Shown: positions 1 through 64,000 of the stretch, piece after piece
Layout of the letters: each line of letters starts with the position of its first letter
Position numbering within the stretch: position 1 is the first letter of the stretch
From: Geoalkalibacter subterraneus
GTDB lineage: Bacteria; Desulfobacterota; Desulfuromonadia; Desulfuromonadales; Geoalkalibacteraceae
DNA: 64,000 bases
Reading direction: 5' to 3'
Assembly (NCBI RefSeq): GCF_000827125.1
Contig: NZ_CP010311.1
Coordinates: forward strand, 930,001-994,000
Notes under the pieces: model-generated
Told to the model about the DNA's origin: nothing
The model's input: the letters and a program-made list of their open reading frames with translations, nothing else
The model's database searches: none
Made by a program: the position numbers and the translations under genes

Positions 1-360
1 GGCTTCCACCGCCAGCGTCATGCAGGCATAGCGGGGCCGGTCGTCGATCAGCACCGTGCAGGCGCCGCACTCGCCGCGTTCGCAGCCGACCTTGGTGGCT
101 GTCATCCCCATTCGGTCGCGCAGGACGTAGAGCAGCGTCCAGCGTGGCTCCACCAGCAACCGGTGCTTGCGGCCATTGATGTCCAGGGTGATGCGAACCA
201 TGTCGTCCGAGGTGATCTCCTGTGCGCCCGCCGTGGCAGGTGCGTTCACTCTCCCCGAAACAGCCACGGAGGCTGCACCGATTCCAACCGTGGTGAGGAA
301 GCCGCGTCGGTTAATGCCGGTACGATGGGGGCATGAATCCTTTTTGTCCTTATCGCACAT
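1..360 (-). CDS. Tat-exported [2Fe-2S] subunit of a molybdenum hydroxylase (3' end outside window)
   Basis: Small iron-sulfur subunit of the xanthine dehydrogenase/aldehyde oxidase/CO dehydrogenase family, which passes electrons from a molybdenum subunit. The 120 codons in the window start with a twin-arginine leader (NRRGFLTTVGIGAASVAVSG, about residues 19-38). A ferredoxin-like fold follows (MVRITLDINGRKHRLLVEP) with the plant-type cluster motif CERGECGACTVL and a further Cys. The start is the ATG at 358-360, preceded on the minus strand by GGAGGG at good spacing. Most family members are cytoplasmic, so the Tat leader points to a periplasmic enzyme (seen in isoquinoline oxidoreductase-like and PaoABC-type enzymes). 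The second cluster domain and the partner subunits lie outside the window, so the substrate cannot be named. Confidence 0.85.
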   Translation of the reverse strand, partial: MCDKDKKDSCPHRTGINRRGFLTTVGIGAASVAVSGRVNAPATAGAQEITSDDMVRITLDINGRKHRLLVEPRWTLLYVLRDRMGMTATKVGCERGECGACTVLIDDRPRYACMTLAVEA

Positions 361-384
361 GCTGCCCTCCTTCTGTTTTGCGAC

Positions 385-1002
385 TCAGCTTTTAAGCTTG
401 GCGGCGATTTCGGCCACCCGAAGTCCCTGCACCTGGGCGATAGCCAGCTCGTTTTCGCTCGGCTGACGCGAGCCGTCGCCATCCGCCAGGGTACTGGCTC
501 CGTAGGGGGTTCCGCCGGTGATTTCATCCATGTTGAGCAGGCGCTGTTCCGTGTAGGGTACGCCGACGATCACCATGCCATGATGCAGGAGCGTGGTGTG
601 GAAACTGGTGATGGTGGTCTCCTGGCCGCCATGCTGAGAGGCGGTGGAGGTGAACACGCTGCCGACCTTGTCCACCAGCGCTCCTTTAAGCCACAGCCCA
701 CTGGTCTGATCCAGAAAATTTCGCATCTGGGCACACATATTTCCGAAGCGGGTCGGCGTGCCGAAAATCAGGGCATCCGCCTCTTCCAGTTGATCTAGGG
801 TTGCGGTGGGGATATGGGCGAAAGCTTCCTTTGCCTTGAGGGCGCCGGAACTTTCAAGGACATCCTTCGGGACGAGTTCCGGAACCTGATAGAGGTTGGC
901 TTCGGCGCCCTGATAACCACGCACTCCTTTGGCCACCGCCTCTGCCATCTGGTAAACATGTCCGTACATGCTGTAAAAGATAATGTTGATCTTAACGCTC
1001 AT
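385..1002 (-). CDS. wrbA: NAD(P)H:quinone oxidoreductase WrbA (flavodoxin-like)
   Basis: Type IV NAD(P)H:quinone oxidoreductase of about 205 aa, the usual size for WrbA. It is a cytoplasmic FMN enzyme that reduces quinones by two electrons and so limits oxidative stress. Visible are the N-terminal flavin phosphate-binding segment ([18 protein letters not shown]), the [21 protein letters not shown] block and the later [13 protein letters not shown] block, all typical of WrbA. Two ATGs are possible. The one at 1002 has AAAGGAG six bases upstream, while the one at 1008 touches that ribosome-binding site, so I chose 1002. The gene follows the [2Fe-2S] subunit on the same strand with only a short gap, but nothing ties the two functionally. 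Confidence 0.93.
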
Positions 1003-1204
1003 AATCATCTCCTTTGGCTCTGCTTTATTTTGTTTCTTTTGGAAAACATAGCGTAGATGTCGTCAATGTCCACCGCCCAACAGAATTCGTCGGATGGGGA
1101 TCTGCAGGGCAGATTCCTTTTGGATGGATGCATTTCTTGCGGTAAGCTATTGTTTTTCCTTTTACCGGCGGCACCCGCCGCCTGATGACGAAACAGGTTT
1201 GTGC

Positions 1205-3103
1205 ATGTCTCTTCTGACCGTAAAAAATATTTCCCTTGCTTTCGGCGGTCCGCTGCTGTTGGACGGTGCCGAGCTGACCATCCGTGACGGCGAGCGACTC
1301 TGCCTGCTGGGACGCAACGGCGCCGGCAAAACCACTTTGATGCGCGTTCTCAATGGCGACCTGCCGCCCGACGGCGGCGACATCATGCGCCGCCAGGGTT
1401 TGCGCACCGCCCTGGTCACGCAGGATGTCCCTGCGGATCTGGAGGGGACGGTATTTCCCATCATTGCTTCCGGTCTGGGGGAGCAGGCGGCACTGCTGGA
1501 AGAATTTCACCAGGTAAGCCGATCGCTGCAGTCCTCCACCGATCCGGCACTCATGGAGCGGCTGGCGCAACTTCAGAAGCGGATCGAGGAAACAGGCGGC
1601 TGGCAGATGCAGCAGCTGGTGGAGCAGGTCATCCGCCACCTGAAGCTTGAAGGCGATGCTGCGTTTGCGCATCTGTCGGGCGGGGTTAAGCGCCGCGTCA
1701 TGCTGGGGCGTGCGCTGGTCAGCGATCCGGATCTGCTGCTGCTCGACGAGCCCACCAACCATCTCGACCTGGAGACCATCGCCTGGCTGGAGGATTTCCT
1801 GGTACGGCGCGACAAAGCGCTGATGTTCGTGACCCATGACCGTTCATTCCTGCGCCGCGTGGCGACCCGCATCGTTGAACTCGATCGCGGGCGCCTTTCC
1901 AGCTGGCAGTGCGATTACGACACTTACGTGCAGCGCCGGGAGGAGCAGCTGGAGGCGGAGGAGAAGCAGGCGGCCGAATTCGACAAGAAGCTGGTCCAGG
2001 AAGAGAAATGGATCCGCCAGGGGATCAAGGCGCGGCGCACCCGCAACATGGGGCGCGTGCGGGCGTTGCGGCAGATGCGCGAGGAGCGCCGCGCGCGCCG
2101 CGAACGTTCCGGCACCGCCGATCTGGCGGTACAGCAGGGTGAACGCAGCGGCCGGCGGGTGATCGAGGCCGAGCACATCTCCTACGCCTGGACGGGGCAG
2201 CCGATTATCCGCGATTTTTCCACGACAATCCTGCGGGGCGACAAAATAGGCATCATCGGTCCCAACGGTTCAGGCAAAACCACCCTGCTGCAGTTGCTGC
2301 TCGGGCGGCTCAAGCCCGACGAAGGGAGAGTCAAGCTCGGCACCAACCTGGAAATCGCCTACTTCGATCAGCACCGCGGCCAGCTTGATGAAGACAGGAG
2401 CGTGCAGGACAATATCGCCGAAGGCAACGACTGGGTGGAGATCAACGGCCAGCGCAAGCACGTGATCGGTTACCTGCGCGATTTTCTCTTCCCGCCGGAA
2501 CGTGCCCGTTCGCCGGTTCGCACCCTCTCCGGCGGCGAGCGCAACCGCCTGCTGCTGGCGAAGCTGTTCACGCGGCCGGCCAACCTGCTGGTGCTGGACG
2601 AACCGACCAACGATCTCGACCTGGAGACGCTGGAGTTGCTGGAAGGTCTGCTGGTGGATTTCCCCGGCACCGTGCTGCTCGTCAGCCATGACCGCGCCTT
2701 TCTCGACAACGTGGTGACCAGCACCCTGGTGCTTGAAGGCGAGGGGAGGGTCGGTGAATATGTCGGCGGCTACGAGGACTGGCAGCGGCAGCGGGCAGAA
2801 CAGATTGAAGACGAGGAGAAGAAACCGCAGGCTGCCGCCGAGAAAGTTCAGCCGCAGCGCCCCGGGCGCGACCGCCCCCGCAAGCTCGGCTTCAAGGAAA
2901 AACGCGAGCTTGAAGCCCTGCCGGCACGCATCGAAGAATTGGAGGCCGAGCAGGCGACCATTCACGAGCAGATGGCAAATCCGGATTTCTACCGCGACCA
3001 CGGCGACGAGGTTGCGCAGCTGCAACAGAGACTGGAGCAGATTGCCCGGGAATTAGAGCAGGGTTACGCGCGCTGGGAGGAGCTGGAGGCTCTGGAAGGG
3101 TAA
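1205..3103 (+). CDS. uup: ABC-F family ATPase, Uup-like
   Basis: Soluble tandem ABC ATPase of the ABC-F class. These proteins bind ribosomes or branched DNA/RNA intermediates rather than transport solutes. The first domain has Walker A GRNGAGKTT, signature LSGGVKRRV and Walker B LLLLDEPTNHLD. A basic, charged linker follows (around residues 235-310), then a second domain with GPNGSGKTT, LSGGERNRLLLAK and LLVLDEPTNDLD. The C-terminal ~100 residues are charged and coiled-coil-like (LEALPARIEELEAEQATIHEQM), the DNA-binding tail that separates Uup from EttA. No membrane segments are present. The frame is open further upstream, but the ATG at 1205 (MSLLTVKNISLAFGG) begins exactly at the ABC domain. 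Monocistronic in appearance. Confidence 0.92.
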   Translation: MSLLTVKNISLAFGGPLLLDGAELTIRDGERLCLLGRNGAGKTTLMRVLNGDLPPDGGDIMRRQGLRTALVTQDVPADLEGTVFPIIASGLGEQAALLEEFHQVSRSLQSSTDPALMERLAQLQKRIEETGGWQMQQLVEQVIRHLKLEGDAAFAHLSGGVKRRVMLGRALVSDPDLLLLDEPTNHLDLETIAWLEDFLVRRDKALMFVTHDRSFLRRVATRIVELDRGRLSSWQCDYDTYVQRREEQLEAEEKQAAEFDKKLVQEEKWIRQGIKARRTRNMGRVRALRQMREERRARRERSGTADLAVQQGERSGRRVIEAEHISYAWTGQPIIRDFSTTILRGDKIGIIGPNGSGKTTLLQLLLGRLKPDEGRVKLGTNLEIAYFDQHRGQLDEDRSVQDNIAEGNDWVEINGQRKHVIGYLRDFLFPPERARSPVRTLSGGERNRLLLAKLFTRPANLLVLDEPTNDLDLETLELLEGLLVDFPGTVLLVSHDRAFLDNVVTSTLVLEGEGRVGEYVGGYEDWQRQRAEQIEDEEKKPQAAAEKVQPQRPGRDRPRKLGFKEKRELEALPARIEELEAEQATIHEQMANPDFYRDHGDEVAQLQQRLEQIARELEQGYARWEELEALEG

Positions 3104-3144
3104 GGAAGCAATTGGATTGCGTGGGGTAGCCTCCCCCCTCTCAG

Positions 3145-3165
3145 CCTCCCCCCGCTGGGGGGAGG
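3145..3165. repeat. Perfect GC-rich hairpin downstream of uup
   Basis: CCTCCCCCC, a 3-base loop (GCT), then GGGGGGAGG: a 9-bp perfect stem between the convergent uup and methyltransferase genes. It is preceded by another C-rich run (3131-3138). No T-run follows, so it is not a classical intrinsic terminator. It may end transcription weakly or be a small dispersed repeat. Confidence 0.5.
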
Positions 3166-3195
3166 AGCTATGACCAAGAAGAGTGGGATGAGGAT

Positions 3196-4152
3196 CTAGG
3201 ACGCGGCCTTGCGGATGAGGGCCAGGAAAAATCCGTCCATCATTTCATCGGGAAGAATCCGCACCGCTTTGCACAGATCGGGATGCAGTGTTTTGCTCTT
3301 CCAGCGGGTCAGGCCGGGCTGGGTATTTTCGATGGGCAGGGTGATCTCTTTCAATTTTGCTTCATCTCCGACGCGGCGTAGCAGCCGGTCGAGGATCAGT
3401 TCGTTCTCCTCCGGCGAAAACGAGCAGGTGCAGTACAGCAGTACAGCTCCCGGCTTGAGGGAGGCCCAGGCAGAAGCGACCAGCCCTTTCTGCTTGCGGG
3501 ACATCTCCTTGACTTTGCGGGGGCTCCAGTGTGCCCAGCTGTCCGGGTCGAGCCGTGAAAAGCGGGCCTCGGACGAGCATGGCGCGTCAAGAAGGATGCG
3601 GTCGAACATCTGCGGGCACTTGCGTCCGACCGCCCGGCCGTCCATCAGAAACGTGCGGGCAATTTCCACCCCCTGCTGATCCAGGTTGGCCTTGAGCTTG
3701 AAAAAGCGCGGCTTTACCGCCTCCACCACCGACAGCCTTCCCTCATTTTTCATCAGAGCCGCGATCTGGGTCGACTTGCCTCCCGGTGCCGCCGCCAGAT
3801 CGAGAACCGTCTCCCCCGGCTGAGGATCAAGCACCCAAGGCGCCAGCATGCTCGAGAGATTCTGGATATAGAAAAGCCCCCGCTGGAAAGCCTTCGTTTC
3901 CGTCAGCGCCCGCTTGTCCTCGACGGGCAGGCTGTAAGCCCCGGACAACCAGGGAACGGGGTGGGGGAAGATGTTGTCGGATTCCAGTTCGCGCAGGAGC
4001 TGCTCCGCGGTGGTTCGCAGAGTGTTGACACGGAAGACGACCGGCTTTTCAAGGCTGAAAGAAGCGAGCGCTGCATCCTTGTGCGCCGGGGGAAGAACTT
4101 CGTTCAACAGGTTGAGAAATTCAACGGGAAGTTCCGGAAAGTGGCAGGTCAT
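3196..4152 (-). CDS. RsmB/RsmF (NOL1/NOP2/Sun) family RNA m5C methyltransferase
   Basis: SAM-dependent RNA cytosine-5 methyltransferase of 318 aa, acting on rRNA or tRNA in the cytoplasm. The SAM motif is LDLAAAPGGKSTQIAAL (about residue 117). Motif IV is DRILLDAPCSSEARF, with the Cys used for product release, and motif VI is YCTCSFSPEENE, with the catalytic Cys. The N-terminal part (FRVNTLRTTAEQLLREL) matches the family's RNA-binding lead-in. It lacks the NusB-like domain of RsmB and the C-terminal PUA-like extension of E. coli RsmF, so it is a short RsmF/NSUN6-like form and its target base cannot be read from sequence. It converges on uup. Confidence 0.88.
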   Translation of the reverse strand: MTCHFPELPVEFLNLLNEVLPPAHKDAALASFSLEKPVVFRVNTLRTTAEQLLRELESDNIFPHPVPWLSGAYSLPVEDKRALTETKAFQRGLFYIQNLSSMLAPWVLDPQPGETVLDLAAAPGGKSTQIAALMKNEGRLSVVEAVKPRFFKLKANLDQQGVEIARTFLMDGRAVGRKCPQMFDRILLDAPCSSEARFSRLDPDSWAHWSPRKVKEMSRKQKGLVASAWASLKPGAVLLYCTCSFSPEENELILDRLLRRVGDEAKLKEITLPIENTQPGLTRWKSKTLHPDLCKAVRILPDEMMDGFFLALIRKAAS

Positions 4153-4198
4153 AATCGAGTCAATTCCAAGAGGATGGTGGGGCGCGGCTTCCTTTACG

Positions 4199-4236
4199 CA
4201 AAAAAGGCCGGAACGCTCGTTTTTGCGTTCCGGCCT
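4199..4236 (-). terminator. Intrinsic terminator of the polyferredoxin gene
   Basis: A 12-bp inverted repeat (AGGCCGGAACGC at 4205-4216 and its complement at 4225-4236) with an A-run at 4200-4205. Read on the minus strand, this is a strong stem followed by a U-run just downstream of the polyferredoxin stop codon. Confidence 0.85.
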
Positions 4237-4264
4237 GTGGATATAGCATGATTCCGTCTTGCGC

Positions 4265-5269
4265 TCAAGGCCCCATCATGCGCGTCATGGGAATCAGTCG
4301 CATGTAATCCTGATATTCCAGCGAGGTTTGCCAGTGGCCAGTAAGCATGCCGAAGCCGACGCCGCCGAAAAACAGCGTCAGCACCAGCACCGCGAAACTC
4401 CATGAGGGGAGGTAGCGGCGATAGAAGGGTGGCTTCATCGACAGCGCTTCGGTCGGGCAGTTTGAAACACAGCTCAGGCAGCCGGTGCACTCGGCATTGA
4501 TGACGGTGCTTTTCTTCTCGACGTCAATGCGTGACGGACATGCGCGCGTACACTTGCTGCAGCCGATGCAGGCTTTTGGGGAGCGTCTGACCGCCATGGG
4601 GCTGCACAGACTGATGAGGCCCAGCAGAGCGCCGTAGGGGCAGAGATAGCGGCACCAGAAGTTGCGGTACAGCAGAGAAAGGCCTGTCAGAACAGCGAGC
4701 ACCACTATGGCCGTGAGCGACATGTTGGTAAAGAAGTGCAGCATCTTCACGTCGCTTATGGCCCAGTAGGGGGCTTGCAGAAAGCCGCCGATGGCCTGCG
4801 CCGGCATGTCGACCAGGATGATCTTGACGAAAAAGGCCAGCAGGGCGTACTTGAGGCCCCGCAGCACGATGTCGAGCGGGCGCCAGATATGGAAGTTGCG
4901 TCCGAATATGCGCTCACCCAGTTTCCAGCACCCTTCCGATAGCGTTCCCACCGGGCACAACCAGGAGCAGAACGACTTGCGCGCCACAAACGCCATGGCG
5001 ACAAAGGTCAGGAAAAGGACCAGCGCCGCCGGGTGCACATGATCGACGATGCCGTTTGTCACCCAGTGCTTGAGGCTGACCAGCGCGCCGATGGGAAGAA
5101 AACCCTCGACCCCTGGCGGACGCGACATGTAGGCAGTTGTCCCTCCCGATTCGAAATGGCGGACGAAAAACCAGAAACGCACGCCCAGATAGATGATCCA
5201 GGCGAAAAAGGCCCATTGGACCAGAATGCGAAAGGCGCGGGCATCACGCGGGAGCAGGGTTTGAAGCAT
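4265..5269 (-). CDS. Membrane polyferredoxin (NapH/CcoG/NosR-C type, 4x[4Fe-4S] signatures)
   Basis: Integral-membrane iron-sulfur protein of 334 aa. Proteins of this family carry electrons between the quinone pool and periplasmic or cytoplasmic partners. It has about five hydrophobic helices and two CxxxCP loops, CSWLCPVGTLSE and CRYLCPYGALLG, as in NapH and NosR. Two classical ferredoxin motifs follow, CIGCSKCTRACP and CTGCLSCVSNCP. The frame is open another 80 codons upstream, but that stretch is non-membrane and crosses an FNR-like site. The ATG at 5267-5269 (MLQTLLPRDARAFRI) has GGAG upstream and fits the family. No reductase partner lies next to it, so the electron acceptor is unknown. 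It ends in a clear terminator. Confidence 0.85.
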   Translation of the reverse strand: MLQTLLPRDARAFRILVQWAFFAWIIYLGVRFWFFVRHFESGGTTAYMSRPPGVEGFLPIGALVSLKHWVTNGIVDHVHPAALVLFLTFVAMAFVARKSFCSWLCPVGTLSEGCWKLGERIFGRNFHIWRPLDIVLRGLKYALLAFFVKIILVDMPAQAIGGFLQAPYWAISDVKMLHFFTNMSLTAIVVLAVLTGLSLLYRNFWCRYLCPYGALLGLISLCSPMAVRRSPKACIGCSKCTRACPSRIDVEKKSTVINAECTGCLSCVSNCPTEALSMKPPFYRRYLPSWSFAVLVLTLFFGGVGFGMLTGHWQTSLEYQDYMRLIPMTRMMGP

Positions 5270-5354
5270 AGAAAAATCTCCGGGAATAGCCGAGTCAGGA
5301 ATATGTGGAAAATGCAGAACGTGCCGAGTGTCGCACCTGGGCCGCCGGGTTTCT

Positions 5355-5368
5355 TTGACGTAAATCAA
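5355..5368. promoter_or_regulatory. Candidate FNR/CRP-family operator upstream of the polyferredoxin
   Basis: TTGACGTAAATCAA matches the FNR consensus TTGAT-N4-ATCAA at 9 of 10 conserved positions. It lies about 86 bp upstream of the polyferredoxin ATG, within a larger inverted repeat (CGCCGGG...CCCGGCG). Oxygen- or redox-responsive control of an Fe-S membrane protein would make sense, but the regulator is not in this window. Confidence 0.6.
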
Positions 5369-5412
5369 AAAAATCCCGGCGTGGTGATTTCTGCGTGAAT
5401 CGACAGTCTCGA

Positions 5413-5838
5413 TCAGGGTTCTTCGTCGGGGGAAACCAGTGTGAATGCGCTGCTGACCTCCGGAGGGATGCTGCATGGACGTCCGCCAGCTGCATCGACA
5501 TAAACCCACTCAGTCTGGGCGCGCGCGATCTCCTTGCCGTCGCCAGCGCGAACGAAAAGAAATTTCCGCAGGGAGCGGGAGCGCTTGAGGTTTGCCACCC
5601 AGGTGCGCACTTCGATGGTGTCGCCGGCAAAGGCCGGGGCCAGATAGGTGATCTGGTGCGAGCGCACCACCCAGCTGGCCTCCAGGCGGCGATAGGCCGC
5701 GGCATCGAGCCCCTGCGCGCTGGAGTGCATGACTGCTGCATCCTGCATCCACTGCACGTAGGAGACGTTGTTCACATGGCTGTTGGCGTCGATGGCGCTT
5801 CGCGGAACTTCGATGTCATGCTGAAAGATTGAAGGCAT
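5413..5838 (-). CDS. Hotdog-fold acyl-CoA thioesterase (4-hydroxybenzoyl-CoA thioesterase/YbgC family)
   Basis: Single hotdog-domain protein of about 141 aa that should hydrolyse an acyl-CoA thioester. The motif IDANSHVNNVSYVQWMQDAA holds the conserved Asp and His/Asn of the 4HBT family, and the later part (YLAPAFAGDTIEVRTWV, GKEIARAQTEWVYVD) forms the central strands. The Met at 5838 (MPSIFQHDIEVPRSA) begins right at the domain. An ATG at 5880 with GGGAG upstream is an alternative that adds 14 residues. Substrate is not predictable. It is transcribed toward the polyferredoxin gene, with about 140 bp including the FNR-like site between them. Confidence 0.82.
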   Translation of the reverse strand: MPSIFQHDIEVPRSAIDANSHVNNVSYVQWMQDAAVMHSSAQGLDAAAYRRLEASWVVRSHQITYLAPAFAGDTIEVRTWVANLKRSRSLRKFLFVRAGDGKEIARAQTEWVYVDAAGGRPCSIPPEVSSAFTLVSPDEEP

Positions 5839-6005
5839 GATGCGGATTGCCTTTTTAAAGGGATCGTAGCTGTTCAGCATGGAGTCGCAACTCCCATGAC
5901 AAGGGCCACTTTTCGCCCTGTGAAAAATTCTAAATTGCATATACAAGCGTTGTCAAGGGGTCGCAACTTCGCAAAGTGAACAGATACAATCGATCATTGA
6001 ATGGA

Positions 6006-6404
6006 TCAGGGGGTTGCCACGCGTTGTTTGATCATCTGCCAGGCGCCGTTTATTTTCTGGATATCAACCTGGAGATCCGCAATGCGCGCCTGGTAGTGAG
6101 AGTTGTCCAGCCATTTTCCGCTGTCGGTGAACATGGCGACCATCTGGCGGTTTCCAAAACCGGCTACGGGGCCGAGGTTGACGGGGGGCTCATTCGGTTG
6201 ATGCACATAGGCGGTCAGTGTGAAGGAATTGCTGGCGCCGAACCCCACATCGCTGACCTTGAATTCGATAAAGTCTCCGTACTCATTTTCTTCGCCGGAC
6301 AGGGTATAATCCTGTGTAAAGTAGTACCAGGCGATGGGCAGGGCGATCAGGGAAAGGATCGCGGTCAGTATAAATATCCGTCTGGTGCGAATGGCTGCGT
6401 TCAT
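6006..6404 (-). CDS. Hypothetical membrane-anchored protein
   Basis: Unrecognised 132-aa protein. Residues 9-28 form one N-terminal hydrophobic helix (IFILTAILSLIALPIAWYYF), likely an uncleaved anchor. It is followed by a polar domain rich in Gly, Asn and aromatic residues, with alternating strands that look beta-rich. The pattern suggests a periplasmic domain tethered to the inner membrane. No cysteine, metal-binding or catalytic motif stands out. It follows a gap of about 230 bp after the gene at 6637 (opposite strand) and precedes the thioesterase on the same strand. No function is assigned. Confidence 0.6.
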   Translation of the reverse strand: MNAAIRTRRIFILTAILSLIALPIAWYYFTQDYTLSGEENEYGDFIEFKVSDVGFGASNSFTLTAYVHQPNEPPVNLGPVAGFGNRQMVAMFTDSGKWLDNSHYQARIADLQVDIQKINGAWQMIKQRVATP

Positions 6405-6636
6405 TGATTTCCGTCCTGCGCAAATGTTTTTCTATCGGGGAAGAAAAAAGGAATTGAGCGAAGTCTGTGTTTCGCGGGTTTCATGACATACCATATTTCA
6501 GCCGGCGCGCCTAGCCCATAGTGTGTTTGGTCCCCGCCGATTTGATATAATCGTGATCAGGAGAATTTTTTCTTCAGCTTGGAGCGCGAACATTTATCCT
6601 TTATAGCAAGGTGGTTTGGAGCGTATAATTCACAGC

Positions 6637-7503
6637 ATGAACAGTGCGCGCCTTTTTTTCATTTTTTCCTGGTTGCTGATGGCCGGGTGGTTCTTCTCCG
6701 GGACGCTTTATGCCGAAGACGGCCTGCGTTTCGGACCGCTGCGGGGCGATGAAGCGTCCGGCAGCAGCGAGCCAACTCAAACAGCCCCTCCTCCAGAGAA
6801 CCTGGATGCGCCGTCTGCATCTCCCCCTGAGATTCCGCCCATCTCCCCCGATTTTCCGGCACGCCGGCGAATGAGCGAGCCTCAAAGTCAAACACCCACC
6901 GGGAACGGGCGCAGAACAATGCCTCCCTCACGCACCGTTTCTCCTCCAGGGTCCGGCTCGTCGTCCGGTTCTGCTCCTGCACAGGTCGCAAAACATGCCG
7001 GGGCGCTGGAGCTTGTCCGGGGAGGCCCCGTGCGGAGTTCCCTGCGGGAGGTCGCCGCGCGGTTGTGCCGTCATGTTTCGTCTTCTCCGCAACGCCCGCA
7101 CCTGGTGGTTGCCGACGGCAAGCGGCGGGTCCAGTTTATTTTTGAAAAAATCCCGGGGGGGGTAAAGCCGGATATCGTGCTGTCCGATCTGCGTCTCGAG
7201 CGATTTGCCCGCAATGCGCAGGGGCAATGGGTCCTGTCAGCGGTGGTGCACGAGGGGGCGCTGGAGGCGCGTATTTTCCTTTATACCGCCGGACAGATAC
7301 AGAGCTTCCCGGTGTGGTCGACGCCGCATCGCAATGTCGACTTCGATGGTGATGGGACGGTTGGTGAGGCGGATTGGGCGGCGTTGCACAAGAACGCGGC
7401 CTCTCTCTACGACCTTAACGGCGACGGCCGCATCACCGCGGAAGATGAAACCATTTTCGTCCTCAACTATCTTCTCGAAAATCCCTGCCACCAAATTGAT
7501 TAA
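6637..7503 (+). CDS. Exported protein with C-terminal dockerin-like EF-hand pair
   Basis: Protein of about 288 aa with a signal peptide (hydrophobic residues 5-22, cleavage near LYAED). A low-complexity Pro/Ser/Thr-rich stretch follows (about residues 35-125), then a small globular domain (RPHLVVADGKRRVQFIFEKIP...). The C-terminus has two calcium-binding repeats, VDFDGDGTVGEADWAAL and YDLNGDGRITAEDETIF, spaced as in dockerin type I domains. Dockerins bind cohesins in some systems, but in non-cellulosomal bacteria such repeats also occur on surface proteins as plain calcium-binding modules. No cohesin gene is seen here. The ATG at 6637 is preferred because the reading upstream of it begins with a TTG and lacks a good ribosome-binding site. 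Confidence 0.75.
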   Translation: MNSARLFFIFSWLLMAGWFFSGTLYAEDGLRFGPLRGDEASGSSEPTQTAPPPENLDAPSASPPEIPPISPDFPARRRMSEPQSQTPTGNGRRTMPPSRTVSPPGSGSSSGSAPAQVAKHAGALELVRGGPVRSSLREVAARLCRHVSSSPQRPHLVVADGKRRVQFIFEKIPGGVKPDIVLSDLRLERFARNAQGQWVLSAVVHEGALEARIFLYTAGQIQSFPVWSTPHRNVDFDGDGTVGEADWAALHKNAASLYDLNGDGRITAEDETIFVLNYLLENPCHQID

Positions 7504-8021
7504 TCAATTTTTGACCAATCACCTCCCCGGGCTTTGATCAGAGAGACGCTGGCCTGCAAACGCTGGCCCAGAATGCGGGTCGCTATCCGCTGTGAGGTCA
7601 GCGCCGTGCGTTCGCTGTCGACCACTTCGAGGTAACTGACCAGCCCGGCCCGGTAGCGCTTGTTGGAGAGCTGCGCCACATCAGGGCGCTTTCCCAGCAG
7701 ATGCGAGGGCAGGCCGGGGGAGGGGGCCGGCGGAGAAATATCCAGGGGAGAGGCCGGCAGTTTAAAATTACTGACCGCATCCCCTGTCAGAATAGCCAGG
7801 GCATGCTCGATCTGAGTCCTGTCCCGGTTCAGGCCTGCAACATCAGCCTCCGCGGCATCCTTCTTTTCCGCTCTTGCGGAGGGTGCTGTCAAGAAGGGAA
7901 GGGTGAGCGCCAAGGCCATGGCAAATGTCAGCAGGCCGATAAAATCGACCCGGAAGTGATGAGCGGAGCGGTGTGAATTCAACCTGCCGGTTTTACGTCT
8001 GAAAAATTTCTGTAGCGTCAT
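7500..8021 (-). pseudogene. Internally deleted NodT/TolC-family outer-membrane efflux protein
   Basis: The reading frame is open (173 codons) but the product is a patchwork of an outer-membrane factor. A signal-like N-terminus is followed by QIEHALAILTGDAVSNFKLP and a Pro-rich segment ending in LGKRPDVAQ, a hallmark of NodT proteins in mid-sequence. It then jumps straight to NKRYRAGLVSYLEVVDSERTAL, which belongs about 130 residues further on. Much of the coiled-coil first half is missing too. A family member is normally about 460-490 aa, as in the intact copy at 9283-10749. This could not form the TolC barrel. In-frame deletions from an ancestral full-length gene explain it best. Confidence 0.8.
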
Positions 8022-8218
8022 TACTGGACCTGATTAGCATCAATCTTCCGCTGGCCTTCGTTCAGGTTTTCGAGCCAAGTAAGATCAGCGGGTTTCGCAT
8101 CACCTCAATGACCACTCGCACAGGAGTTTACCCCCTGGCGGAAGATCAGTGCTAATCAAAACTCTATATCGCTCCGACCTCGCCTCCATTCAAGTCTGAA
8201 GCCGGATGGAACACAATT

Positions 8219-8249
8219 AAATATACTGTCCCCGGAATTGGGAATTCTG
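8219..8249. repeat. Possible solitary REP-like sequence
   Basis: The stretch includes TACTGTCCCCGGAATT, a motif I associate with the flanks of REP-associated tyrosine transposases in many Gram-negative genomes. Only one copy is seen in the window. The rest of the gap 8022-8274 holds only a short open stretch on the minus strand with no recognisable product. Confidence 0.3.
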
Positions 8250-8274
8250 TCGAATTTGCCGACCTGGGAAACAC

Positions 8275-9237
8275 CTAATCGGGTTTCTCCTGCTCTTCCG
8301 GCCTGCGCAGCCCCGGAAACGCATTGGCTTCCTGAAGGTGCGAGGAACCAATGGGCCGCGGTCGTTCCAACTCGATCAGGATATTTCCTCCGCGAAAGAC
8401 GGTGACCGTGCCGGTGGACTCGCTCACCGTAATAGCGACTGCCTCGGTGGTCGCGGTGATCCCCGCGGCGGAGCGATGCCGGGTGCCGAGACCGCGTGGC
8501 AGGGATTCGCCTCCGGTTTCGGGCTTGAGATAAACTCCCGCAGCCTCGATATGCCCGTCGGCCTGGATCACGAAAGCCCCGTCGATGACGGCGAATTCCT
8601 TGACGGTTTCCTCCAACGAGGGATCAAGGATGTTGCGCTCCTCTTCGGTGTACCCCCGAAACGGATTGAGAACCATCTGCCGGGATAATTGCATGACCTT
8701 TTCCACGTCGCCAATTACAAAGGTCGTCCCTACCGGCTTGCCCTCGCGCCCTTCGTAGCCAAGGGTCGTGGCGATATCGAGCACCCGCTCGAAAACTTCG
8801 GGGGTGATGTTGCTGGCCACATCCGCCGCTCCCGTGGCGGCGAACATTTCAAACTCGTCGCCGACATCCATGATCACCAGGGTATCGAGCATCCCGCTTC
8901 CGGCGATTCCAGAAAGACAGACCAAACGGTCGCCTTTTTTGAAATACCCCTTCGAAAAACCCACCAGCACGGCGATCTTGATCTGCCCAAGCCGGGTCAG
9001 CCGGATCCCCGGAACCCGGATCACCTCGCCCCCCTCCAGGTCGGGTTCTTGCCCGGTTCCGCCGCGGGTGGCGAGGATCACCGGAACCTGACCGGAGTCC
9101 CTTAGAAAATCCTCCAGTTCCTTCAATCCGGAGAAGACGTCGGCATAGAGAATGATGGCTCGCGCATCGATACTTTTCGCCATGGCGCTGGCGTGGTGGA
9201 GGAATTCACCTGTGATGCTCATCTTCTTCTTTTTCAT
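8275..9237 (-). CDS. Diadenylate cyclase (DisA_N/DAC domain) with N-terminal PK_C-like domain, DacZ type
   Basis: Protein of 320 aa expected to condense two ATP into the second messenger c-di-AMP. The C-terminal DAC domain carries both catalytic signatures, DGA (residues 219-221, in VIDGAFVIQADG) and RHR (253-255, in GLGTRHRSAAGITATTEA). The N-terminal ~130 residues (SIDARAIILYADVFSGLKELEDFL) resemble the pyruvate-kinase-C-terminal-like alpha/beta domain that precedes DAC in archaeal DacZ. No transmembrane helices (CdaA) and no C-terminal HhH domain (DisA) are present. The start has GGAGG six bases upstream. c-di-AMP usually tunes potassium and osmolyte uptake. No obvious target gene is adjacent. 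Confidence 0.85.
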   Translation of the reverse strand: MKKKKMSITGEFLHHASAMAKSIDARAIILYADVFSGLKELEDFLRDSGQVPVILATRGGTGQEPDLEGGEVIRVPGIRLTRLGQIKIAVLVGFSKGYFKKGDRLVCLSGIAGSGMLDTLVIMDVGDEFEMFAATGAADVASNITPEVFERVLDIATTLGYEGREGKPVGTTFVIGDVEKVMQLSRQMVLNPFRGYTEEERNILDPSLEETVKEFAVIDGAFVIQADGHIEAAGVYLKPETGGESLPRGLGTRHRSAAGITATTEAVAITVSESTGTVTVFRGGNILIELERPRPIGSSHLQEANAFPGLRRPEEQEKPD

Positions 9238-9282
9238 TCTCGTCCTCCAAGGGTTCTTGCGCAGCGGATTTTTAAGGTCTTT

Positions 9283-10749
9283 CTAACCCCACTCTTTCAA
9301 CCCAACTCCCTGCCATCCCCCGCCGAGAGCCTTGTATAAGCGCGCGAGATCGGCAGCGACTTGCCCTTTGCTCTGAAACAGCTCATCTTCAAGCTGAAGG
9401 AGGACGCGCTGGGCATCAAGGACGTTGAAGAAATCCACCAGTCCTGCGTTGAAGCGATCACGTGCAAGCCATTCGGTACGCCGGGCCGCTTCCACAGCTT
9501 TGGCAAGATACTCCTGGCGGATTTGCTCCTTGGCGTAAGAGGTAAGGGCATCCTCAATCTCCTGCTGGGCGCGCAGGATGGTGGCATTGTACGCCAACAG
9601 CGCCTCGTTGTACTTTTCCTCCTGCAAATCGATGTTCAGGCGCAGGGCATTCCCGCGGAAGATATTCCACGAGATGCCCGGGCCGATGCCCCAGAACTGA
9701 CTCGATGAGTCAAAGAAATCACTCCCGGAGTTGAGCGCTTCGAGTCCTATAGTGCCGAGAAGACGCAGCTTGGGATAGAGCTCTGCAGTAGCAACCCCGA
9801 TGCGTGCGCTCTGGGCGGCGAGCATTCGCTCCGCACGTCGGATATCGGGGCGGCGGCGCAGCGCTTCGGCTGGAATCCCCACTGCGACCTTAACTGGTGC
9901 TTCGGGGATGTTGCTCGTGGAGGCCAACTCTTCACGCAATGCGCCCGGTGATTGCCCGAGAAGCACGGCGAGATTGTTCTCTGCCATGCGGATGGCTGCT
10001 TCGAGACGTGAGACCTGCGCCCGGGTCTGCTCCAGGTTGCGCAGCGATTGTTGCAGATTGAGCTCGTCGATGAGCCCCGCCTGGAAGCGCGAATTGTTGA
10101 GATCGTAGGTTTTTTTCTGGGTGGCAATGTTATCCAGAGCTACTTTGAGGCGCTGCTGGTAGGTACGCATCTCGATGTAGTTCAGCGCCACTTCGGCAGT
10201 GAGGCTGGTCAGTACCCCGTGCATGTCCGCACTGCTCGCTTCGAGCTCTGCCTGAGCACTCTCCACCGAGCGCCGAATCCCTCCGAACAGATCGAGTTCC
10301 CAAGAGGAATCAAGTCCGGCCATGTACCAGTCATTTTCCTCTCCGTTCACAGAGCCGCCGAGGTTTTCGCTGCTGCGCTGGCGCTGTATCTGCCCTTCGG
10401 CCCGGAGTGTGGGGAAGTAGTCCGCCCGGCTCAGACCGCGATTGATACGGGCCTGCTGCAGGCGGGAGAATGCGGTTTTGAGCTCCAGATTATCCTTGAT
10501 GGCGCGCTGTTGCAATCTCTCCAGCAACGGATCTTCGAACACCTTCCACCACGCCGCCAGGCCACTTTCCTCAATAGCGGATGCTTCCAGCCCCTTCTCC
10601 ATCGAAGCGTACCACTCTTCCTGGGCTGCGGGCTCAATGCGGGAGTAATCTGGGCCCACAGCGCAGGCGCTTAAGGTCAAGGCGACAAAGACAAGCACCG
10701 CCGCACCCTTAATGGGGCGTAGTGTCATATCTCGTGTATATATCTCCAT
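9283..10749 (-). CDS. NodT-family outer-membrane efflux lipoprotein (TolC-like)
   Basis: Outer-membrane factor of the tripartite RND pump encoded upstream, 488 aa. It has a lipoprotein signal ending in LSAC (ALTLSACAVGPDY), the usual VGPDY start of the mature protein, two long coiled-coil repeats (QLQQRAIKDNLELKTAF, RFQAGLIDELNLQQSLRNLEQTRAQ) and the mid-protein hallmark LRRRPDIRRAERMLAAQSARIGVA. The second half repeats the pattern (RDRFNAGLVDFFNVLDAQRVLLQLED), so the gene looks intact. The start at 10749 has AAAAAGG and GGG upstream; an internal Met seven codons in is possible. It lies 15 bp downstream of the permease gene, surely in the same transcript. Confidence 0.92.
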   Translation of the reverse strand: MEIYTRDMTLRPIKGAAVLVFVALTLSACAVGPDYSRIEPAAQEEWYASMEKGLEASAIEESGLAAWWKVFEDPLLERLQQRAIKDNLELKTAFSRLQQARINRGLSRADYFPTLRAEGQIQRQRSSENLGGSVNGEENDWYMAGLDSSWELDLFGGIRRSVESAQAELEASSADMHGVLTSLTAEVALNYIEMRTYQQRLKVALDNIATQKKTYDLNNSRFQAGLIDELNLQQSLRNLEQTRAQVSRLEAAIRMAENNLAVLLGQSPGALREELASTSNIPEAPVKVAVGIPAEALRRRPDIRRAERMLAAQSARIGVATAELYPKLRLLGTIGLEALNSGSDFFDSSSQFWGIGPGISWNIFRGNALRLNIDLQEEKYNEALLAYNATILRAQQEIEDALTSYAKEQIRQEYLAKAVEAARRTEWLARDRFNAGLVDFFNVLDAQRVLLQLEDELFQSKGQVAADLARLYKALGGGWQGVGLKEWG

Positions 10750-10764
10750 AATATCCCTACCTTT

Positions 10765-13700
10765 TTATTTAGCAGACTGGTTGGCAAGCCGCGCACGGCG
10801 GCGCTGTTTCCAGGCTGAAGATTTGTCTCGCAGACTCTGGAAAAGGTAGTATAGCACCGGAATAATAAACAGGGCCACGGTTGACGCCGCTATCATGCCG
10901 GAAAAGACCACCACCCCGATATGGCTGCGGCTTGTCGCTCCGGCGCCCGTGGCCCAGACCAGTGGAGCAACCCCGAGGATAAAGGTTAGGGCGGTCATCA
11001 GCACCGCTCGAAAGCGCAACTTCGCGCCTTCAACCGCGGCATCGCGGGTTCGGACCCCTTCCTCCCTGCGGTCACGCGCAAACTCGACAATCAGAATCGC
11101 GTTTTTCGCCGAGAGCCCTACGAGAAGCACCATGCCGATCTGGGAGTAGATGGACAAGGGCAGCCCGGTGATCAGCAACCCGACCAGGGCGCCGCAGGTT
11201 GCCACGGTAACCGAGAGGATAATACTCAGAGGCAGATTCCAGCTTTCATACTGCGCCACCAGGAACAGATATGCAAATATCACCGCCAGGGCGAACAGAT
11301 AGCCCACGGTGCCGCTTGCGGCCTGTTCCTGCAGCGACATGGTGGACCACTCAAAGGAATATCCCGGGGGCAGATGCTCAGCGGCAAGTTCTTTCATCGC
11401 CTCCATGGCCTGACCGGAAGAGTATCCCGGCGCGGCCTGACCGTTGATGGTGAGACTGGTGAACTGGTTGTAGCGGTTGACACTCTTTGCCCCCAGAATG
11501 GTGGAAATATCCAGGAGGTTTTCCACCGGAATCTCCTTGCCGGCAATACTGGTCACGTACAGGTCTTTGACATCCTCCTGATTTTTGCGGAAGTTCTCTT
11601 TGGCTCTCACCTTGACCTGATAGGTGCGCCCATAGAGGTTGAAGTCATTGACGTACTGAGAGCCCAGATGCTGGTTGAGGGTCGAGAACAGGGTAGCCGC
11701 CGAGACACCGAGTTCCTCCATGCGGGTACGTTTCAGGTCCAGCCACAGCTGGGGGGTGTCCGCACTGTAAGTGGTGTATACCATGGATAGCACTGGATGC
11801 TGGTTGGCCGCTATCACGAGCCCCCTGGCTACCGAAGCAAGTTCCTGCGGCGGCTGATCCTCCAGGGCCTGAAGGCGGAAGTCAAACCCGCCTGTCACCC
11901 CTAGCCCCTGAATGGGCGGGGGCACGAAGGCGCGAATACTCGCTGTCGAGATGCTGTTGAGCTCCTGGCTCGCCTTCTGCACCAGGGCATCAATATGCAG
12001 ATCCGGGCGGGTCCGTTCATCCCAGGGGTCAAGGTCGGCGATGACAAAACCCACGTTTTCCGCACGTCCGCTTAAGAGACTGTAGCCATCCACTGCGAGG
12101 ACACGCTCCACCCCTTCCATCTCCAGAAGACGGCTTGTCGCTTCGGTGGTGACCTCTATCGTGCGTTCGAGGGTTGCCCCTTCGGGCAGCTGCACATCGA
12201 TGAGAAAGCCCCCTTCATCCTCCTGGGGCAGAAAACTGGTGGGGATTCTTTCTGACAGATACCACGCGCCCCCCCCGATGATGAGTAACAAAATCACCCC
12301 TATTGCCGCTTTGCGGATCAGCCACGCTACAGTGGCGCTATATATGTTGCGTGAGAGATCGAGATACTTGTTAAACCACAGCAGGGGTCCGCGTCTGTGC
12401 GGGCGCGCCTTCTTGAGGATAACCCCGCACATCGCCGGGCTCAGGGTCAACGCGCACAGTGATGAGATCAACACCGAGACGCACAGGGTTACACCGAACT
12501 GTTTGTAGAGCTGACCAGTGATTCCAGGCATGAACGCGGTGGGGACAAAGATCGCCAATAGCACCAGGGTGGTGGCGATAATCGGTCCGGTAACCTGCGA
12601 CATCGCCTTGATGGTCGCGGCTTTAGGCTCCAGCCCTTCTTCTTCCATGATGCGATACACATTTTCCACCACCACAATGGCGTCATCCACCACCACACCG
12701 ATGGCGAGAATAAGGGCAAATAGAGAAATGGTATTGATATTGAAACCCAGAGCGGAGAGAGCGGCAAAGGTGCCGACAATGGATACCGGAATCGCCGCCG
12801 CCGGAACCAGGGTGGCGCGGATATTCTGCAGAAAGACAAAGATAACCAGCACCACCAGACCGAAGGTGAGCAGGAGGGTAAAGGTGATCTCCTTGATCGC
12901 CTCTTTAACGTAGTTGGTGGTATCGTAGGGAATTGTGTAGGCCACATCATTGGGCATATCCGGCTCTTGCTCCTTCAACACCGCGCGTACCTGCTCCATG
13001 GTCTCGATAGCGTTGGCATCGGAGGAGCGGTACAGTGCCATATGAATCGCCTCGGAATTATCCAGATTCCCGCCGGCGTTGTAGGTCTTGCTTCCGAGCT
13101 CTACCTCGGCAATATCCTTAACCCGCACCACACCACCCTGCGGGTTGGTTCGGATAATGATCTCCTTGAACTCGTCCACTGAATCCAGGCGACCTTTGGC
13201 GTTCAGGGTGTACTGCACCTGCTGTCCCTCCACGCTCGGTGCCGTGCCTACCGAACCCAGAGTGGCCTGGATGTTCTGCCGGCGGATGGCTTCAATCACC
13301 TCCGCCGGGCTCATCGCCAGGGCGGTCAACTTGTCCGGGTTCATCCAGATGCGCATACTGTATTCGTATTCACCGAACACAAACACATCACTCACCCCGT
13401 TCACACGTTGCAGGGTGTCTTTGATGGTGCGGCCGATGTAGTTACTCAGAAACAGGCGGTCGTGAGAACCTCCCGGAGATATGAAGCTCACCACCCCGAG
13501 CATATCCGAGGAGCGGCGCCGAACTTCGATCCCCTGGGCCACCACTTCAGGCGGCAGTTGCGACTCCGCCAGTTGGAGACGGTTCTGCACGTTGACCTGG
13601 TCAATGTCCGGATCCGAGTCCACGTCAAAGGTGACTTCGAGAGAATAACTCCCATCGTCGGTACTGGTTGAACTCATGTAGAGCATGTCCTCAACCCCGT

Positions 13701-13911
13701 TCATCTCCTGCTCAATGGGGGCGGCAATGGTATCCTTGACCACCTGGGCGCTTGCCCCCGGATATACAGCGCTCACGCGGATTACCGGCGGGGTTATGGA
13801 TGGGTACTCGGCTACCGGCAGGGATGTCATAGCAATCGCACCCGCGAGGGTGATAACGATGGCTATAACTACTGCCAGGCGCGGACGCTCAATAAATATC
13901 TTAGAAAACAT
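10765..13911 (-). CDS. RND multidrug efflux permease (HAE1 family, AcrB/MexB-like)
   Basis: Inner-membrane proton-driven drug exporter of 1048 aa, the full length for HAE1 pumps. It begins MFSKIFIERPRLAVVIAIVI, as AcrB homologues do. TM4 carries the paired acidic residues of the proton relay (FALILAIGVVVDDAIVVVENV), and a second block matches TM10-TM11 (GLSAKNAILIVEFARDRREEG). Two large periplasmic loops with the porter/docking arrangement are present. The gene overlaps the end of the adaptor gene by 11 bp and is followed by the NodT gene, giving a complete adaptor-permease-channel operon. Substrates are probably hydrophobic toxicants; which ones cannot be read from sequence. Confidence 0.95.
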   Translation of the reverse strand: MFSKIFIERPRLAVVIAIVITLAGAIAMTSLPVAEYPSITPPVIRVSAVYPGASAQVVKDTIAAPIEQEMNGVEDMLYMSSTSTDDGSYSLEVTFDVDSDPDIDQVNVQNRLQLAESQLPPEVVAQGIEVRRRSSDMLGVVSFISPGGSHDRLFLSNYIGRTIKDTLQRVNGVSDVFVFGEYEYSMRIWMNPDKLTALAMSPAEVIEAIRRQNIQATLGSVGTAPSVEGQQVQYTLNAKGRLDSVDEFKEIIIRTNPQGGVVRVKDIAEVELGSKTYNAGGNLDNSEAIHMALYRSSDANAIETMEQVRAVLKEQEPDMPNDVAYTIPYDTTNYVKEAIKEITFTLLLTFGLVVLVIFVFLQNIRATLVPAAAIPVSIVGTFAALSALGFNINTISLFALILAIGVVVDDAIVVVENVYRIMEEEGLEPKAATIKAMSQVTGPIIATTLVLLAIFVPTAFMPGITGQLYKQFGVTLCVSVLISSLCALTLSPAMCGVILKKARPHRRGPLLWFNKYLDLSRNIYSATVAWLIRKAAIGVILLLIIGGGAWYLSERIPTSFLPQEDEGGFLIDVQLPEGATLERTIEVTTEATSRLLEMEGVERVLAVDGYSLLSGRAENVGFVIADLDPWDERTRPDLHIDALVQKASQELNSISTASIRAFVPPPIQGLGVTGGFDFRLQALEDQPPQELASVARGLVIAANQHPVLSMVYTTYSADTPQLWLDLKRTRMEELGVSAATLFSTLNQHLGSQYVNDFNLYGRTYQVKVRAKENFRKNQEDVKDLYVTSIAGKEIPVENLLDISTILGAKSVNRYNQFTSLTINGQAAPGYSSGQAMEAMKELAAEHLPPGYSFEWSTMSLQEQAASGTVGYLFALAVIFAYLFLVAQYESWNLPLSIILSVTVATCGALVGLLITGLPLSIYSQIGMVLLVGLSAKNAILIVEFARDRREEGVRTRDAAVEGAKLRFRAVLMTALTFILGVAPLVWATGAGATSRSHIGVVVFSGMIAASTVALFIIPVLYYLFQSLRDKSSAWKQRRRARLANQSAK

Positions 13912-15052
13912 ACGAGTTATCCTTATCTTCCTTGAGCTGCACGTCCACCTCGGCTCCCGGAGTCACTTTCTGAATCCCCTCGAAAACCACCTGCTCACCA
14001 AGTTCGAGACCGGATGTGACAAAGATCTGCTTGCCGATGCTCACCCCGACGCTGATCCGACGTTTTTCAATTTTGGAGTCTTTATCCACCACGAACACAA
14101 AGGCTCCGTCTCTGTCACGCTGCAGCGCCGCCTGGGGAATAGTCAACTCCATGCGCGGTTCTTCCGGCCGAAGGGCAACATCCACATACTCTCCGGGAAC
14201 CAGATGCCCTTCCGGATTGGGGAACTGTGCCCAGATCGCGATAGTGCCGGTGGAGGGATCCATTTTGTTGTCCATGAACTCCACCCGTCCGGTGTGGGGA
14301 TATTCGCTGCCGCTGGTGGTGAAAATGCGGATTTTCAACCCGGGAGCTTCCCCTTTGTTGGCAGCGTCCTGTGCCGCCTGGCGGATAATCTCTCCCTGGC
14401 GCTCATTTATCGAGAAGAGCACCCGCATCGGATCAATACTCACCACTTCCGCCAGGAGGGAGCCGGAAGAGGAGCTGATAAGATCGCCGCGCTTGAAATA
14501 GCTCTTGCCGATGCGACCAGTCAGAGGAGATTTTATCGTGGTATAGCCCAGGTCAATTTCTGCAATCTGTTGACGTGCCTGCGCCTCGAGGACACGCGCC
14601 TGGGCGAGATCATAGGCTGCGGTTGCATCGTCCATATCGGTCTGAGGGATGCTGCCCGCTTCGGCGGAGCGCATACGATTAAGCTTGGTGCGCGCCTTAA
14701 ACAGATCCGCTTCTGCTGCAGCTAAACTGGCTTTTGCCGCCGCCACCTGTGCTTTATACGGCGCCTGTTCAATTACATACAACACCTGGCCTTTTTTGAC
14801 CGTCGAACCTTCTGAGAAATTAACCTGCTCCAGATAGCCACTTACCCTGGCTTTAAGGTCGATGGATTCCACCGCCTCCACGTGGCCGATATATTTCTCC
14901 GGGATGTTCGCATCCCGTTCAGTCACCTTCATTGTGCCCACCACGGGTTTAGGTCCATTGCCTCGCTGAGGCGCGGCATGGGTTGTACCGGACGAGATAA
15001 GCAAAAGGGCTATCGTGGTGCCGATAAGCTTAAATGAGGCAAGAAATTTCAT
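13901..15052 (-). CDS. RND efflux periplasmic adaptor (membrane fusion protein)
   Basis: Protein of 383 aa linking the RND permease to the outer-membrane channel. It has a signal peptide (MKFLASFKLIGTTIALLLISSGTTHA, about 26 residues) but no lipobox. A lipoyl-like half-motif (VSGYLEQVNFSEGSTVKKGQVLYVI) is followed by an alpha-helical hairpin (AQVAAAKASLAAAEADLFKARTKLNRM), the second lipoyl half (GYTTIKSPLTGRIGKSYFKRGDL) and the beta-barrel/membrane-proximal domains. The ATG at 15052 follows AAGGAGGA at suitable spacing, so I prefer it to the ATG ten codons earlier. It is the first structural gene of the pump operon, 456 bp downstream of the TetR gene on the same strand. Confidence 0.93.
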   Translation of the reverse strand: MKFLASFKLIGTTIALLLISSGTTHAAPQRGNGPKPVVGTMKVTERDANIPEKYIGHVEAVESIDLKARVSGYLEQVNFSEGSTVKKGQVLYVIEQAPYKAQVAAAKASLAAAEADLFKARTKLNRMRSAEAGSIPQTDMDDATAAYDLAQARVLEAQARQQIAEIDLGYTTIKSPLTGRIGKSYFKRGDLISSSSGSLLAEVVSIDPMRVLFSINERQGEIIRQAAQDAANKGEAPGLKIRIFTTSGSEYPHTGRVEFMDNKMDPSTGTIAIWAQFPNPEGHLVPGEYVDVALRPEEPRMELTIPQAALQRDRDGAFVFVVDKDSKIEKRRISVGVSIGKQIFVTSGLELGEQVVFEGIQKVTPGAEVDVQLKEDKDNSYVF

Positions 15053-15508
15053 GGTAACGAGTTCCTCCTTGTGCCCCTGCAATGGCGGGGGATATGCGTT
15101 GGCTTATCAAATACAGCTGAAATTTAGAGTTACACCAATCCCTGCACGTAGTTAAACATGCGTCAGGAAACGTTCTTTGACTTTCGAAAATTGCTGAAGC
15201 TAAGCTGCTTTTTTGCGACCGCATCATTTGTAATAGCTGCTCCAATGCCGTTTCGGGTTAATCGCCAGCCAGGCATGGGTGACACAACCGTTGTGAGTGA
15301 GCATCGCGCCAACGAGCAGTTCCAGCCATGTCGGCACTGCACGTTTAGGCAGAGCTTGGGCCACACATCATGGTCGCTATGTCAACCGTTTTTCGCCACT
15401 TTTTTACGGCTTCAGCAAATTTTCAAAGATCACGAAACTCTAAACTTCAGTACTGAATCCTGTTCAGAAAAAAGGAAGAATTCCCGTCGAAAAAGGCATT
15501 GGCACCTT
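15053..15508. promoter_or_regulatory. 456-bp non-coding gap between tetR and the pump operon, with TTCA/TGAA dyads
   Basis: No convincing gene is seen. A perfect 12-bp palindrome, TTCAGTACTGAA, lies at 15446-15457 and overlaps a second dyad, CTGAA-N5-TTCAG (15453-15467). These share the TGAA/TTCA half-sites of the candidate TetR operator at 16098-16121. They may be a second binding site controlling the pump promoter, although they lie near the tetR end of the gap, about 400 bp from the adaptor start. The remainder looks like degenerate sequence. Confidence 0.4.
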
Positions 15509-16087
15509 TTATTCCGGGTTGCTCTTGAGGGCGTCCCATGCGGCTTGAACGGTAAGTTTGCGGCTTTCTTCATCAAGAGGAAGTCCTCGATGGCTGTGGC
15601 TTTTTGCCAGGGCAACCAGTGGGCCGAAAGCAATGGCTTCCAGGACATCTAGCGGTGCATCTTTGAATATCTGGAGATGACGCGCCTCGGCCAGCAGGGT
15701 GCGGATCGGCTCTTCCTCCTCTGTCGATGGAGTGCGCTCGGCAAGCCCGCGAGACGAATAATAGTGGAGTTCCATGAATTTGAATTCGCGCGGGTTGGCG
15801 AGCAGAAAATCCAACATCCGTGAAAAAAGAAATTTAAACCGCTCTGAAATAGGGCGCTCGGCGTCGTATCCGGCGGCGATATGATGGCGGGCGCGCTCTT
15901 GAAGGTCCTGATGCAGCTGATCGATCAGGTCATCCTTGTCTTTGAAATAGCGGTAGATTGTACCGACTCCGACTCCCGCTCTTTCTGCAATGGCAACGGT
16001 CGGTGCGCCATGCAGACCGCGGTCGGCAAACAATTCCACCGCGGCCTCAAGGATCGCCGTGCGCTTTTCAGTGTGTTGGGAGGACAT
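15509..16087 (-). CDS. TetR/AcrR-family repressor
   Basis: Transcription factor of 192 aa, the usual TetR size. The N-terminal helix-turn-helix is clear (AILEAAVELFADRGLHGAPTVAIAERAGVGVGTIYRYFKDKDDLIDQL, residues 13-60, ending in the invariant TIYRYF). The C-terminal ligand domain is not assignable to a ligand. It lies immediately upstream of and on the same strand as the adaptor-permease-channel genes, so it is very probably their local repressor, released by a pump substrate. A dyad-symmetric candidate operator sits 10 bp upstream of its start codon, suggesting autoregulation. Confidence 0.9.
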   Translation of the reverse strand: MSSQHTEKRTAILEAAVELFADRGLHGAPTVAIAERAGVGVGTIYRYFKDKDDLIDQLHQDLQERARHHIAAGYDAERPISERFKFLFSRMLDFLLANPREFKFMELHYYSSRGLAERTPSTEEEEPIRTLLAEARHLQIFKDAPLDVLEAIAFGPLVALAKSHSHRGLPLDEESRKLTVQAAWDALKSNPE

Positions 16088-16097
16088 AATTCCATCT

Positions 16098-16121
16098 TCC
16101 GGAGTGAATGTTCAGTCCGGA
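16098..16121. promoter_or_regulatory. Candidate TetR operator
   Basis: Imperfect 24-bp palindrome with TCCGGA at each outer end and TGAA/TTCA inner half-sites (outer TCCGGA, one base, TGAA, two bases, TTCA, one base, TCCGGA). It sits directly upstream of the tetR start codon, where an autoregulatory operator is expected. Confidence 0.6.
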
Positions 16122-16170
16122 GGATAAAAGGTCGGGAGTGCAGATGTCAATGATTTGTTTGAGGGGGGAT

Positions 16171-16202
16171 AAAAAAAAGGGGCGGGCCTGGAATGGCCCG
16201 CC
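16171..16202 (-). terminator. Intrinsic terminator after htrA
   Basis: Stem GGCGGGCC (16181-16188) and GGCCCGCC (16195-16202) with a 6-base loop. Eight A residues at 16171-16178 read as a U-run on the minus strand. It lies about 55 bp beyond the htrA stop codon. Confidence 0.9.
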
Positions 16203-16256
16203 AATAGCAGGAGGTTTATGTGAGCGTGCGTGCAGATATCAGGAATTATTTCCCTT

Positions 16257-17753
16257 TTAGTTGCGTCGCAGGGCGACATAACGGATGGCGTCGCCTTGAC
16301 GCAACAGCAGCAGCACGGTGTCTTTGTTTCCTTTTTTCATGGCGTCGTGGAACTCGGCCGGCGTTGTGACCTTCTGCTGATTCACCTCCTGGATCAGGGT
16401 GCCGGGGCGAATCCTGGCTCTGGCCGCAATGGAGCCGGGGGCCACCTGCGTCACGATCACGCCTTCAGCGTCGGTGTAGCCGAAACGCTGGGCCAGTTCT
16501 TCGGTCAGCGGTTGCACGGTCAGTCCCAGTTCATCGACTTCAGACGGGTCGCTCTGAGCGGTAGCCCGTTCATCGGGCAGGGTGCCAAGGGTAATCTTGA
16601 TGGTTTTGCGTTTGCCGTCGCGCAGGATGGTCATTTCTTGTTCAGAACCCGGAGGGCTCAGGGCGACCCGGTTGCGGAAGGGGCCGACGCTGTCCACCGG
16701 TTCACCTGAGAATTCGATAACGATATCCCCCTGGCGCAGTCCGGCTTTATCCGCAGGGCTGTCTTTGGTGACCTGGGAGATCAGCACGCCTTTACTTGTA
16801 TCGAGTCCGAAGTTTTCGGCCAGATCAGGAGTAAGGTTCTGAATCATGACCCCCATATACCCGCGGCTGACGCTTCCGTTGTCAATGAGCTGGTCTCGAA
16901 TAAGCTTGATCATGTTGACCGGAATAGCGAAGCCGATTCCCATGTAGCCGCCGCTGCGGCTGAAGATGGCGGTATTCATGCCGACTACCTCACCCTGCAG
17001 GTTGACCAGTGGTCCACCGGAATTGCCGGGGTTGATGGCGGCGTCGGTCTGAATGAAGTTTTCGTAATCGGTAATGCCGACACTGCTGCGACCCTTGGCG
17101 CTGACGATTCCTGCGGTAATCGTGTTGGAGAGCCCGAAGGGGTTGCCCACCGCCAGAACCCAGTCACCGACTTCAAGTGCGTCTGAATTCCCAAGGGGAA
17201 TAAAGGGCAGTTTCTTGTCGCTTTCGATCTTGATGACAGCCACATCGGAAGCCGGATCAGATCCAATCACTTCGGCAGTGAAATTGCGCCCGTCGGTCAA
17301 AGTGACATTGACCTTATCAGCATTTTCAACCACATGATTGTTGGTCAGGATCAGGCCGTCGTCGCTGAAGATGAAGCCTGACCCCTGAGAACGAACCCGT
17401 GGGGATGGATTTCTGCCGTGGGGATCACGCCCAGGAATTTCGGGCATAGGAATGCCGAAAAAACGACGGAAAAAGTCGTCCCCAAAAGGGCTCTGCCCTC
17501 CGAAAGGAAAAGGTGTCTGGCTGCCCTGCACAATTTTTTCGACCTGAATGTTGACCACGGCGGGAGAAACCTTTTTAGCGACCGACCGAAAGGCCTCACC
17601 GGTGCTGCGCAGACTTTCGAGACCCGATTCCTGGGCCGATGCCGGTCCGGGTGCCAGTAACAGGGTCATCAGCATGAGGGGGAGAAGCATCGCAAGTCCC
17701 TGCAGCATGCGCTGAGCGTTGAACGGGATAGAGTGGGTTGCACGATTTTTCAT
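16257..17753 (-). CDS. htrA: Do-family periplasmic serine protease/chaperone (HtrA/DegP)
   Basis: Periplasmic protein quality-control protease of 498 aa, full length with two PDZ domains. The signal peptide ends near GPASAQES. The trypsin-like domain has the catalytic His (ILTNNHVVENAD), Asp (SDPASDVAVIKI) and Ser (GNSGGPLVNLQG). PDZ1 begins around RGYMGVMIQNL, and PDZ2 around DELGLTVQPLTEELAQRFGY. A Gly/Pro/Phe-rich LA-loop precedes the His. The ATG at 17753 is preferred because GGAGG lies eight bases upstream; an ATG five codons earlier overlaps that site. It is 16 bp downstream of a receiver-domain gene and most likely co-transcribed from the sigma-54 promoter at 18277-18294. A strong terminator follows. 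Confidence 0.94.
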   Translation of the reverse strand: MKNRATHSIPFNAQRMLQGLAMLLPLMLMTLLLAPGPASAQESGLESLRSTGEAFRSVAKKVSPAVVNIQVEKIVQGSQTPFPFGGQSPFGDDFFRRFFGIPMPEIPGRDPHGRNPSPRVRSQGSGFIFSDDGLILTNNHVVENADKVNVTLTDGRNFTAEVIGSDPASDVAVIKIESDKKLPFIPLGNSDALEVGDWVLAVGNPFGLSNTITAGIVSAKGRSSVGITDYENFIQTDAAINPGNSGGPLVNLQGEVVGMNTAIFSRSGGYMGIGFAIPVNMIKLIRDQLIDNGSVSRGYMGVMIQNLTPDLAENFGLDTSKGVLISQVTKDSPADKAGLRQGDIVIEFSGEPVDSVGPFRNRVALSPPGSEQEMTILRDGKRKTIKITLGTLPDERATAQSDPSEVDELGLTVQPLTEELAQRFGYTDAEGVIVTQVAPGSIAARARIRPGTLIQEVNQQKVTTPAEFHDAMKKGNKDTVLLLLRQGDAIRYVALRRN

Positions 17754-17769
17754 TGCCTCATCCTCCATT

Positions 17770-18234
17770 TTATTTTGTAGGTTTCTCTAAAGTATAATCG
17801 GTTTTTGCCGTATGGGGCAAAATGACCCGTCGAACCTGGGACATCAGATCCTGAAGATCGAAAGGCTTGTCGAGCAGGACCACTGCACCGAGGCGCCGGG
17901 CCAGTTTATGGGTCTGCTCATCACCAAAAGCGGTGATCAGCATCAACGGTGGAAGATTCCTGCGGGTTTTCAGATATTCCAGCACTTCCATGCCGGTGAT
18001 GCCGGGCATGTGGATGTCGGAAATCACCAGATCCCAGTCGATCGCCTCTGAGGTGCAGCCTTCTTCGAGGCGCTGAAGAAGGCTGGCCCCATCAGGCATT
18101 GATTCCACTGCATATCCTTCACGCCAGAGAGCAAACGAGAGCATCTCCCGCATTTCGCCGTCGTCCTCGGCCAATAAAATTCGTGGTCGACTCGTGCTTT
18201 CTGTATAAATGGGACGGCCCGGGGCGCTCACCAT
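17770..18234 (-). CDS. Stand-alone response regulator receiver protein
   Basis: 154-aa protein made of one CheY-like receiver domain after a ~17-residue N-terminal tail. Visible are the acidic pocket (LLAEDDGEMREML), the phosphoacceptor Asp in DLVISDIHMPGITGMEVLEYL, the conserved Thr (LMLITAF) and the Lys (VVLLDKPFDLQDL). No output domain is present, so it probably works by protein-protein contact, as a phosphate sink or an allosteric partner. It stands between the sigma-54 activator gene and htrA. The sigma-54 promoter about 35 bp upstream of its start makes it the first gene of an htrA operon. Confidence 0.88.
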   Translation of the reverse strand: MVSAPGRPIYTESTSRPRILLAEDDGEMREMLSFALWREGYAVESMPDGASLLQRLEEGCTSEAIDWDLVISDIHMPGITGMEVLEYLKTRRNLPPLMLITAFGDEQTHKLARRLGAVVLLDKPFDLQDLMSQVRRVILPHTAKTDYTLEKPTK

Positions 18235-18276
18235 GCGCTCTCCTCCTTGCGTTGAATAACGACTTTACTCAGGAGA

Positions 18277-18294
18277 AAGCATCGCCCGTGCCAA
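18277..18294 (-). promoter_or_regulatory. Sigma-54 promoter (-24/-12) for the receiver-htrA operon
   Basis: On the minus strand the sequence reads TTGGCACG, four bases (GGCG), ATGCTT. This matches the sigma-54 consensus TTGGCACG-N4-TTGCA, with both the -24 GG and -12 GC elements intact and correctly spaced. It lies about 45 bp upstream of the ATG of the receiver gene. About 55-70 bp further upstream is a GCCCC/GGGGC dyad (18349-18361), plus a repeated ATGCCCCAATGC, which could be activator sites. An NtrC-type activator is encoded immediately upstream. Confidence 0.8.
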
Positions 18295-18393
18295 GATGGA
18301 ATTTGTTTTAAATCGGTAGGTTATGCGGTGTTTCAGCCGAGGCAATACGCCCCATCGGGGCAGAATGCCCCAATGCTGCACTTTATGCTCTGA

Positions 18394-19749
18394 TCATTCC
18401 TCTTTGGAGCGCAGTTTCCTGTAGAGTGTCTTGCGGTCGAGTCCCAGGATCCGAGCCGCCAGCGTGCGGTTGCCTTCAACCGCCTCGAGAACCCGCTCGA
18501 TATGGCGGCGCTCCACCTCCGCCAGCGAGGGGAGTTCGCCGGGGCCTGCCAGGTCGGTTGCCATGGGGCCGGGCTGACTTTCGCGGAGCCGGTCCGGAAG
18601 GTCTTCAATCGCCAGGGTATTGAATCGCGTCAGAGCGACTGCCCGTTCCATGGCGTTGCGCAGTTCCCGAACGTTTCCGGGCCAGGAGTAGGAGAGAAGT
18701 TTCTCCGCCACAGGCTGGGATAGGCCCGTGACCTGCTTGTCGAAGCGCTTGGCGCATTGGGATGCGAAATGCTCGGCCAGCAGCAGAATATCGGTACCCC
18801 GCGCGCGCAGCGGCGGCATCTCGATGGGGACGACATTGAGCCGATAATAGAGATCCTCACGGAAGCGGCCATCAGCGACGTCTTGTTCAAGATCACGGTT
18901 GGTGGCTGTAACAAAGCGCGCGTCTACCGCCACCTCCTGTGCTGCGCCCACCGGTCGCACCTTGCGTTGCTCCAGGGCACGCAGCAGCTTGGGCTGCAGA
19001 TTGAGGGGCACTTCACCGATCTCGTCGAGGAACAGGGTTCCGCCGCGGGCCTGCTGAAAAAGCCCCGACCGCGCCTCTCCTGCGCCGGTAAAGGCACCCT
19101 TGACGTGGCCGAACAACTCGCTTTCCAGTAGATTTTCCGGCAGCGCCGCGCAATTGACGGCCACAAAGGGCCCGTCTCGTCGGGGGCCGCGATTATGCAG
19201 GGCTCGGGCGGCAAGCTCTTTGCCCGTGCCGCTCTCGCCGGTGATCAGGACGGTGATGTCGAGTTCCGCCAGGCGTTTGAGTTGATCGTAGAGTTCCTGC
19301 ATGACGCGACTCTGCCCCAACAGATCATCGAAGGGCTGGGCGCGCCGCACCGATTCGCGCAGCACGCGCACCTGCTGCTGCAGACGGCGCTGCTTAATCG
19401 CCCGTTCGAGAGCAAAAACCAGAAGATCGAGATCCACCGGTTTAGTTACGAAATCATAGGCGCCGGCCCGTAGTGCCCCCACGGCAGTTTCCAGGCTGCC
19501 GAAAGCGGTAATGACAACCACCGGAATGTCTTCACGCGCTTCGATAACGCGGCGGCACAACTCAAGACCGTCCATTCCGGGCAGGTTGAGGTCAGTCAGC
19601 AGCACGTCGAAATCCTGCTGATGGATCTGCTCCAGGGCCGCTTCGGCGCGCAGGTGCCACTCCACCTGAAATTCCCGCCGGACCAGAGATTCTTCCAGCA
19701 TGCCGCACATCTCGCGGTCATCATCGACGATGAGAATGCGTCCCTTCAT
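18394..19749 (-). CDS. Sigma-54-dependent NtrC-family response regulator
   Basis: Protein of 451 aa with three modules. The receiver has its phosphoacceptor Asp in LLTDLNLPGMDGLELC. The AAA+ domain has Walker A GESGTGKE, the sigma-54 contact loop GAFTGA (in HVKGAFTGAGEARSGLF), Walker B GGTLFLDEIGEVP and the R-finger region. The C-terminal Fis-type helix-turn-helix is HIERVLEAVEGNRTLAARILGLDRKTLYRKL. It activates sigma-54 RNA polymerase when phosphorylated, presumably by the kinase whose gene overlaps its start by 4 bp. The strong sigma-54 promoter directly downstream makes the receiver-htrA operon its likeliest target. I infer an envelope-stress circuit, functionally like ZraSR. Confidence 0.95.
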   Translation of the reverse strand: MKGRILIVDDDREMCGMLEESLVRREFQVEWHLRAEAALEQIHQQDFDVLLTDLNLPGMDGLELCRRVIEAREDIPVVVITAFGSLETAVGALRAGAYDFVTKPVDLDLLVFALERAIKQRRLQQQVRVLRESVRRAQPFDDLLGQSRVMQELYDQLKRLAELDITVLITGESGTGKELAARALHNRGPRRDGPFVAVNCAALPENLLESELFGHVKGAFTGAGEARSGLFQQARGGTLFLDEIGEVPLNLQPKLLRALEQRKVRPVGAAQEVAVDARFVTATNRDLEQDVADGRFREDLYYRLNVVPIEMPPLRARGTDILLLAEHFASQCAKRFDKQVTGLSQPVAEKLLSYSWPGNVRELRNAMERAVALTRFNTLAIEDLPDRLRESQPGPMATDLAGPGELPSLAEVERRHIERVLEAVEGNRTLAARILGLDRKTLYRKLRSKEE

Positions 19750-21203
19750 TGCGTGGCCTCCAAGGGCAGGTAAAGTGTAAAGCAGGCCCCTTCTCCGGGT
19801 GGGCTTGCGACCTCGATCCGGCCGCCGTGCTCCTCCACGATGCCGTACACAATCGAGAGACCCAGCCCTGTGCCCTCTCCGACATCCTTGGTGGTGAAAA
19901 ACGGCTCGAACAATTGATCGAGATGTTCCGGCGGGATGCCGGGACCGTTGTCCTGCACGACAATCTTTGCGGTGTCATCCTGCATGCCGTTGGCATCCCC
20001 TGCTTTCAAGTAACTCAATTCCACATCAACTCTTCCTCCCCGGGGGGTAGCTTGGATGCCGTTGAGGATCAGGTTGGTGACCACCTGCTGCATTTTGGCC
20101 GGATCGACTGCCACCTGCGGCAATTCTGGGTCTGCGTGCATTTGCACGGTGACATCCTTCTTGCCCGCGCTGGACGCCAGCAGGTTCAGCACGCCGCGCA
20201 CCAGATGCTCCAGCGAGGTCGGTTCCCGTCGGGTGGAGCCGCGTCGGGCAAAATCAAGGAGCTGCCGCATCAGTGTGGTCATGCGGCTGGCCTGTTCAGA
20301 GATGATGGTGGCATTGCGTGCTGCATCCTCCGGGGAGAGGTCGCCGGAAGCGATCAACTGGGCACGACCCGATACCACGTTAAGCGGTGTCCCAAGCTCA
20401 TGGGCCATGCCGGCCGCCAGGCGCCCCACAGTGGCAAGACGCTCCGCATGTCGCAGCTGTTCGAGGGCGGCGACCCGGGCCTCGCTCTCTTCCTGGATCT
20501 GGCGGTGGGAGAGGGCAAGCTGATCGCACATCTGATTGAGGGCTTCGGCCAGGGTGCTTAATTCGCCTTTTCCCTTCAGCTTGAGAGGAGTCCCGAAGTC
20601 GCCGCTGCCGATGCGGCGGGTTTTGTCCATCAGTTTCTGCAGAGGTCGCCCTACCAGGTGGAACCCCGCGATCAGAATCAGCACGCCGCTGGCGGCAAGA
20701 GACCCCGCCAAAAGCGCTGCCGCCCGCCACAATGCTGAATTGGCATGCTCGCGCAGCTCGGTCATCGGTTCGGCAATTTCGAGCAGTGCCTTGATTTCAT
20801 CGTTAACGACAATGGGGCGGTAGGTCACCAGAAGGCCCTCATCGCCAACCTGCGGCGCCTCCACGACCACTTCCGCGCCGGGGCGCAATGCGCGTGGTCC
20901 CAGGTTGCCCACCAGGGGAGCACGGGGGTCGCCGGGGGGGGCATTGGGCAGAACCAGCCGGATGCGCATCGGCTGGCTTTCACGGGCGGCCTCGCGCAGG
21001 AAATTGAAGGCCTCGGTGCCGCCGCGTTCCTGCCACAGCGAAGCCGTGACCCCCTGCACAATGCGGCCGTATTGACGGGCATCGCGGATCATGTCGCCGC
21101 GAAATGTTTCCAGGTCGCGGCGCAGAGACAGGTAGGCATCGATGCTGATGACCAGGATGATGCCGATCCAGATGAACAGGGCGATTTTTGCAGCCAGCTT
21201 CAT
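19746..21203 (-). CDS. Membrane sensor histidine kinase, partner of the NtrC-type regulator
   Basis: 485-aa kinase. TM1 (residues 5-25, ALFIWIGIILVISIDAYL) and TM2 (about 160-183) bracket a periplasmic sensor region of about 130 residues. A HAMP linker (GRPLQKLMDKTRRIGSGDFG) follows, then HisKA with the phospho-His in AAGMAHELGTPLNVVSG and the HATPase domain (N box VVTNLILNGIQATPRGG, G1 VQDNGPGIPP, G2 GTGLGLSIVYGIV). The sensor domain has no named motif but includes a Pro-rich stretch (VLPNAPPGDPRAPLVGN). The ATGA overlap with the regulator gene shows they form one pair. Given the neighbouring htrA, the signal is probably envelope or metal stress, but this is context only. Confidence 0.92.
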   Translation of the reverse strand: MKLAAKIALFIWIGIILVISIDAYLSLRRDLETFRGDMIRDARQYGRIVQGVTASLWQERGGTEAFNFLREAARESQPMRIRLVLPNAPPGDPRAPLVGNLGPRALRPGAEVVVEAPQVGDEGLLVTYRPIVVNDEIKALLEIAEPMTELREHANSALWRAAALLAGSLAASGVLILIAGFHLVGRPLQKLMDKTRRIGSGDFGTPLKLKGKGELSTLAEALNQMCDQLALSHRQIQEESEARVAALEQLRHAERLATVGRLAAGMAHELGTPLNVVSGRAQLIASGDLSPEDAARNATIISEQASRMTTLMRQLLDFARRGSTRREPTSLEHLVRGVLNLLASSAGKKDVTVQMHADPELPQVAVDPAKMQQVVTNLILNGIQATPRGGRVDVELSYLKAGDANGMQDDTAKIVVQDNGPGIPPEHLDQLFEPFFTTKDVGEGTGLGLSIVYGIVEEHGGRIEVASPPGEGACFTLYLPLEATQ

Positions 21204-21450
21204 GCCGTGATCCTTGAGATTATTTGCAGAAAAAGATTCGGCGCTGATTGTAACCTCTTATTTCCAGGGCGCCAAGGTTCGATTGAGAATGGAGAGTCTG
21301 TGGGGAGAATGAATACGGAAATTTTTTCATAAATTCACACACAAAGTACTGTAACAATGTTTTATTTTTGATAGCATGTTTGTTGCGTCATCTGGAACCT
21401 GCGCTGCACGGCGTGTAAATTTAAAATTCCAACCACGGGAGGATGCCATA

Positions 21451-22452
21451 ATGCCGGATCAGACCTTCAAAGCCATGATCGTTGAAGAAACGGAACCTAA
21501 AAAATTCAGCCGCCGCATCGGTGAACGCAGCGTCAGCGACCTGCCCGAGGGCGATCTGCTGGTGCGGGTGCGCTATTCCTCGCTTAATTACAAAGATGCC
21601 CTGTCCGCCATCGGCAACAAGGGCGTGTCACGCAATTTCCCCCACACCCCGGGGATCGATGCAGCCGGCGAGGTGGTGGAGTGCAACTGCGGACGCTTCA
21701 AAGCCGGAGACCAGGTGCTGGTGACGGGTTATGACCTGGGGATGAACACGGCCGGAGGATTCGGACAGTACCTCCGCATCCCCTGTGAATGGGCCCTGCC
21801 GCTTCCTGAGGGGCTGAGCATGCGCGAAAGCATGGTCCTGGGTACCGCCGGCCTGACGGCAGGCCTTTCGATATTGAAGATGCAACAGTCCGGGGTGCAT
21901 GCTGACTCCGGCGAAGTGCTGGTGACCGGCGCTACCGGCGGGGTGGGAAGCATTGCGGTCAGCATTCTCGCCCGTCTGGGGTACCGGGTGGTGGCCGCCT
22001 CGGGCAAAACCGCCGCGATTGAAGAACTGAAGAAACTTGGTGCAGCCGAAGTCATCACACGTGAGCAGGTGACCGAAGGTGCCGAGCGACCTATGATGAA
22101 AGAGCGCTGGGCCGGAGGGGTCGATGTGGTCGGCGGCGAAATGCTGGGCGCTGCCCTTAAAGCGACGCGGTACGGTGGCACCATGACCTGCTGCGGCCTG
22201 GTCGGCTCGCCTGATCTGCCCATCAATGTCTTTCCTTTTATTCTGCGTGGCGTGAGTCTGCTCGGCATCGATTCGGTCCAGTGCCCGCAGGAGCTGCGGC
22301 TGAACGTCTGGAACAGGCTCGCTGCAGAATGGCGCCCCGCGCATCTCGACCAGTCGGTTGATGAGTGTTCTCTTGACGGGCTCGATGAGCGAATCGACGC
22401 GATGCTTAAAGGGGAGCACCAGGGACGCACAATCGTCAACCTGGATCAATAA
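21451..22452 (+). CDS. acuI: YhdH/AcuI-family zinc-free MDR oxidoreductase (acrylyl-CoA reductase-like)
   Basis: 333-aa medium-chain dehydrogenase/reductase of the YhdH/AcuI group, which reduces acryloyl-CoA to propanoyl-CoA with NADPH. Family signatures are LVRVRYSSLNYKDALSAIGNKGVSRNFPHTPGIDAAGEV near the N-terminus and the nucleotide-binding loop VTGATGGVGSIAVSILARLGY. The structural and catalytic zinc cysteines of alcohol dehydrogenases are absent, as expected. The ATG at 21451 has GGGAGG upstream; the frame is open another 25 codons with no better start. It is 13 bp upstream of an enoyl-CoA hydratase gene, giving a two-gene operon for short-chain acyl-CoA conversion. The exact substrate is inferred from the family. 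Confidence 0.85.
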   Translation: MPDQTFKAMIVEETEPKKFSRRIGERSVSDLPEGDLLVRVRYSSLNYKDALSAIGNKGVSRNFPHTPGIDAAGEVVECNCGRFKAGDQVLVTGYDLGMNTAGGFGQYLRIPCEWALPLPEGLSMRESMVLGTAGLTAGLSILKMQQSGVHADSGEVLVTGATGGVGSIAVSILARLGYRVVAASGKTAAIEELKKLGAAEVITREQVTEGAERPMMKERWAGGVDVVGGEMLGAALKATRYGGTMTCCGLVGSPDLPINVFPFILRGVSLLGIDSVQCPQELRLNVWNRLAAEWRPAHLDQSVDECSLDGLDERIDAMLKGEHQGRTIVNLDQ

Positions 22453-22465
22453 ACGGGAGGAAAAG

Positions 22466-23245
22466 ATGGAAGATCAACTGCTGCTGAACATCAGCGATTC
22501 GATTGCAACCCTGACCGTCAATCGCCCCAAGGTGATGAATGCGCTTTCCATCGATGTTCTTAAGGCCTTGAAAAAAAACGTTATTGAGCTCGATGCCGAT
22601 GACCGCGTGCGTGTGATCATTATTACCGGCGCCGGCGAGAAAGCCTTTATCGCGGGCGGGGATATCTCCGCTATGCGGGATTTCGGCCCCCTGCAGGGGC
22701 GCGACTCGGCGCTGCTGGCGCAGGGCGTGCTCAATGAGATTGAGCGTTGCAGTAAGCCGGTGATTGCGGCGGTCAATGGCTATGCTCTGGGCGGCGGCTG
22801 CGAGCTGTCCATGGCCTGCGACCTGCGCGTTGCCAGTGAAAACGCACGCTTCGGGCAGCCCGAAGTCAATATCGGCATCATTCCCGGTTGGGGCGGTAGC
22901 CAGCGTCTGCCGCGCCTGATCGGCAAGGGGCGCGCCCTTGAAATGATCCTCACCGGCGAGATGATCGATGCCCAGGAGGCCTGGCGCATCGGGCTGGTCA
23001 ACAAGGTTTTTCCCCAGAGCGAGTTGATGGAGCAGACCCGGGCGCTGGCAGCCAAAATCGCCAAACGCAGTCTGGTCGTCACCCGTTTGAGCAAGGAAGT
23101 GGTGCATCATGGAATGGAGCTTGATCTTGCCCGTGCCCAGGAGCTGGAAGCCGACCTGTTCGGGCTGTGTTTCTCCACCCACGACCAGAAAGAGGGGATG
23201 GGGGCATTTCTCGAAAAGCGCTCCCCGCAGTTCAAGGATGCCTGA
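22466..23245 (+). CDS. Enoyl-CoA hydratase/crotonase-family protein
   Basis: 259-aa crotonase, usual length. The two oxyanion-hole segments are ITGAGEKAFIAGGDISAM and VIAAVNGYALGGGCELSMACD. The two catalytic Glu positions of crotonases appear at the end of the second block and in FGQPEVNIGIIPGWGGSQRLPR, so it is likely a true hydratase rather than an isomerase. It probably hydrates a short-chain 2-enoyl-CoA. GGGAGG precedes the ATG at 22466, which lies 13 bp after the acuI-like gene, so the two are co-transcribed. They could act on the same acrylyl- or crotonyl-type intermediate in fatty or amino acid breakdown. Confidence 0.92.
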   Translation: MEDQLLLNISDSIATLTVNRPKVMNALSIDVLKALKKNVIELDADDRVRVIIITGAGEKAFIAGGDISAMRDFGPLQGRDSALLAQGVLNEIERCSKPVIAAVNGYALGGGCELSMACDLRVASENARFGQPEVNIGIIPGWGGSQRLPRLIGKGRALEMILTGEMIDAQEAWRIGLVNKVFPQSELMEQTRALAAKIAKRSLVVTRLSKEVVHHGMELDLARAQELEADLFGLCFSTHDQKEGMGAFLEKRSPQFKDA

Positions 23246-23353
23246 ACCGTTGGTGATATTTTTCTGCCGGACACTGCATGATCCATATCATCTGGTATAG
23301 TGTACGGCAGGATTTTGGAAATGACCTGATGCCAACGTAAGGAGGATCGAAAA

Positions 23354-23500
23354 ATGAAACGCATGATGTGTCTGCTTGTTGTTGTTCTTTTTGCCGCGGG
23401 CCTGGTTGGGTGCGCAACACCGTCGTCCCAGAAAGAGAATGTCAAGGTCAAGTGCCCTGCCTGCGGTTATGAATTCGACACCCCCGTTTCCCACGAATAA
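23354..23500 (+). CDS. Tiny lipoprotein with a CPACGYEF zinc-ribbon knuckle
   Basis: 48-aa protein, easily missed for its size. It has a basic N-terminus, a hydrophobic core (MCLLVVVLFAAGLVGC) and a lipobox LVGC, so the mature peptide is a lipidated tail of about 30 residues. That tail contains CPACGYEFDTPVS, a CxxC knuckle like half a zinc ribbon. GGAGG lies seven bases upstream of the ATG, and an intrinsic terminator follows at 23530-23563, so this is a complete, independently ended gene. Function unknown; a metal-binding or redox-active outer-membrane peptide is possible. Confidence 0.75.
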   Translation: MKRMMCLLVVVLFAAGLVGCATPSSQKENVKVKCPACGYEFDTPVSHE

Positions 23501-23529
23501 CGGTACGTCATAGCGCCGTGTTCTTCTTC

Positions 23530-23563
23530 GCCCCCTGTCCGGCTCGTCCGCAGGGGGCGTTTT
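23530..23563 (+). terminator. Intrinsic terminator after the tiny lipoprotein gene
   Basis: GCCCCCTG (23530-23537) pairs with CAGGGGGC (23551-23558) across a 13-base loop and is followed by GTTTTC. It lies 30 bp downstream of the lipoprotein stop codon. Confidence 0.8.
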
Positions 23564-24067
23564 CGTTGGAGCGGGCGAGCTGAGAAATGCACAGGGAGGA
23601 GATCATGGCTGTTTACTGCAGGGGCTCCAGAGGGGCAGAGGTCTGTTTCGGCACTGGCACGGTAGGCGACCCACAGATCATCCCCATCGGTTCCTTTCTG
23701 CTTCGCCACGACGATGTTGCGGCGGGGTTGATCGAATACCGCCGCCAGCAGACGGTTCTGAGTGGTGGCCAGGTAGTATTGATCTGCTCTCCTGCGGGTT
23801 AGTGCAATGGCCTACTTCGCGGTAAGGGGTTCGTGGATTATGTCAGCATATCAATTCGAAGGGCAGAGGCTTTGACCTGGGTCAAATTCTGGATGAAATG
23901 GTGCGCCAAGGCGAAACTGATTGACATCAGGTGGCTATCGGTTAATTTTGCGGTTAATAGATGTAGAAAAAATTTAACGCAGAGGCGCGAGAGGAAAAGA
24001 GAGGCGCAGAGTTGAAAATCTCTTTTTCGCTGTAGGTTTCAAACTTCGAGAGCGGGGTGTGGTCTTT
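23564..24067. other. 504-bp gap with no clear gene; possible decayed sequence
   Basis: Open stretches occur on both strands (plus 23587-23802; minus about 23580-23790, including NRLLAAVFDQPRRNIVVAKQ) but neither has a good start and family resemblance. The minus reading looks more protein-like and may be a gene remnant. Near 23970-24010 is AACGCAGAGGCGCGAGAGG followed by a second GAGGCGCAGAG, a short duplicated motif of the kind dispersed in many proteobacterial genomes. I see no convincing promoter for the downstream gene. Confidence 0.35.
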
Positions 24068-25945
24068 ATGAATATGTTTCAGCGCGTGCTGATGGTGGAT
24101 GCCTCCAACGGCTTTTACAGGATGAAAAGATATGGTTTTGACCGCTACTTCGGGCCGGTGGATCTCGGTATTCACCTGACCCGTTATTATCGCAGCCTTA
24201 ATTTCGGCGTCGGCATCTTTGCCGGTTCTATCCTCCCCGGCTCCAATCGGCTGGTCGTCACCGGGTTTTCACCCTGTTGGCAGGGCAATTACATCAGCTC
24301 CATGGGGGGGGCGGGGCTGGTGTTCAACAACCTGGGCATCAACATGGTCAGCCTGGTGGGTAGGGCGCCGGTGCCGTCTGTGCTGTACCTCAACCGCAAT
24401 CATGGCGAAGAGATCGAAGTCGAGGTGGTTCCCGTCGACGTTGCGCGCATCTGGGCCGCAGGTCGCACCGGAACCTACGCCCTGATGGACGAGGCCTACC
24501 GGATGTTCGGCAGCCGCTACGAGAAGGACCCGCGCATTCTCGCTACCGGCCCCGCTGCCATGCACACCGATATGGGCGGCATTGTTTCGGTGCCCATCAA
24601 GAAGGGGGAACTCAGCTACGTCGACACCTGGGCCGGCCGTGGCGGTCTTGGCAGCGCCATGGCGCAGTCCCACGGCATCGTCGCCGTTATTTACGGCGGG
24701 ACGCTGGTGGAAGAGGATTTTCGCGACAAAAATGTGGCCGACGAATGGTTTCAGAACAAGTACGACCTGCGCCTGATGCAGAAGGATCTGGAGGTTACCA
24801 GCAAGTATCGCTATGAAGAAAAACTGCGCACCGGCGGCACCTTCGGCGTCAACTACGCCAACATGGAAGGACGCATTCTGGCGTTCAACTATCGCACCAT
24901 GGATTGGAGTCATGAGCAGCGACAGGCTCTGCATCAGAATTTCGTGATCGATCATTACCTCAAGCAGTTCAATGAGGAAACCGTCGAGAACAAGCAGCAA
25001 GCCACCTGCGGTGAACCCTGCGTCGCGGTGTGCAAGAAGATGAACGGCCGCTACAAAAAAGACTACGAGCCCTACCAGACCATGGGCCCGCTGTGCGGCA
25101 TCTTCGATCAGCGGGCGGCGGAAAAGCTCAATCATTACTGTGACGCCATGGGGTTCGACGCCATCTCCGGCGGCGGTGTGCTGGCCTGGCTGATGGATCT
25201 GCTCGACGAAGGGGTGCTGAGTCGTGAAGACCTCGGCGTCAACCGTCTGCCGCGCTGGCAGCTGGATGACTTCGATGTGGTGGCCGATTCCATGCACAAC
25301 GCCGAGTTGGGGTGTGAACTGATCGACGCCATCCTTGAGCGGCGCGGCATGATCGATTTCAGGGAAGGGGTGCGCAAGTGGAGCCGCATTCATTCCCGCG
25401 CGAAAGGCACCGCGCTGCATGATCGCCTGGTGCATGTCGCCTTCGGCCGGCGCGGCTGGATGGTCCCCAATCAGTACTGGGTCTCCGGGGTGCTGGCGCC
25501 CATGGCGATCATGGGCAAATACTACATGATTTACAGCGACGATTTTATTCCGCCGCGCACGCTGGGGCGCATGTGCGCCGACCGGCTGAAAAAAGAGCTG
25601 ATTGTCGACAATCTCGGCACCTGTCGCTTCCACCGCGGCTGGGCGGAGGAGATGCTGCCCGACGTGATGGGTTCCCTCTACGATTGCAAAGAGCGCTATC
25701 TGCGCAGCATCGAGATCCTCGCCACCCGCATCAACAGCGGCAACACTCCCGTCTTCTGGGATTCGCAGCGCAACATCGACTTCATTCACAGCTTCCTGAG
25801 GCGCAAAAAGGAGGTGGATAAAATTGCCGATCCACGCCTGGATGAGTGGCTGGAGAAGTTCAACCAGGATCCTCTCGAAGCCGCCCGCGAGTTCTGGTAT
25901 CAGACGCTGATGGGGATTGACGAGAGTCTGCGGGAATTTTTCTGA
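24068..25945 (+). CDS. Aldehyde ferredoxin oxidoreductase (AOR) family tungsten/molybdenum enzyme
   Basis: 625-aa member of the AOR family, the usual length. These enzymes oxidise aldehydes (or run in reverse) at a bis-pterin tungsten or molybdenum site with one [4Fe-4S] cluster. The N-terminal domain has GVGIFAGSILPGSNRLVVTGFSPCWQG and GAGLVFNNLGINMVSLVGRAP. The cluster ligands are CGEPCVAVC in the middle and a distal Cys in LIVDNLGTCRFHRGW. The pterin-binding DAISGGGVLAWLMDLLDEG segment is also present. It diverges from classical AOR around the active site, so the substrate is open (GOR, WOR5- or BamB-like are alternatives). The ATG at 24068 is preferred over a GTG nine bases earlier. No ferredoxin gene adjoins it. 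Confidence 0.88.
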   Translation: MNMFQRVLMVDASNGFYRMKRYGFDRYFGPVDLGIHLTRYYRSLNFGVGIFAGSILPGSNRLVVTGFSPCWQGNYISSMGGAGLVFNNLGINMVSLVGRAPVPSVLYLNRNHGEEIEVEVVPVDVARIWAAGRTGTYALMDEAYRMFGSRYEKDPRILATGPAAMHTDMGGIVSVPIKKGELSYVDTWAGRGGLGSAMAQSHGIVAVIYGGTLVEEDFRDKNVADEWFQNKYDLRLMQKDLEVTSKYRYEEKLRTGGTFGVNYANMEGRILAFNYRTMDWSHEQRQALHQNFVIDHYLKQFNEETVENKQQATCGEPCVAVCKKMNGRYKKDYEPYQTMGPLCGIFDQRAAEKLNHYCDAMGFDAISGGGVLAWLMDLLDEGVLSREDLGVNRLPRWQLDDFDVVADSMHNAELGCELIDAILERRGMIDFREGVRKWSRIHSRAKGTALHDRLVHVAFGRRGWMVPNQYWVSGVLAPMAIMGKYYMIYSDDFIPPRTLGRMCADRLKKELIVDNLGTCRFHRGWAEEMLPDVMGSLYDCKERYLRSIEILATRINSGNTPVFWDSQRNIDFIHSFLRRKKEVDKIADPRLDEWLEKFNQDPLEAAREFWYQTLMGIDESLREFF

Positions 25946-25956
25946 GGCGCAAACCC

Positions 25957-26377
25957 ATGAGCAGCGATCCCAATTCTTCCGGGAAAAATCAAAGTCATTG
26001 GCGCCACCGCCTGCACGAGATTATCTTCGAGGCGGATACGCCCCTTAGCAAAGCCTTCGACGTCGGTCTGATTCTCAGTATTCTGCTCAGCGTTGCGGCA
26101 GCAATACGGCGAGCTGCTGGTGGTGGTCGAATGGTTTTTCACCATTACCTTCACTCTTGAGTACGTTCTGCGCCTGGTGAGCGTGCCGCCGCCCCCCTGC
26201 GCTATGCCCGCAGCTTCTTCGGCGTGGTTGACCTGCTGGCCATTCTACCTCCTTACCTCAGCCTGCTGCTGCCGGGGACGCACTATCTGCTGGTGATTCG
26301 AATTCTGCGCATCCTGCGGGTCGGAAGGGCATGAACCCGACGCCAGGTTCTGCAAGGATTGCGGGGCCGAGCTTTAA
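25957..26377 (+). pseudogene. Voltage-gated ion channel (ion transport protein) remnant
   Basis: Broken six-TM ion channel gene in three reading frames. It begins MSSDPNSSGKNQSHWRHRLH with the S1 helix (LSKAFDVGLILSILLSVAA). Then it shifts frame to [25 protein letters not shown] (S2-like), and again to [26 protein letters not shown] and the arginine-spaced S4 segment [13 protein letters not shown], followed by a stop. The pore (S5-P-S6) is gone. Immediately after, EPDARFCKDCGAEL and a stop may be the original C-terminal zinc-ribbon tail. Both ends are kept while the middle is lost. It starts 12 bp after the AOR gene, with which it may once have been co-transcribed. Confidence 0.75.
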
Positions 26378-26542
26378 TTCCAATCCAGGATGAATACACA
26401 GACGCGATGAGGCGCTCAGAGGATAGAAATATTTATGTTGATCCAATTTCCTGCCCCTCTTTTTTCCGCAGATTTTTAGAATTATATGGATTCGCCAGTC
26501 ATCGGGCCTCAAATGGTGTTCACCGAGAAAGAGAGGGAACCC

Positions 26543-26677
26543 ATGGCTGATGAACGGCTAATGCAGTTTGGATCTGAAATTGTTGAGGCAGTTTCGCAGC
26601 CGATGCCATGCCCCAACCGGTCTGGACTGCCGATGCGCAAGGCCGGGTGAACTACTACAACAACCGGGCAAAGAAAT
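26543..26677 (+). pseudogene. PAS-domain sensor remnant
   Basis: MADERLMQFGSEIVEAVS is followed, after a frame change, by ADAMPQPVWTADAQGRVNYY and NNRAKK, then a stop. The second piece is the classical start of a PAS domain in hybrid histidine kinases. The kinase core that should follow is missing; the next gene, 4 bp on, is a receiver domain. The likely history is one hybrid PAS-kinase-receiver gene with its centre deleted. Confidence 0.6.
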
Positions 26678-26680
26678 GAG

Positions 26681-27067
26681 ATGTCTTCGCCTGGCAAGCA
26701 GGGTGCCGCCCGCGTTCTGCTGGCGGAGGATGAGCCCATGGTCAGGGATCTGATCGTTATGATTCTGCAGCAGCGTGGATTTCGAATCGATGCGGTGGAA
26801 ACCGGCTGCGCTGCGGTCGAGCGATGGCGTCAGGAAAATTTCGACGTTGTTTTCATGGACATGCACATGCCGGAGATGGATGGCGTTGAAGCAACCCGCG
26901 AAATACGCGCCCTGGAACAGGAATATGGCAAACCGCCGGTACGCATTGTTGGTTTGACCGCCGACGCGCGCCAGGAGCTTCGGGACCGCTGCCTGGAGGC
27001 GGGGATGGATTCCTTCTTGACCAAGCCTTTGGATATGAAAAAACTTTTTGCAGCGATTGAGGACTGA
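26681..27067 (+). CDS. Receiver-domain protein (probably the surviving tail of a hybrid kinase)
   Basis: 128-aa CheY-like receiver domain with every key residue: acidic pocket VLLAEDEPMVRDL, phosphoacceptor Asp in VVFMDMHMPEMDGVEATREI, Thr in IVGLTADA and Lys in FLTKPLDMKKL. The ADAR and MDGVEATREIR wording is typical of C-terminal receivers of hybrid histidine kinases. The PAS remnant ending 4 bp upstream supports that origin. It could still be expressed from its ATG as a soluble receiver, but no ribosome-binding site is evident (the upstream bases are GCAAAGAAATGAG). I call the domain with confidence, but not that it is a functional gene. Confidence 0.65.
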   Translation: MSSPGKQGAARVLLAEDEPMVRDLIVMILQQRGFRIDAVETGCAAVERWRQENFDVVFMDMHMPEMDGVEATREIRALEQEYGKPPVRIVGLTADARQELRDRCLEAGMDSFLTKPLDMKKLFAAIED

Positions 27068-27088
27068 GCTCAGCCGGAAAGGTGTGTC

Positions 27089-27673
27089 TCACGGCGCATT
27101 CGGCAGAGTGAGCAGCAGTTTCCATGGGATCCGGTAAGTCACCCAGGTCACTGGGTTCCCGCTGGAGAAATCAGATTCAGACGCACTATCACGCCAGACC
27201 TCCGCGCTTTCCGCAACGGAGAACAGGGCGGCTGTCGCCTGAATCTCAAGTCCCTTGGTGCGAACATGCTCGCATAATCCCAACTGTTTGTAGTGATCGA
27301 CCCACACGACCAGCACGGCATCGACTTCCATGGGTGTCTGGGCCAGAACCGTGGCGGGTTTCTCCGTGGCAAGAGGGTCCGGCAAACTGCTGTGGGGCTG
27401 TGGCGGGCGGTCGATGCGTTTGACCAGGTAGCCTTTTTGTTCAAGAAACCGTCCCAGGTGAAAGCGCAATTGATTGGGGATATCCCGTTCGCAATAGGTC
27501 ATGGGACGCTCATAAGTGCCGCCGCGGAAGATCACAGGCTGCAGGGCGACCGTTTTAATGCCGCGTGTGGCAAAGGAGGGGGCGTTGACAGGGGGCATTT
27601 CAGGTGTCGTTGCGCAGGACACCACCAGCCCGGGCAGCAGCAGAAAAAACAGATATCGGATAAAACCCCTCAT
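27089..27673 (-). CDS. Hypothetical lipoprotein
   Basis: 194-aa predicted lipoprotein. The signal segment MRGFIRYLFFLLLPGLVVSC ends in a lipobox (VVSC). The mature part has a GIKTVALQPVIFRGGTYERP segment followed by DIPNQLRFHLGRFLEQKGY, an arrangement seen in outer-membrane lipoproteins of the LptE/DUF799-like, Rossmann-type kind. A later strand is MEVDAVLVVWVDHY. The start at 27673 has GGGAGG upstream and begins the signal peptide cleanly, although the frame is open 20 codons further up. It converges on the receiver gene with a 21-bp gap. Function unknown; the layout suggests export of a surface component. Confidence 0.7.
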   Translation of the reverse strand: MRGFIRYLFFLLLPGLVVSCATTPEMPPVNAPSFATRGIKTVALQPVIFRGGTYERPMTYCERDIPNQLRFHLGRFLEQKGYLVKRIDRPPQPHSSLPDPLATEKPATVLAQTPMEVDAVLVVWVDHYKQLGLCEHVRTKGLEIQATAALFSVAESAEVWRDSASESDFSSGNPVTWVTYRIPWKLLLTLPNAP

Positions 27674-27969
27674 AAGCGTCCTCCCATCCAGAGAAAAGAG
27701 ATACCGTAAGTATCCTGATCTTTTCTTTCTCAAGTATTATATCGCAAGACGCATAAAGGACAGACGCTTGAGCCCTTTCATGGTTTGTGGGGATCTCTCG
27801 CCTTCTCCAGGTCTTCCAGGTCGATTTTGATTGCATCGGTGCTGATGGCGATTTCGTCGATTCACTGCCACAATGTAATTCATTGTCTGGTAGACTCAAA
27901 ATGTTCACGACAGGGGTCAGGGTGTGCATTGCTTTTTTAACGCATTAATACCCGAAAAGGAGGCTTCCT

Positions 27970-28193
27970 ATGTTCATCGTCACCCGCAAGGACGATAACC
28001 GTCTCGACATCGAATTTACCGGCAAGCTCGATAGCGACGCGATGCGGGCTGCTCCTGATGACCTTGTCGCCAAGGGTGAAGGGATCGAGCATGGGCGCAT
28101 GTTCTATCGGATCGGTGATTTCGATATGCCTACTCTGGGTGCCATCGGGATTGAACTCTCGCGGCACAGGCCGAAGCCTGGCTTGAAGAATAA
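27970..28193 (+). pseudogene. SpoIIAA-like (STAS-fold) protein with internal deletion
   Basis: Begins MFIVTRKDDNRLDIEFTGKL and runs to IGDFDMPTLGAIGIELSR, a clear SpoIIAA-like start with AAGGAGG upstream. In this family roughly another 40-50 residues should follow. Instead the DNA jumps to a stretch that, in a different frame, reads AEAWLEE and a stop (28173-28193), the usual C-terminal ending of these proteins. Read straight through, the original frame continues into meaningless sequence up to 28254. An out-of-frame internal deletion that keeps both ends explains this. Confidence 0.7.
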
Positions 28194-28229
28194 AAGAGCA
28201 GCATTTACACAGAAGGTGCGCGAGAAATT

Positions 28230-28523
28230 ATGGAAGATGAAAAAATCAGGGTGAGGACCGAAAACGACAGGATGCTTGACGTTCATGTGGATAACAAGCG
28301 GGCGGATGGCATCTGGATCATTCTTGGTGAGGGCGTCAACAGCCTGAAGTGCAAGTTGACCCCTACGGATAACGGGCTGGCGTATGCCGGCAGCATCATG
28401 GGACGAGAGATTATCTACGAGCGCAGCGTCAAGCAGGTGCGCGAGGATCTTGCGAACCAGAGACAGCCGCAGGACAGGCTGCCGAGTTGCCCAGGGGGAA
28501 GCCGCAACCGGGGGCGGCGATGA
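28230..28523 (+). CDS. Hypothetical 97-aa protein overlapping yaiI
   Basis: Unrecognised small protein. The first ~75 residues look like a compact beta-rich domain ([42 protein letters not shown]...GREIIYERS). The tail ([22 protein letters not shown]) is basic and low-complexity. Its stop overlaps the yaiI ATG as ATGA, which suggests translational coupling. The last third (from 28424) lies inside the long direct repeat, so a truncated copy of its 3' end recurs at 51542-51641. That copy has no start and is just passenger sequence of the duplication. Confidence 0.55.
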
Positions 28524-28978
28524 AGATCTGGATTGATGCCGACGCCTGTCCGCGCGTGATCAAGGAAATCGTTTTCCGGGCATCCAAGAGGGTGCAGGTT
28601 CCGGTGTGCCTGGTGGCCAACACCGACCTGTCAAGATCGCATACGGCGCTGATCTCATCTGTTCGAGTGGCTGGTGACGATGATGCCGCCGACGATTATA
28701 TCGTCGAACACGCAGCGGCCACCGATCTCGTGATCACAGCGGATATCCCCCTTGCAGCACGAATTGTCGCACAAAACGGGATTGCCATCGATCCGCGGGG
28801 GGAGATTTATTCAGAGGACAATATCGGCGAGCGCCTCTCCACACGCGATCTGCTGCATCAACTGCGTGAAACCGGGTTGGTCCAGGGTGGCCCGGGGCGT
28901 ATGGGCGCGACGGATCGTCAGAAGTTTGCATCCGCTTTCGACCGGCTTTTGACGCAGCGGATTATTTCCAAACGCTGA
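28520..28978 (+). CDS. yaiI: UPF0178/DUF188 (YaiI/YqxD) family protein, copy 1
   Basis: 152-aa protein of the widespread YaiI/YqxD family, a PIN-like (NYN-related) fold with no settled function. It begins [20 protein letters not shown], which holds the conserved acidic pair. Further conserved blocks are [35 protein letters not shown] and [19 protein letters not shown]. The start is the ATG at 28520, overlapping the upstream stop codon; the longer frame upstream lies inside the neighbour. A second, nearly identical gene occurs at 51638-52096. At protein level they differ only at one residue near the end (RIISKR here, RMISKR there). Confidence 0.93.
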
Positions 28979-28983
28979 AAAAG

Positions 28984-29026
28984 ACAGGCCGGATTTCCTC
29001 GAGGAAATCCGGCCTGTTTTTTTTTT
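28984..29026 (+). terminator. Terminator of yaiI copy 1
   Basis: A perfect 34-base palindrome (28984-29017, centre CTC/GAG) followed by nine T residues. A short A-run on its left means it could also work on the other strand. It is part of the long direct repeat. Confidence 0.93.
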
Positions 29027-29036
29027 ATATCAATGG

Positions 29037-29515
29037 GGCGGTCTCTGTTTAACAGATCTCCTAAGATGCCTAAAAGATTTAGGTATGTAGGAGGGCTTTC
29101 TGTGACGTACCCCCAATCGTACCCCAAATCTTAAATGCCGAAATGGAAAACCGATCACTTCATCTCACTCCTTGGAACCCCCCGGTTCACTTCCTTGGTT
29201 CAATTCAACCCCAAACGGTTGAACTTTGCAGCGAGCAACCGCCACAAAGCCGCTCAATACCTGCGTTTGTGACATGGTTCAATAATTGGTTCAATAGATT
29301 CAACGCCAGGTTTTCAACCAACAACAGCGGACAAATTTTAAATAGCTGGTATGCTTATTGAGTTGCTTTTTTTCTATATTCTTGAATTGATCAACCATCC
29401 CGGCGGGGGCCTCATGACTTTTCTGATAGATCCCATCTCGTAGTCCATTGTCGACTTAAAACAGTTGTAGTTAAAAGCCAGTCTTCTGCACCAGGTACGA
29501 ATGAAGTGATGCCGA
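29037..29515. other. Island left edge: no gene; tRNA-end remnant and tandem 12-mers resembling integrase arm sites
   Basis: Right after the repeat, the sequence TGGGGCGGTC (29034-29043) resembles the tRNA-Leu 3' end on the right (TGGGGGCGGTC). At 29106-29129 lies a tandem pair, CGTACCCCCAAT and CGTACCCCAAAT. Such short direct repeats just inside an integrated element are typical of integrase arm-type binding sites. The rest is AT-richer, with repeated GGTTCAAT words (29197-29300), and I find no supported gene. Confidence 0.5.
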
Positions 29516-30277
29516 TCAGTAGCATGTTGATTTAAGCTTTAGCAATTCATCGTCCAGTCCGTACCGAACCACCTCGATGCGCTCGCATCGCTGTGAGACA
29601 AAATCACCGCTCATCACAGGAATTTGGAATGGAAAGAACGCCGGGTTGTTTTGGAGCATCCCCAATGTGCCCTTGGCATCCGGGTTGGCCTGTAAAGCAG
29701 ATTCAAAAATCAGAATGGCCGCGTTAGCATCGGTGATGTTTATGGATGTGGCTTTTTCATAACACCCCTTGGATTCGGAATCTTTCAGAACTCCCCATGC
29801 AACAAAGGACCGTATCACATAACGTGTATAGCGGCTAACGGTCTGCCGATCGCCATATTGCTCTTTTAAACGGCCGGTGATCTGTATCTGGGTCACCTGG
29901 TCTTGAAGTGCCAGCAAGCGACCAGTCTGTCTGGCGACATTCAACCAGAACGGATAGACGGCCGAAACCATCCCCCAATGAACCGGCAGACTCATGGACG
30001 GATTATCACGAAGAATCGCCAGTGAAGCATCCCGAAAAGGAAGCAGTTCTGAATCAGGAGAGACCCAGATCTTCATCAGATTGTTGACGACAAAGGTCCG
30101 GGTCTGATCACTTCGTTCGCCTTCGGAGCCGTTGCCTTTTCGATCCGCGAGGAACTCATGCAGCTCCTGGCGGATGGTTTTGGCGTCGAGTCCCGCCAGC
30201 AGCAGATTGGCTGCTTTCTGCATCCACTCGAAACGAATCGCCTGCTTGATGCCAATGGCTTCGTGTCTTTTGCCCAT
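29516..30277 (-). CDS. brxA: BREX protein BrxA
   Basis: 253-aa protein of the BrxA (DUF1819) family, a small DNA-binding helical protein found in most BREX phage-defence types. Family features are the GIKQAIRFEWMQKAANLLLAG region, the central segment around PVHWGMVSAVYPFWLNVARQTGRLL and the winged-helix-like RLKEQYGDRQTVSRYTRYVIRSFVAWGVLKD. It is the last gene of the operon. The ATG overlaps the pglZ stop as TGATG, with AGGAGG eight bases upstream. No repeat insertion is seen in it. BrxA is needed for defence in several systems, but its exact role is not settled. Confidence 0.82.
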   Translation of the reverse strand: MGKRHEAIGIKQAIRFEWMQKAANLLLAGLDAKTIRQELHEFLADRKGNGSEGERSDQTRTFVVNNLMKIWVSPDSELLPFRDASLAILRDNPSMSLPVHWGMVSAVYPFWLNVARQTGRLLALQDQVTQIQITGRLKEQYGDRQTVSRYTRYVIRSFVAWGVLKDSESKGCYEKATSINITDANAAILIFESALQANPDAKGTLGMLQNNPAFFPFQIPVMSGDFVSQRCERIEVVRYGLDDELLKLKSTCY

Positions 30278-32376
30278 CACCGTGTCCTCCTTTCAAACTT
30301 CACAAGGGGCACGATGACTTCTTCGATGGCTACACCGCCGTGACCTACGATGGCATCTCCCGGGTTCACGAATGCGTCGCGGCCACCGGCCACCAGGGGA
30401 AAATAATCTGCGGGCAATCCGACCGGCTGCCACTCGTGGGCAAACGGGAAGGCCCCAGCCACCTGAGCTCGGAGTTCCGGCGTGGGATAGACACGAACAC
30501 GCTCGCCGCGAGTTTCGGCAATCACACCTTCAGACGGTCGGCCTTTGCCTTCGCATTGGATGTTGCCGTGATCGGCCGTCAGCCAGACCTCATAGCCGTA
30601 ATCCAGCAGTTGGCCGACCATCGCGGAAAGAAATCCTGCATGGCACCACTGCTTGATCTGGTTGTGCATCCCGGCCGAACCGAGTTGCATGCCGTGCATG
30701 ATTTTGTCCACTTTATCCACGACCAGCCCCACCACCTTGGTCTTCCCGGGGTGGATTGCGGAGTCGAGGACGCCCGCAGCATCGCCGTCGCCAAGGCCGC
30801 GCTGGTAGGCGACATCGAGCCGGGACAGGCCATGGCCTTCCCAGAACTGTTTCCAGAGTTTCTCTTCGCTGTTGGTCGAGTTGATGGATGACGGGAAATA
30901 GAGCGGCGGCTTGCCCGAGAAGATCGATTGCCGCGATACCGAGGTCAGCGTCGGAACCCAGGCGAAGGTCGCGGATTCGCGCATGACCAGATTGGCATCC
31001 TGTTTTTGCAGAAGCTGGCGGATGGTCACCCACTGATCCAGGGCCAGACCATCAACCACGATCAACGCGGCACGGCTATTGCCGGAGTCCTCGATATCCC
31101 GGGCCAGGCGGCGCGGCACATGGTGCAGCATGGCCGGATTCGTCGGCGGCAAGTTGATCAAGCTGGAATAGTGGTCGGCCAACCAACCCAAAAAAAGATT
31201 GTTGATTTTCGATTGCAGATTTTTGAATTGAAGGAGGTTGTCACTCGCCCCTCGTCCCTCACCCCTCGCGACTGAACTTGACAGTTCGGCCCATTTCAAT
31301 GCAAAGGCGGTCCAGTCCGAGTAACGCGCTTCCGCAGTGGGCAGTTCCTTCTCGACAAGGCCAAACAAGCGAGAGATCCGTAGCTCGTCATCGTCCACGC
31401 CGGACGTGGCGATGCCGCTTCGAACCCAGGACCCGGCATCCACTTCAATGCCTTTGGCCTCGACAGGGGTGAGTTTCCCCTCCAGGAACAGGTTGTCGAT
31501 GTAGACCTTGATGTCCTGATGGTCGAACGGCAGGCGATCAGGGCCGGGATACTTGAGGCCGTATTGATGCTCGCCATCCATGGCTCGCACCGCAAGGGCA
31601 TCGCTACGCGATGTCCCAATGGGCTGTCCTGCCCATTGGTCCGGCGAATCCTCCCGTACCTGATGAGCGCTGCCGAGCCTGGAAAGAAATAGCGGCCAGC
31701 GTTCCTGCAAAAAGGCGAAGAACGCCTCATCGTCCGGAACGATTTCAGAGAGCGGCCAGGCTTTGAAATCAGGGGTGAGGGACGAGGGGCGAGGGGCGAT
31801 TTGGAGCGATTGAATCAGGCGGTCTGCCAAAATTTGAGGCAGTTTAATTTTCCCATAGTGCAGGCGCAGCAATGCGCGAAGCAGCTCCACCTCGCCCCCA
31901 ATTAGTTCCGCCGCAATGCCGAACACATGACGGAGAATGAAATCCTTGGTGGCGTTGTCGCCCATGCGATCCGGCGGCGACTTTCGCTGGGCCTCAAAAA
32001 GCGAATCCAGCAAGCTCCGGTCGAGCTTTTCAATGACCGGGTAGCTCAGATTGGGAAAGAGATCCCCCAGGTTGAACGACAGCTTCCGGCCCGCCTGGAG
32101 CAGGTCGTATGGCAGCGACTCCAGCTCAGCATCCTGCAAGCGGAGGACCACCACCAGATCGGTGTGCTCACCCCTGTCCCAGATCGAACGGTACTTGGAT
32201 TCATAGGCGTATCTGAATTCGACCGGATCACTAAACTCGATCAGGTCAAACCCGCGCCCGCGAAGCTCCAATGCCAGCTTCTCCTCGGTCAGCAGACAAT
32301 CCGGGTCCGCGACCAGGGTCAGCTTGCTGACGTTGGGCACAAAGTCGTTCAGGATGGCGTCTCGCCAACTACTCAT
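30277..32376 (-). CDS. pglZ: BREX protein PglZ (alkaline-phosphatase superfamily)
   Basis: 699-aa PglZ, the core protein shared by all BREX types, a metal-dependent phosphatase/nuclease-like fold. The catalytic-site segments are AALIVVDGLALDQWVTIRQLL (conserved Asp after a hydrophobic strand) and LTADHGNIQCEGKG. The N-terminal ~150 residues (LVADPDCLLTEEKLALELRGRGFDLIEF) form the lead-in domain. The ATG at 32376 overlaps the upstream stop by 4 bp. Two short inserts, VARGEGRGASD and IAPRPSSLTPD, are encoded by the purine-rich dispersed repeat and break otherwise ordinary protein sequence while keeping the frame. PglZ works with BrxC and the methyltransferase in an anti-phage complex. Confidence 0.93.
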   Translation of the reverse strand: MSSWRDAILNDFVPNVSKLTLVADPDCLLTEEKLALELRGRGFDLIEFSDPVEFRYAYESKYRSIWDRGEHTDLVVVLRLQDAELESLPYDLLQAGRKLSFNLGDLFPNLSYPVIEKLDRSLLDSLFEAQRKSPPDRMGDNATKDFILRHVFGIAAELIGGEVELLRALLRLHYGKIKLPQILADRLIQSLQIAPRPSSLTPDFKAWPLSEIVPDDEAFFAFLQERWPLFLSRLGSAHQVREDSPDQWAGQPIGTSRSDALAVRAMDGEHQYGLKYPGPDRLPFDHQDIKVYIDNLFLEGKLTPVEAKGIEVDAGSWVRSGIATSGVDDDELRISRLFGLVEKELPTAEARYSDWTAFALKWAELSSSVARGEGRGASDNLLQFKNLQSKINNLFLGWLADHYSSLINLPPTNPAMLHHVPRRLARDIEDSGNSRAALIVVDGLALDQWVTIRQLLQKQDANLVMRESATFAWVPTLTSVSRQSIFSGKPPLYFPSSINSTNSEEKLWKQFWEGHGLSRLDVAYQRGLGDGDAAGVLDSAIHPGKTKVVGLVVDKVDKIMHGMQLGSAGMHNQIKQWCHAGFLSAMVGQLLDYGYEVWLTADHGNIQCEGKGRPSEGVIAETRGERVRVYPTPELRAQVAGAFPFAHEWQPVGLPADYFPLVAGGRDAFVNPGDAIVGHGGVAIEEVIVPLVKFERRTR
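31243..31270. repeat. Dispersed purine-rich repeat inside pglZ (site 1)
   Basis: CTCGCCCCTCGTCCCTCACC-type sequence on the plus strand, about 28 bp. It adds VARGEGRGASD to PglZ without breaking the frame. Confidence 0.85.
31771..31799. repeat. Dispersed purine-rich repeat inside pglZ (site 2)
   Basis: AGGGGTGAGGGACGAGGGGC and a further GAGGGGCGA, in the opposite orientation to site 1. It encodes IAPRPSSLTPD in PglZ, in frame. Confidence 0.85.
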
Positions 32377-35270
32377 TGAGCGCCTCCCTTGATAATCCGC
32401 AGCATCAGCAGCGGCCGGATTTCCGGTACGATCTGCCTTGCTGATTGCAGTTCGTGCCGCCACTCGGATTCGTCCGCATCGCAACGGGACAACCTGAATT
32501 GCCGTACCTCCGGCAATCCAACCCGTTCGATGGCCTTGCGGCGCGAGGCAAAGGAGACGATTCCGCGTTCCTCCTCGCGAGCCACAGAGGCGAGATGCGC
32601 CTGCTGTAATGCGTCGAACAGCTCCTGTCCGGCCTGTTCGGCAGCAAACTGCAAGCTCTCATGGGCGGTAATGGATTCATCCTGGCCGAGGGTGGTCTGC
32701 ACTTGGGCTTCCGCTGTCTGCAGCGCATCCCAGATATGCCGGGCCGTGGGCAGAAACAGTTTGCCTTCCTCGCTCAGGAACACACTGACATATCCCCGCC
32801 GCACCATGGGAATGCGCAGGAGTTGTGTCTTCTGGTGCATCCCGGCCTGAAGGCGGATCTCAAAGAGTCCCCAGAGTCCGGAGATGCTGGCTGGCAACCC
32901 GCTCACGCTTACGCATGGCAATGGCTGGCCAGCCGCGATCTGCGGCAGGTTCAGGGCAAGCCCACGGACACGACTGTTTTCAAGGTTGAGCAAGGTTGCG
33001 TCGGTCAGGCGATCCGCTTCCCGGGCGTTGAACACGGCCTTGCGATGTTCCTGGCCGTCCGGCCAATTCAGATCCCACCAGGAGCGCTTGCGGCTGGCCG
33101 CGCCGCCGTGAGAGTTGAGATAGCCGACCGTCATCCGTTCCACCCAGTGAGGCAGCGGATGGGAACGCAGACGCTCAGCCGCCTGCACATCCGGCTCTTC
33201 GGAGATGCCATAGATGGCGGAGGCCTCGCGCACCTGCTGAATTTCATCGCGAAGCCGGGCCACCGTGTGATCGACGGAGGTTTCGATCCCGTCAGGATTG
33301 ATGATGGCCGAGGCGAACACATCCTCGAACAGCTCACCGGCCTGGGCGGAATCGAGTACGTCGCCGGTCTTGTCGATGCCGAACTCGTCGAAGATCACCG
33401 AGAGCTTCTGCTCCAGCACTTCGCGGACCCGGAACTCGACTGAATCCTCAAATACGAAATTGATCGCCTGTACGGTTTTGGGCTGGCCGATACGGTCCAC
33501 GCGACCGATACGCTGCTCCAGCCGCATCGGGTTCCAAGGGATGTCGTAGTTGATGATGACGTGGGCGAACTGCAGGTTCAGACCCTCACCACCCGCATCG
33601 GTGGAGACCAATACGCGGTGCGATTTGCGGAAGGCATCCTGGGCTGCCCCACGTTCCTCCATGGCCATGGAGCCGTTCAGGGTGACCACCGAGATTCCCC
33701 GGGCTTCCAGAAACTCCTTCAGCATCTGCTGGGTCGGCACGAACTCGGTGAAGATCAGCACCTTCAGATCCGGTTCGTTTTCCTCGGCTTGCAGCTTGTA
33801 GATCCACTCGATCAGAGCCTCGGCCTTGGCATCCGGTCCAGCCTGTTCACAACGGACCGCCGCGTCGAGCAAAACTTCAACCTCGGATTTTTCGTTTCGC
33901 AAGGCTTCAAGCTGTAACGCTAGTTCAAGCTGTTCCTGTCCATCAAGATCTTCCCAATCCTCGGTTGAAAGGGACGAGTGGTCAGGGGCGAGGGACGAGT
34001 CAAAATCTGACAGTCTCGCCCCTAATCCCTCGCCACTCGCCCCTAAAAAAGCGAGTCGCCGTTCCAGCGTGGTGCGGATCGCCCGGGTGCTGGAGACCAC
34101 CAGGCGCTGCATCAGGATCATCAGGAAGCCGATGTGGCGCTTCTTCTCGCGCAGGGCCTGGTTGTAGCCCTCGCGCACATAGTCGGTCACTGCCTCGTAG
34201 AGGAGTTGCTGCAGGTGATGACGGCTCTCCCAGGCCACCGGGGCCATCTGCGTGCGCCGGGGTTTGAAGAGCGGCTTGCCGTCGGCATCGATGGCCTTGC
34301 GCTTCTCGGTACGAATGACATACGGTGCCACCCGCTCACGGGAAACACTGTCCATATCCGGAAAGGCGTCATCATCCAGCAGGTTCATCAGGCGATGAAA
34401 GGCATCGGTCTTCCCCTGGTGGGGAGTCGCCGAAAGGAGCAGCACATAGGGCGCAGCCTCCGCCAGCCCCTTGCCGAGCTTGTAGCGGGCGACCTGATCG
34501 GTGCTGCCGCCCAGGCGGTGCGCTTCGTCCACCACCACCAGATCCCAACCAGCGGTGATCAGATCTTCGAACCGGCTGCGGTTGTATTCGGCAACGCGCT
34601 CAGCAGTCCAGCCACGCCGCTTGTCCATGGGCTTGACCGAATCCAGGGAAACGATGACCTGATCGAACATCGACCAGGCTGATTTCCGCTGGTCCGCACC
34701 TGTAGCCAGGCGCTGCAAGGTGCCGATGTCGTCGCCCAGCACGAGCTGGAACTGCTCGTTGAAGTGGGTCTGCATTTCGGCCACCCACTGGGTAGCGATG
34801 CCTTTGGGAGAGACGACCAGGATTCGCCGAACCAGCCCGCGCAGCTTGAGCTCGCGCATGACCAGCCCGGCCTCGATGGTCTTGCCTAGACCCACCTCGT
34901 CGGCCAGCAGATAGCGCACGCGGTCGCCGGAGATGGCCCGGGACAAGGCGTGGATCTGGTGCGGCAGCGGGATGACGTTGGACTCCATGGGAGCCAGCAA
35001 TACATGGCCGTCCGTGGCGCTGGTGGAGCCTTCGAGCACCTCGGCCACCTTGGCTGCAGCCGCCACATAGGCAATGCGTCCAGCCTCGATCTCCGGCTGC
35101 AGGTCGGCATTCAGCGGTCGCAAAGCGGAGCGGGACACACGCACCACCGCGTCCTGGTTCGGCAACCAGACACGGCAAACCGTCTGCCCCCACAAGGTCT
35201 GTTCTTCGATGACCTTGCAGGCGCTGTTATGAACGGTGCTGTATTGCCAAACATCCTGCATCGGCATCAT
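32373..35270 (-). CDS. brxHII: BREX type 3 helicase BrxHII (SNF2/RapA-like)
   Basis: 965-aa superfamily 2 translocase. Walker A DEVGLGKT is at residues 124-131 and the DEAH box (VVVDEAHRLGG) at 248-251. Motif III is LLLSATPHQGKTD, and the C-terminal RecA domain has VLVSTDAGGEGLNLQFAHVIINYD and the arginine-finger motif RIGRVDRIGQ. The layout matches the BrxHII helicase that replaces BrxL in type 3 BREX. The start ATG overlaps the preceding stop as ATGA. A two-part purine-rich repeat insertion near residue 410 encodes GASGEGLGARL...SSLAPDHSSLSTED, placed between the two RecA lobes, probably in a surface loop. It presumably remodels DNA during phage exclusion. Confidence 0.9.
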   Translation of the reverse strand: MMPMQDVWQYSTVHNSACKVIEEQTLWGQTVCRVWLPNQDAVVRVSRSALRPLNADLQPEIEAGRIAYVAAAAKVAEVLEGSTSATDGHVLLAPMESNVIPLPHQIHALSRAISGDRVRYLLADEVGLGKTIEAGLVMRELKLRGLVRRILVVSPKGIATQWVAEMQTHFNEQFQLVLGDDIGTLQRLATGADQRKSAWSMFDQVIVSLDSVKPMDKRRGWTAERVAEYNRSRFEDLITAGWDLVVVDEAHRLGGSTDQVARYKLGKGLAEAAPYVLLLSATPHQGKTDAFHRLMNLLDDDAFPDMDSVSRERVAPYVIRTEKRKAIDADGKPLFKPRRTQMAPVAWESRHHLQQLLYEAVTDYVREGYNQALREKKRHIGFLMILMQRLVVSSTRAIRTTLERRLAFLGASGEGLGARLSDFDSSLAPDHSSLSTEDWEDLDGQEQLELALQLEALRNEKSEVEVLLDAAVRCEQAGPDAKAEALIEWIYKLQAEENEPDLKVLIFTEFVPTQQMLKEFLEARGISVVTLNGSMAMEERGAAQDAFRKSHRVLVSTDAGGEGLNLQFAHVIINYDIPWNPMRLEQRIGRVDRIGQPKTVQAINFVFEDSVEFRVREVLEQKLSVIFDEFGIDKTGDVLDSAQAGELFEDVFASAIINPDGIETSVDHTVARLRDEIQQVREASAIYGISEEPDVQAAERLRSHPLPHWVERMTVGYLNSHGGAASRKRSWWDLNWPDGQEHRKAVFNAREADRLTDATLLNLENSRVRGLALNLPQIAAGQPLPCVSVSGLPASISGLWGLFEIRLQAGMHQKTQLLRIPMVRRGYVSVFLSEEGKLFLPTARHIWDALQTAEAQVQTTLGQDESITAHESLQFAAEQAGQELFDALQQAHLASVAREEERGIVSFASRRKAIERVGLPEVRQFRLSRCDADESEWRHELQSARQIVPEIRPLLMLRIIKGGAQ
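33971..34050. repeat. Dispersed purine-rich repeat inside brxHII (inverted pair)
   Basis: GTCAGGGGCGAGGGACGAGT on the left and TCTCGCCCCTAATCCCTCGC on the right, separated by about 13 bases. Two units face each other and could form a hairpin. The whole insert keeps the brxHII frame. Confidence 0.85.
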
Positions 35271-36316
35271 CCCGGAATTGAAAAATCGTTGTGATAAACC
35301 ACGGACGCCAACTCGACTGTCCCGTCGGCGCACTCCCAGTAATGAAGATGGAATTCCCTATCGATATCTCGACGTTGCGCCTTATCAGAGCCACGCATTC
35401 TTTGCGGGTCATTTCCGCCTGGCCCTGTCCGAAGAGCGTGTACGGCGGGAAGATTGTGTCCTTTGATAGTCTCAATGATTGATCGGAGAATCTTGGGCGG
35501 CACGGAGTCCCCTTGGTCGGCGCAAACCTGCTGGCACAACTCCCGGAATCTGGACCCAATGGCTGGAACAACCACGCCGCTCCAGTCAGGGGAATCACCT
35601 TGCGCAATCGCATTTTTGAACAGAGCGATTCGGACGGCGAGATCAATTCCAAGGTCGTCAGACGCGCCAACCAGAATGGCGGATTCATCGAGACAATCGA
35701 TCAGCCCTCGAAAATCGTCACAGACCAACACATCGCCTTCAAAGAACTCGGGCGGGCATGGCAAGACAGGGATATCGTCTCTGGAATGTTCGAGCTCGTG
35801 AATATGGGCTCTTACCTGAATTACCTGTTTGGGCGCTTCTCTTAGTATGAGCGAATGGCCACCAAGAGGTTGGGAGCAGTGCTTGCGTAGGACGGCGATC
35901 AACGTGATGCATCGGGCAAGATCGGACTGGAGGCCGTCATGAGTTGTCAGCCGAATAACATCCGGATCTGTTTCCAGATGTTCTGACAAGACATCTTTGA
36001 CCCGATAGTAGGTTTCAAAGGATGGAGTGATCGCCAGAAGCTGGTTGGCAATTCTCGCAACCGTATTGACGTCGTATTCTACTATGCCGTGGGCATTAAA
36101 CAGTTCTCTGAGTTGATCCCTCAGTGGATACAATCCATCGGCAAAAAGGGACTCTGAAGCCCGCTCGCTCATGTAAATGGCTACCCAGGGCTCATCAAGC
36201 AACTTGCTCCAGTCCAGTAGCGTGTCCACGTATTGGAAAGCATCATCCTTGGCGCAATCAACATGGGGCACAGCGAGCACGCCTGCGTCAATTGTTACGC
36301 TGGGCAGGCTATGCAT
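35267..36316 (-). CDS. Unrecognised 349-aa protein embedded in the BREX operon, partner of the AAA ATPase
   Basis: I do not recognise the family. The N-terminus (VTIDAGVLAVPHVDCAKDDAF) has an Asp after a strand, as PIN-like nucleases do, but the rest of a PIN site is not clear. The middle carries CPPEFFEGDVLVCDDFRGLI and ASDDLGIDLAVRIALF. The last ~55 residues look the most conserved and active-site-like: HALRTGPGGNDPQRMRGSD, then RRDIDREFHLHYWECADG and ASVVYHNDFSIPG, rich in His, Arg and Asp. It overlaps the upstream ATPase gene by 8 bp and the downstream brxHII by 4 bp, so it is tightly coupled. Its pairing with a DUF3696 ATPase recalls two-gene ATPase-effector defence modules. Effector function is inference. 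Confidence 0.7.
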   Translation of the reverse strand: MHSLPSVTIDAGVLAVPHVDCAKDDAFQYVDTLLDWSKLLDEPWVAIYMSERASESLFADGLYPLRDQLRELFNAHGIVEYDVNTVARIANQLLAITPSFETYYRVKDVLSEHLETDPDVIRLTTHDGLQSDLARCITLIAVLRKHCSQPLGGHSLILREAPKQVIQVRAHIHELEHSRDDIPVLPCPPEFFEGDVLVCDDFRGLIDCLDESAILVGASDDLGIDLAVRIALFKNAIAQGDSPDWSGVVVPAIGSRFRELCQQVCADQGDSVPPKILRSIIETIKGHNLPAVHALRTGPGGNDPQRMRGSDKAQRRDIDREFHLHYWECADGTVELASVVYHNDFSIPG

Positions 36317-38231
36317 CTTTATTCCTCCGGCTTGCTTTGCGCTTCATCGCCGCAGCTCTAAGGATTTCCTCGGCCTGCTGTTGGGACTGATCAAAGAACC
36401 CTTCCGGCCAGTCTGAGATGGCTCCGTACTCGTTTATCACCACCTCTCGGAAAGCTGAACCCTGTGACGGCTTTTCCACGAAGTAAATCTTGGTCTGACT
36501 GTTCAGCTCCTTCTCGGGTGTTGCCGCTGCAATTCGGAAGCGAAGGCGGTCGATGAAATACTCGCTGTGGGTTTCAACAATGCATTGCTTATTGCACAGC
36601 GCCATCGAAAGGAAAAAGTCGCCGAGCAGGGTCTGTACCTTCGGATGAAGGTGCAACTCCGGCTGTTCAAAAACGAGTGTAGAGTCCGTGTCGGCGAGAA
36701 GGCACATGACGAGGATCGGCAGGACCTGGCTGACGCCTACACCCACATGCGTGAGGTCATGCGTGCTATCCGAATTGGAAAGCCCCACCTTCAGCTCGTG
36801 CCCCAATTTGCCCTGGTCTCGGCTTTTGACTGAGCTGGCGACTCCCAGATATTGGAGCCAATCGATAACCGCCGCTTCGAGTGTCCGGGTAACTGTTTTG
36901 CGGTCAATTACCGGGTCTTTGAAATTTGCCGACGGGATGTAGCGGATCTTCTTGCTCTTGTGCAGTTCAAGAATGGAAGCTGTGTGTTCTCCGCGTAAGC
37001 CTACGTCATGTGGGTCCGCTGCTGGCGCGAGCGGATACAGCGGTTTTGGAGCATCCCTTAATGGGCCGAGGTATTTCAAAGACGAGGCGAAGAAATTATC
37101 CAGATACCAGGTAGCTTCCGTTATCAAGCGAGGTGGCCTGGCTTGGACAAAGGCATGGGTCTCGGGCTTCTCTGCCGTTGATACCTTCATGGCTTGGTGG
37201 ATGCGGTCAAAAAGATCCTCGCGCTCACGCAGGACCTGCTGAACCTTCAGGTGCTCGTCGCGTGGGAGGCTGCGTAACCTTTCATACCAAGACCTGAATG
37301 AAAGTGTATCGGCCTCGGAACCGAATAGTGATTCTTGCCGATACTTGTCCTTAAAAGTCTGATCAAATTCGATTGTGCCTTCGAGGACTTCGCGCAACAC
37401 CGCAATGATCTCTTCAGAAAGAAGAATTTCCCTTCCCATGGTGCGCCGTACGCCAATGGCACGACGGCCATCATCCTGAAGAGCCATGACGATGGCGTTT
37501 GCGTCCTCTTCGATGGTATCGATAGCGTAAACAATTCTCTCGGGAAGGAAGTGTCGAAGCATGCAGCCGATTGGCTTGGCCGAGCGAAAGTCATCCTTCA
37601 CCTCAGCCATGGAATCATCGTCCAGTTCAACAGCGTAAGCCAAACTGGCGCGTAGCTGATCGTCAAGTTCACTGGCGGTGTCAGCACCTTCAATTTCGGA
37701 GATGGCCTTAGTGGAATGATGGATCGATATATCGGCTTTCTGATCCACGTTGTCCTCGTCTCTAGATATGCAGGACAACTGCGTGGCAAAAAGCCGAGGT
37801 TGGATTTGGAACAAATCACGCTGGGAGCTTGAAGCATCAGCATCAAAGGAAATCTCACAAGCGATTTCCTGAAGCTGATTGGAGCGCGGTCCATAGTAAA
37901 CAGCACCACGGGGTGCGAACTGAGACCGCCTGCCTATTGCAGCATCCTGATCCGGAAGTGGCCGACAGGTACATTTGATGGTGATCTGATCCGAGGCACC
38001 ACCGTTGGATTTTAGGTCGTCAAACTGGCCCAAGCTCGTGAGAGCACCATTCAATACGACAGATCTTGATCCCACTTTATGGGCCAAAGTCTGTGCTACG
38101 AGAAGGACGGATTGGATGAATGTGCTCTTCCCGCTGCTGTTTGCGCCAGCGAAGATCGTAAGTGGGCCGAGGTCCAGCTCGGTCTCCTCACGAATCGATT
38201 TAAAGTTGAAGACCTTCCATTTGGTGATCAT
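36309..38231 (-). CDS. DUF3696 AAA ATPase (OLD/RecF-like) embedded in the BREX operon
   Basis: 640-aa ABC-type/AAA15 ATPase. Walker A GANSSGKST is at residues 29-37, after the usual FNFKSIREETELDLGPLTIFAG start. The distal half has the signature-like HVGVGVSQVLPILV, Walker B/H-loop region STLVFEQPELHLHPKVQ and THSEYFIDRLRFRI. The end carries the DUF3696 motif EYGAISDWPEGFFDQ. There is no TOPRIM nuclease domain, unlike OLD or GajA, so catalysis on nucleic acid would need a partner; the 349-aa gene overlapping its end is the obvious one. Its composition is more AT-rich than brxC or brxHII. It lies 3 bp downstream of pglXI. I see it as an extra defence pair carried inside BREX rather than a core component. 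Confidence 0.85.
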   Translation of the reverse strand: MITKWKVFNFKSIREETELDLGPLTIFAGANSSGKSTFIQSVLLVAQTLAHKVGSRSVVLNGALTSLGQFDDLKSNGGASDQITIKCTCRPLPDQDAAIGRRSQFAPRGAVYYGPRSNQLQEIACEISFDADASSSQRDLFQIQPRLFATQLSCISRDEDNVDQKADISIHHSTKAISEIEGADTASELDDQLRASLAYAVELDDDSMAEVKDDFRSAKPIGCMLRHFLPERIVYAIDTIEEDANAIVMALQDDGRRAIGVRRTMGREILLSEEIIAVLREVLEGTIEFDQTFKDKYRQESLFGSEADTLSFRSWYERLRSLPRDEHLKVQQVLREREDLFDRIHQAMKVSTAEKPETHAFVQARPPRLITEATWYLDNFFASSLKYLGPLRDAPKPLYPLAPAADPHDVGLRGEHTASILELHKSKKIRYIPSANFKDPVIDRKTVTRTLEAAVIDWLQYLGVASSVKSRDQGKLGHELKVGLSNSDSTHDLTHVGVGVSQVLPILVMCLLADTDSTLVFEQPELHLHPKVQTLLGDFFLSMALCNKQCIVETHSEYFIDRLRFRIAAATPEKELNSQTKIYFVEKPSQGSAFREVVINEYGAISDWPEGFFDQSQQQAEEILRAAAMKRKASRRNKDA

Positions 38232-38234
38232 GGG

Positions 38235-41090
38235 CTATTCCCCTCCCATCCGTGTTACTGCCTGGTCGTACCACATGAGCAGTTTGGGATCTTCTTCCAG
38301 GACGTTGTTGGGGATCTTGTCGGCCACGGCGACGATGACGGAGTAATCACGCTCTTGCCAGGCTTTCTTGAATCCGGCGCGGACAGCTTCCAGGCGGAAG
38401 ACCTTGAGCTTCTTCTTGACCTCTTTGTATTCCTCGAATTCCTTGAGCAGTGCCTTCTCGCGCAGCTTCTCCAGGTCGCCCGCCTTGTTGGGATCGGGCA
38501 CGTACCAGCGGTCGCGGGCTTTGGTCACCAGCGCCGGGTCATCCTTGGGTAGGTTGCGCAGTTCCTTCCAGTTGGTGGAGAGGTAGGCGTGGATCTGCTC
38601 GGGCACAGGGCCTTTACCGTCGTAACGTAGAAAGTTTTGCTCAAGCAGAGTTGAAAGCTCTAGGGATGATTCGTTTTTATTCCAGGCGCGTTGGGTTTCC
38701 TGAATGAATTGATGATAGAGATCTTGATAACTTTGTGGTTTTTCCCTAAGCAATGCCCTTAACCATTGAATAGAACTTGCTTCATCAGAAACGAAGAGCG
38801 AGGCCTGTACAATTCGGCCGATAGACATTTTCTTTCTGTCGTGCTCTGCAGATTGCTCTGGCAAAAAATACATGCCGTCACGCTCGATGAAACGCTGCGC
38901 TAATCCAATTTGAAATTCGTTACTAGATATTGGAACGGGATAACCTTTTCGTACAAAATAGGCGATCATTTGGTCGAACAAGATTCTTGGGTCTCTTTCT
39001 GGTATGAATTGAAGAGCGTTCCCCTGAACCTTTACTGTCGGCAAGTAGCTAAGATGGGTTCGTACGAAATCCCATACTCCTTCCTCTGTCTGCACTTCAT
39101 GTTCGAACCTCTGCTCGAACCCCCCGTTTGGCTTGTATGCTGAAATAACCAGGTCTTGTTTTACTGCTGTTGGACTGGTAACCGACTGAAAACTTCGTTG
39201 TTTTTTATCAAGTGCGGCCACGTTACCAATTACAAACCCAACCTCCTGCAGGGTGGTCTGAATGGTGTTCCAAACGGACGCCTGGGAGTTTGAAAACTCC
39301 ACAGTTATCCAGCGCCCTGGCTTCAGCACCCGATAATATTCTAAAAAGCAGTCTCGCATTAAACTCTGATAGTCAGTGAGAGCTTTCTGCCTGACTTTAT
39401 CAACAATCGCTTCAGGTTTTGTGTTTGTAAATACGCGATACCAAGATTCAACAAAGAAGTTGAGGTCAGAGTAATAGATATTTTCGCCGAATGGTGGATC
39501 TGTGAAGATGTAGTCTTGGCTGTTTGGCGGCAATATGGATGCACTAGTAGAAGCTGTTTGAACTGGGTTGTAGTTATTGCTTCGGAAATTTGATAGCGCA
39601 GCGACGATTCTTTTCAACTTATTGGAATATGCCGGAAATACAGATGGTTCGCTGACCATAGACGGGACATAAAAAACCCCAGTAAGAGGATTGTATGGGA
39701 ACGAAACTTCAGGCCGGTAACGATTGCGGATAGAAAGATTGACCAGATGGCTGTCGAGCCAGAACTGCAGAAGTGACTTAACGTTGGAGCGTTGTAGCGA
39801 ATTTACCTTTCGCCAAAACAATCCAAGAACATAAGCAGGTCTTGAAAGGAAGAAGTGGTGAGTGTGTGTAACGCCAGATCCTTGCATCCTGCCAACACGC
39901 ATCATCTGCATGTCTGGGATTTCTGTGGAAGGAACCTCTTCAGGTAAAGGGAGATCCTCTATTTTTCTGGATAGCTCAATATCGTTAGAATCTGGTAGCT
40001 TTTCGTATCTTTTCTTTCCGACGGAATAATTGACGAGAACTGGCACTCGCTTAGGCCTCTTGACTATTTGCTGAAGCCTAACATCGAATATGCTCTCGTA
40101 AACAATATCAAGCCGTCCCTTTTTCAGTTCAGAGCTACAATGAGGGCATGAAAAATTTTCGCGAACCTTCTTGGTGTCCTTGTCATGAGCAACATCATAG
40201 AAGACGAATTCATGCCCGCATTCACTACATAGATTTACTTCACTCCACACAACATAGTTGATAACACCTGTGCTCTTTCCATCGGTATGAGTTGTTTTGT
40301 ACATCCACTCGCATTCATTTTCGACCTCTGCCAATATCCTATTGGCTTCTTTTTGAAAACGCTGGATATCAATATTTGTATTGTAGTTTGAGGCAATAAA
40401 TGTAGCGGCTGGTGATAAGTCGTTCAAGATTGCATGGCGCACACCGATTCTTGAAAAAGGCTTCCAAACATTCTTTCCATTTTCATCAATTTCTTCCCTT
40501 AGGATTTGTCCGTCGGATTTGACCTGATAACCGAGAGACATGACCACTTCGCGGTCACCACACATTTGTGCGGCCACTCCTGTCATTCCAGTTCCGGCAA
40601 AACCATCGAACACTATATCCCCCGGTTGAGTGTAATGCAGGAGATAACGCATGATGGCTTTGTAAGGAACTTTAGTATGATAAGAATGTGCATTGTATAT
40701 CGGATCTTGCTTCCCTTCGCTCACATCCGCTGCAAATGGCTCACGATGATAGTGTTTGTCTTTCGGTTGCTCAGGCTTCTGAGCCTCCCATTCTGCGATA
40801 AAGTCGGCGATCCACGGGTTCGGGCAGGCGGTGTAATACGGCGGATCGCTCAGGTTTAGGATGTCCTCATCGCTGCCGATGGGAAAGCCTTCGATCTTGC
40901 GGAACTCCGGGTCCTGCAGCTTTTTGCGCAGCTCCTCGGTAAAGTGGGCGCGGCGGGCCTCATCGTTCTCGAACGTCATGCCGAGACAAGTCTCCGGGGC
41001 GACGTTGGCAACCCAATCCTCTTCAAACAGCTTCCCTGAGCCCTCTTTGGCCGGAACGTATTTCGACTTGAACATGCTTTCCTGCTTCAT
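38235..41090 (-). CDS. pglXI: BREX type 3 adenine-specific DNA methyltransferase PglXI
   Basis: 951-aa DNA methyltransferase, the self-marking enzyme of BREX. The catalytic motif SDPPYYTACPNPW (DPPY at 82-85) precedes the SAM-binding motif FDGFAGTGMTG (about 161-171), the permuted beta-class order. A zinc-ribbon pair (CSECGHEFVFYD...CPHCSSEL, about 270-310) follows. A second catalytic-like motif FTDPPFGENIYYSD is in mid-protein. The base composition is mosaic: the ends (about 40,780-41,090 and 38,235-38,640) are GC-rich like the neighbours, while the centre is clearly AT-richer, as if the target-recognition part had been exchanged. The start (MKQESMFKSKY) lies directly against the upstream stop codon. 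Confidence 0.88.
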   Translation of the reverse strand: MKQESMFKSKYVPAKEGSGKLFEEDWVANVAPETCLGMTFENDEARRAHFTEELRKKLQDPEFRKIEGFPIGSDEDILNLSDPPYYTACPNPWIADFIAEWEAQKPEQPKDKHYHREPFAADVSEGKQDPIYNAHSYHTKVPYKAIMRYLLHYTQPGDIVFDGFAGTGMTGVAAQMCGDREVVMSLGYQVKSDGQILREEIDENGKNVWKPFSRIGVRHAILNDLSPAATFIASNYNTNIDIQRFQKEANRILAEVENECEWMYKTTHTDGKSTGVINYVVWSEVNLCSECGHEFVFYDVAHDKDTKKVRENFSCPHCSSELKKGRLDIVYESIFDVRLQQIVKRPKRVPVLVNYSVGKKRYEKLPDSNDIELSRKIEDLPLPEEVPSTEIPDMQMMRVGRMQGSGVTHTHHFFLSRPAYVLGLFWRKVNSLQRSNVKSLLQFWLDSHLVNLSIRNRYRPEVSFPYNPLTGVFYVPSMVSEPSVFPAYSNKLKRIVAALSNFRSNNYNPVQTASTSASILPPNSQDYIFTDPPFGENIYYSDLNFFVESWYRVFTNTKPEAIVDKVRQKALTDYQSLMRDCFLEYYRVLKPGRWITVEFSNSQASVWNTIQTTLQEVGFVIGNVAALDKKQRSFQSVTSPTAVKQDLVISAYKPNGGFEQRFEHEVQTEEGVWDFVRTHLSYLPTVKVQGNALQFIPERDPRILFDQMIAYFVRKGYPVPISSNEFQIGLAQRFIERDGMYFLPEQSAEHDRKKMSIGRIVQASLFVSDEASSIQWLRALLREKPQSYQDLYHQFIQETQRAWNKNESSLELSTLLEQNFLRYDGKGPVPEQIHAYLSTNWKELRNLPKDDPALVTKARDRWYVPDPNKAGDLEKLREKALLKEFEEYKEVKKKLKVFRLEAVRAGFKKAWQERDYSVIVAVADKIPNNVLEEDPKLLMWYDQAVTRMGGE

Positions 41091-42868
41091 TAGGTTTTCT
41101 CCAAAAGGTCTCGACCTTTGTCTGTCGTTCGATATTGCTGCATTCGACTGCGCGGTTTATCCGGAATCGTACGGACAAGTAGCTCTTCTTCGAGAAGGTA
41201 ATCCAAGTAGTTTCGCTGAAAGGTTTCTCGGTGCTTGATGCCGACAACCTCTTGGATCTCTGCGCTTTTTTTGGGATCAATGCATGCATTTAACACATCA
41301 ACCACCCAACTCTCAACTTGTCCGGCGACTTGTCCGGCGACTTGTCCGGCGACTTGTCCGGTTGGCTCCCGGCGCTGTTGATCTCTGCCTGTACGATCCA
41401 GTTGCATTCGAATTGGCTCAGCCAATGCGTAAGACTCATCATCCAACGCAGTCAGCAATTGCTGCTGGCTCAAGTAGGCTAGAGCCTGGTGGGCTGTCCT
41501 CAGGTTCCCCCCTGTCACCGTACCGGCATCAATCACGGAAACTTGATGCTTCTCTGCCGCCAATGCCAGTACGTCAGCTTGATCCGGAGAAAGGGTAACG
41601 CCGAGGTTGGCCTGAAATCGCTTCATGGTTTCGGTGATCAGTGGCTCTTGGCTCAGAATCAGTTCAAAGGATTTGCCTGCCTTATCGTTATGAATCTGGG
41701 GAGGCCTGCGACCTAACTCATGCCAATTGCGAAAGATCGCACGAATGCCTGTGCCGGCCTGGTCACTGAGCCCAATACGGCGAAATGCATTGACAATCAG
41801 TGGATTGCGGATCTCTTTTTCGTTGGATTCGAGTAGCTGAGCAGGGGTGGCGAAAGCATCCCCCGGGTTCCAGAACTGGATTCGGTCGGTAAACCACTTC
41901 AGTGACGCTTTTCGGTTATGGTCGCCATAGTCCTGGTGGATGAGCAGGTTGATCGCTGCTTCGCGAAAGGCAATGTAGTCAGGCGGGTCATCCGACCTGC
42001 GCATCGTGGCCGGGTCAACTTTAAAGGGATGCTCGGCAATACGCGAATATTTGGCGACCAGACCTCGCCAGGCTTTAAACAGGTTTTCTTCAAAAACCAT
42101 CCGATCATGCCAGCGTTCGTCTGCTGACCACTGCTCAAAACGGGTATCGATCCGCTGGTAGTCGAGAACTGGACGTGGCAAGAGACTGCGAACAGAGCGA
42201 TCTTGACCAAATAGCAAGACAGCTGCACGGGTCAGAATCGGCTGGCCGTTTTTGTGAACAATAAAATTCCACTCCTGCAAAAACTCTATCGGGTCATCTA
42301 TCTGGCGTTGCTCTGGATTTCGCCGAAAAAACTGAGCTTGGTACCATCCAAGAGTTTCGGCGTCGATATTGTTATCAACATCAAGTCCAGGCAGACCTTC
42401 ACCGTCCCAGGCGTTTTGTGCCGCATCACGGAAATAGCGTTGTAATTCAGCGTTGGTCATCCGTTCATCACGGGCGGCTCGGCGGATGTAGCTGTCGCGG
42501 GGGTTCCCGTTCAGGTAAATCGGTTTTTGGTGCCGATCGCTTTCCGGGATAAAAAAAGCCAGGATGCGCTTATCATCAATTTCGTGAACGTGGGGCTCTG
42601 CATAAAGGATCTGATTGAATTTCTGCCCACTTCTCAAGGTTGTCAAAAAGGCACTATGGACCTGATCAAAGGCGTCTCGATCAACACCGCTAATCTTGAG
42701 CCCACCTTTTTCTTCCGATACACCGAACAACAACCATCCGCCAGCAGTATTGGCGAAAGCACACACTGTTGAGTAGGCATCTTTAGGAACATCCCGGCGC
42801 GCTTTTTTGCACTCGAAGTCGGTCCATTCATAACCCTTGAGGCGGGCAATTAACTCGTCTCTCGTCAT
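41090..42868 (-). CDS. AlbA_2/Schlafen-type putative transcriptional regulator with GHKL-like domain, inside BREX
   Basis: 592-aa protein. The N-terminal AlbA_2 (Schlafen-like, 'divergent AAA-4') domain has WTDFECKKARRDVPKDAYSTVCAFANTAGGWLLFGV. A GHKL-type ATP-binding module follows (IAFREAAINLLIHQDYGDHNRKAS ... IRNPLIVNAFRRIGLSDQAGTGIRAIF), then a C-terminal winged-helix region (YLLEEELLVRTIPDKPRSRMQQYR). Between them lies a tandem insert, GQVAGQVAGQVAGQVE, made by four 12-bp units at 41316-41363. The ATG at 42868 has GGAG at proper spacing; a GTG at 42874 overlaps the brxC stop and is an alternative. Such proteins often act as regulators near restriction and BREX genes. It is not a core BREX component. 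Confidence 0.85.
   Translation of the reverse strand: MTRDELIARLKGYEWTDFECKKARRDVPKDAYSTVCAFANTAGGWLLFGVSEEKGGLKISGVDRDAFDQVHSAFLTTLRSGQKFNQILYAEPHVHEIDDKRILAFFIPESDRHQKPIYLNGNPRDSYIRRAARDERMTNAELQRYFRDAAQNAWDGEGLPGLDVDNNIDAETLGWYQAQFFRRNPEQRQIDDPIEFLQEWNFIVHKNGQPILTRAAVLLFGQDRSVRSLLPRPVLDYQRIDTRFEQWSADERWHDRMVFEENLFKAWRGLVAKYSRIAEHPFKVDPATMRRSDDPPDYIAFREAAINLLIHQDYGDHNRKASLKWFTDRIQFWNPGDAFATPAQLLESNEKEIRNPLIVNAFRRIGLSDQAGTGIRAIFRNWHELGRRPPQIHNDKAGKSFELILSQEPLITETMKRFQANLGVTLSPDQADVLALAAEKHQVSVIDAGTVTGGNLRTAHQALAYLSQQQLLTALDDESYALAEPIRMQLDRTGRDQQRREPTGQVAGQVAGQVAGQVESWVVDVLNACIDPKKSAEIQEVVGIKHRETFQRNYLDYLLEEELLVRTIPDKPRSRMQQYRTTDKGRDLLEKT
41316..41363. repeat. Four tandem 12-bp units in the AlbA_2 gene
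   Basis: ACTTGTCCGGCG repeated four times on the plus strand, the last unit ending in TT. Each unit encodes GQVA. Gain or loss of units would keep the frame but change linker length. Confidence 0.95.
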
Positions 42869-42870
42869 GG

Positions 42871-47122
<4,252 letters not shown>

Positions 47123-47126
<4 letters not shown>

Positions 47127-47659
47127 ATCTCGCCCCTCGCCCCTAAATCCTCGCCCCTCGCCCCTAAATCCTCGCCCCTCGCCCCTAAATCCTCGCCCCT
47201 TATTTCAACAATCAGCGCATCGACCGAGTCATAGCTGCGGTACTCGGGATGGCCGGTTTCGGCGTACAAAAGCCTCCCGGAGGACATGGTCCCGTTCCAC
47301 GAAGCCACCACGGCCCGATTTCTCGAAATGGACTGCAGCAGGCGCAAGGGGTCCTGCTGGAGATCCTTGTCGAAAAGGATCTCGAGATTATCCAGCACCA
47401 CGGGTGCTTGAGCCTGGTCCGCGATCTGATCGAGGATGCCCGGTAGCCGAAGCGACCGCTGCTTTGCCGTCAGCTCAAGCAGTTCGCCTGAAAGCGCCAG
47501 ATTGACGTTGACGACGGACGAGCCGAATTCCTCGGCAATATCCCGAAGAACGCCGGTCTTGCCGGAACCGGTCTCACCCACCAGCAGTACCAGGCGGTGA
47601 TATAAGCCTTCGGCTGCCTGGAGGGATCGTTTTATCTTGTCGTGAATCGGCTCGGCCAT
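47123..47659 (-). CDS. brxF: BREX type 3 P-loop protein BrxF
   Basis: 178-aa small ATPase specific to type 3 BREX; its presence defines the type here. Walker A GETGSGKT is at residues 28-35 (LVLLVGETGSGKTGVLRDI). A Walker B-like APVVLDNLEILFDKDLQQDP and an arginine-containing SISRNRAVVASWNGTMSSGRLLYAETGHPEY follow. The natural domain seems to end near DALIVEI. The last ~25 residues are three heptads, RGEDLGA each, encoded by tandem 21-bp units of the dispersed repeat. This tail replaces or extends the normal C-terminus. It lies 9 bp downstream of the HTH gene and overlaps the next gene by 4 bp. Confidence 0.92.
47129..47200. repeat. Tandem 21-bp units of the dispersed repeat at the 3' end of brxF
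   Basis: CGCCCCTCGCCCCTAAATCC plus T, three consecutive identical 21-bp units (47131-47193) and a partial fourth. This is the only site where the repeat forms a regular tandem array. A change in copy number would keep the frame and only lengthen or shorten the BrxF tail. Confidence 0.95.
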
Positions 47660-47668
47660 GGTCGCTCC

Positions 47669-47878
47669 TTATTGCTCGGTGTCCGGCTTATCGGATTTGT
47701 CGGCCGCACCGCCGGACTCAACCCAGGCGTCAACCTGACTTGTTTTAAATTTCCAAAGGCGTCCCATGCGATAAGCCGGCATCCCCTGCTTGATCCATTT
47801 ATAAACCGTGTCGCTACTGACCCCAAGGTGTTCGCAGATCTCATGAATCGACAACCAGCGATCTTGCGCATTGGTCAT
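47669..47878 (-). CDS. Small MerR/excisionase-type helix-turn-helix protein, first gene of the BREX operon
   Basis: 69-aa DNA-binding protein with an excisionase/AlpA-like winged helix: LSIHEICEHLGVSSDTVYKWIKQGMPAYRMGRLWKFKTSQVDAWV, covering most of its length. The last 15 residues are acidic and disordered-looking. Small HTH genes of this type often stand first in type 3 BREX loci and may regulate the operon. It lies 9 bp upstream of brxF. The IS1182-type element begins only 42 bp upstream of its start codon, so its native promoter has been split from the gene. Alternatively it could be a leftover excisionase of the mobile element that brought the island. Confidence 0.85.
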   Translation of the reverse strand: MTNAQDRWLSIHEICEHLGVSSDTVYKWIKQGMPAYRMGRLWKFKTSQVDAWVESGGAADKSDKPDTEQ

Positions 47879-47920
47879 TTTTTGTGCTCCGAAAAAATGT
47901 GGAGAGCAGAAATGCTCTTC

Positions 47921-49510
47921 CTAGCAGTCTGTCGGACTTTTCGTCCGAAAAATGTTAAACTCGCCGGGTCTTATTAATCCCCGCGAAGGTGAAATTTCCA
48001 TGAGTCATACGTTCCGCCAACTTGATCGCGACACCCTGTTCCTGTTGCCACCGTCCATGCATGATTGGCTTCCGGAAGGACACCTTGCCCGGTTTGTTGT
48101 CGAGATCGTCGGACAGCTTGATCTGACCGCGATCAAATCCGCCTATGCGGGCCGAGGCTCCAGAGCTCACCATCCGGAGATGCTGTTGGCACTGTTGTTT
48201 TACGGTTATGCCACCGGCGTGTTCTCCAGCCGCAAGCTGGAGCAGGCGACCTATGATTCGGTGGCCTTTCGTTACATCGCCGCCAACGAACACCCCGATC
48301 ATGATACCATCGCCAGCTTCCGCAAACGGTTTCTCCCTGAGTTGAGTTCACTCTTTGTCCAGGTTCTGCTAATTGCCCAGCAGATGGGTTGCCTGAAACT
48401 GGGCAAAGTCAGTCTCGATGGTACCAAGATCAAGGCCAATGCCTCCAAGCACCGGGCGCTGAGTTGGAAGTACGCCAACCAGCTTGAAGCACAGCTCAAG
48501 GCCGAGGTGACCGACCTGCTACGTCAGGCAGAAGACGCCGACAACAGCGAACGGCCTGATGGCCTGGACATTCCCGCCGAACTGGCACGCCGCGAGAAAC
48601 GCCTGGAGGCGATCGCCCGGGCCAAGGCGGAGATTGAACACCGGGGAAAGGAGCGCTATGCCGAAGAACAGGCTGAGTACGAAGAAAAACTTGCCAAGCG
48701 TAAGGCCAAAGAGCAGAAGACCGGCAAGAAGGCCCGGGGCAAACAGCCCAAGCCGCCCGAGCCGGGACCGAAAGACAAAGATCAAGTCAACCTCACCGAC
48801 GATGAATCGCGGATCATGCCGATCAATGGCGGTGGCTTTGATCAGTGCTATAACGCCCAGGCCAGTGTCGACCTGGAAACGATGCTGATCGTTGGTCAAC
48901 ACCTCACCCAGAACCCCAATGACAAGCAGGAACTCGACCCGGCCCTTGAGCTCCTCAAAACGTTACCGCAGTCCCTGGGGACGGTGGATACCTTGCTGGC
49001 CGATGCCGGTTACTTCAGCGAAGCCAACGTTGAGAGCTGTCAGGAAGAGACAATTCTCCCCTTTATCAGCGCTCATCGCGACAAGCACAACCCAAATCTC
49101 AAAGAACGTTTTTCCGAACCTGAACCTTTAGCCGAAGGTGCTGATTGCGTCGAAGCAATGAAGCATCGGTTACAGACTCAGGACGGCCGGGCCCTTTACG
49201 CAAAACGAAAATGCACGGTCGAGCCGGTGTTCGGCATCATCAAGGCCATCATGGGCTTCCGCCAGTTCCTGTTGCGCGGGGTGGAGTCCGTCCGCGGTGA
49301 GTGGAATCTGGTCTGCATGGCCTGGAATCTGAAACGGTTACATGTCCTGGCGGCCTAAAACGGCCCAGAACCTTTGTTTTTGTCTTCAAATAACGAATCA
49401 GCAGCCAACTGGAGCCGACGACTCAGATGCTTTGGCTGATTTTTTTCAACACATGCCCTCCGGAGCCGAATAGTTGTGGTCTGTCAACTCCAAGCCCGAC
49501 AGACTGCTAG
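47921..49510. mobile_element. IS1182-family insertion sequence, complete
   Basis: 1.59-kb element bounded by 19-bp terminal inverted repeats with one mismatch (CTAGCAGTCTGTCGGACTT at 47921-47939; its complement at 49492-49510). The outermost CTAG on both sides is itself palindromic. It may be the duplicated target site, as IS1182-family elements favour palindromic targets, leaving 47925-49506 as the element proper. It carries one intact transposase gene and lies directly upstream of the BREX operon, transcribed away from it. Confidence 0.93.
48000..49358 (+). CDS. IS1182-family DDE transposase
   Basis: 452-aa transposase that appears intact. The N-terminal DUF772 region has FRQLDRDTLFLLPPSMHDWLPEGHLARFVVEI and HHPEMLLALLFYGYATGVFSSRKLE. 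The DDE residues are expected in KVSLDGTKIKANASKHRALSW (first Asp), DTLLADAGYFSEANVE (second Asp) and CTVEPVFGIIKAIMGFRQFLLRG (Glu). A Lys/Glu-rich coiled-coil insertion lies between them (AEEQAEYEEKLAKRKAKEQK). The ATG at 48000 follows GAAGGTGA. The frame is open 16 codons further up, which would begin in the terminal region of the element. With intact ends and gene, the element could still be mobile. Confidence 0.93.
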   Translation: MSHTFRQLDRDTLFLLPPSMHDWLPEGHLARFVVEIVGQLDLTAIKSAYAGRGSRAHHPEMLLALLFYGYATGVFSSRKLEQATYDSVAFRYIAANEHPDHDTIASFRKRFLPELSSLFVQVLLIAQQMGCLKLGKVSLDGTKIKANASKHRALSWKYANQLEAQLKAEVTDLLRQAEDADNSERPDGLDIPAELARREKRLEAIARAKAEIEHRGKERYAEEQAEYEEKLAKRKAKEQKTGKKARGKQPKPPEPGPKDKDQVNLTDDESRIMPINGGGFDQCYNAQASVDLETMLIVGQHLTQNPNDKQELDPALELLKTLPQSLGTVDTLLADAGYFSEANVESCQEETILPFISAHRDKHNPNLKERFSEPEPLAEGADCVEAMKHRLQTQDGRALYAKRKCTVEPVFGIIKAIMGFRQFLLRGVESVRGEWNLVCMAWNLKRLHVLAA

Positions 49511-49860
49511 AAGGCGGGTAAAAATGAAGAGGCCCCTCCCACCATAAAATAATGTCAAGGATGTAATATTTGAAGGCAAAGGTCAAACGATATTAGCCGA
49601 TATGGACCGATTCTGAAGGTAGAAATATTTTTGAATTGTAGTGTTTCATGCACATGACTTTTACTCTTGATCAGCAGCACAGCACACCCCAGACTTTTCA
49701 TTCAGACCAACAAATGTGTGGGTTGAAAAATACCGTACCGAATGCACGACTGTTTGCGAGACTGCAAAGCGGAAGGGCAAGCTGGCTCAAAAAGGCCAGG
49801 TGGGAAGTCTGTCACCAGAAAGTCCTCAGATGATTACGGCAACATAAAAGAAATACTTAA
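49511..49860. other. Non-coding stretch right of the insertion sequence (former upstream region of the BREX operon)
   Basis: Before the insertion this DNA lay directly upstream of the BREX HTH gene, so it should hold the native BREX promoter. On the minus strand a TTGACA hexamer (complement of 49553-49558) is visible, but no good -10 at the right spacing. I see no supported gene. A pair of short inverted stretches is present but not convincing. Confidence 0.4.
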
Positions 49861-50283
49861 AGCGACCATTATGTTCTTGATTCAGCCCAAAAGTTGATTC
49901 CCTTGCCATGGAAGGTTTTCCACTTTTCCCACATTGAAAAGTGGCGCGTCATTGGCGGCTTTGGCAAAGATCTTGGTTGGCTTGGCAACGTCGGTGCTTC
50001 AGGGATGTTCCGCCAGATTCTTGCGGGTGACGACAGAAAGCAGTTGAGGCCAATTGTGCGCGCGCTCAATGCAGCCTCGGAACTCAACCCGCCTATTTCG
50101 TGGAAGGAACTTGAAGGGGTACTCGATGACCTGGTGGCGGGAGGGTTCACGATGAAAATATGGGGGAGGCTTCTTTGCCTTTCACGACCGAACCTCTACT
50201 GCACTGTCTCATCAAATTCGGTACGCTCCAGCCTCTCCGATACGCTCAACCTTCCCCAGGTAGCTTTCGAAAAGAAAGAGGGG
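49861..50283 (+). pseudogene. Truncated gene fragment of unknown family
   Basis: Open frame without a start codon, reading VFHFSHIEKWRVIGGFGKDL, LGNVGASGMFRQILAGDDRK, ELNPPISWKELEGVLDDLVA and RLLCLSRPNLYCTVSSNSVR. The wording is protein-like and even, unlike shadow frames. It lacks an N-terminal start (a stop precedes it at 49858-49860) and runs into the REP-like sequence at 50290, where the transposase unit begins, so its 3' end seems cut by that element. I do not recognise the family. It may be the remains of another defence gene of the island. Confidence 0.45.
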
Positions 50284-50332
50284 AAAAGAGGGTCGGACCA
50301 ACCCAACTACCTGACATCCTTAACCTTTGTGC

Positions 50333-51109
50333 TCAAAAATATGTGTTTTTCTCTACTATGGGCTGATTTTGGGCTGGAAAATCCTCGCCATAGCCCTCTT
50401 CAGATTCACGCAAAACACAACAATCTCCGTTCGCGATGATGGCGCGGCTTTTTCCTCGTACACCAAGCAGACGTTGGGTTTTCAGGACAAACTCTTCACT
50501 TCCGACCGCAAGGCTTCTGGTCCAAGCCTCATCGCGCTGCAGGGCATTAGTGCGCAACGCTTCGCCCACCCAAGATCCATGATAATCGGCCAGCGCTTGC
50601 AGAGTGCTCAGACCGGCAGCGTCAACCAGCGCATCAAGATCAAGGAGCCGATTACGCCGCCGCTGACCCTGAATTTCACGGTAACCGCCATGAACCCACT
50701 CTTGCGGATGACTGACGACACCAGCGCGGACCATGTTCAGATCGATGTACACCAGGCAGCGCAGTAAATGCTCACCGGATTCTATGGCGGTGGCATGATA
50801 CCGATCTTCCCAGAAAGCGCCTTTGCGTTGCTTGCGCTGGTTATATTCCTGTCCTGTGCGGCCGGCGATCAGTTGCATGGCTGAAGGGATGCTGCCGGCG
50901 GAGCCATGGTCTTTGACCAGAAGGTGCACATGATTGCTGGTCACCGTGAAGTTGAGAAGTTTCATTCCAAAGCGTTTGCGGGCTTCGCCGAGCCAGAAAA
51001 CAAAGCGGCTGCGGTCGCGGGCGAATTTAAGAAGGAATTCCTTTTTGTGACAACGATGGGTGATATGCCAGATGCAGCCTGGGATGTAATGCCGATTGGC
51101 TCTTGCCAT
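50333..51109 (-). CDS. REP-associated tyrosine transposase (RAYT, Y1/HUH family)
   Basis: 258-aa single-strand transposase of the TnpA_REP/RAYT group. The HUH pair is in TVTSNHVHLLVKDHG, and the catalytic Tyr is expected in the helix GRTGQEYNQRKQRKGAFWEDRYHATAIE. The start MARANRHYIPGCIWHITHRCHKKEFLL and the segment CLVYIDLNMVRAGVVSHPQEW are standard for the group. A C-terminal DnaA-like helix-turn-helix region follows. It is flanked by inverted REP-like sequences: GGGTCGGACCAA at 50290-50301 beyond its 3' end, and TTGGTCCGACCC repeated beyond its 5' end. It appears intact. RAYTs move REP sequences and are usually single-copy, so the local duplications here are notable. Confidence 0.92.
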   Translation of the reverse strand: MARANRHYIPGCIWHITHRCHKKEFLLKFARDRSRFVFWLGEARKRFGMKLLNFTVTSNHVHLLVKDHGSAGSIPSAMQLIAGRTGQEYNQRKQRKGAFWEDRYHATAIESGEHLLRCLVYIDLNMVRAGVVSHPQEWVHGGYREIQGQRRRNRLLDLDALVDAAGLSTLQALADYHGSWVGEALRTNALQRDEAWTRSLAVGSEEFVLKTQRLLGVRGKSRAIIANGDCCVLRESEEGYGEDFPAQNQPIVEKNTYF

Positions 51110-51535
51110 GGGTTCCCCTCCCCGAAGGATTTCATGTCAATACAGCTAAAGAGTTCCATTTTGCCCTCAAAAATCGAGCTATAGTGGGATTTTTGGAGGT
51201 GTTAATTTGATTTTTCGACATTATTCCAGAGAGTTATCTTGGTCCGACCCCATGGGAACCCATGATTTTTCGACATTATTCCAGAGAGTTATCTTGGTCC
51301 GACCCCATGGGAACCCATGTTTTGTGACAACGATGGGTGATATGCCAGATGCAGCCTGGGATGTAATGCCGATTGGCTCTTGCCATGGGTTCCCCTCCCC
51401 GAAGGATTTCATGTCAATACAGCTAAAGAGTTCCATTTTGCCCTCAAAAATCGAGCTATAGTGGGATTTTTGGAGGTGTTAATTTGATTTTTCGACATTA
51501 TTCCAGAGAGTTATCTTGGTCCGACCCCATGGGAA
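51043..51535. repeat. Duplicated RAYT 5' end and REP-like units
   Basis: A 216-bp segment (51043-51258) is repeated exactly at 51320-51535. It contains the first ~22 codons of the RAYT gene, its upstream region and one REP-like unit with TTATCTTGGTCCGACCCCAT. The region between adds a second 55-bp tandem unit (51209-51263, then 51264-51318). The second RAYT 5' copy has no gene body behind it. Confidence 0.95.
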
Positions 51536-51637
51536 ACCCCACAGCGTCAAGCAGGTGCGCGAGGATCTTGCGAACCAGAGACAGCCGCAGGACAGGCTGC
51601 CGAGTTGCCCAGGGGGAAGCCGCAACCGGGGGCGGCG

Positions 51638-52096
51638 ATGAAGATCTGGATTGATGCCGACGCCTGTCCGCGCGTGATCAAGGAAATCGTTTTCCGGGCA
51701 TCCAAGAGGGTGCAGGTTCCGGTGTGCCTGGTGGCCAACACCGACCTGTCAAGATCGCATACGGCGCTGATCTCATCTGTTCGAGTGGCTGGTGACGATG
51801 ATGCCGCCGACGATTATATCGTCGAACACGCAGCGGCCACCGATCTCGTGATCACAGCGGATATCCCCCTGGCGGCACGAATTGTCGCACAAAACGGGAT
51901 TGCCATCGATCCGCGGGGGGAGATTTATTCGGAGGACAATATCGGCGAGCGCCTCTCTACACGCGATCTGCTGCATCAGTTGCGTGAAACCGGGTTGGTT
52001 CAGGGTGGCCCGGGGCGTATGGGCGCGACGGATCGTCAGAAGTTTGCATCCGCTTTCGACCGGCTTTTGACGCAGCGGATGATCTCCAAACGCTAA
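51638..52096 (+). CDS. yaiI: UPF0178/DUF188 (YaiI/YqxD) family protein, copy 2
   Basis: 152-aa near-identical twin of the gene at 28520-28978. The first half is identical in DNA; the second half carries 10 substitutions, nine of them synonymous or outside the reading frame, and one changing Ile to Met near the end. This is the pattern of ordinary divergence under selection, so the copy probably descends from a related strain or species rather than from a recent local duplication. Upstream it has only the severed 3' end of the 97-aa gene, so its natural coupling partner and promoter are lost and it may be weakly expressed. It is followed by a strong terminator and tRNA-Leu on the other strand. 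Confidence 0.93.
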
Positions 52097-52100
52097 AAAA

Positions 52101-52143
52101 GACAGGCCGGATTTCCTCGAGGAAATCCGGCCTGTCTTTTTTT
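52101..52143 (+). terminator. Terminator of yaiI copy 2
   Basis: A 36-base perfect palindrome (52101-52136), one base pair longer than the left copy, followed by seven T residues. Confidence 0.93.
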
Positions 52144-52150
52144 ATATCAA

Positions 52151-52237
52151 TGGTGGGGGCGGTCGGAGTCGAACCGACATGGACTTGCGTCCGCTGGATT
52201 TTGAGTCCAGTGCGTCTACCAGTTTCACCACGCCCCC
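52151..52237 (-). tRNA. tRNA-Leu (anticodon CAA)
   Basis: 87-nt class II tRNA gene with encoded CCA. On the minus strand it begins GGGGGCGTGGTGAAACTGGT (acceptor and D arm). The anticodon stem-loop is CTGGA-CTCAAAA-TCCAG, giving CAA at positions 34-36. A long variable arm and the T-loop GGTTCGACTCC follow, then GCCCCC-A-CCA. It decodes UUG. Its 3' end abuts the right copy of the direct repeat. tRNA 3' ends are favoured integration sites of genomic islands, and a degraded copy of this end lies at the left edge of the island. Confidence 0.96.
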
Positions 52238-52291
52238 TTTGGGACAAAAGCGAGGGAATTATAGTGGGAAGTTCTGCTCGGGTCAACAGTC

Positions 52292-53134
52292 TTATTGCAT
52301 TTGCCGGTCAATGGTTCTCTGCAGCTGTTGCAGCAATGATTGCCAGAGCCTTCCGCCGCCAACGGTCTGATTTTCTACCTGGGTGACAGGGAGCACATCA
52401 ATGAGCGAATTGGTCAGAAAAATCTCGTCTGCTGTCCACAGGTCTTTTCTACGGATCGTTTCTTCGCGGCATTCGAGGTCAAGGTCGGCGGCGGCATTCA
52501 TGATCTGGCGGCGCATGACACCAGGCAGCACAAGTTCTCCTGCAGGAGGTGTGATCAGTGATTTGCCGCAGACGATGAACAGGTTGGAGGTTGACCCTTC
52601 AATAACCTCATCATCCTCAGTAACAAACAGCGCCTCGCGGGCCCCTTGTTTGCGGGCATGAGCCATTGCGTACAGGCAATCGGCGTAGTTGCCGTGTTTG
52701 AGCTGTGGAAGATGGGAGAGGGGGTTGACGCGACGGTTGGGGGCGAATACACAATGAGCGCCCTGCAGCCGCTCGGCCGCATCGGGTTCTTCGGTCGGGG
52801 TGGCGATCAGAACAAAGCGTCCGGCTTTGGCCGGTGGAAATTCAAGCCCGGTGAAGCTGCCGCGGGTCAGGGTCAGGCGCAACCGCGACACCGGGCGGTT
52901 CATGCGTTGCGCGGTGCGCTCGAGGGCGCTCTCGATGCGTTTCCGATCAAACGGGAATCCAAGCAGGTCGGCGGAAAGTTCAAGGCGATCAAGATGCTCT
53001 GCGGAAAAAAGAATCTTTTTCTCCCGTGCCTTGAATGTCTCGAACAACGTATCCCCGTAAAGGAAACTGCCGTCGGTGACGGGAATACGGGCCTCGCCCG
53101 GTTCAAGGAACCCACCATCAATATTGACGATCAT
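52292..53134 (-). CDS. pabC: Class IV aminotransferase-fold enzyme, probably aminodeoxychorismate lyase
   Basis: 280-aa PLP enzyme of fold type IV (PabC/IlvE/D-amino acid transaminase family). The N-terminal VTDGSFLYGDTLFETFKA, the PLP lysine in LPQLKHGNYADCLYAMAHA, and EVIEGSTSNLFIV and the DEIFLTNSLIDVLPV strand are all present. The tail of a chorismate-binding enzyme (pabB) overlaps its start by 4 bp, which points to PabC, the lyase releasing 4-aminobenzoate for folate synthesis, rather than a branched-chain aminotransferase. The ATG at 53134 has GGAGG at good spacing; the longer frame upstream runs over the pabB remnant. With pabB lost here, its pathway partner must be elsewhere or missing. 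Confidence 0.85.
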   Translation of the reverse strand: MIVNIDGGFLEPGEARIPVTDGSFLYGDTLFETFKAREKKILFSAEHLDRLELSADLLGFPFDRKRIESALERTAQRMNRPVSRLRLTLTRGSFTGLEFPPAKAGRFVLIATPTEEPDAAERLQGAHCVFAPNRRVNPLSHLPQLKHGNYADCLYAMAHARKQGAREALFVTEDDEVIEGSTSNLFIVCGKSLITPPAGELVLPGVMRRQIMNAAADLDLECREETIRRKDLWTADEIFLTNSLIDVLPVTQVENQTVGGGRLWQSLLQQLQRTIDRQMQ

Positions 53135-53253
53135 CGAGATACCTCCAGAGCCTGGCGCAGGGCAGCCCCTTTGGCCAGGCATTCGTGCCATGCGTGTTCC
53201 GGATCTGAACCCGCGACGATACTGGCGCCGGCCCGATAGGTCAACAGGCAGCC
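53131..53253 (-). pseudogene. pabB: C-terminal remnant of pabB (aminodeoxychorismate synthase component I)
   Basis: Only about 40 codons survive: LTYRAGASIVAGSDPEHAWHECLAKGAALRQAL, the standard end of the chorismate-binding domain of PabB/TrpE, with the RAGASIVAGSDPE motif. Upstream of about 53253 the frame runs into unrelated sequence, and the catalytic domain (around 400 residues) is absent. The preserved overlap with pabC shows the original pabB-pabC operon. The deletion joins it to the region downstream of the purine permease. Confidence 0.85.
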
Positions 53254-53324
53254 GCATTTTAATATGATCGGATACATAGATACAGTCTTTATGGTGGCCG
53301 TTTTCAAAACAGGAGCTGTGCGCA

Positions 53325-54611
53325 TCAGACCAAGAGACTGATCAGCGACAACAGGGCTGCGGCCATCAGGAAGGGATCGCAGCTGTGCCATTTGCCAAGG
53401 CAGATTTTAAGCAGAACAAACGAGACGAAGCCGAAGGCAAGCCCGGTGGCGATAGAGTAGGTCAGCGGCATCAGGATCAGGGTCAGGAAAGCCGGCAGGC
53501 TTTCCTCGAAGTCATAAAAGTCGATCTGCCCGATCCCGCGCATCATGAACAGGCCCACCGCCATAAGGGCGGGAGCGGTAGCATAAGAGGGAACTGCAGC
53601 GATTAAAGGAGTGAAAAATGCCGCGAGAAAAAAGAGAAGGGCAGTGAAGACCGAAGTCAAGCCGGTTCGCCCGCCATCGGCCACGCCACTTGCCGATTCG
53701 ACATAGGCGGTGGTTGTGCTGGTGCCGAGCAGGGCGCCGCCCACCGTGGCCAGAGCATCGGCGGTCAGCATGCGGGAAAGGCCGGGAATTCGACCTTCAC
53801 GGTCGGAGAGGCCCGCCTCGCGGCAAACCGCCAGCATGGTTCCCAGGCTGTCGAACAGGTCGACGAACATGAAGGAGAAGATGCTGGCCCACAGGGAAAT
53901 CTTCATCGCTCCCCAGATATCCAGGGAAAACGCCAGGGGCGTTATCGACGGGGGAGGCGCAACGATGCTTTCGGGAAATGGGGTCAGTCCAAAGAGCATG
54001 CCCGCTACAGCCGTACCGAGAATGGCGATGAGGATCGAACCTCGCACATGTAGTCGCTCCAGAAGCGCGATGCCCAAAAGCCCGCCAAGTCCCAGAAGCA
54101 CTTCCGGCGTCAGTGAGCCCAGTTGCACCAGGACAGCCTCGCTCTGGACCACCAGACCGAGGTTCTGCATCCCGATAAATGCGATAAAGAGGCCGATCCC
54201 CACAGATGTGGCAAGTCGCAGCGAGGCCGGGATGGCTTGCACCAGGCGCTCTCGCACGCCGAGAAGTGTCAGCACCAGAAAGAAGGCTCCGGAGAGAAAA
54301 ACAACACCCAGTGCCGTTTGCCACGGCAGGCCTTCCCCAAGAACCAGGGTGTAGGCGAAAAAAGCGTTGAGACCCATACCAGGCGCCATCATCAATGGGA
54401 CGTTGGCCCACAGAGCAATCAGCAGGGTGGCCAGAGCGGCAACAAGACAGGTTACCGTGGTCAGGGCGGCCCGGTCCATGCCGGTTTCGCCAAGGATCGC
54501 CGGGTTGACGAAAACGATATAGGCTCCCGTCAGGAAGGTGGTGGCGCCGGCAATTGCCTCGGTTCGCAGGTTGCTGCCTCGGCTGTGCAGATGAAAAAAT
54601 TTCTCAAGCAT
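53325..54611 (-). CDS. NCS2-family purine permease (AzgA/PbuG-like)
   Basis: 428-aa membrane transporter of the AzgA subgroup of NCS2, which imports adenine, guanine or hypoxanthine with protons. It begins FFHLHSRGSNLRTEAIAGATTFLTGAYIVFVNPAIL, the family's N-terminal signature. NVPLMMAPGMGLNAFFAYTLV and the later FVDLFDSLGTMLAVCREAGL and ALLGTSTTTAYVESASGVADGGRTGLTS blocks hold the substrate-binding residues. Around 12-13 hydrophobic segments are present, as expected. No purine riboswitch is recognisable upstream. It is transcribed toward the pabB remnant. purC lies nearby on the same strand but is separated by a lipoprotein gene, so a shared purine theme is possible, not shown. Confidence 0.92.
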   Translation of the reverse strand: MLEKFFHLHSRGSNLRTEAIAGATTFLTGAYIVFVNPAILGETGMDRAALTTVTCLVAALATLLIALWANVPLMMAPGMGLNAFFAYTLVLGEGLPWQTALGVVFLSGAFFLVLTLLGVRERLVQAIPASLRLATSVGIGLFIAFIGMQNLGLVVQSEAVLVQLGSLTPEVLLGLGGLLGIALLERLHVRGSILIAILGTAVAGMLFGLTPFPESIVAPPPSITPLAFSLDIWGAMKISLWASIFSFMFVDLFDSLGTMLAVCREAGLSDREGRIPGLSRMLTADALATVGGALLGTSTTTAYVESASGVADGGRTGLTSVFTALLFFLAAFFTPLIAAVPSYATAPALMAVGLFMMRGIGQIDFYDFEESLPAFLTLILMPLTYSIATGLAFGFVSFVLLKICLGKWHSCDPFLMAAALLSLISLLV

Positions 54612-54695
54612 GAAAAGTCCATGTTGAAGGGGCCGAAATCAATACAGCAGCCCATGTTTCATGTTGGTCCTTCAAAAGCACATCCGGCCGGGAGA

Positions 54696-55376
54696 TCAGG
54701 GGCTTCGGGTATCGAGAACTTCCCACAGCCGCTCAATGTCCTTGATGAGGACACGATTTTCTGCCCTGTTGATGGCATGGTAGAGTGCGGCTACGGCCTT
54801 GTCTTCTTCTCCCATCTTCTGAAAGGCGAGAGCCTGATGGTAGAGGACAAGGGCCTGTTCATCATGATTTTGTGCCAGCGAAGCGGCCTGTGCCAGGTGC
54901 CGCAATGCTGCTTCCGGGTTGTTTCGGGCAATTTCTACAGCTGCTTCGGCATCCAGACGAAAAAGCGACTCGGGGGTGAGCTGCTCGAGATCCTGTGCTG
55001 CCGCGGCATTATCTCCAAGTTTCAAGGCGCGCAGCACAGCCATTCGATAAATCAGCTTTTGTTTCTGCGAAGGCGTTGGGCTGCTGTTCAAGGCTTGTCC
55101 CAGCACCTGCAGCGCCTCTTTCTCGAGCTGCAGTATTTCAAGTATTTCTGCACGGCGGAGATATTTCTCGGTTTCTGAGGGAGCCGCCTGGATTTCCCGG
55201 GCCAGAGATTGCTCAGCCTCATGCAGCCTCTGCTCAAAGGCGCCGTTTCGATTTTTGTCGCTGGCATACGTGGACGAGGGCGACGTTGTTTCGGGAATCC
55301 TTGCGCTGCAGCCGAAAACCAGACCAAGGATTAACAGTGGGAGAAGATAATGAAAAGGCGAGAGGTCAATTTGCAT
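54696..55376 (-). CDS. TPR-repeat lipoprotein
   Basis: 226-aa lipoprotein. The signal segment FHYLLPLLILGLVFGC ends in the lipobox VFGC, followed by a Ser/Thr-rich linker. The mature part is all-helical with about four TPR-like repeats, e.g. EKYLRRAEILEILQLEKEALQVLGQAL and ALVLYHQALAFQKMGEEDKAVAALYHAI. It is likely an outer-membrane-anchored scaffold for protein complexes. The start MQIDLSPFHYLL at 55376 is preferred over a Met eight codons earlier because it begins directly at the signal segment. It is downstream of purC on the same strand with a gap of 63 bp. No specific function is visible. Confidence 0.8.
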   Translation of the reverse strand: MQIDLSPFHYLLPLLILGLVFGCSARIPETTSPSSTYASDKNRNGAFEQRLHEAEQSLAREIQAAPSETEKYLRRAEILEILQLEKEALQVLGQALNSSPTPSQKQKLIYRMAVLRALKLGDNAAAAQDLEQLTPESLFRLDAEAAVEIARNNPEAALRHLAQAASLAQNHDEQALVLYHQALAFQKMGEEDKAVAALYHAINRAENRVLIKDIERLWEVLDTRSP

Positions 55377-55439
55377 GCGGATAAAGGTGAGCCGCCCCAT
55401 TCACTGGAGGAAAGGGGCGGCTCCGTATTGGATGCCTTG

Positions 55440-56333
55440 TCAGCGAGGAGGTTCGATCCCCGTCAGTTTTTTAAGGGCTTCAAGATATTTTTCACCGGTT
55501 TTGCGTACGATCTCTTCGGACAGCCGCGGCGGCGGTGCCTGTTTGTTCCAGTCGAGTGTTTCGAGGTAGTCGCGCAGAAACTGCTTGTCAAAGCTGGGCT
55601 GAGGTCCCCCGGGTTTGTATTGATCCTTAGGCCAGAAACGGGATGAATCGGGTGTCAGGGCTTCATCGATCCAGATCAGGCGGTCATTCAGAATGCCGAA
55701 CTCGAACTTGGTGTCGGCGATGATGATCCCTTTGGTGTCGGCCAGATCACGAGCCCTTTTGTAAATGGACAAAGTGGCCTCGCGTGCCTGTCCCGCCCAT
55801 TTCTCTCCACACAACTCCACAGCCTTGGAGTAGGGGATGTTTTCGTCATGCTCACCGATCTCGGCTTTAGTGGAGGGCGTAAAGATCGGCTCGTTCAGCT
55901 TGCTGCTCTCCTGGAGACCTTCGGGCAGTTTTATGCCGCAGATCGTTCCGCTCTGGCGGTACTCTTTCCATCCCGAGCCGGAGACATAGCCACGCACGAT
56001 GCACTCGATGGGCAGCGGATCGGCCTTTTTGACCAGCATGCTGCGTCCTTCGAGGTCGTCGCGGTATTTGTGGGTCTGGGCGGGGAAATCCGAGACGTCC
56101 ATCGCAACGATATGGTTGTCGATGATGTCGGTCATCCGCTCGAACCAGAAGCGCGAGATCTGGGTCAGGACATACCCTTTGTAGGGGATGGCTTCATCCA
56201 TGATGACGTCGAACGCGCTGATGCGATCCGAGGTTACGATCAGGAGATGCTCGCCCAGGTCGTAAATGTCGCGGACCTTGCCGCGATTTACGAGGTTGAG
56301 ATCGGAAAGATTGGTTTCTTTCACCGTTTTCAT
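55440..56333 (-). CDS. purC: Phosphoribosylaminoimidazole-succinocarboxamide synthase (SAICAR synthetase)
   Basis: 297-aa PurC, the longer eukaryote/proteobacterial form. It joins CAIR and aspartate with ATP in step 7 (or 8) of purine synthesis. Characteristic are [39 protein letters not shown] near the start, [20 protein letters not shown], and the later [31 protein letters not shown]. It begins six bases after the ppiD stop region. The ATG at 56333 has AAAGG eight bases upstream, while an ATG at 56339 overlaps the ppiD stop as TAATG. Either way the two genes are coupled. A housekeeping gene with nothing unusual. Confidence 0.96.
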
Positions 56334-56338
56334 GCACA

Positions 56339-58276
56339 TTACCTTTCAAGCAGATTCGACAGCGCAGGGGTTATCTCGATTGTTGCTTCTTCGCGCAGGG
56401 CGGCCAGCTCTTCTTCAAGGGCCTGTTGTTCTTTTTGTGACTGGAGGGCGGTTCTCAGCTCCTTTTTAGTCTCTTCGTCCAGGGCAGCCATGTCTGCGGC
56501 GCTGCGCTGCTTCAATACAGCGACAACGAATTTACCTTCGACCTCATAGACCTGGGGGAGAACAGAACCTAGCTTCTCGACGGTGAATGCATCCTTCGAC
56601 ATCGGCTCGCTGTTTCCGACCCGCGGGATGAACGTCTCATAGGTGCGGGAGAAAGTGCCGGTTTCTTCGACTTCTACACCTGAAGATTGTGCAGCTTGAG
56701 CCAGAGATTTGCCGTTTTGGAGAGCCTGCATCGCCTTTTTGGCCGTTTCTTCAGCCAGTTCGCAAGACTTTTCTCTGCGATAGCGTGCTTCAACTTTTTC
56801 GCGTACCTCGGAGAGTTCGGGCAGGCGACTGGGGCGGACCTCTTTGACGGTGAAAAGATAAACCCCGTCAGAGGCGACCACCGGTTTTGCAAGCTCGCCG
56901 GGCTTGAGGCTGAAGGCGACCTGGTTGATTTCCGGAATACGGCCGATGCCGGGAATCGACTCGTCCCGTGCAAAGAAGTCGGTTTCTTCTACGTTCAGGC
57001 CGCTTTCCTGAGCAGCGCCTTCAATATCGCCGTCTTTGCGGTTGAGATTGTAGGCATCCATCGCTTTTTCGATGGCAAGCTGTTTGGCCTTCTCTTCACG
57101 CAGGCTTTTTCTGACGGTGTCGATAACCTCGTCCAAAGGCTTGAAGCCGGCTTCGATGTGCCCGGTGACCTTGACAATGTGAAAGCCGTGGGAGGTGCGA
57201 ACGAGGTCGCTAATTTCCCCCGGCTTGAGGTCGAAGGCTGCCCGCTCGAAATTCTGTGTCATGGTGCCGCGCGGGAAATACCCCAGTGATCCACCCTCGC
57301 GCGCGGTGGCGTCATCATCGGAGTAGCGTCGCGCCAGATCGGCGAAATCTTCACCGGTCCTGACCTGCTGCAGAACCTTTTCGGCCAGTTCGCGCCGCTT
57401 GTTGACCTTTTCCTGTTCGGCGTCCTCCTCGACCCGGATCAGGATGTGAGATGCCTCCACCTGCTCGGGGATTTCGAACTGTCCCAGGGTGCGCCTGTAG
57501 TGTCGGTCCAGCTCTTCTTCGCTGAGAACCACCTCGTCGCGGTAGTTCTCAGGATTGAACTCGACGTATTTCAGCGCAACGGTTGCAGGGATGCGGAAGT
57601 CCTCCCGGTTCTGCTCGAACCATGCGGCAAGCTCAGCCTCTTCGACCTGGACTTTGTTCTCGAAACGGGCTGGAACAAAGGAGATGAAGTCGAGGTTGAT
57701 CTCCTCCCGGCGGCGGCGGAACTCGTCGGCGATTTCTTCTTCGCTGACGGAAACACCCTGTTTGATACGCTCGATCATTTTATCGATCAGAAGCTGGCGG
57801 CGCTGCGCGGCCTCGAACTCATCCGGGCTGATACGCTGGTATTGCAGGACCTCCAGATAGCGATTTCTGCTGAAGACCCCGTTTTCCTGAAAAGAAGGGA
57901 TCTGGGCGATGGACTCGACCAGCTCTTCCTTGGAGACCTTGATGCCCGATTCTCGTGCCTGCTGCGCCAGGAGTGTCTGGTCAACGACCCGCTCCAGAGC
58001 CATCTGTTTCAGCCCGAGCTGGCGCTCCATCTCAGGTGTAAACTGTTCGCGGTAAAGGCTCTGATAGAGCGTGTAGAGATTGCTGTAGGCGCGTTGATAG
58101 GTGTCGAGAGGAATCTTGTCGCCGTTGATGCGCAGCGCCGTGGCGCTGGAATCCCCTCCGCGATCGTCACCTCGCCCCCAGACCAAAAAAATCGTGCCGA
58201 CAAAGGCGGCGATGATGACCCAGAAAACAAGTTTAACGATGGTTGACTTCTGTTTTCTACGAATAAGATCAAGCAT
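56339..58276 (-). CDS. ppiD: Periplasmic peptidyl-prolyl isomerase, PpiD/SurA-like
   Basis: 645-aa membrane-anchored folding chaperone. One N-terminal TM helix ([20 protein letters not shown], residues ~15-34) is followed by a SurA-N-like chaperone domain ([32 protein letters not shown]). A parvulin PPIase domain ([22 protein letters not shown] ... [32 protein letters not shown] ... [14 protein letters not shown]) sits in mid-protein, and a second, degenerate parvulin-like region toward the C-terminus. This is the PpiD layout: it helps newly exported proteins at the Sec translocon. It is transcribed divergently from mreB and overlaps purC. Confidence 0.9.
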
Positions 58277-58373
58277 TTTTTCAAGAGTCTCCTCAGCTTT
58301 AGGACATGAAAATAAGAGTGCATATTAAGACATGGGGCAGGGTAGAAGCAATATTTTTTTGTATTTTATAACC

Positions 58374-58402
58374 TTGCTAAACAGGGGCGGTTTTGATACT
58401 GT
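58374..58402 (+). promoter_or_regulatory. Possible sigma-70 promoter of the mre operon
   Basis: TTGCTA (58374-58379), 17 bases, TACTGT (58397-58402). This is a moderate match to -35/-10 elements about 50 bp upstream of the mreB start codon, in the intergenic region shared with the divergent ppiD gene. Confidence 0.35.
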
Positions 58403-58416
58403 AATCGCCGATTTAA

Positions 58417-59505
<1,089 letters not shown>

Positions 59506-59572
59506 ACGTAGCGAAATTCTGCTGCGAAGGTGAAGCACGCAGAAAGCTTGTGACGCTTTGATTTTTTCAACA

Positions 59573-59594
59573 AAGAGGGCCTGATGGCCCTCTT
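59573..59594 (+). terminator. Attenuator-like hairpin between mreB and mreC
   Basis: AAGAGGGCC, loop TGAT, GGCCCTCTT: a 9-bp stem followed by CGTGTTTTCC, a weak T-run. It lies 67 bp after the mreB stop and 21 bp before mreC, so leaky termination could set the MreB:MreC ratio. Confidence 0.7.
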
Positions 59595-59615
59595 CGTGTT
59601 TTCCCGAGGTGGCTT

Positions 59616-60434
59616 TTGCGGGAACCCTATAAAAAATATCGACCGATATTGCTGGGGCTTGCTCTACTTCTGGCGGCGCTTCTTCTCTACAGTTTCAATT
59701 TGCGGCAGAAGCAGAGCACCAGCCTCTTTGAAAAAGCGGTCATTACCGTAACCGCCCCCCTGCAGGAAGGATTTGACCTGGTCGGTGAACGGGTTGCCCG
59801 TTGGTGGTCCCATTATGTCTGGCTGATGGATGCCGCCCGCGAGAACGAGGCGTTGAGGGAGGAGAACCGGCTTCTCAGGGGGGAGATCGACACCCTGCGG
59901 GAAATTCGACTCGCCAACGAGCGCTTGCGAAAGCTCCTTGAGTTCAAGGATGAGATTGCTTTGTCGGCGCTGCCGGCTCGTGTTATTGGTTTTGATGCCT
60001 CGACCTGGTCCCGTACCGTCGTGCTGGACAAGGGGGGACGCAGTGGCGTTGAGGAAGGAATGCCGGTCGTGACCAATGCCGGTGTTGTCGGGCGCGTGAT
60101 CAAGGTCGCCCCCGCCCACTCGCGCGTTCTTCTGATTACCGATGCGGCTTCTGCTGCGGCAGTGCTGGTACAACGTACGCGGACCCGGGCCGTTTGCCGT
60201 GGTCGCGGTGATACGTTGATCCTTGATTTCGCTTTGCGTCAGGAAGACGTGCAATTGGGAGACCAGGTCGTGACTTCAGGCACGGGCGGTATTTTCCCCA
60301 AGGGGCTGCTGATGGGGGAGGTGGTAAAAGTCGCCCGGGGCGACTACGGCTTGTTCCAGTCGGTCGAAGTGGAGCCTGCAGTGGATTTTTCACGCCTGGA
60401 GGAGGTGTTGATCCTGACGGAGGAGTCCCCGTGA
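59616..60434 (+). CDS. mreC: Rod-shape-determining protein MreC
   Basis: 272-aa bitopic protein linking MreB to the elongation enzymes. One TM helix is near the N-terminus (PILLGLALLLAALLLYSF). A periplasmic coiled coil follows (AARENEALREENRLLRGEIDTLREIRLANERLRKLLEF), then the double beta-barrel domain (PARVIGFDASTWSRTVVLDKGGRSGVEEGMPVV ... TSGTGGIFPKGLLMGEVVKV), which is the MreC hallmark. It starts with TTG, preceded by GAGGTGG. The rare start may keep its level below MreB. It overlaps mreD by 4 bp. Confidence 0.95.
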   Translation: MREPYKKYRPILLGLALLLAALLLYSFNLRQKQSTSLFEKAVITVTAPLQEGFDLVGERVARWWSHYVWLMDAARENEALREENRLLRGEIDTLREIRLANERLRKLLEFKDEIALSALPARVIGFDASTWSRTVVLDKGGRSGVEEGMPVVTNAGVVGRVIKVAPAHSRVLLITDAASAAAVLVQRTRTRAVCRGRGDTLILDFALRQEDVQLGDQVVTSGTGGIFPKGLLMGEVVKVARGDYGLFQSVEVEPAVDFSRLEEVLILTEESP

Positions 60435-60940
60435 AACCTGTCGTTTGGATTTTGGGTGCCGGCATTCTCGCTGCTTTTCTGCAGACCACGATTCTCTCCC
60501 GCATTAATCCGCCTTCCATCCGCCCTGACCTTTTCGTTTTTCTGGTGGTTTACCTGGGCATGACCCGGACTACGGCCCAGGGCGGCCCGCTGGCCTGGTT
60601 GCTGGGGCTCCTCAAGGACAGTTTTGCAGGTGTTACCTTTGGTCTTCATGGGTTTGCCTTTGTCGCGACGTTTCTTTTGGCCCGGCTTGTTGTGCGTCAG
60701 CTCAACCCTGAAAGTTCCCTGCTTCTGGTTCTGCTGGTTTCGTGCGCCATGGCCGTGGAAAACGGACTGATCGCAATGAGCCTGCTGATGCTGGCCGATG
60801 CCGGCGACGGTTGGCGCATCGTTCTGCAGCAGATCCCGGCCCAGGTTGTGGTTGGGGCGCTTTTGTCCTGTTTTTTTCTGCCTTTCATCCGGTGGGACAG
60901 TCGCCGCGCGCGTGCCGCCAGCGGATCACGTCTGCCATGA
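60431..60940 (+). CDS. mreD: Rod-shape-determining protein MreD
   Basis: 169-aa integral-membrane protein with about five hydrophobic segments and few polar loops, the usual size for MreD. The N-terminus VWILGAGILAAFLQTTILSR and the central LLGLLKDSFAGVTFGLHGFAFVATFLLARLVV are typical of the family. It has a GTG start overlapping the mreC stop, and its own stop overlaps the mrdA ATG, so the three are translationally coupled. It helps assemble the elongasome; no catalytic role is known. Confidence 0.93.
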   Translation: MKPVVWILGAGILAAFLQTTILSRINPPSIRPDLFVFLVVYLGMTRTTAQGGPLAWLLGLLKDSFAGVTFGLHGFAFVATFLLARLVVRQLNPESSLLLVLLVSCAMAVENGLIAMSLLMLADAGDGWRIVLQQIPAQVVVGALLSCFFLPFIRWDSRRARAASGSRLP

Positions 60941-62802
60941 TGAACGTGAAAAGTCAGTGGTCGGATAAACCCGATCTTACCAAACGTTTCCTTTTTCTCT
61001 TTCTGGCCGCTGTTGCCATTATGCTGCTCCTGCTTCTGCGGTTGTGGTATCTGCAGGTCATAAGTGCAGAGCGGTTTCAGCACCTTTCTGAAAAAAATCG
61101 TATCCGTTACATTCCCATTTCCGCGCCCAGGGGACCCATTTACGACCGCGACGGACATTTGCTGGTGGACAATCGGCCTTCATTCAGCGTCTCTGTCATG
61201 CGCCAGGACGTGTCCGACCGCGACCAACTCCTTGAACGGCTTTCCGAGTATCTTGAAATTCCCGTCGAGGATCTTGCTCGTCGCTGGGAGGCCGGACGAA
61301 GATTTCCCTATTATCGTCCCGTTCCTCTGGCGGAAGATATCAGCCGCGAACAGCTCGAGCGTGTTCAGGAGAATTCCGTTGACCTGCCGGGCGTGTTGAT
61401 CGATGTGCAGCCGCTGCGCTCTTATCCTTACGAAGATGTCGCCGCTCATGTGTTTGGCTACCTGGGAGAGATCACCGAACAGCAGTTGCGCAGTGGGGAG
61501 TTTCGGGATTACCGCTCGGGCGAATATGTCGGCAAGAGCGGCCTGGAGAAGAAGCTGGAATCCTATTTAAAGGGGAAAGACGGGCAACGTCTCCTGGAAG
61601 TTGATGTGCGGGGCAAAGAACTGCGGGTATTGAGGGTCCAGGAGCCCGAACCCGGCAATCGGGTGTTTCTGACCCTGCGGGAGGATGTTCAACTGGCAGC
61701 AGAGAGGGCCCTGGCCGGTCAAGCCGGAGCGGCAGTTGCCATCGATGTCAAAAGCGGCGAGATTCTGGCCATGGCCAGCCGCCCTTCCTTTAACCCGGCC
61801 ATGTTCGCCCGCGGAATTTCAGGCGCTGAATGGATTGCTTTGCTGCAGGACTCCCGTCACCCCCTCCAGAACAAGGCTTTGACAGGGCAGTACCCTCCGG
61901 CTTCGACGTTCAAGATTGTCACGGCACTGGCGGCATTGCGGTCCGGCGCCGCAACAGCTTCAACCCGGGTTGACTGCGATGGTCATATTACCCTGGGACG
62001 ACGCGATTTTCGATGTTGGAAACGTTATGGTCACGGCCCGACAGACTTGAAAAAAGCGATGCGCGAAAGCTGCGATGTCTGGTTTTACCGCGTCGGACTG
62101 GAGCTTGGCATCGACAAGCTCTCCGAAATGGCCCTGGAACTTGGACTCGGCAATGAACTGGGGTTTGATCTCGGCGGAGAAAAATCGGGACTGGTGCCGA
62201 CTCGGGAGTGGAAACGTGCGCGATTCAATGCCTCCTGGTATGATGGCGAAACGGTCAATACCTCGATCGGGCAGGGGTTTGTTCTCGCCACTCCGTTGCA
62301 ATTGGCCACCATGACTGCAACTGTGGCCAACGGTGGATTGCTGGTGCGGCCGCGTATTATCAAAAAGATTGAAAGCTGGGACGGGGAAGTTCTTCTGGAA
62401 TCCGAGACCGAGGTGTTGCAGACTGTCGAATTTCAAGGCAATAATCTGGAAATCGTTCAGAACAGCCTTGAAGCGGTCGTGAATGAACCGCGCGGAACCG
62501 GTTGGGCAGCGCGTCTTGATCAGGTAAAAGTCGCGGGGAAAACCGGGACAGCGCAGGTGGTGCGCCTTCGTGCAGACGACGAGGAGCCGGATGAGGAAGG
62601 GATTCCCTATCGATTCCGCGATCATGCCCTGTTTGTCGCCTATGCGCCTGCCGATGACCCGCGTATCGCCGTTGCCGTTATCGTTGAGCATGGTGAGCAC
62701 GGCAGCACTACGGCCGCACCAGTGGCGCGCAGCATCCTGCAGGCTTATTTCGGACTCCCGGAAGACCGCGTATCTCCGGTCAACGGCTACCCTGGAGACT
62801 GA
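60937..62802 (+). CDS. mrdA: Penicillin-binding protein 2 (elongation transpeptidase)
   Basis: 621-aa class B PBP that cross-links peptidoglycan during side-wall growth. One N-terminal TM helix (FLFLFLAAVAIMLLLLLRLWYL) is followed by the pedestal domain starting at SAPRGPIYDRDGHLLVDNRP. The transpeptidase domain has the active-site Ser in STFK (Ser323, within QYPPASTFKIV), the second motif SCD (RESCDVW) where PBP2 has SxD rather than SxN, and KTG (residues 535-537, VAGKTGTAQVV). The ATG overlaps the mreD stop by 4 bp; another ATG follows at once. rodA, its glycosyltransferase partner, lies 5 bp downstream. A full and ordinary copy. Confidence 0.96.
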   Translation: MMNVKSQWSDKPDLTKRFLFLFLAAVAIMLLLLLRLWYLQVISAERFQHLSEKNRIRYIPISAPRGPIYDRDGHLLVDNRPSFSVSVMRQDVSDRDQLLERLSEYLEIPVEDLARRWEAGRRFPYYRPVPLAEDISREQLERVQENSVDLPGVLIDVQPLRSYPYEDVAAHVFGYLGEITEQQLRSGEFRDYRSGEYVGKSGLEKKLESYLKGKDGQRLLEVDVRGKELRVLRVQEPEPGNRVFLTLREDVQLAAERALAGQAGAAVAIDVKSGEILAMASRPSFNPAMFARGISGAEWIALLQDSRHPLQNKALTGQYPPASTFKIVTALAALRSGAATASTRVDCDGHITLGRRDFRCWKRYGHGPTDLKKAMRESCDVWFYRVGLELGIDKLSEMALELGLGNELGFDLGGEKSGLVPTREWKRARFNASWYDGETVNTSIGQGFVLATPLQLATMTATVANGGLLVRPRIIKKIESWDGEVLLESETEVLQTVEFQGNNLEIVQNSLEAVVNEPRGTGWAARLDQVKVAGKTGTAQVVRLRADDEEPDEEGIPYRFRDHALFVAYAPADDPRIAVAVIVEHGEHGSTTAAPVARSILQAYFGLPEDRVSPVNGYPGD

Positions 62803-62807
62803 TTTTT

Positions 62808-63905
62808 ATGTTTGACCGCCGTTTACTGTTCAACTTTGACTGGACTCTGCTGCTGACGGTTCTGGCCCTGGCTGCAATCGGCATCGCCAGCCTCTACAGT
62901 GCCACCTCCGGCTGGGAGACGACCAGTACCCCCATTTATCTCAAGCAGCTTTCCTGGCTGGGAATCGGTCTTCTCATCGCTCTGGGAATGTGTTGTTTCG
63001 ATTACCGCCACCTTGAACACATGGGATTCAATCTGTACCTGGCCAACCTGCTGTTGCTGGCGGCGGTTCTGGTGGTGGGCAAGACCTCCATGGGGGCAAC
63101 CCGCTGGCTTGATTTCGGGGTTTTTAATCTGCAGCCGAGCGAGGTGATGAAGATCGTCATCATCATCACCCTTGCGCGCTATTTCAGTGAACACGGGCAC
63201 CTCCAGGGACATACGCTGCGGGAACTGGTGCGTCCTTTCGCGCTGGTGGCGGTTCCTGTCGTGCTCACCATGAAACAGCCGGACCTGGGAACAGCGCTTC
63301 TGATTCTGTTTATCGCCGTGGTTATGATTCTTTTCGCCGGCATCCGTCGCTCAACCCTGACGGTCCTCGGTGTTCTGGGCACGCTGGCGGCCGGTGGCGG
63401 ATGGTTTCTGCTACGTGATTATCAGAAGCAGCGCATCCTGACATTTCTCAATCCCGAAAACGATCCCCTCGGGTCCGGTTATCACATCATCCAATCAAAA
63501 ATTGCCGTCGGCTCCGGCGGTTTGTTCGGTAAGGGCTACATGCAGGGAACCCAGTCCCAGCTGTCTTTTCTGCCTGAGCGCCATACGGATTTCGCGTTTT
63601 CAGTTTTTGCTGAAGAATGGGGGTTCGTTGGAAGCTTCTTCCTTTTAATGCTTTATCTTTTCCTGATTGTGTGGGGGATTTATATTGCACGCTGCGCCGC
63701 CGACCGCTTCGGTACTTTCCTGGCGGTGGGGGTGGTGGCCATGCTGTTCTGGCATATCGTGGTCAACCTGGGGATGGTGATCGGACTGTTGCCGGTCGTC
63801 GGCGTGCCTCTTCCTCTGTTTTCCTATGGGGGCACAAGTATGGTGACGACCATGATCGGAACAGGACTGCTGCTCAATGTCAGTATGAGGCGCTTCATGT
63901 TCTGA
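62808..63905 (+). CDS. rodA: SEDS-family peptidoglycan glycosyltransferase RodA
   Basis: 365-aa polytopic membrane protein of the SEDS family that polymerises glycan strands together with PBP2. It has about ten hydrophobic segments. Conserved are GIASLYSATSGWE near TM1, the loop GATRWLDFGVFNLQPSEVMKI, KQPDLGTALLILFIA, and the late PERHTDFAFSVFAEEWGFVGSF with the catalytic-loop Asp. The C-terminal GLLPVVGVPLPLFSYGGTSMVTTMIGTGLLLNV is a SEDS hallmark. GGAG lies upstream of the ATG at 62808. It completes the elongasome operon. Confidence 0.96.
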   Translation: MFDRRLLFNFDWTLLLTVLALAAIGIASLYSATSGWETTSTPIYLKQLSWLGIGLLIALGMCCFDYRHLEHMGFNLYLANLLLLAAVLVVGKTSMGATRWLDFGVFNLQPSEVMKIVIIITLARYFSEHGHLQGHTLRELVRPFALVAVPVVLTMKQPDLGTALLILFIAVVMILFAGIRRSTLTVLGVLGTLAAGGGWFLLRDYQKQRILTFLNPENDPLGSGYHIIQSKIAVGSGGLFGKGYMQGTQSQLSFLPERHTDFAFSVFAEEWGFVGSFFLLMLYLFLIVWGIYIARCAADRFGTFLAVGVVAMLFWHIVVNLGMVIGLLPVVGVPLPLFSYGGTSMVTTMIGTGLLLNVSMRRFMF

Positions 63906-64000
63906 GCGCGGATATCTGAACGCATTCCTCGCGAATGAAGAGTTTTTGTTATAATGAACCACGAACCTGCAACGACTGAACCCTGGCAGGAGGCTGGTGT
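63906..64000 (+). other. Window end: possible promoter/start of the next gene
   Basis: A TATAAT hexamer (TTGTTATAATG) occurs at 63949-63954. Two readings compete: an ATG at 63954 opening MNHEPATTEPWQEAG, or a later start after AGGAGG at 63980-63985 in the last bases. Too little sequence is left to decide. Confidence 0.3.

Follow-up and report, generated by a model that had tools for sequence, protein, structure and literature searches.

A run of deletion-broken genes, very probably young pseudogenes, in Geoalkalibacter subterraneus Red1

In the bacterial literature, as far as the available part of the source goes, the erosion of genes by deletions is treated as normal (PMC5447742). For Haloquadratum walsbyi, the accessible portion of the report describes deletions at direct repeats of 4-20 bp that leave one copy of the repeat (PMC3119063). 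Geoalkalibacter subterraneus Red1 has a chromosome of 3,475,523 bp and a megaplasmid of 242,122 bp (PMC4357744), and the genome sequence used here amounted to 3,717,645 bp in total. We analysed a stretch of 64,000 nucleotides (contig NZ_CP010311.1, positions 930,001 to 994,000), referred to as the window, and coordinates are those of the window unless another location is given.

It was found that the segment 25957-28193 is very probably a cluster of pseudogenes, derived from dispensable, patchily distributed genes in a young state of erosion by deletions, with short or no direct repeats. Full-length counterparts were present among relatives for the ion channel (20 of 58 genomes) and the SpoIIAA-like gene (6 of 58), for the NodT-type gene (5 of 6 loci) and, as PAS and receiver in one frame, for the hybrid kinase (2 of 8 loci). 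Because relatives carry these full-length versions, the genes are regarded as real, broken and fairly recently so. The preliminary description had proposed real internal deletions, and relatives indeed carry intact genes, the reverse of a situation in which short forms are the normal genes. A broken frame or a missing essential part was seen in the channel, the PAS piece and the SpoIIAA-like gene, the NodT loss being in frame, and the genome is without an intact copy of the channel or of the SpoIIAA-like gene. The breaks within this segment appear fairly recent and are probably not caused by sequencing error. Few point changes together with several indels could also be the expected appearance of residual indel errors, for the small lesions only, such as that at the C-run near 26190. 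We also examined 80 loci that surround relatives of the aldehyde ferredoxin oxidoreductase encoded upstream; none of them carried the channel, SpoIIAA-like or YaiI genes.

The first remnant (25957-26377, plus strand) was identified by frame reading and ortholog alignment as that of a voltage-sensor ion channel, with S1, S2 and S3-S4 spread over two frames, a Cys4 zinc-ribbon tail, and S5, pore and S6 gone. Read from the window, S1 and S3-S4 share one frame, and S2 and the tail share a second. We take its relatives to be potassium-type S1-S4 channels of the Desulfuromonadales with a C-terminal Cys4 zinc ribbon. The remnant resembles these in being 54% identical to residues 7-138 of the protein from locus L018 and in the retained CxxC...CxxC of the tail; unlike them it has no pore, S5 or S6 and is thus predicted to be unable to conduct. 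The full-length frames of the relatives had 264-619 aa, E-values of 1e-84 or better and no stops. None of five same-family genomes had a full-length channel, with weak matches only, and the fragment is the sole channel copy in its own genome. In an alignment of the window to 16 intact orthologs, of which one is truncated by a contig end, about 9 residues (9 columns) were missing between S1 and S2, after SVAA; a small frame change was located near 26183-26195, with a one-column gap before RPLRYA; and 368-386 bp were missing that correspond to the end of S4, S5, the pore and S6. From RILRILR the sequence passes directly to the second Cys in the tail, and both gene ends are retained, as had been claimed for a channel with its middle lost. 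At least three separate lesions are therefore present in one gene. Among columns invariant in the other orthologs, the window breaks 2 of 37 and the intact orthologs break 0-3 (of 37-40), so either the decay of the channel would be young or these positions would have been variable earlier; a relaxed constraint may be masked by the youth or the shortness of the remnant.

Downstream of the channel lie two pieces of one hybrid histidine kinase. The first (26543-26672, plus strand) is part of a PAS domain and has one frame change; the second (26681-27067, plus strand; Pfam PF00072, E 1.9e-29) is a complete receiver domain of 128 aa that derives from the 3' end of the gene. Upstream of the receiver the two frames read MADERLMQFGSEIVEAV and DAMPQPVWTADAQGRVNYYNNRA. 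The best match of the PAS piece to kinases of relatives was 69% identity over 23 residues (L079/L080). PAS and receiver were found, in that order, in one open frame at two of the eight loci examined, L107 (696-aa frame) and L083 (792 aa), with about 340-360 residues separating them. The pair had been described as the start and the end of a hybrid kinase. Internal loss is confirmed by L107 and L083; the PAS piece need not be the start, as the first 17 residues of the PAS piece gave no match among the relatives' kinases at the loci examined. The receiver ORF, having a complete domain, could still work as a single-domain regulator.

The third remnant (27970-28193, plus strand) belongs to what we assume to be a SpoIIAA-like gene of the STAS type. 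The gene is intact in G003 (121 aa) and shares 83% identity over the first 65 residues; the remnant consists of those 65 residues and the end AQAEAWLEE. In an alignment to the G003 gene, read by eye, 142 bp are missing at about 28160-28164; the gap follows TCGCG, precedes GCACAGGC and shifts the frame. With both ends kept and six relatives intact, the proposed loss of the middle stands here as well; in its own genome, residues 1-66 only were found. Between the remnants lies an intact lipoprotein-like ORF (27089-27733, minus strand; SCATTP, signal read by eye), for which no relative was found in the searched genome contigs and no Pfam match was obtained. A short conserved gene follows the third remnant (28230-28523, plus strand; about 79 residues conserved, 61-72% in four relatives) and overlaps a YaiI/YqxD (DUF188) gene (28487-28978, plus strand), recognised by domain match and window self-comparison as the left copy of a 620-bp duplication.

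This duplication, a direct repeat of 97.4% identity (28424-29043 and 51542-52164), contains the YaiI/YqxD gene with its terminator and flanks an island of about 22 kb. The end of the right copy falls at tRNA-Leu(CAA) (52151-52237), and that of the left copy within sequence resembling the 3' end of that tRNA gene; it looks as if the island may have integrated at tRNA-Leu, bringing its own YaiI copy. Within the island, a BREX type 3-like set (29516-47659, minus strand) comprises BrxA, PglZ-3, a BrxHI-like helicase, a methylase-like gene, a BrxC-like gene and BrxF, with an extra AAA ATPase (NsnB-like match), a 349-aa ORF and a 594-aa gene, presumably of the AlbA type, inserted in it. An IS1182-family transposase gene lies at 47952-49358. 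Beside the right YaiI copy, a 219-bp direct duplication (51043-51261 and 51320-51538, 99.5%) was seen at the start of a transposase-like ORF, which we assume to be of the REP-associated kind.

Two further fragments had been added to the pattern. The NodT-type outer-membrane efflux remnant (7500-8021, minus strand) fitted it, as 121 codons were lost in frame after RPDV-A: the spacing from RRPD to LS[GD]KR is 128 codons in all five aligned relatives vs 7 in the window, the junction lies between Ala codons, and the intact length is 471-518 aa in five of the six loci tried. The first 50 or so residues of the remnant gave no convincing alignment and are not clearly NodT. The pabB fragment (53131-53257, minus strand), by comparison with relatives a 3' tail of about 43 residues that precedes an intact pabC, did not fit and was rejected as a case of internal loss, since one end only is present and the gene order has changed. 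In G001, G003 and G004 pabB has about 454-459 aa and overlaps pabC. The window has an open pabC frame, preceded by the pabB tail only and then a permease, and chorismate synthase, the neighbour in relatives, is located at 407863-408928 of the genome. The N-terminal 60 residues of pabB gave no match across the genome in a search that had no positive control. Two chorismate-binding proteins each were found in G001, G003, G004, G006 and G007, none in G002 (81% complete) and one in Geoalkalibacter subterraneus; the latter adjoins trpG and trpD and is therefore TrpE. With pabC intact and pabB lost (region 52292-53257), either a p-aminobenzoate requirement or a stand-in by TrpE is predicted, and this loss offers a directly testable vitamin requirement.

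Short direct repeats had been expected at the breakpoints. At the channel junction, exact runs had a mean of 2.6 bp in orthologs vs 1.2 bp in random pairs of the same phase and reached at least 4 bp in 3 of 16 orthologs; total identity was 10.75 of 29, a value that 9% of random pairs also attained, vs a background of 7.25. A short repeat at this junction is thus suggestive only. Repeats measured 1-2 bp at the SpoIIAA-like junction, about one Ala codon at that of NodT and 0-3 bp at that of gpmA, a remnant outside the window; all these lengths are bounds, no close congener having been found that would give the exact ancestral breakpoints. A clear repeat was seen for dnaK only, also outside the window; the signal was weak for the channel, and the others had 0-3 bp or about one codon. 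Long repeats as the cause of the losses were rejected, as window self-comparison revealed none at the three junctions of the run. We propose that accessory genes with a patchy distribution within the order (ion channel, hybrid kinase, SpoIIAA-like) fell out of use in Geoalkalibacter subterraneus, presumably with a loss of selection, and that separate deletions, from about 30 bp up to about 1 kb, then arose, possibly via illegitimate recombination with very short direct repeats or none. The ends may have survived since each deletion was smaller than its gene and longer ones would hit functional neighbours; as the decay is young, both ends can still be recognised.

An alternative, which we consider unlikely, is that the lineage itself is prone to deletions, a defect or active process deleting between microhomologies unusually often and genome-wide. 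The channel, with its indels and hardly any surplus amino-acid change, would agree with this, as would similar remnants in a sample of the genome, in which 20 stretches of 12 kb were drawn and 19 used (219 kb), L207 having given no genes and being dropped. One stretch (L194, G000:C1:230001-242000) contains at 6157-9523 a stress-gene cluster with YfdX and remnants of a second dnaK and of gpmA; two of its ORFs we take to be FtsH-like and ClpB-like. In this second dnaK, 0.7 Mb away, the ends are fused and exactly 400 codons are lost relative to all 14 intact orthologs, with AAG-GAC shared at the junction and exact runs of 2-7 bp (mean 4.6), namely 5-7 bp in 8 of the 14 orthologs and 2-3 bp in the other 6. 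An intact dnaK is also present elsewhere in the genome (86114-87871). What remains of gpmA is 16 N-terminal residues and the C-terminus, about 145 codons having been lost, as read from a 149-codon spacing in 9 of 9 orthologs and the shifted register of the remnant; a shared Trp-Asn repeat as its junction was rejected, as the ortholog register does not support it. Partial Pfam matches to BCCT, aldo/keto reductase and PAS were also obtained in the sample.

Against a genome-wide process, the coding fraction was 0.860 in this sample vs 0.865 in 20 stretches of G001, and gaps of at least 300 bp numbered 32 vs 31, both sets having been read with a simple codon-usage gene finder that is crude, as it missed an intact trpG and would score a remnant tail such as that of dnaK as a gene. 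By this finder no clear excess of decayed DNA was detected in the own samples relative to those of G001. Of the coding-like gap fragments, 35 of 36 in the own sample and 25 of 28 in G001 were scanned with Pfam, and partial domains occurred in both, in numbers too small for a test. Additionally, most junctions have repeats no longer, or hardly longer, than chance would give. The suggestion of a lineage prone to internal deletions is thus unproven, gap content being about equal in G001 by the crude finder, and because of the similar coding density, a descriptive comparison, the three broken genes in 2.3 kb are regarded as a local cluster and not the genome norm. A narrower form seems quite improbable: that Red1 has an unusually active, deletion-dominated decay by which acquired clusters (this run and dnaK-gpmA at 0.23 Mb) would lose their middles through microhomology deletions before point mutations, as proposed for Haloquadratum.

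That the short forms are functional minimal genes under selection is very improbable. The receiver domain is complete, the NodT remnant is an open 173-aa frame, and the losses in NodT, dnaK and gpmA are in frame, so that short proteins could, judging from the reading frames, be made; however, the channel has no pore and is split across frames, the SpoIIAA-like end is out of frame, and relatives with close matches show long open frames and not short forms. Scarcely credible is an assembly artefact in which poorly covered segments were omitted or collapsed while the cell itself carries intact genes, since, for all the tight clustering of the losses and as judged from published coverage, the assembly was finished with 250x PacBio, three Quiver passes and Pilon with 100x Illumina to a consensus of QV50 (PMC4357744), several different kinds of lesion occur within the channel, and no collapsible long repeats are found at the junctions.

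The assembly need not be distrusted on account of these short ORFs. If the segment is read as a pseudogene cluster, the short ORFs at 7500-8021 and within 25957-28193 should be annotated as fragments of pseudogenes instead of small proteins. With the sequence of a second strain, this young decay, rich in indels, would lend itself to the measurement of deletion spectra.

Compared with the part of the Haloquadratum walsbyi report at hand (PMC3119063), the dnaK deletion outside the window is alike, lying at a short direct repeat of 5-7 bp in 8 of 14 orthologs, whereas most junctions here have 0-3 bp or are not resolvable, and the comparison here was with relatives instead of a strain pair. With deletion-driven pseudogene erosion under deletional bias, as presented in the available part of its source (PMC5447742), the run shares inactive genes that lose inner segments next to intact neighbours. 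Nothing essential differs from that description; here three cases fall within 2.3 kb, each with both ends recognisable, and the deletion-broken genes represent ordinary bacterial gene decay of a kind already known.

Follow-up and report, generated by a model that had tools for sequence, protein, structure and literature searches.

Very probably, the backbone of a type 3 BREX defence operon in Geoalkalibacter subterraneus has spread across phyla and the core of its methyltransferase gene pglXI has been swapped by homologous recombination, giving codons 97 to about 822 of the present allele. The operon lies on the minus strand of a 64,000-nt stretch of the genome, referred to as the window. The base composition of pglXI is mosaic, its synonymous divergence from relatives changes in steps, 24 different cores occur on one backbone, one relative is chimeric, and the cargo genes beside pglXI are shuffled independently.

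All six genes of the operon were detected with PADLOC in the order expected for type 3 BREX (brxF, brxC, pglXI, brxHII, pglZ, brxA), together with two cargo insertions. The backbone comprises brxF (47123..47659, minus strand, as are all genes and features of the operon given below; PADLOC BrxF), brxC (42871..46734; BrxC, 2104.9 bits; approximately 82-93% nt identity across phyla), brxHII (32373..35333; BrxHI/BrxHII family, 1630.8 bits; mostly 82-94% nt identity, close relatives) and pglZ (30277..32484; PglZ, 1088.7 bits), the true start of which is probably located downstream of the first TTG in its ORF. The brxA gene was found at 29516..30280 (BrxA, 391 bits). The pglXI gene (38235..41090) codes for the PglX of type 3 BREX, a protein of 951 amino acids matching PADLOC PglXI with 1456.9 bits over residues 16-950.

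Sliding GC content in pglXI was 0.55-0.59 at both ends and 0.40-0.48 between them. The GC-rich ends and the AT-richer middle, which had been described in a first-pass annotation of this DNA, were thereby confirmed, as they were by cuts in GC content at third codon positions (GC3). The best GC3 cuts fell at codons 96 and 828, about positions 40,802 and 38,607 of the window, and separated values of 0.79, 0.43 and 0.80. The log-likelihood gain was 47, compared to a maximum of 11.6 in 200 codon shuffles of the gene and to gains of 6-16 in other genes of the operon (brxC, brxHII, pglZ, Schlafen and ATPase); the profile is stepped and not smooth. The corresponding junctions, at 40,802/40,803 and at about 38,606-38,625 of the window, are within approximately 35 bases of the boundaries placed earlier at 40,780, where the change had been called abrupt, and at 38,640. 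They delimit a conserved left arm (codons 31-96; 40803..41000; GC3 0.83), a replaced block (codons 97 to about 822; 38625..40802; GC3 0.43) and a conserved right arm (codons about 823-951; 38235..38624; GC3 0.80). Identity to relatives at fourfold-degenerate sites is 0.73-0.80 in the left arm, mostly 0.2-0.45 and thus near chance in the replaced block, and 0.75-0.88 in the right arm. GC1 and GC2 were nearly flat along the gene (gains of 7 and 6, with cuts elsewhere). Because they barely move, the GC step is synonymous, and amino-acid bias was ruled out as its cause.

An AT-rich middle might instead be intrinsic to PglXI, for instance through codon choice for folding or through mRNA structure, and independent of ancestry. 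In accordance with this, every core in the backbone clade is lower in GC3 than its ends (group mean about 0.4-0.48). Several distant PglXI, however, are near-flat in GC3 (L025, L026, L027, L028, L048 and L059), with levels of 0.6-0.75 in L025, L026 and L028 and of 0.15-0.31 in L027, and an AT-rich core is therefore not a built-in property. Furthermore, codons 127-156 and 697-828 are GC-rich in most relatives (mean 0.66-0.80) and at 0.33-0.50 in the window, so that the boundary in the window is its own. An intrinsic cause was rejected as highly improbable on the basis of the flat GC3 in unrelated PglXI.

Relatives of PglXI were collected from GTDB genomes (41 loci). Their hosts include Lysobacter, Nitrosomonas, Clostridiales, Verrucomicrobia, Synergistaceae, Chlorobi, Spirochaetes and desulfobacterial organisms. 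Divergence along the gene was strongly unequal: across phyla, amino acid identity to the window is mostly 85-100% in residues 31-96 and 829-951 and mostly 20-45% in the recognition region. DNA identity is mostly 82-94% in brxC, brxHII, pglZ and the ends of pglXI (about 90% across several phyla), whereas the middle of pglXI is alignable over about half its length only, with about 68% identity. This argues that the backbone crossed phyla recently and that the middle did not accompany it.

Selection on the protein does not act on fourfold-degenerate sites, and these were compared between the window and 24 relatives. Identity at these sites was 0.80 in codons 33-64 and 0.73 in codons 65-96, and dropped to 0.26 in codons 97-126, where the amino acid sequence is still 85% identical; the drop was completed inside one 30-codon bin. 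On the right side, values of 0.28 (codons 817-828) and 0.75 (codons 829-859) were followed by 0.80, 0.88 and 0.83 to the end of the gene. Fisher tests of the step with single pairs gave p values from 8e-8 to 2e-19. The steps in synonymous divergence coincide with the GC3 change points, and the latter had been derived from the window alone. The collapse of fourfold identity at 85% protein identity points to replacement by distant homologous DNA, and judged from the sequences, the step would be explicable only in this way.

It was also considered that no exchange took place, and that the ends are kept by purifying selection while the core evolves fast by point mutation under diversifying selection. 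Such recognition domains are known to diverge fast, and the insert of PglXI is its most variable part (mostly 20-35% amino acid identity at residues 402-523). This reading fails to account for fourfold identity being near chance in codons 97-216 and 637-828 although the protein is 43-87% identical there, nor can selection on amino acids make this identity recover over roughly one bin where the arm begins again. It is also contradicted by a pair of relatives from different phyla, L020 (Desulfobulbus) and L014 (Lysobacter), in which the pglXI core is 97-100% identical in nucleotides and brxC just 91-95%. The synonymous step and the chimeric structure of L020 described below refute it, and we attach very little probability to it.

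The exchange proposed in the first-pass annotation is seen directly in relatives (L014, L020 and L021), not in the window. L020 and L014 share the core described above, and their slot-2 genes, located downstream of pglXI, are unrelated. L020 and L021 (Porticoccaceae) share 90-99% nucleotide identity in the pglXI tail and slot 2, and their cores align poorly. At informative sites, L020 sided with L014 in bins 3001-4800 (633 versus 2) and with L021 in bins 5401-9300 (about 1,200 versus about 45), and these counts were far above the permutation maxima. L020 is a clear chimera of a Lysobacter-like core and a Porticoccaceae-like downstream cassette.

A two-state segmentation based on the third-position match to the modal backbone revealed a replaced core in 27 of the 27 alleles compared (the window and 26 relatives). 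The replaced block of the window, codons 97-822, is among the longest, and the minimum common to all 27 cores comprises codons 221-632, approximately. Left ends were located near codons 77, 97-125, 157-178 and 200-221, and right ends near codons 632-666, 701 and 818-828. These breakpoints sit within conserved coding blocks, with no single shared site. At a threshold of 80% amino acid identity, 24 different core alleles were distinguished among the 27 sequences. Median pairwise identity was 0.97 for the tail and 0.43 for the core, with a correlation of 0.07. Different cores on similar backbones are found, for example, in the cultured hosts Lysobacter ruishenii (L014), Desulfobotulus alkaliphilus (L015) and Akkermansia glycaniphila (L010).

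The structure of PglXI was modelled with AlphaFold2 (mean pLDDT 78.6, pTM 0.55). In type 3 BREX methyltransferases, a recognition insert of about 250 residues has been described that separates strands 2 and 3 and bears a four-cysteine zinc finger (PMC12839542, 2026). The PglXI of the window shows the features of this PglXI/BrxXI group, i.e., motifs I and IV, an insert between strands 2 and 3, and a four-cysteine motif; the N6-adenine methyltransferase motifs are FDGFAGTG (residues 160-167) and TDPPF (residues 529-533). Based on the model, on variability and on PMC12839542, the target-recognition insert is predicted at residues 241-515, approximately (39546..40370); a methyltransferase strand (218-222) precedes it, and the strand of motif IV (524-529) follows. 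The pLDDT is mostly 84-97 over residues 241-390 and lower beyond; the most variable stretch of the predicted insert is residues 402-523. Instead of the several zinc ribbons suggested earlier for the middle of the protein, only one four-cysteine zinc-finger motif was found, within the insert (C287, C290, C314 and C317; 40140..40232), and these cysteines are invariant in 40 aligned PglXI. Searches of the PDB by sequence and by fold returned only generic methyltransferases with low TM-scores and were uninformative on the recognition insert.

The predicted insert falls inside the common minimum of codons 221-632, which contains in addition the motif IV half of the methyltransferase. The block replaced in the window reaches further on both sides, over the motif I half and into the C-terminal helical domains, and thus covers both halves of the methyltransferase fold. 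The earlier proposal had been that recombination swaps the specificity part of the gene and keeps its ends. Recombination with conserved ends is borne out by the synonymous steps and by the chimera, and neither of the outcomes named there as refuting, a smooth composition profile or equal divergence along the gene among relatives, was observed. The proposal is refined in two respects: in this allele the block exceeds the recognition region, and the exchange extends past pglXI to the slots on both sides. With a block of this extent, drivers other than selection for specificity are conceivable as well.

According to the mechanism proposed here, the backbone (brxF, brxC, the pglXI ends, brxHII and pglZ) would spread horizontally between phyla at about 90% DNA identity. 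BREX operons meeting in one cell would recombine, presumably by RecA-type homologous recombination, with the conserved blocks of pglXI serving as arms. The central methyltransferase and recognition core would be exchanged, and the reading frame and the operon-facing ends would be preserved. In the window, codons 97 to about 822 would have been imported from a distant, AT-richer PglXI. A new core would provide a new site for methylation and phage restriction and leave the remaining BREX machinery unchanged, and such a new site is most likely because the exchanged core holds the nested recognition insert. PglX sets the specificity in type 1 BREX (PMC11341690); this role and the position of the insert suggest that the swap changed the recognised and methylated site also in the window.

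The exchange event in the window was reconstructed against alleles of other species. A donor of its core was not found among the sequences searched, and the closest core was 51% identical (L004). There was no match in phages or in E. coli genomes, none was confirmed in IMG/VR viral contigs, and the same family yielded none. Plasmids gave no near-identical match and, by protein, only full-length relatives with 44-52% identity; among 395 genomes of the phylum, the best other match was 64-65%.

If the genome carried silent pglX cassettes or an invertase, a new core could also be introduced by programmed switching, and phase variation has been reported to be common in pglX genes (PMC11341690). The complete genome, however, contains one pglXI and elsewhere only a tail remnant of 42-43 codons, no long inverted repeats (60 nt or more) are present near the locus, and the breakpoints of the relatives are scattered over conserved coding blocks instead of one site. 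As both the silent copies and the inverted repeats of a phase-variable pglX are missing, switching of this kind is considered quite unlikely here. The contigs of L034, L035, L037 and L040 break off within pglXI, which is to be expected at the border of conserved ends and variable cores, and a chimeric assembly might be suspected also for the window. Its genome consists of two contigs with 99.99% completeness, the reading frame (ORF 38235-41090) is intact over both junctions, and numerous independent assemblies, some of them from isolates, show the same architecture; the probability of an assembly artefact is practically negligible.

Slot 1, between brxC and pglXI (41090..42874), contains a gene for a protein with Schlafen AlbA_2, HATPase_c_4 and Fic-like_C domains (Pfam). 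In relatives, this slot is empty or contains Schlafen/AlbA, 23S_rRNA_IVP, YhcG/PDC-S02, ParA-like or other genes. The start of PglXI (codons 1-30; 41001..41090) is variable, in step with the occupancy of slot 1 rather than with the backbone. The window and L019, both carrying a Schlafen gene, have MKQESMFKSK in common; MSDKYGQQQTMFETE is common to L006, L015 and L021, all with a 23S_rRNA_IVP gene in the slot, and MKE(T/N)SLFDSLLEEPQKP to most alleles with an empty slot 1.

Slot 2, between pglXI and brxHII (35267..38231; Pfam/PADLOC), contains an AAA_15/DUF3696 OLD-like ATPase (36309-38231) and its partner, a 349-aa protein (35267-36316). This pair was found in seven relatives (80-98% nucleotide identity) and the start of the ATPase in two more. 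The rest carry other modules, among them a HEC-03-like ATPase triad with an RNA ligase, IetA/IetS, an AIPR/AbiU-like gene, and a HATPase with a second gene. The sequence GGGAGGGG at the extreme 3' end of pglXI (38240..38247) likely serves as the ribosome-binding site of the slot-2 gene, as judged from its position: the next ATG in the window begins 3 nt past the pglXI stop codon, and GGGAGG ahead of the stop codon takes the ribosome-binding position for most first genes of slot 2. The same purine run is present in most relatives despite unrelated slot-2 genes.

On the second contig (242 kb) of the window's genome, an unrelated gene for an OLD-like ATPase is directly preceded by a scar of 128 nt from the pglXI tail (92% nucleotide identity; G000, about 181258-181385; L081 5259-5386), with no other BREX gene within 16 kb around it. 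Similar scars precede an Iet gene in L038 and a HATPase gene in L041. Slot-2 cargo thus appears to travel together with the pglXI tail.

The BrxXI/PglXI proteins of PMC12839542 belong to the same family as that of the window, with the same insert position and four-cysteine motif, and auxiliary Schlafen and OLD-like cargo in BREX loci is noted there as well. The insert is described as fast-diverging, and the term 'recombination' is absent from the main text; mosaic exchange with conserved arms is added here. Recognition domains are known to be exchanged in restriction-modification systems of type I (hsdS) and type III (mod), for example in Helicobacter pylori (PMC3983042, PMC3077401). Like pglXI, hsdS and mod have conserved ends around an exchangeable recognition region, and allelic homologous recombination diversifies specificity. 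The hsdS-type pattern of flanks with low synonymous divergence, a divergent centre and sharp junctions is present in pglXI; incongruent ancestry of centre and flanks was found in L014, L020 and L021, and for the window itself no donor was found. For hsdS and mod, the partners of exchange are strains of a single species and in part different sites of the same gene. In contrast, pglXI is exchanged between phyla as part of a BREX operon, and the catalytic fold is for the most part included in the exchanged unit.

In type 1 BREX, the divergence between the StySA and E. coli HS loci lies in pglX, and the recognition domain is C-terminal, whereas it is internal in the PglXI of the window; the available portions of PMC11341690 and PMC9009780 (StySA), to which this comparison refers, contained no mapping of pglX junctions. 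Accessory defence genes such as BrxU and PARIS occur between BREX core genes (PMC11341690, PMC12839542). The window differs from these loci in that two fixed slots flank pglXI, that the cargo changes without regard to core or backbone, and that the 3' end of pglXI accompanies slot-2 cargo as a scar. No mapping of intragenic exchange in PglXI, of its occurrence across phyla or of its connection with two cargo slots was found in the open-access papers searched. The exchange within PglXI appears to be undescribed there, and the type of process is known from type I and type III restriction-modification.

Type 3 BREX is, with somewhat better than even probability, a plug-in platform. Its near-invariant backbone would circulate across phyla with pglXI as a docking gene, in which the first 30 codons go with slot 1, the core is a specificity cartridge, and the last codons provide a homology arm and the ribosome-binding site for slot 2; the three modules would assort independently. 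By exchange of the core, a complex multi-gene defence system could alter its recognition without rebuilding its machinery, and such exchange has taken place repeatedly and across phyla. Natural sets of operons differing almost only in the core make the recognition code of PglXI testable by comparison of methylomes. Trees of whole pglXI genes and composition-based calls of horizontal transfer blend several histories.

Several further observations were made at related loci. In L038 (2843-3579), a different, AAA-like ORF supplies the N-terminus to which about 80 codons of the pglXI tail are fused in frame, and an IetA-like gene comes next; BREX was apparently lost here and slot-2 cargo retained with the pglXI scar. 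L041 (3346-5770) is an apparent relic of a BREX deletion, in which a fragment of brxF and one of brxA enclose the pglXI tail and, after it, a HATPase-like gene plus another cargo gene. L033 (10001-10642; L063) contains a pglXI head (residues 1-157, 85% amino acid identity) in an ORF ending after 233 codons near the contig end, which represents either a truncated gene or an unusual allele. Slot 2 of L003, L007, L010, L012 and L039 contains genes for a HEC-03B-like ATPase, a HEC-03A-like 176-aa protein and a 229-aa protein of the RNA ligase family, and this recurrent trio is a candidate three-gene defence module.

A direct repeat of about 620 nt (28424-29043 and 51542-52164; 97.4% identical), with a YaiI-like gene inside, brackets the BREX island of the window. 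Copies of the YaiI-like repeat in relatives of the same family are diverged (67-74% identical), and BREX is absent there; the second copy may mark the route by which the island entered. At 51043-51538, an exact direct repeat of 219 nt with a spacing of 277 nt adjoins a transposase ORF of the REP-associated type (50333-51109).
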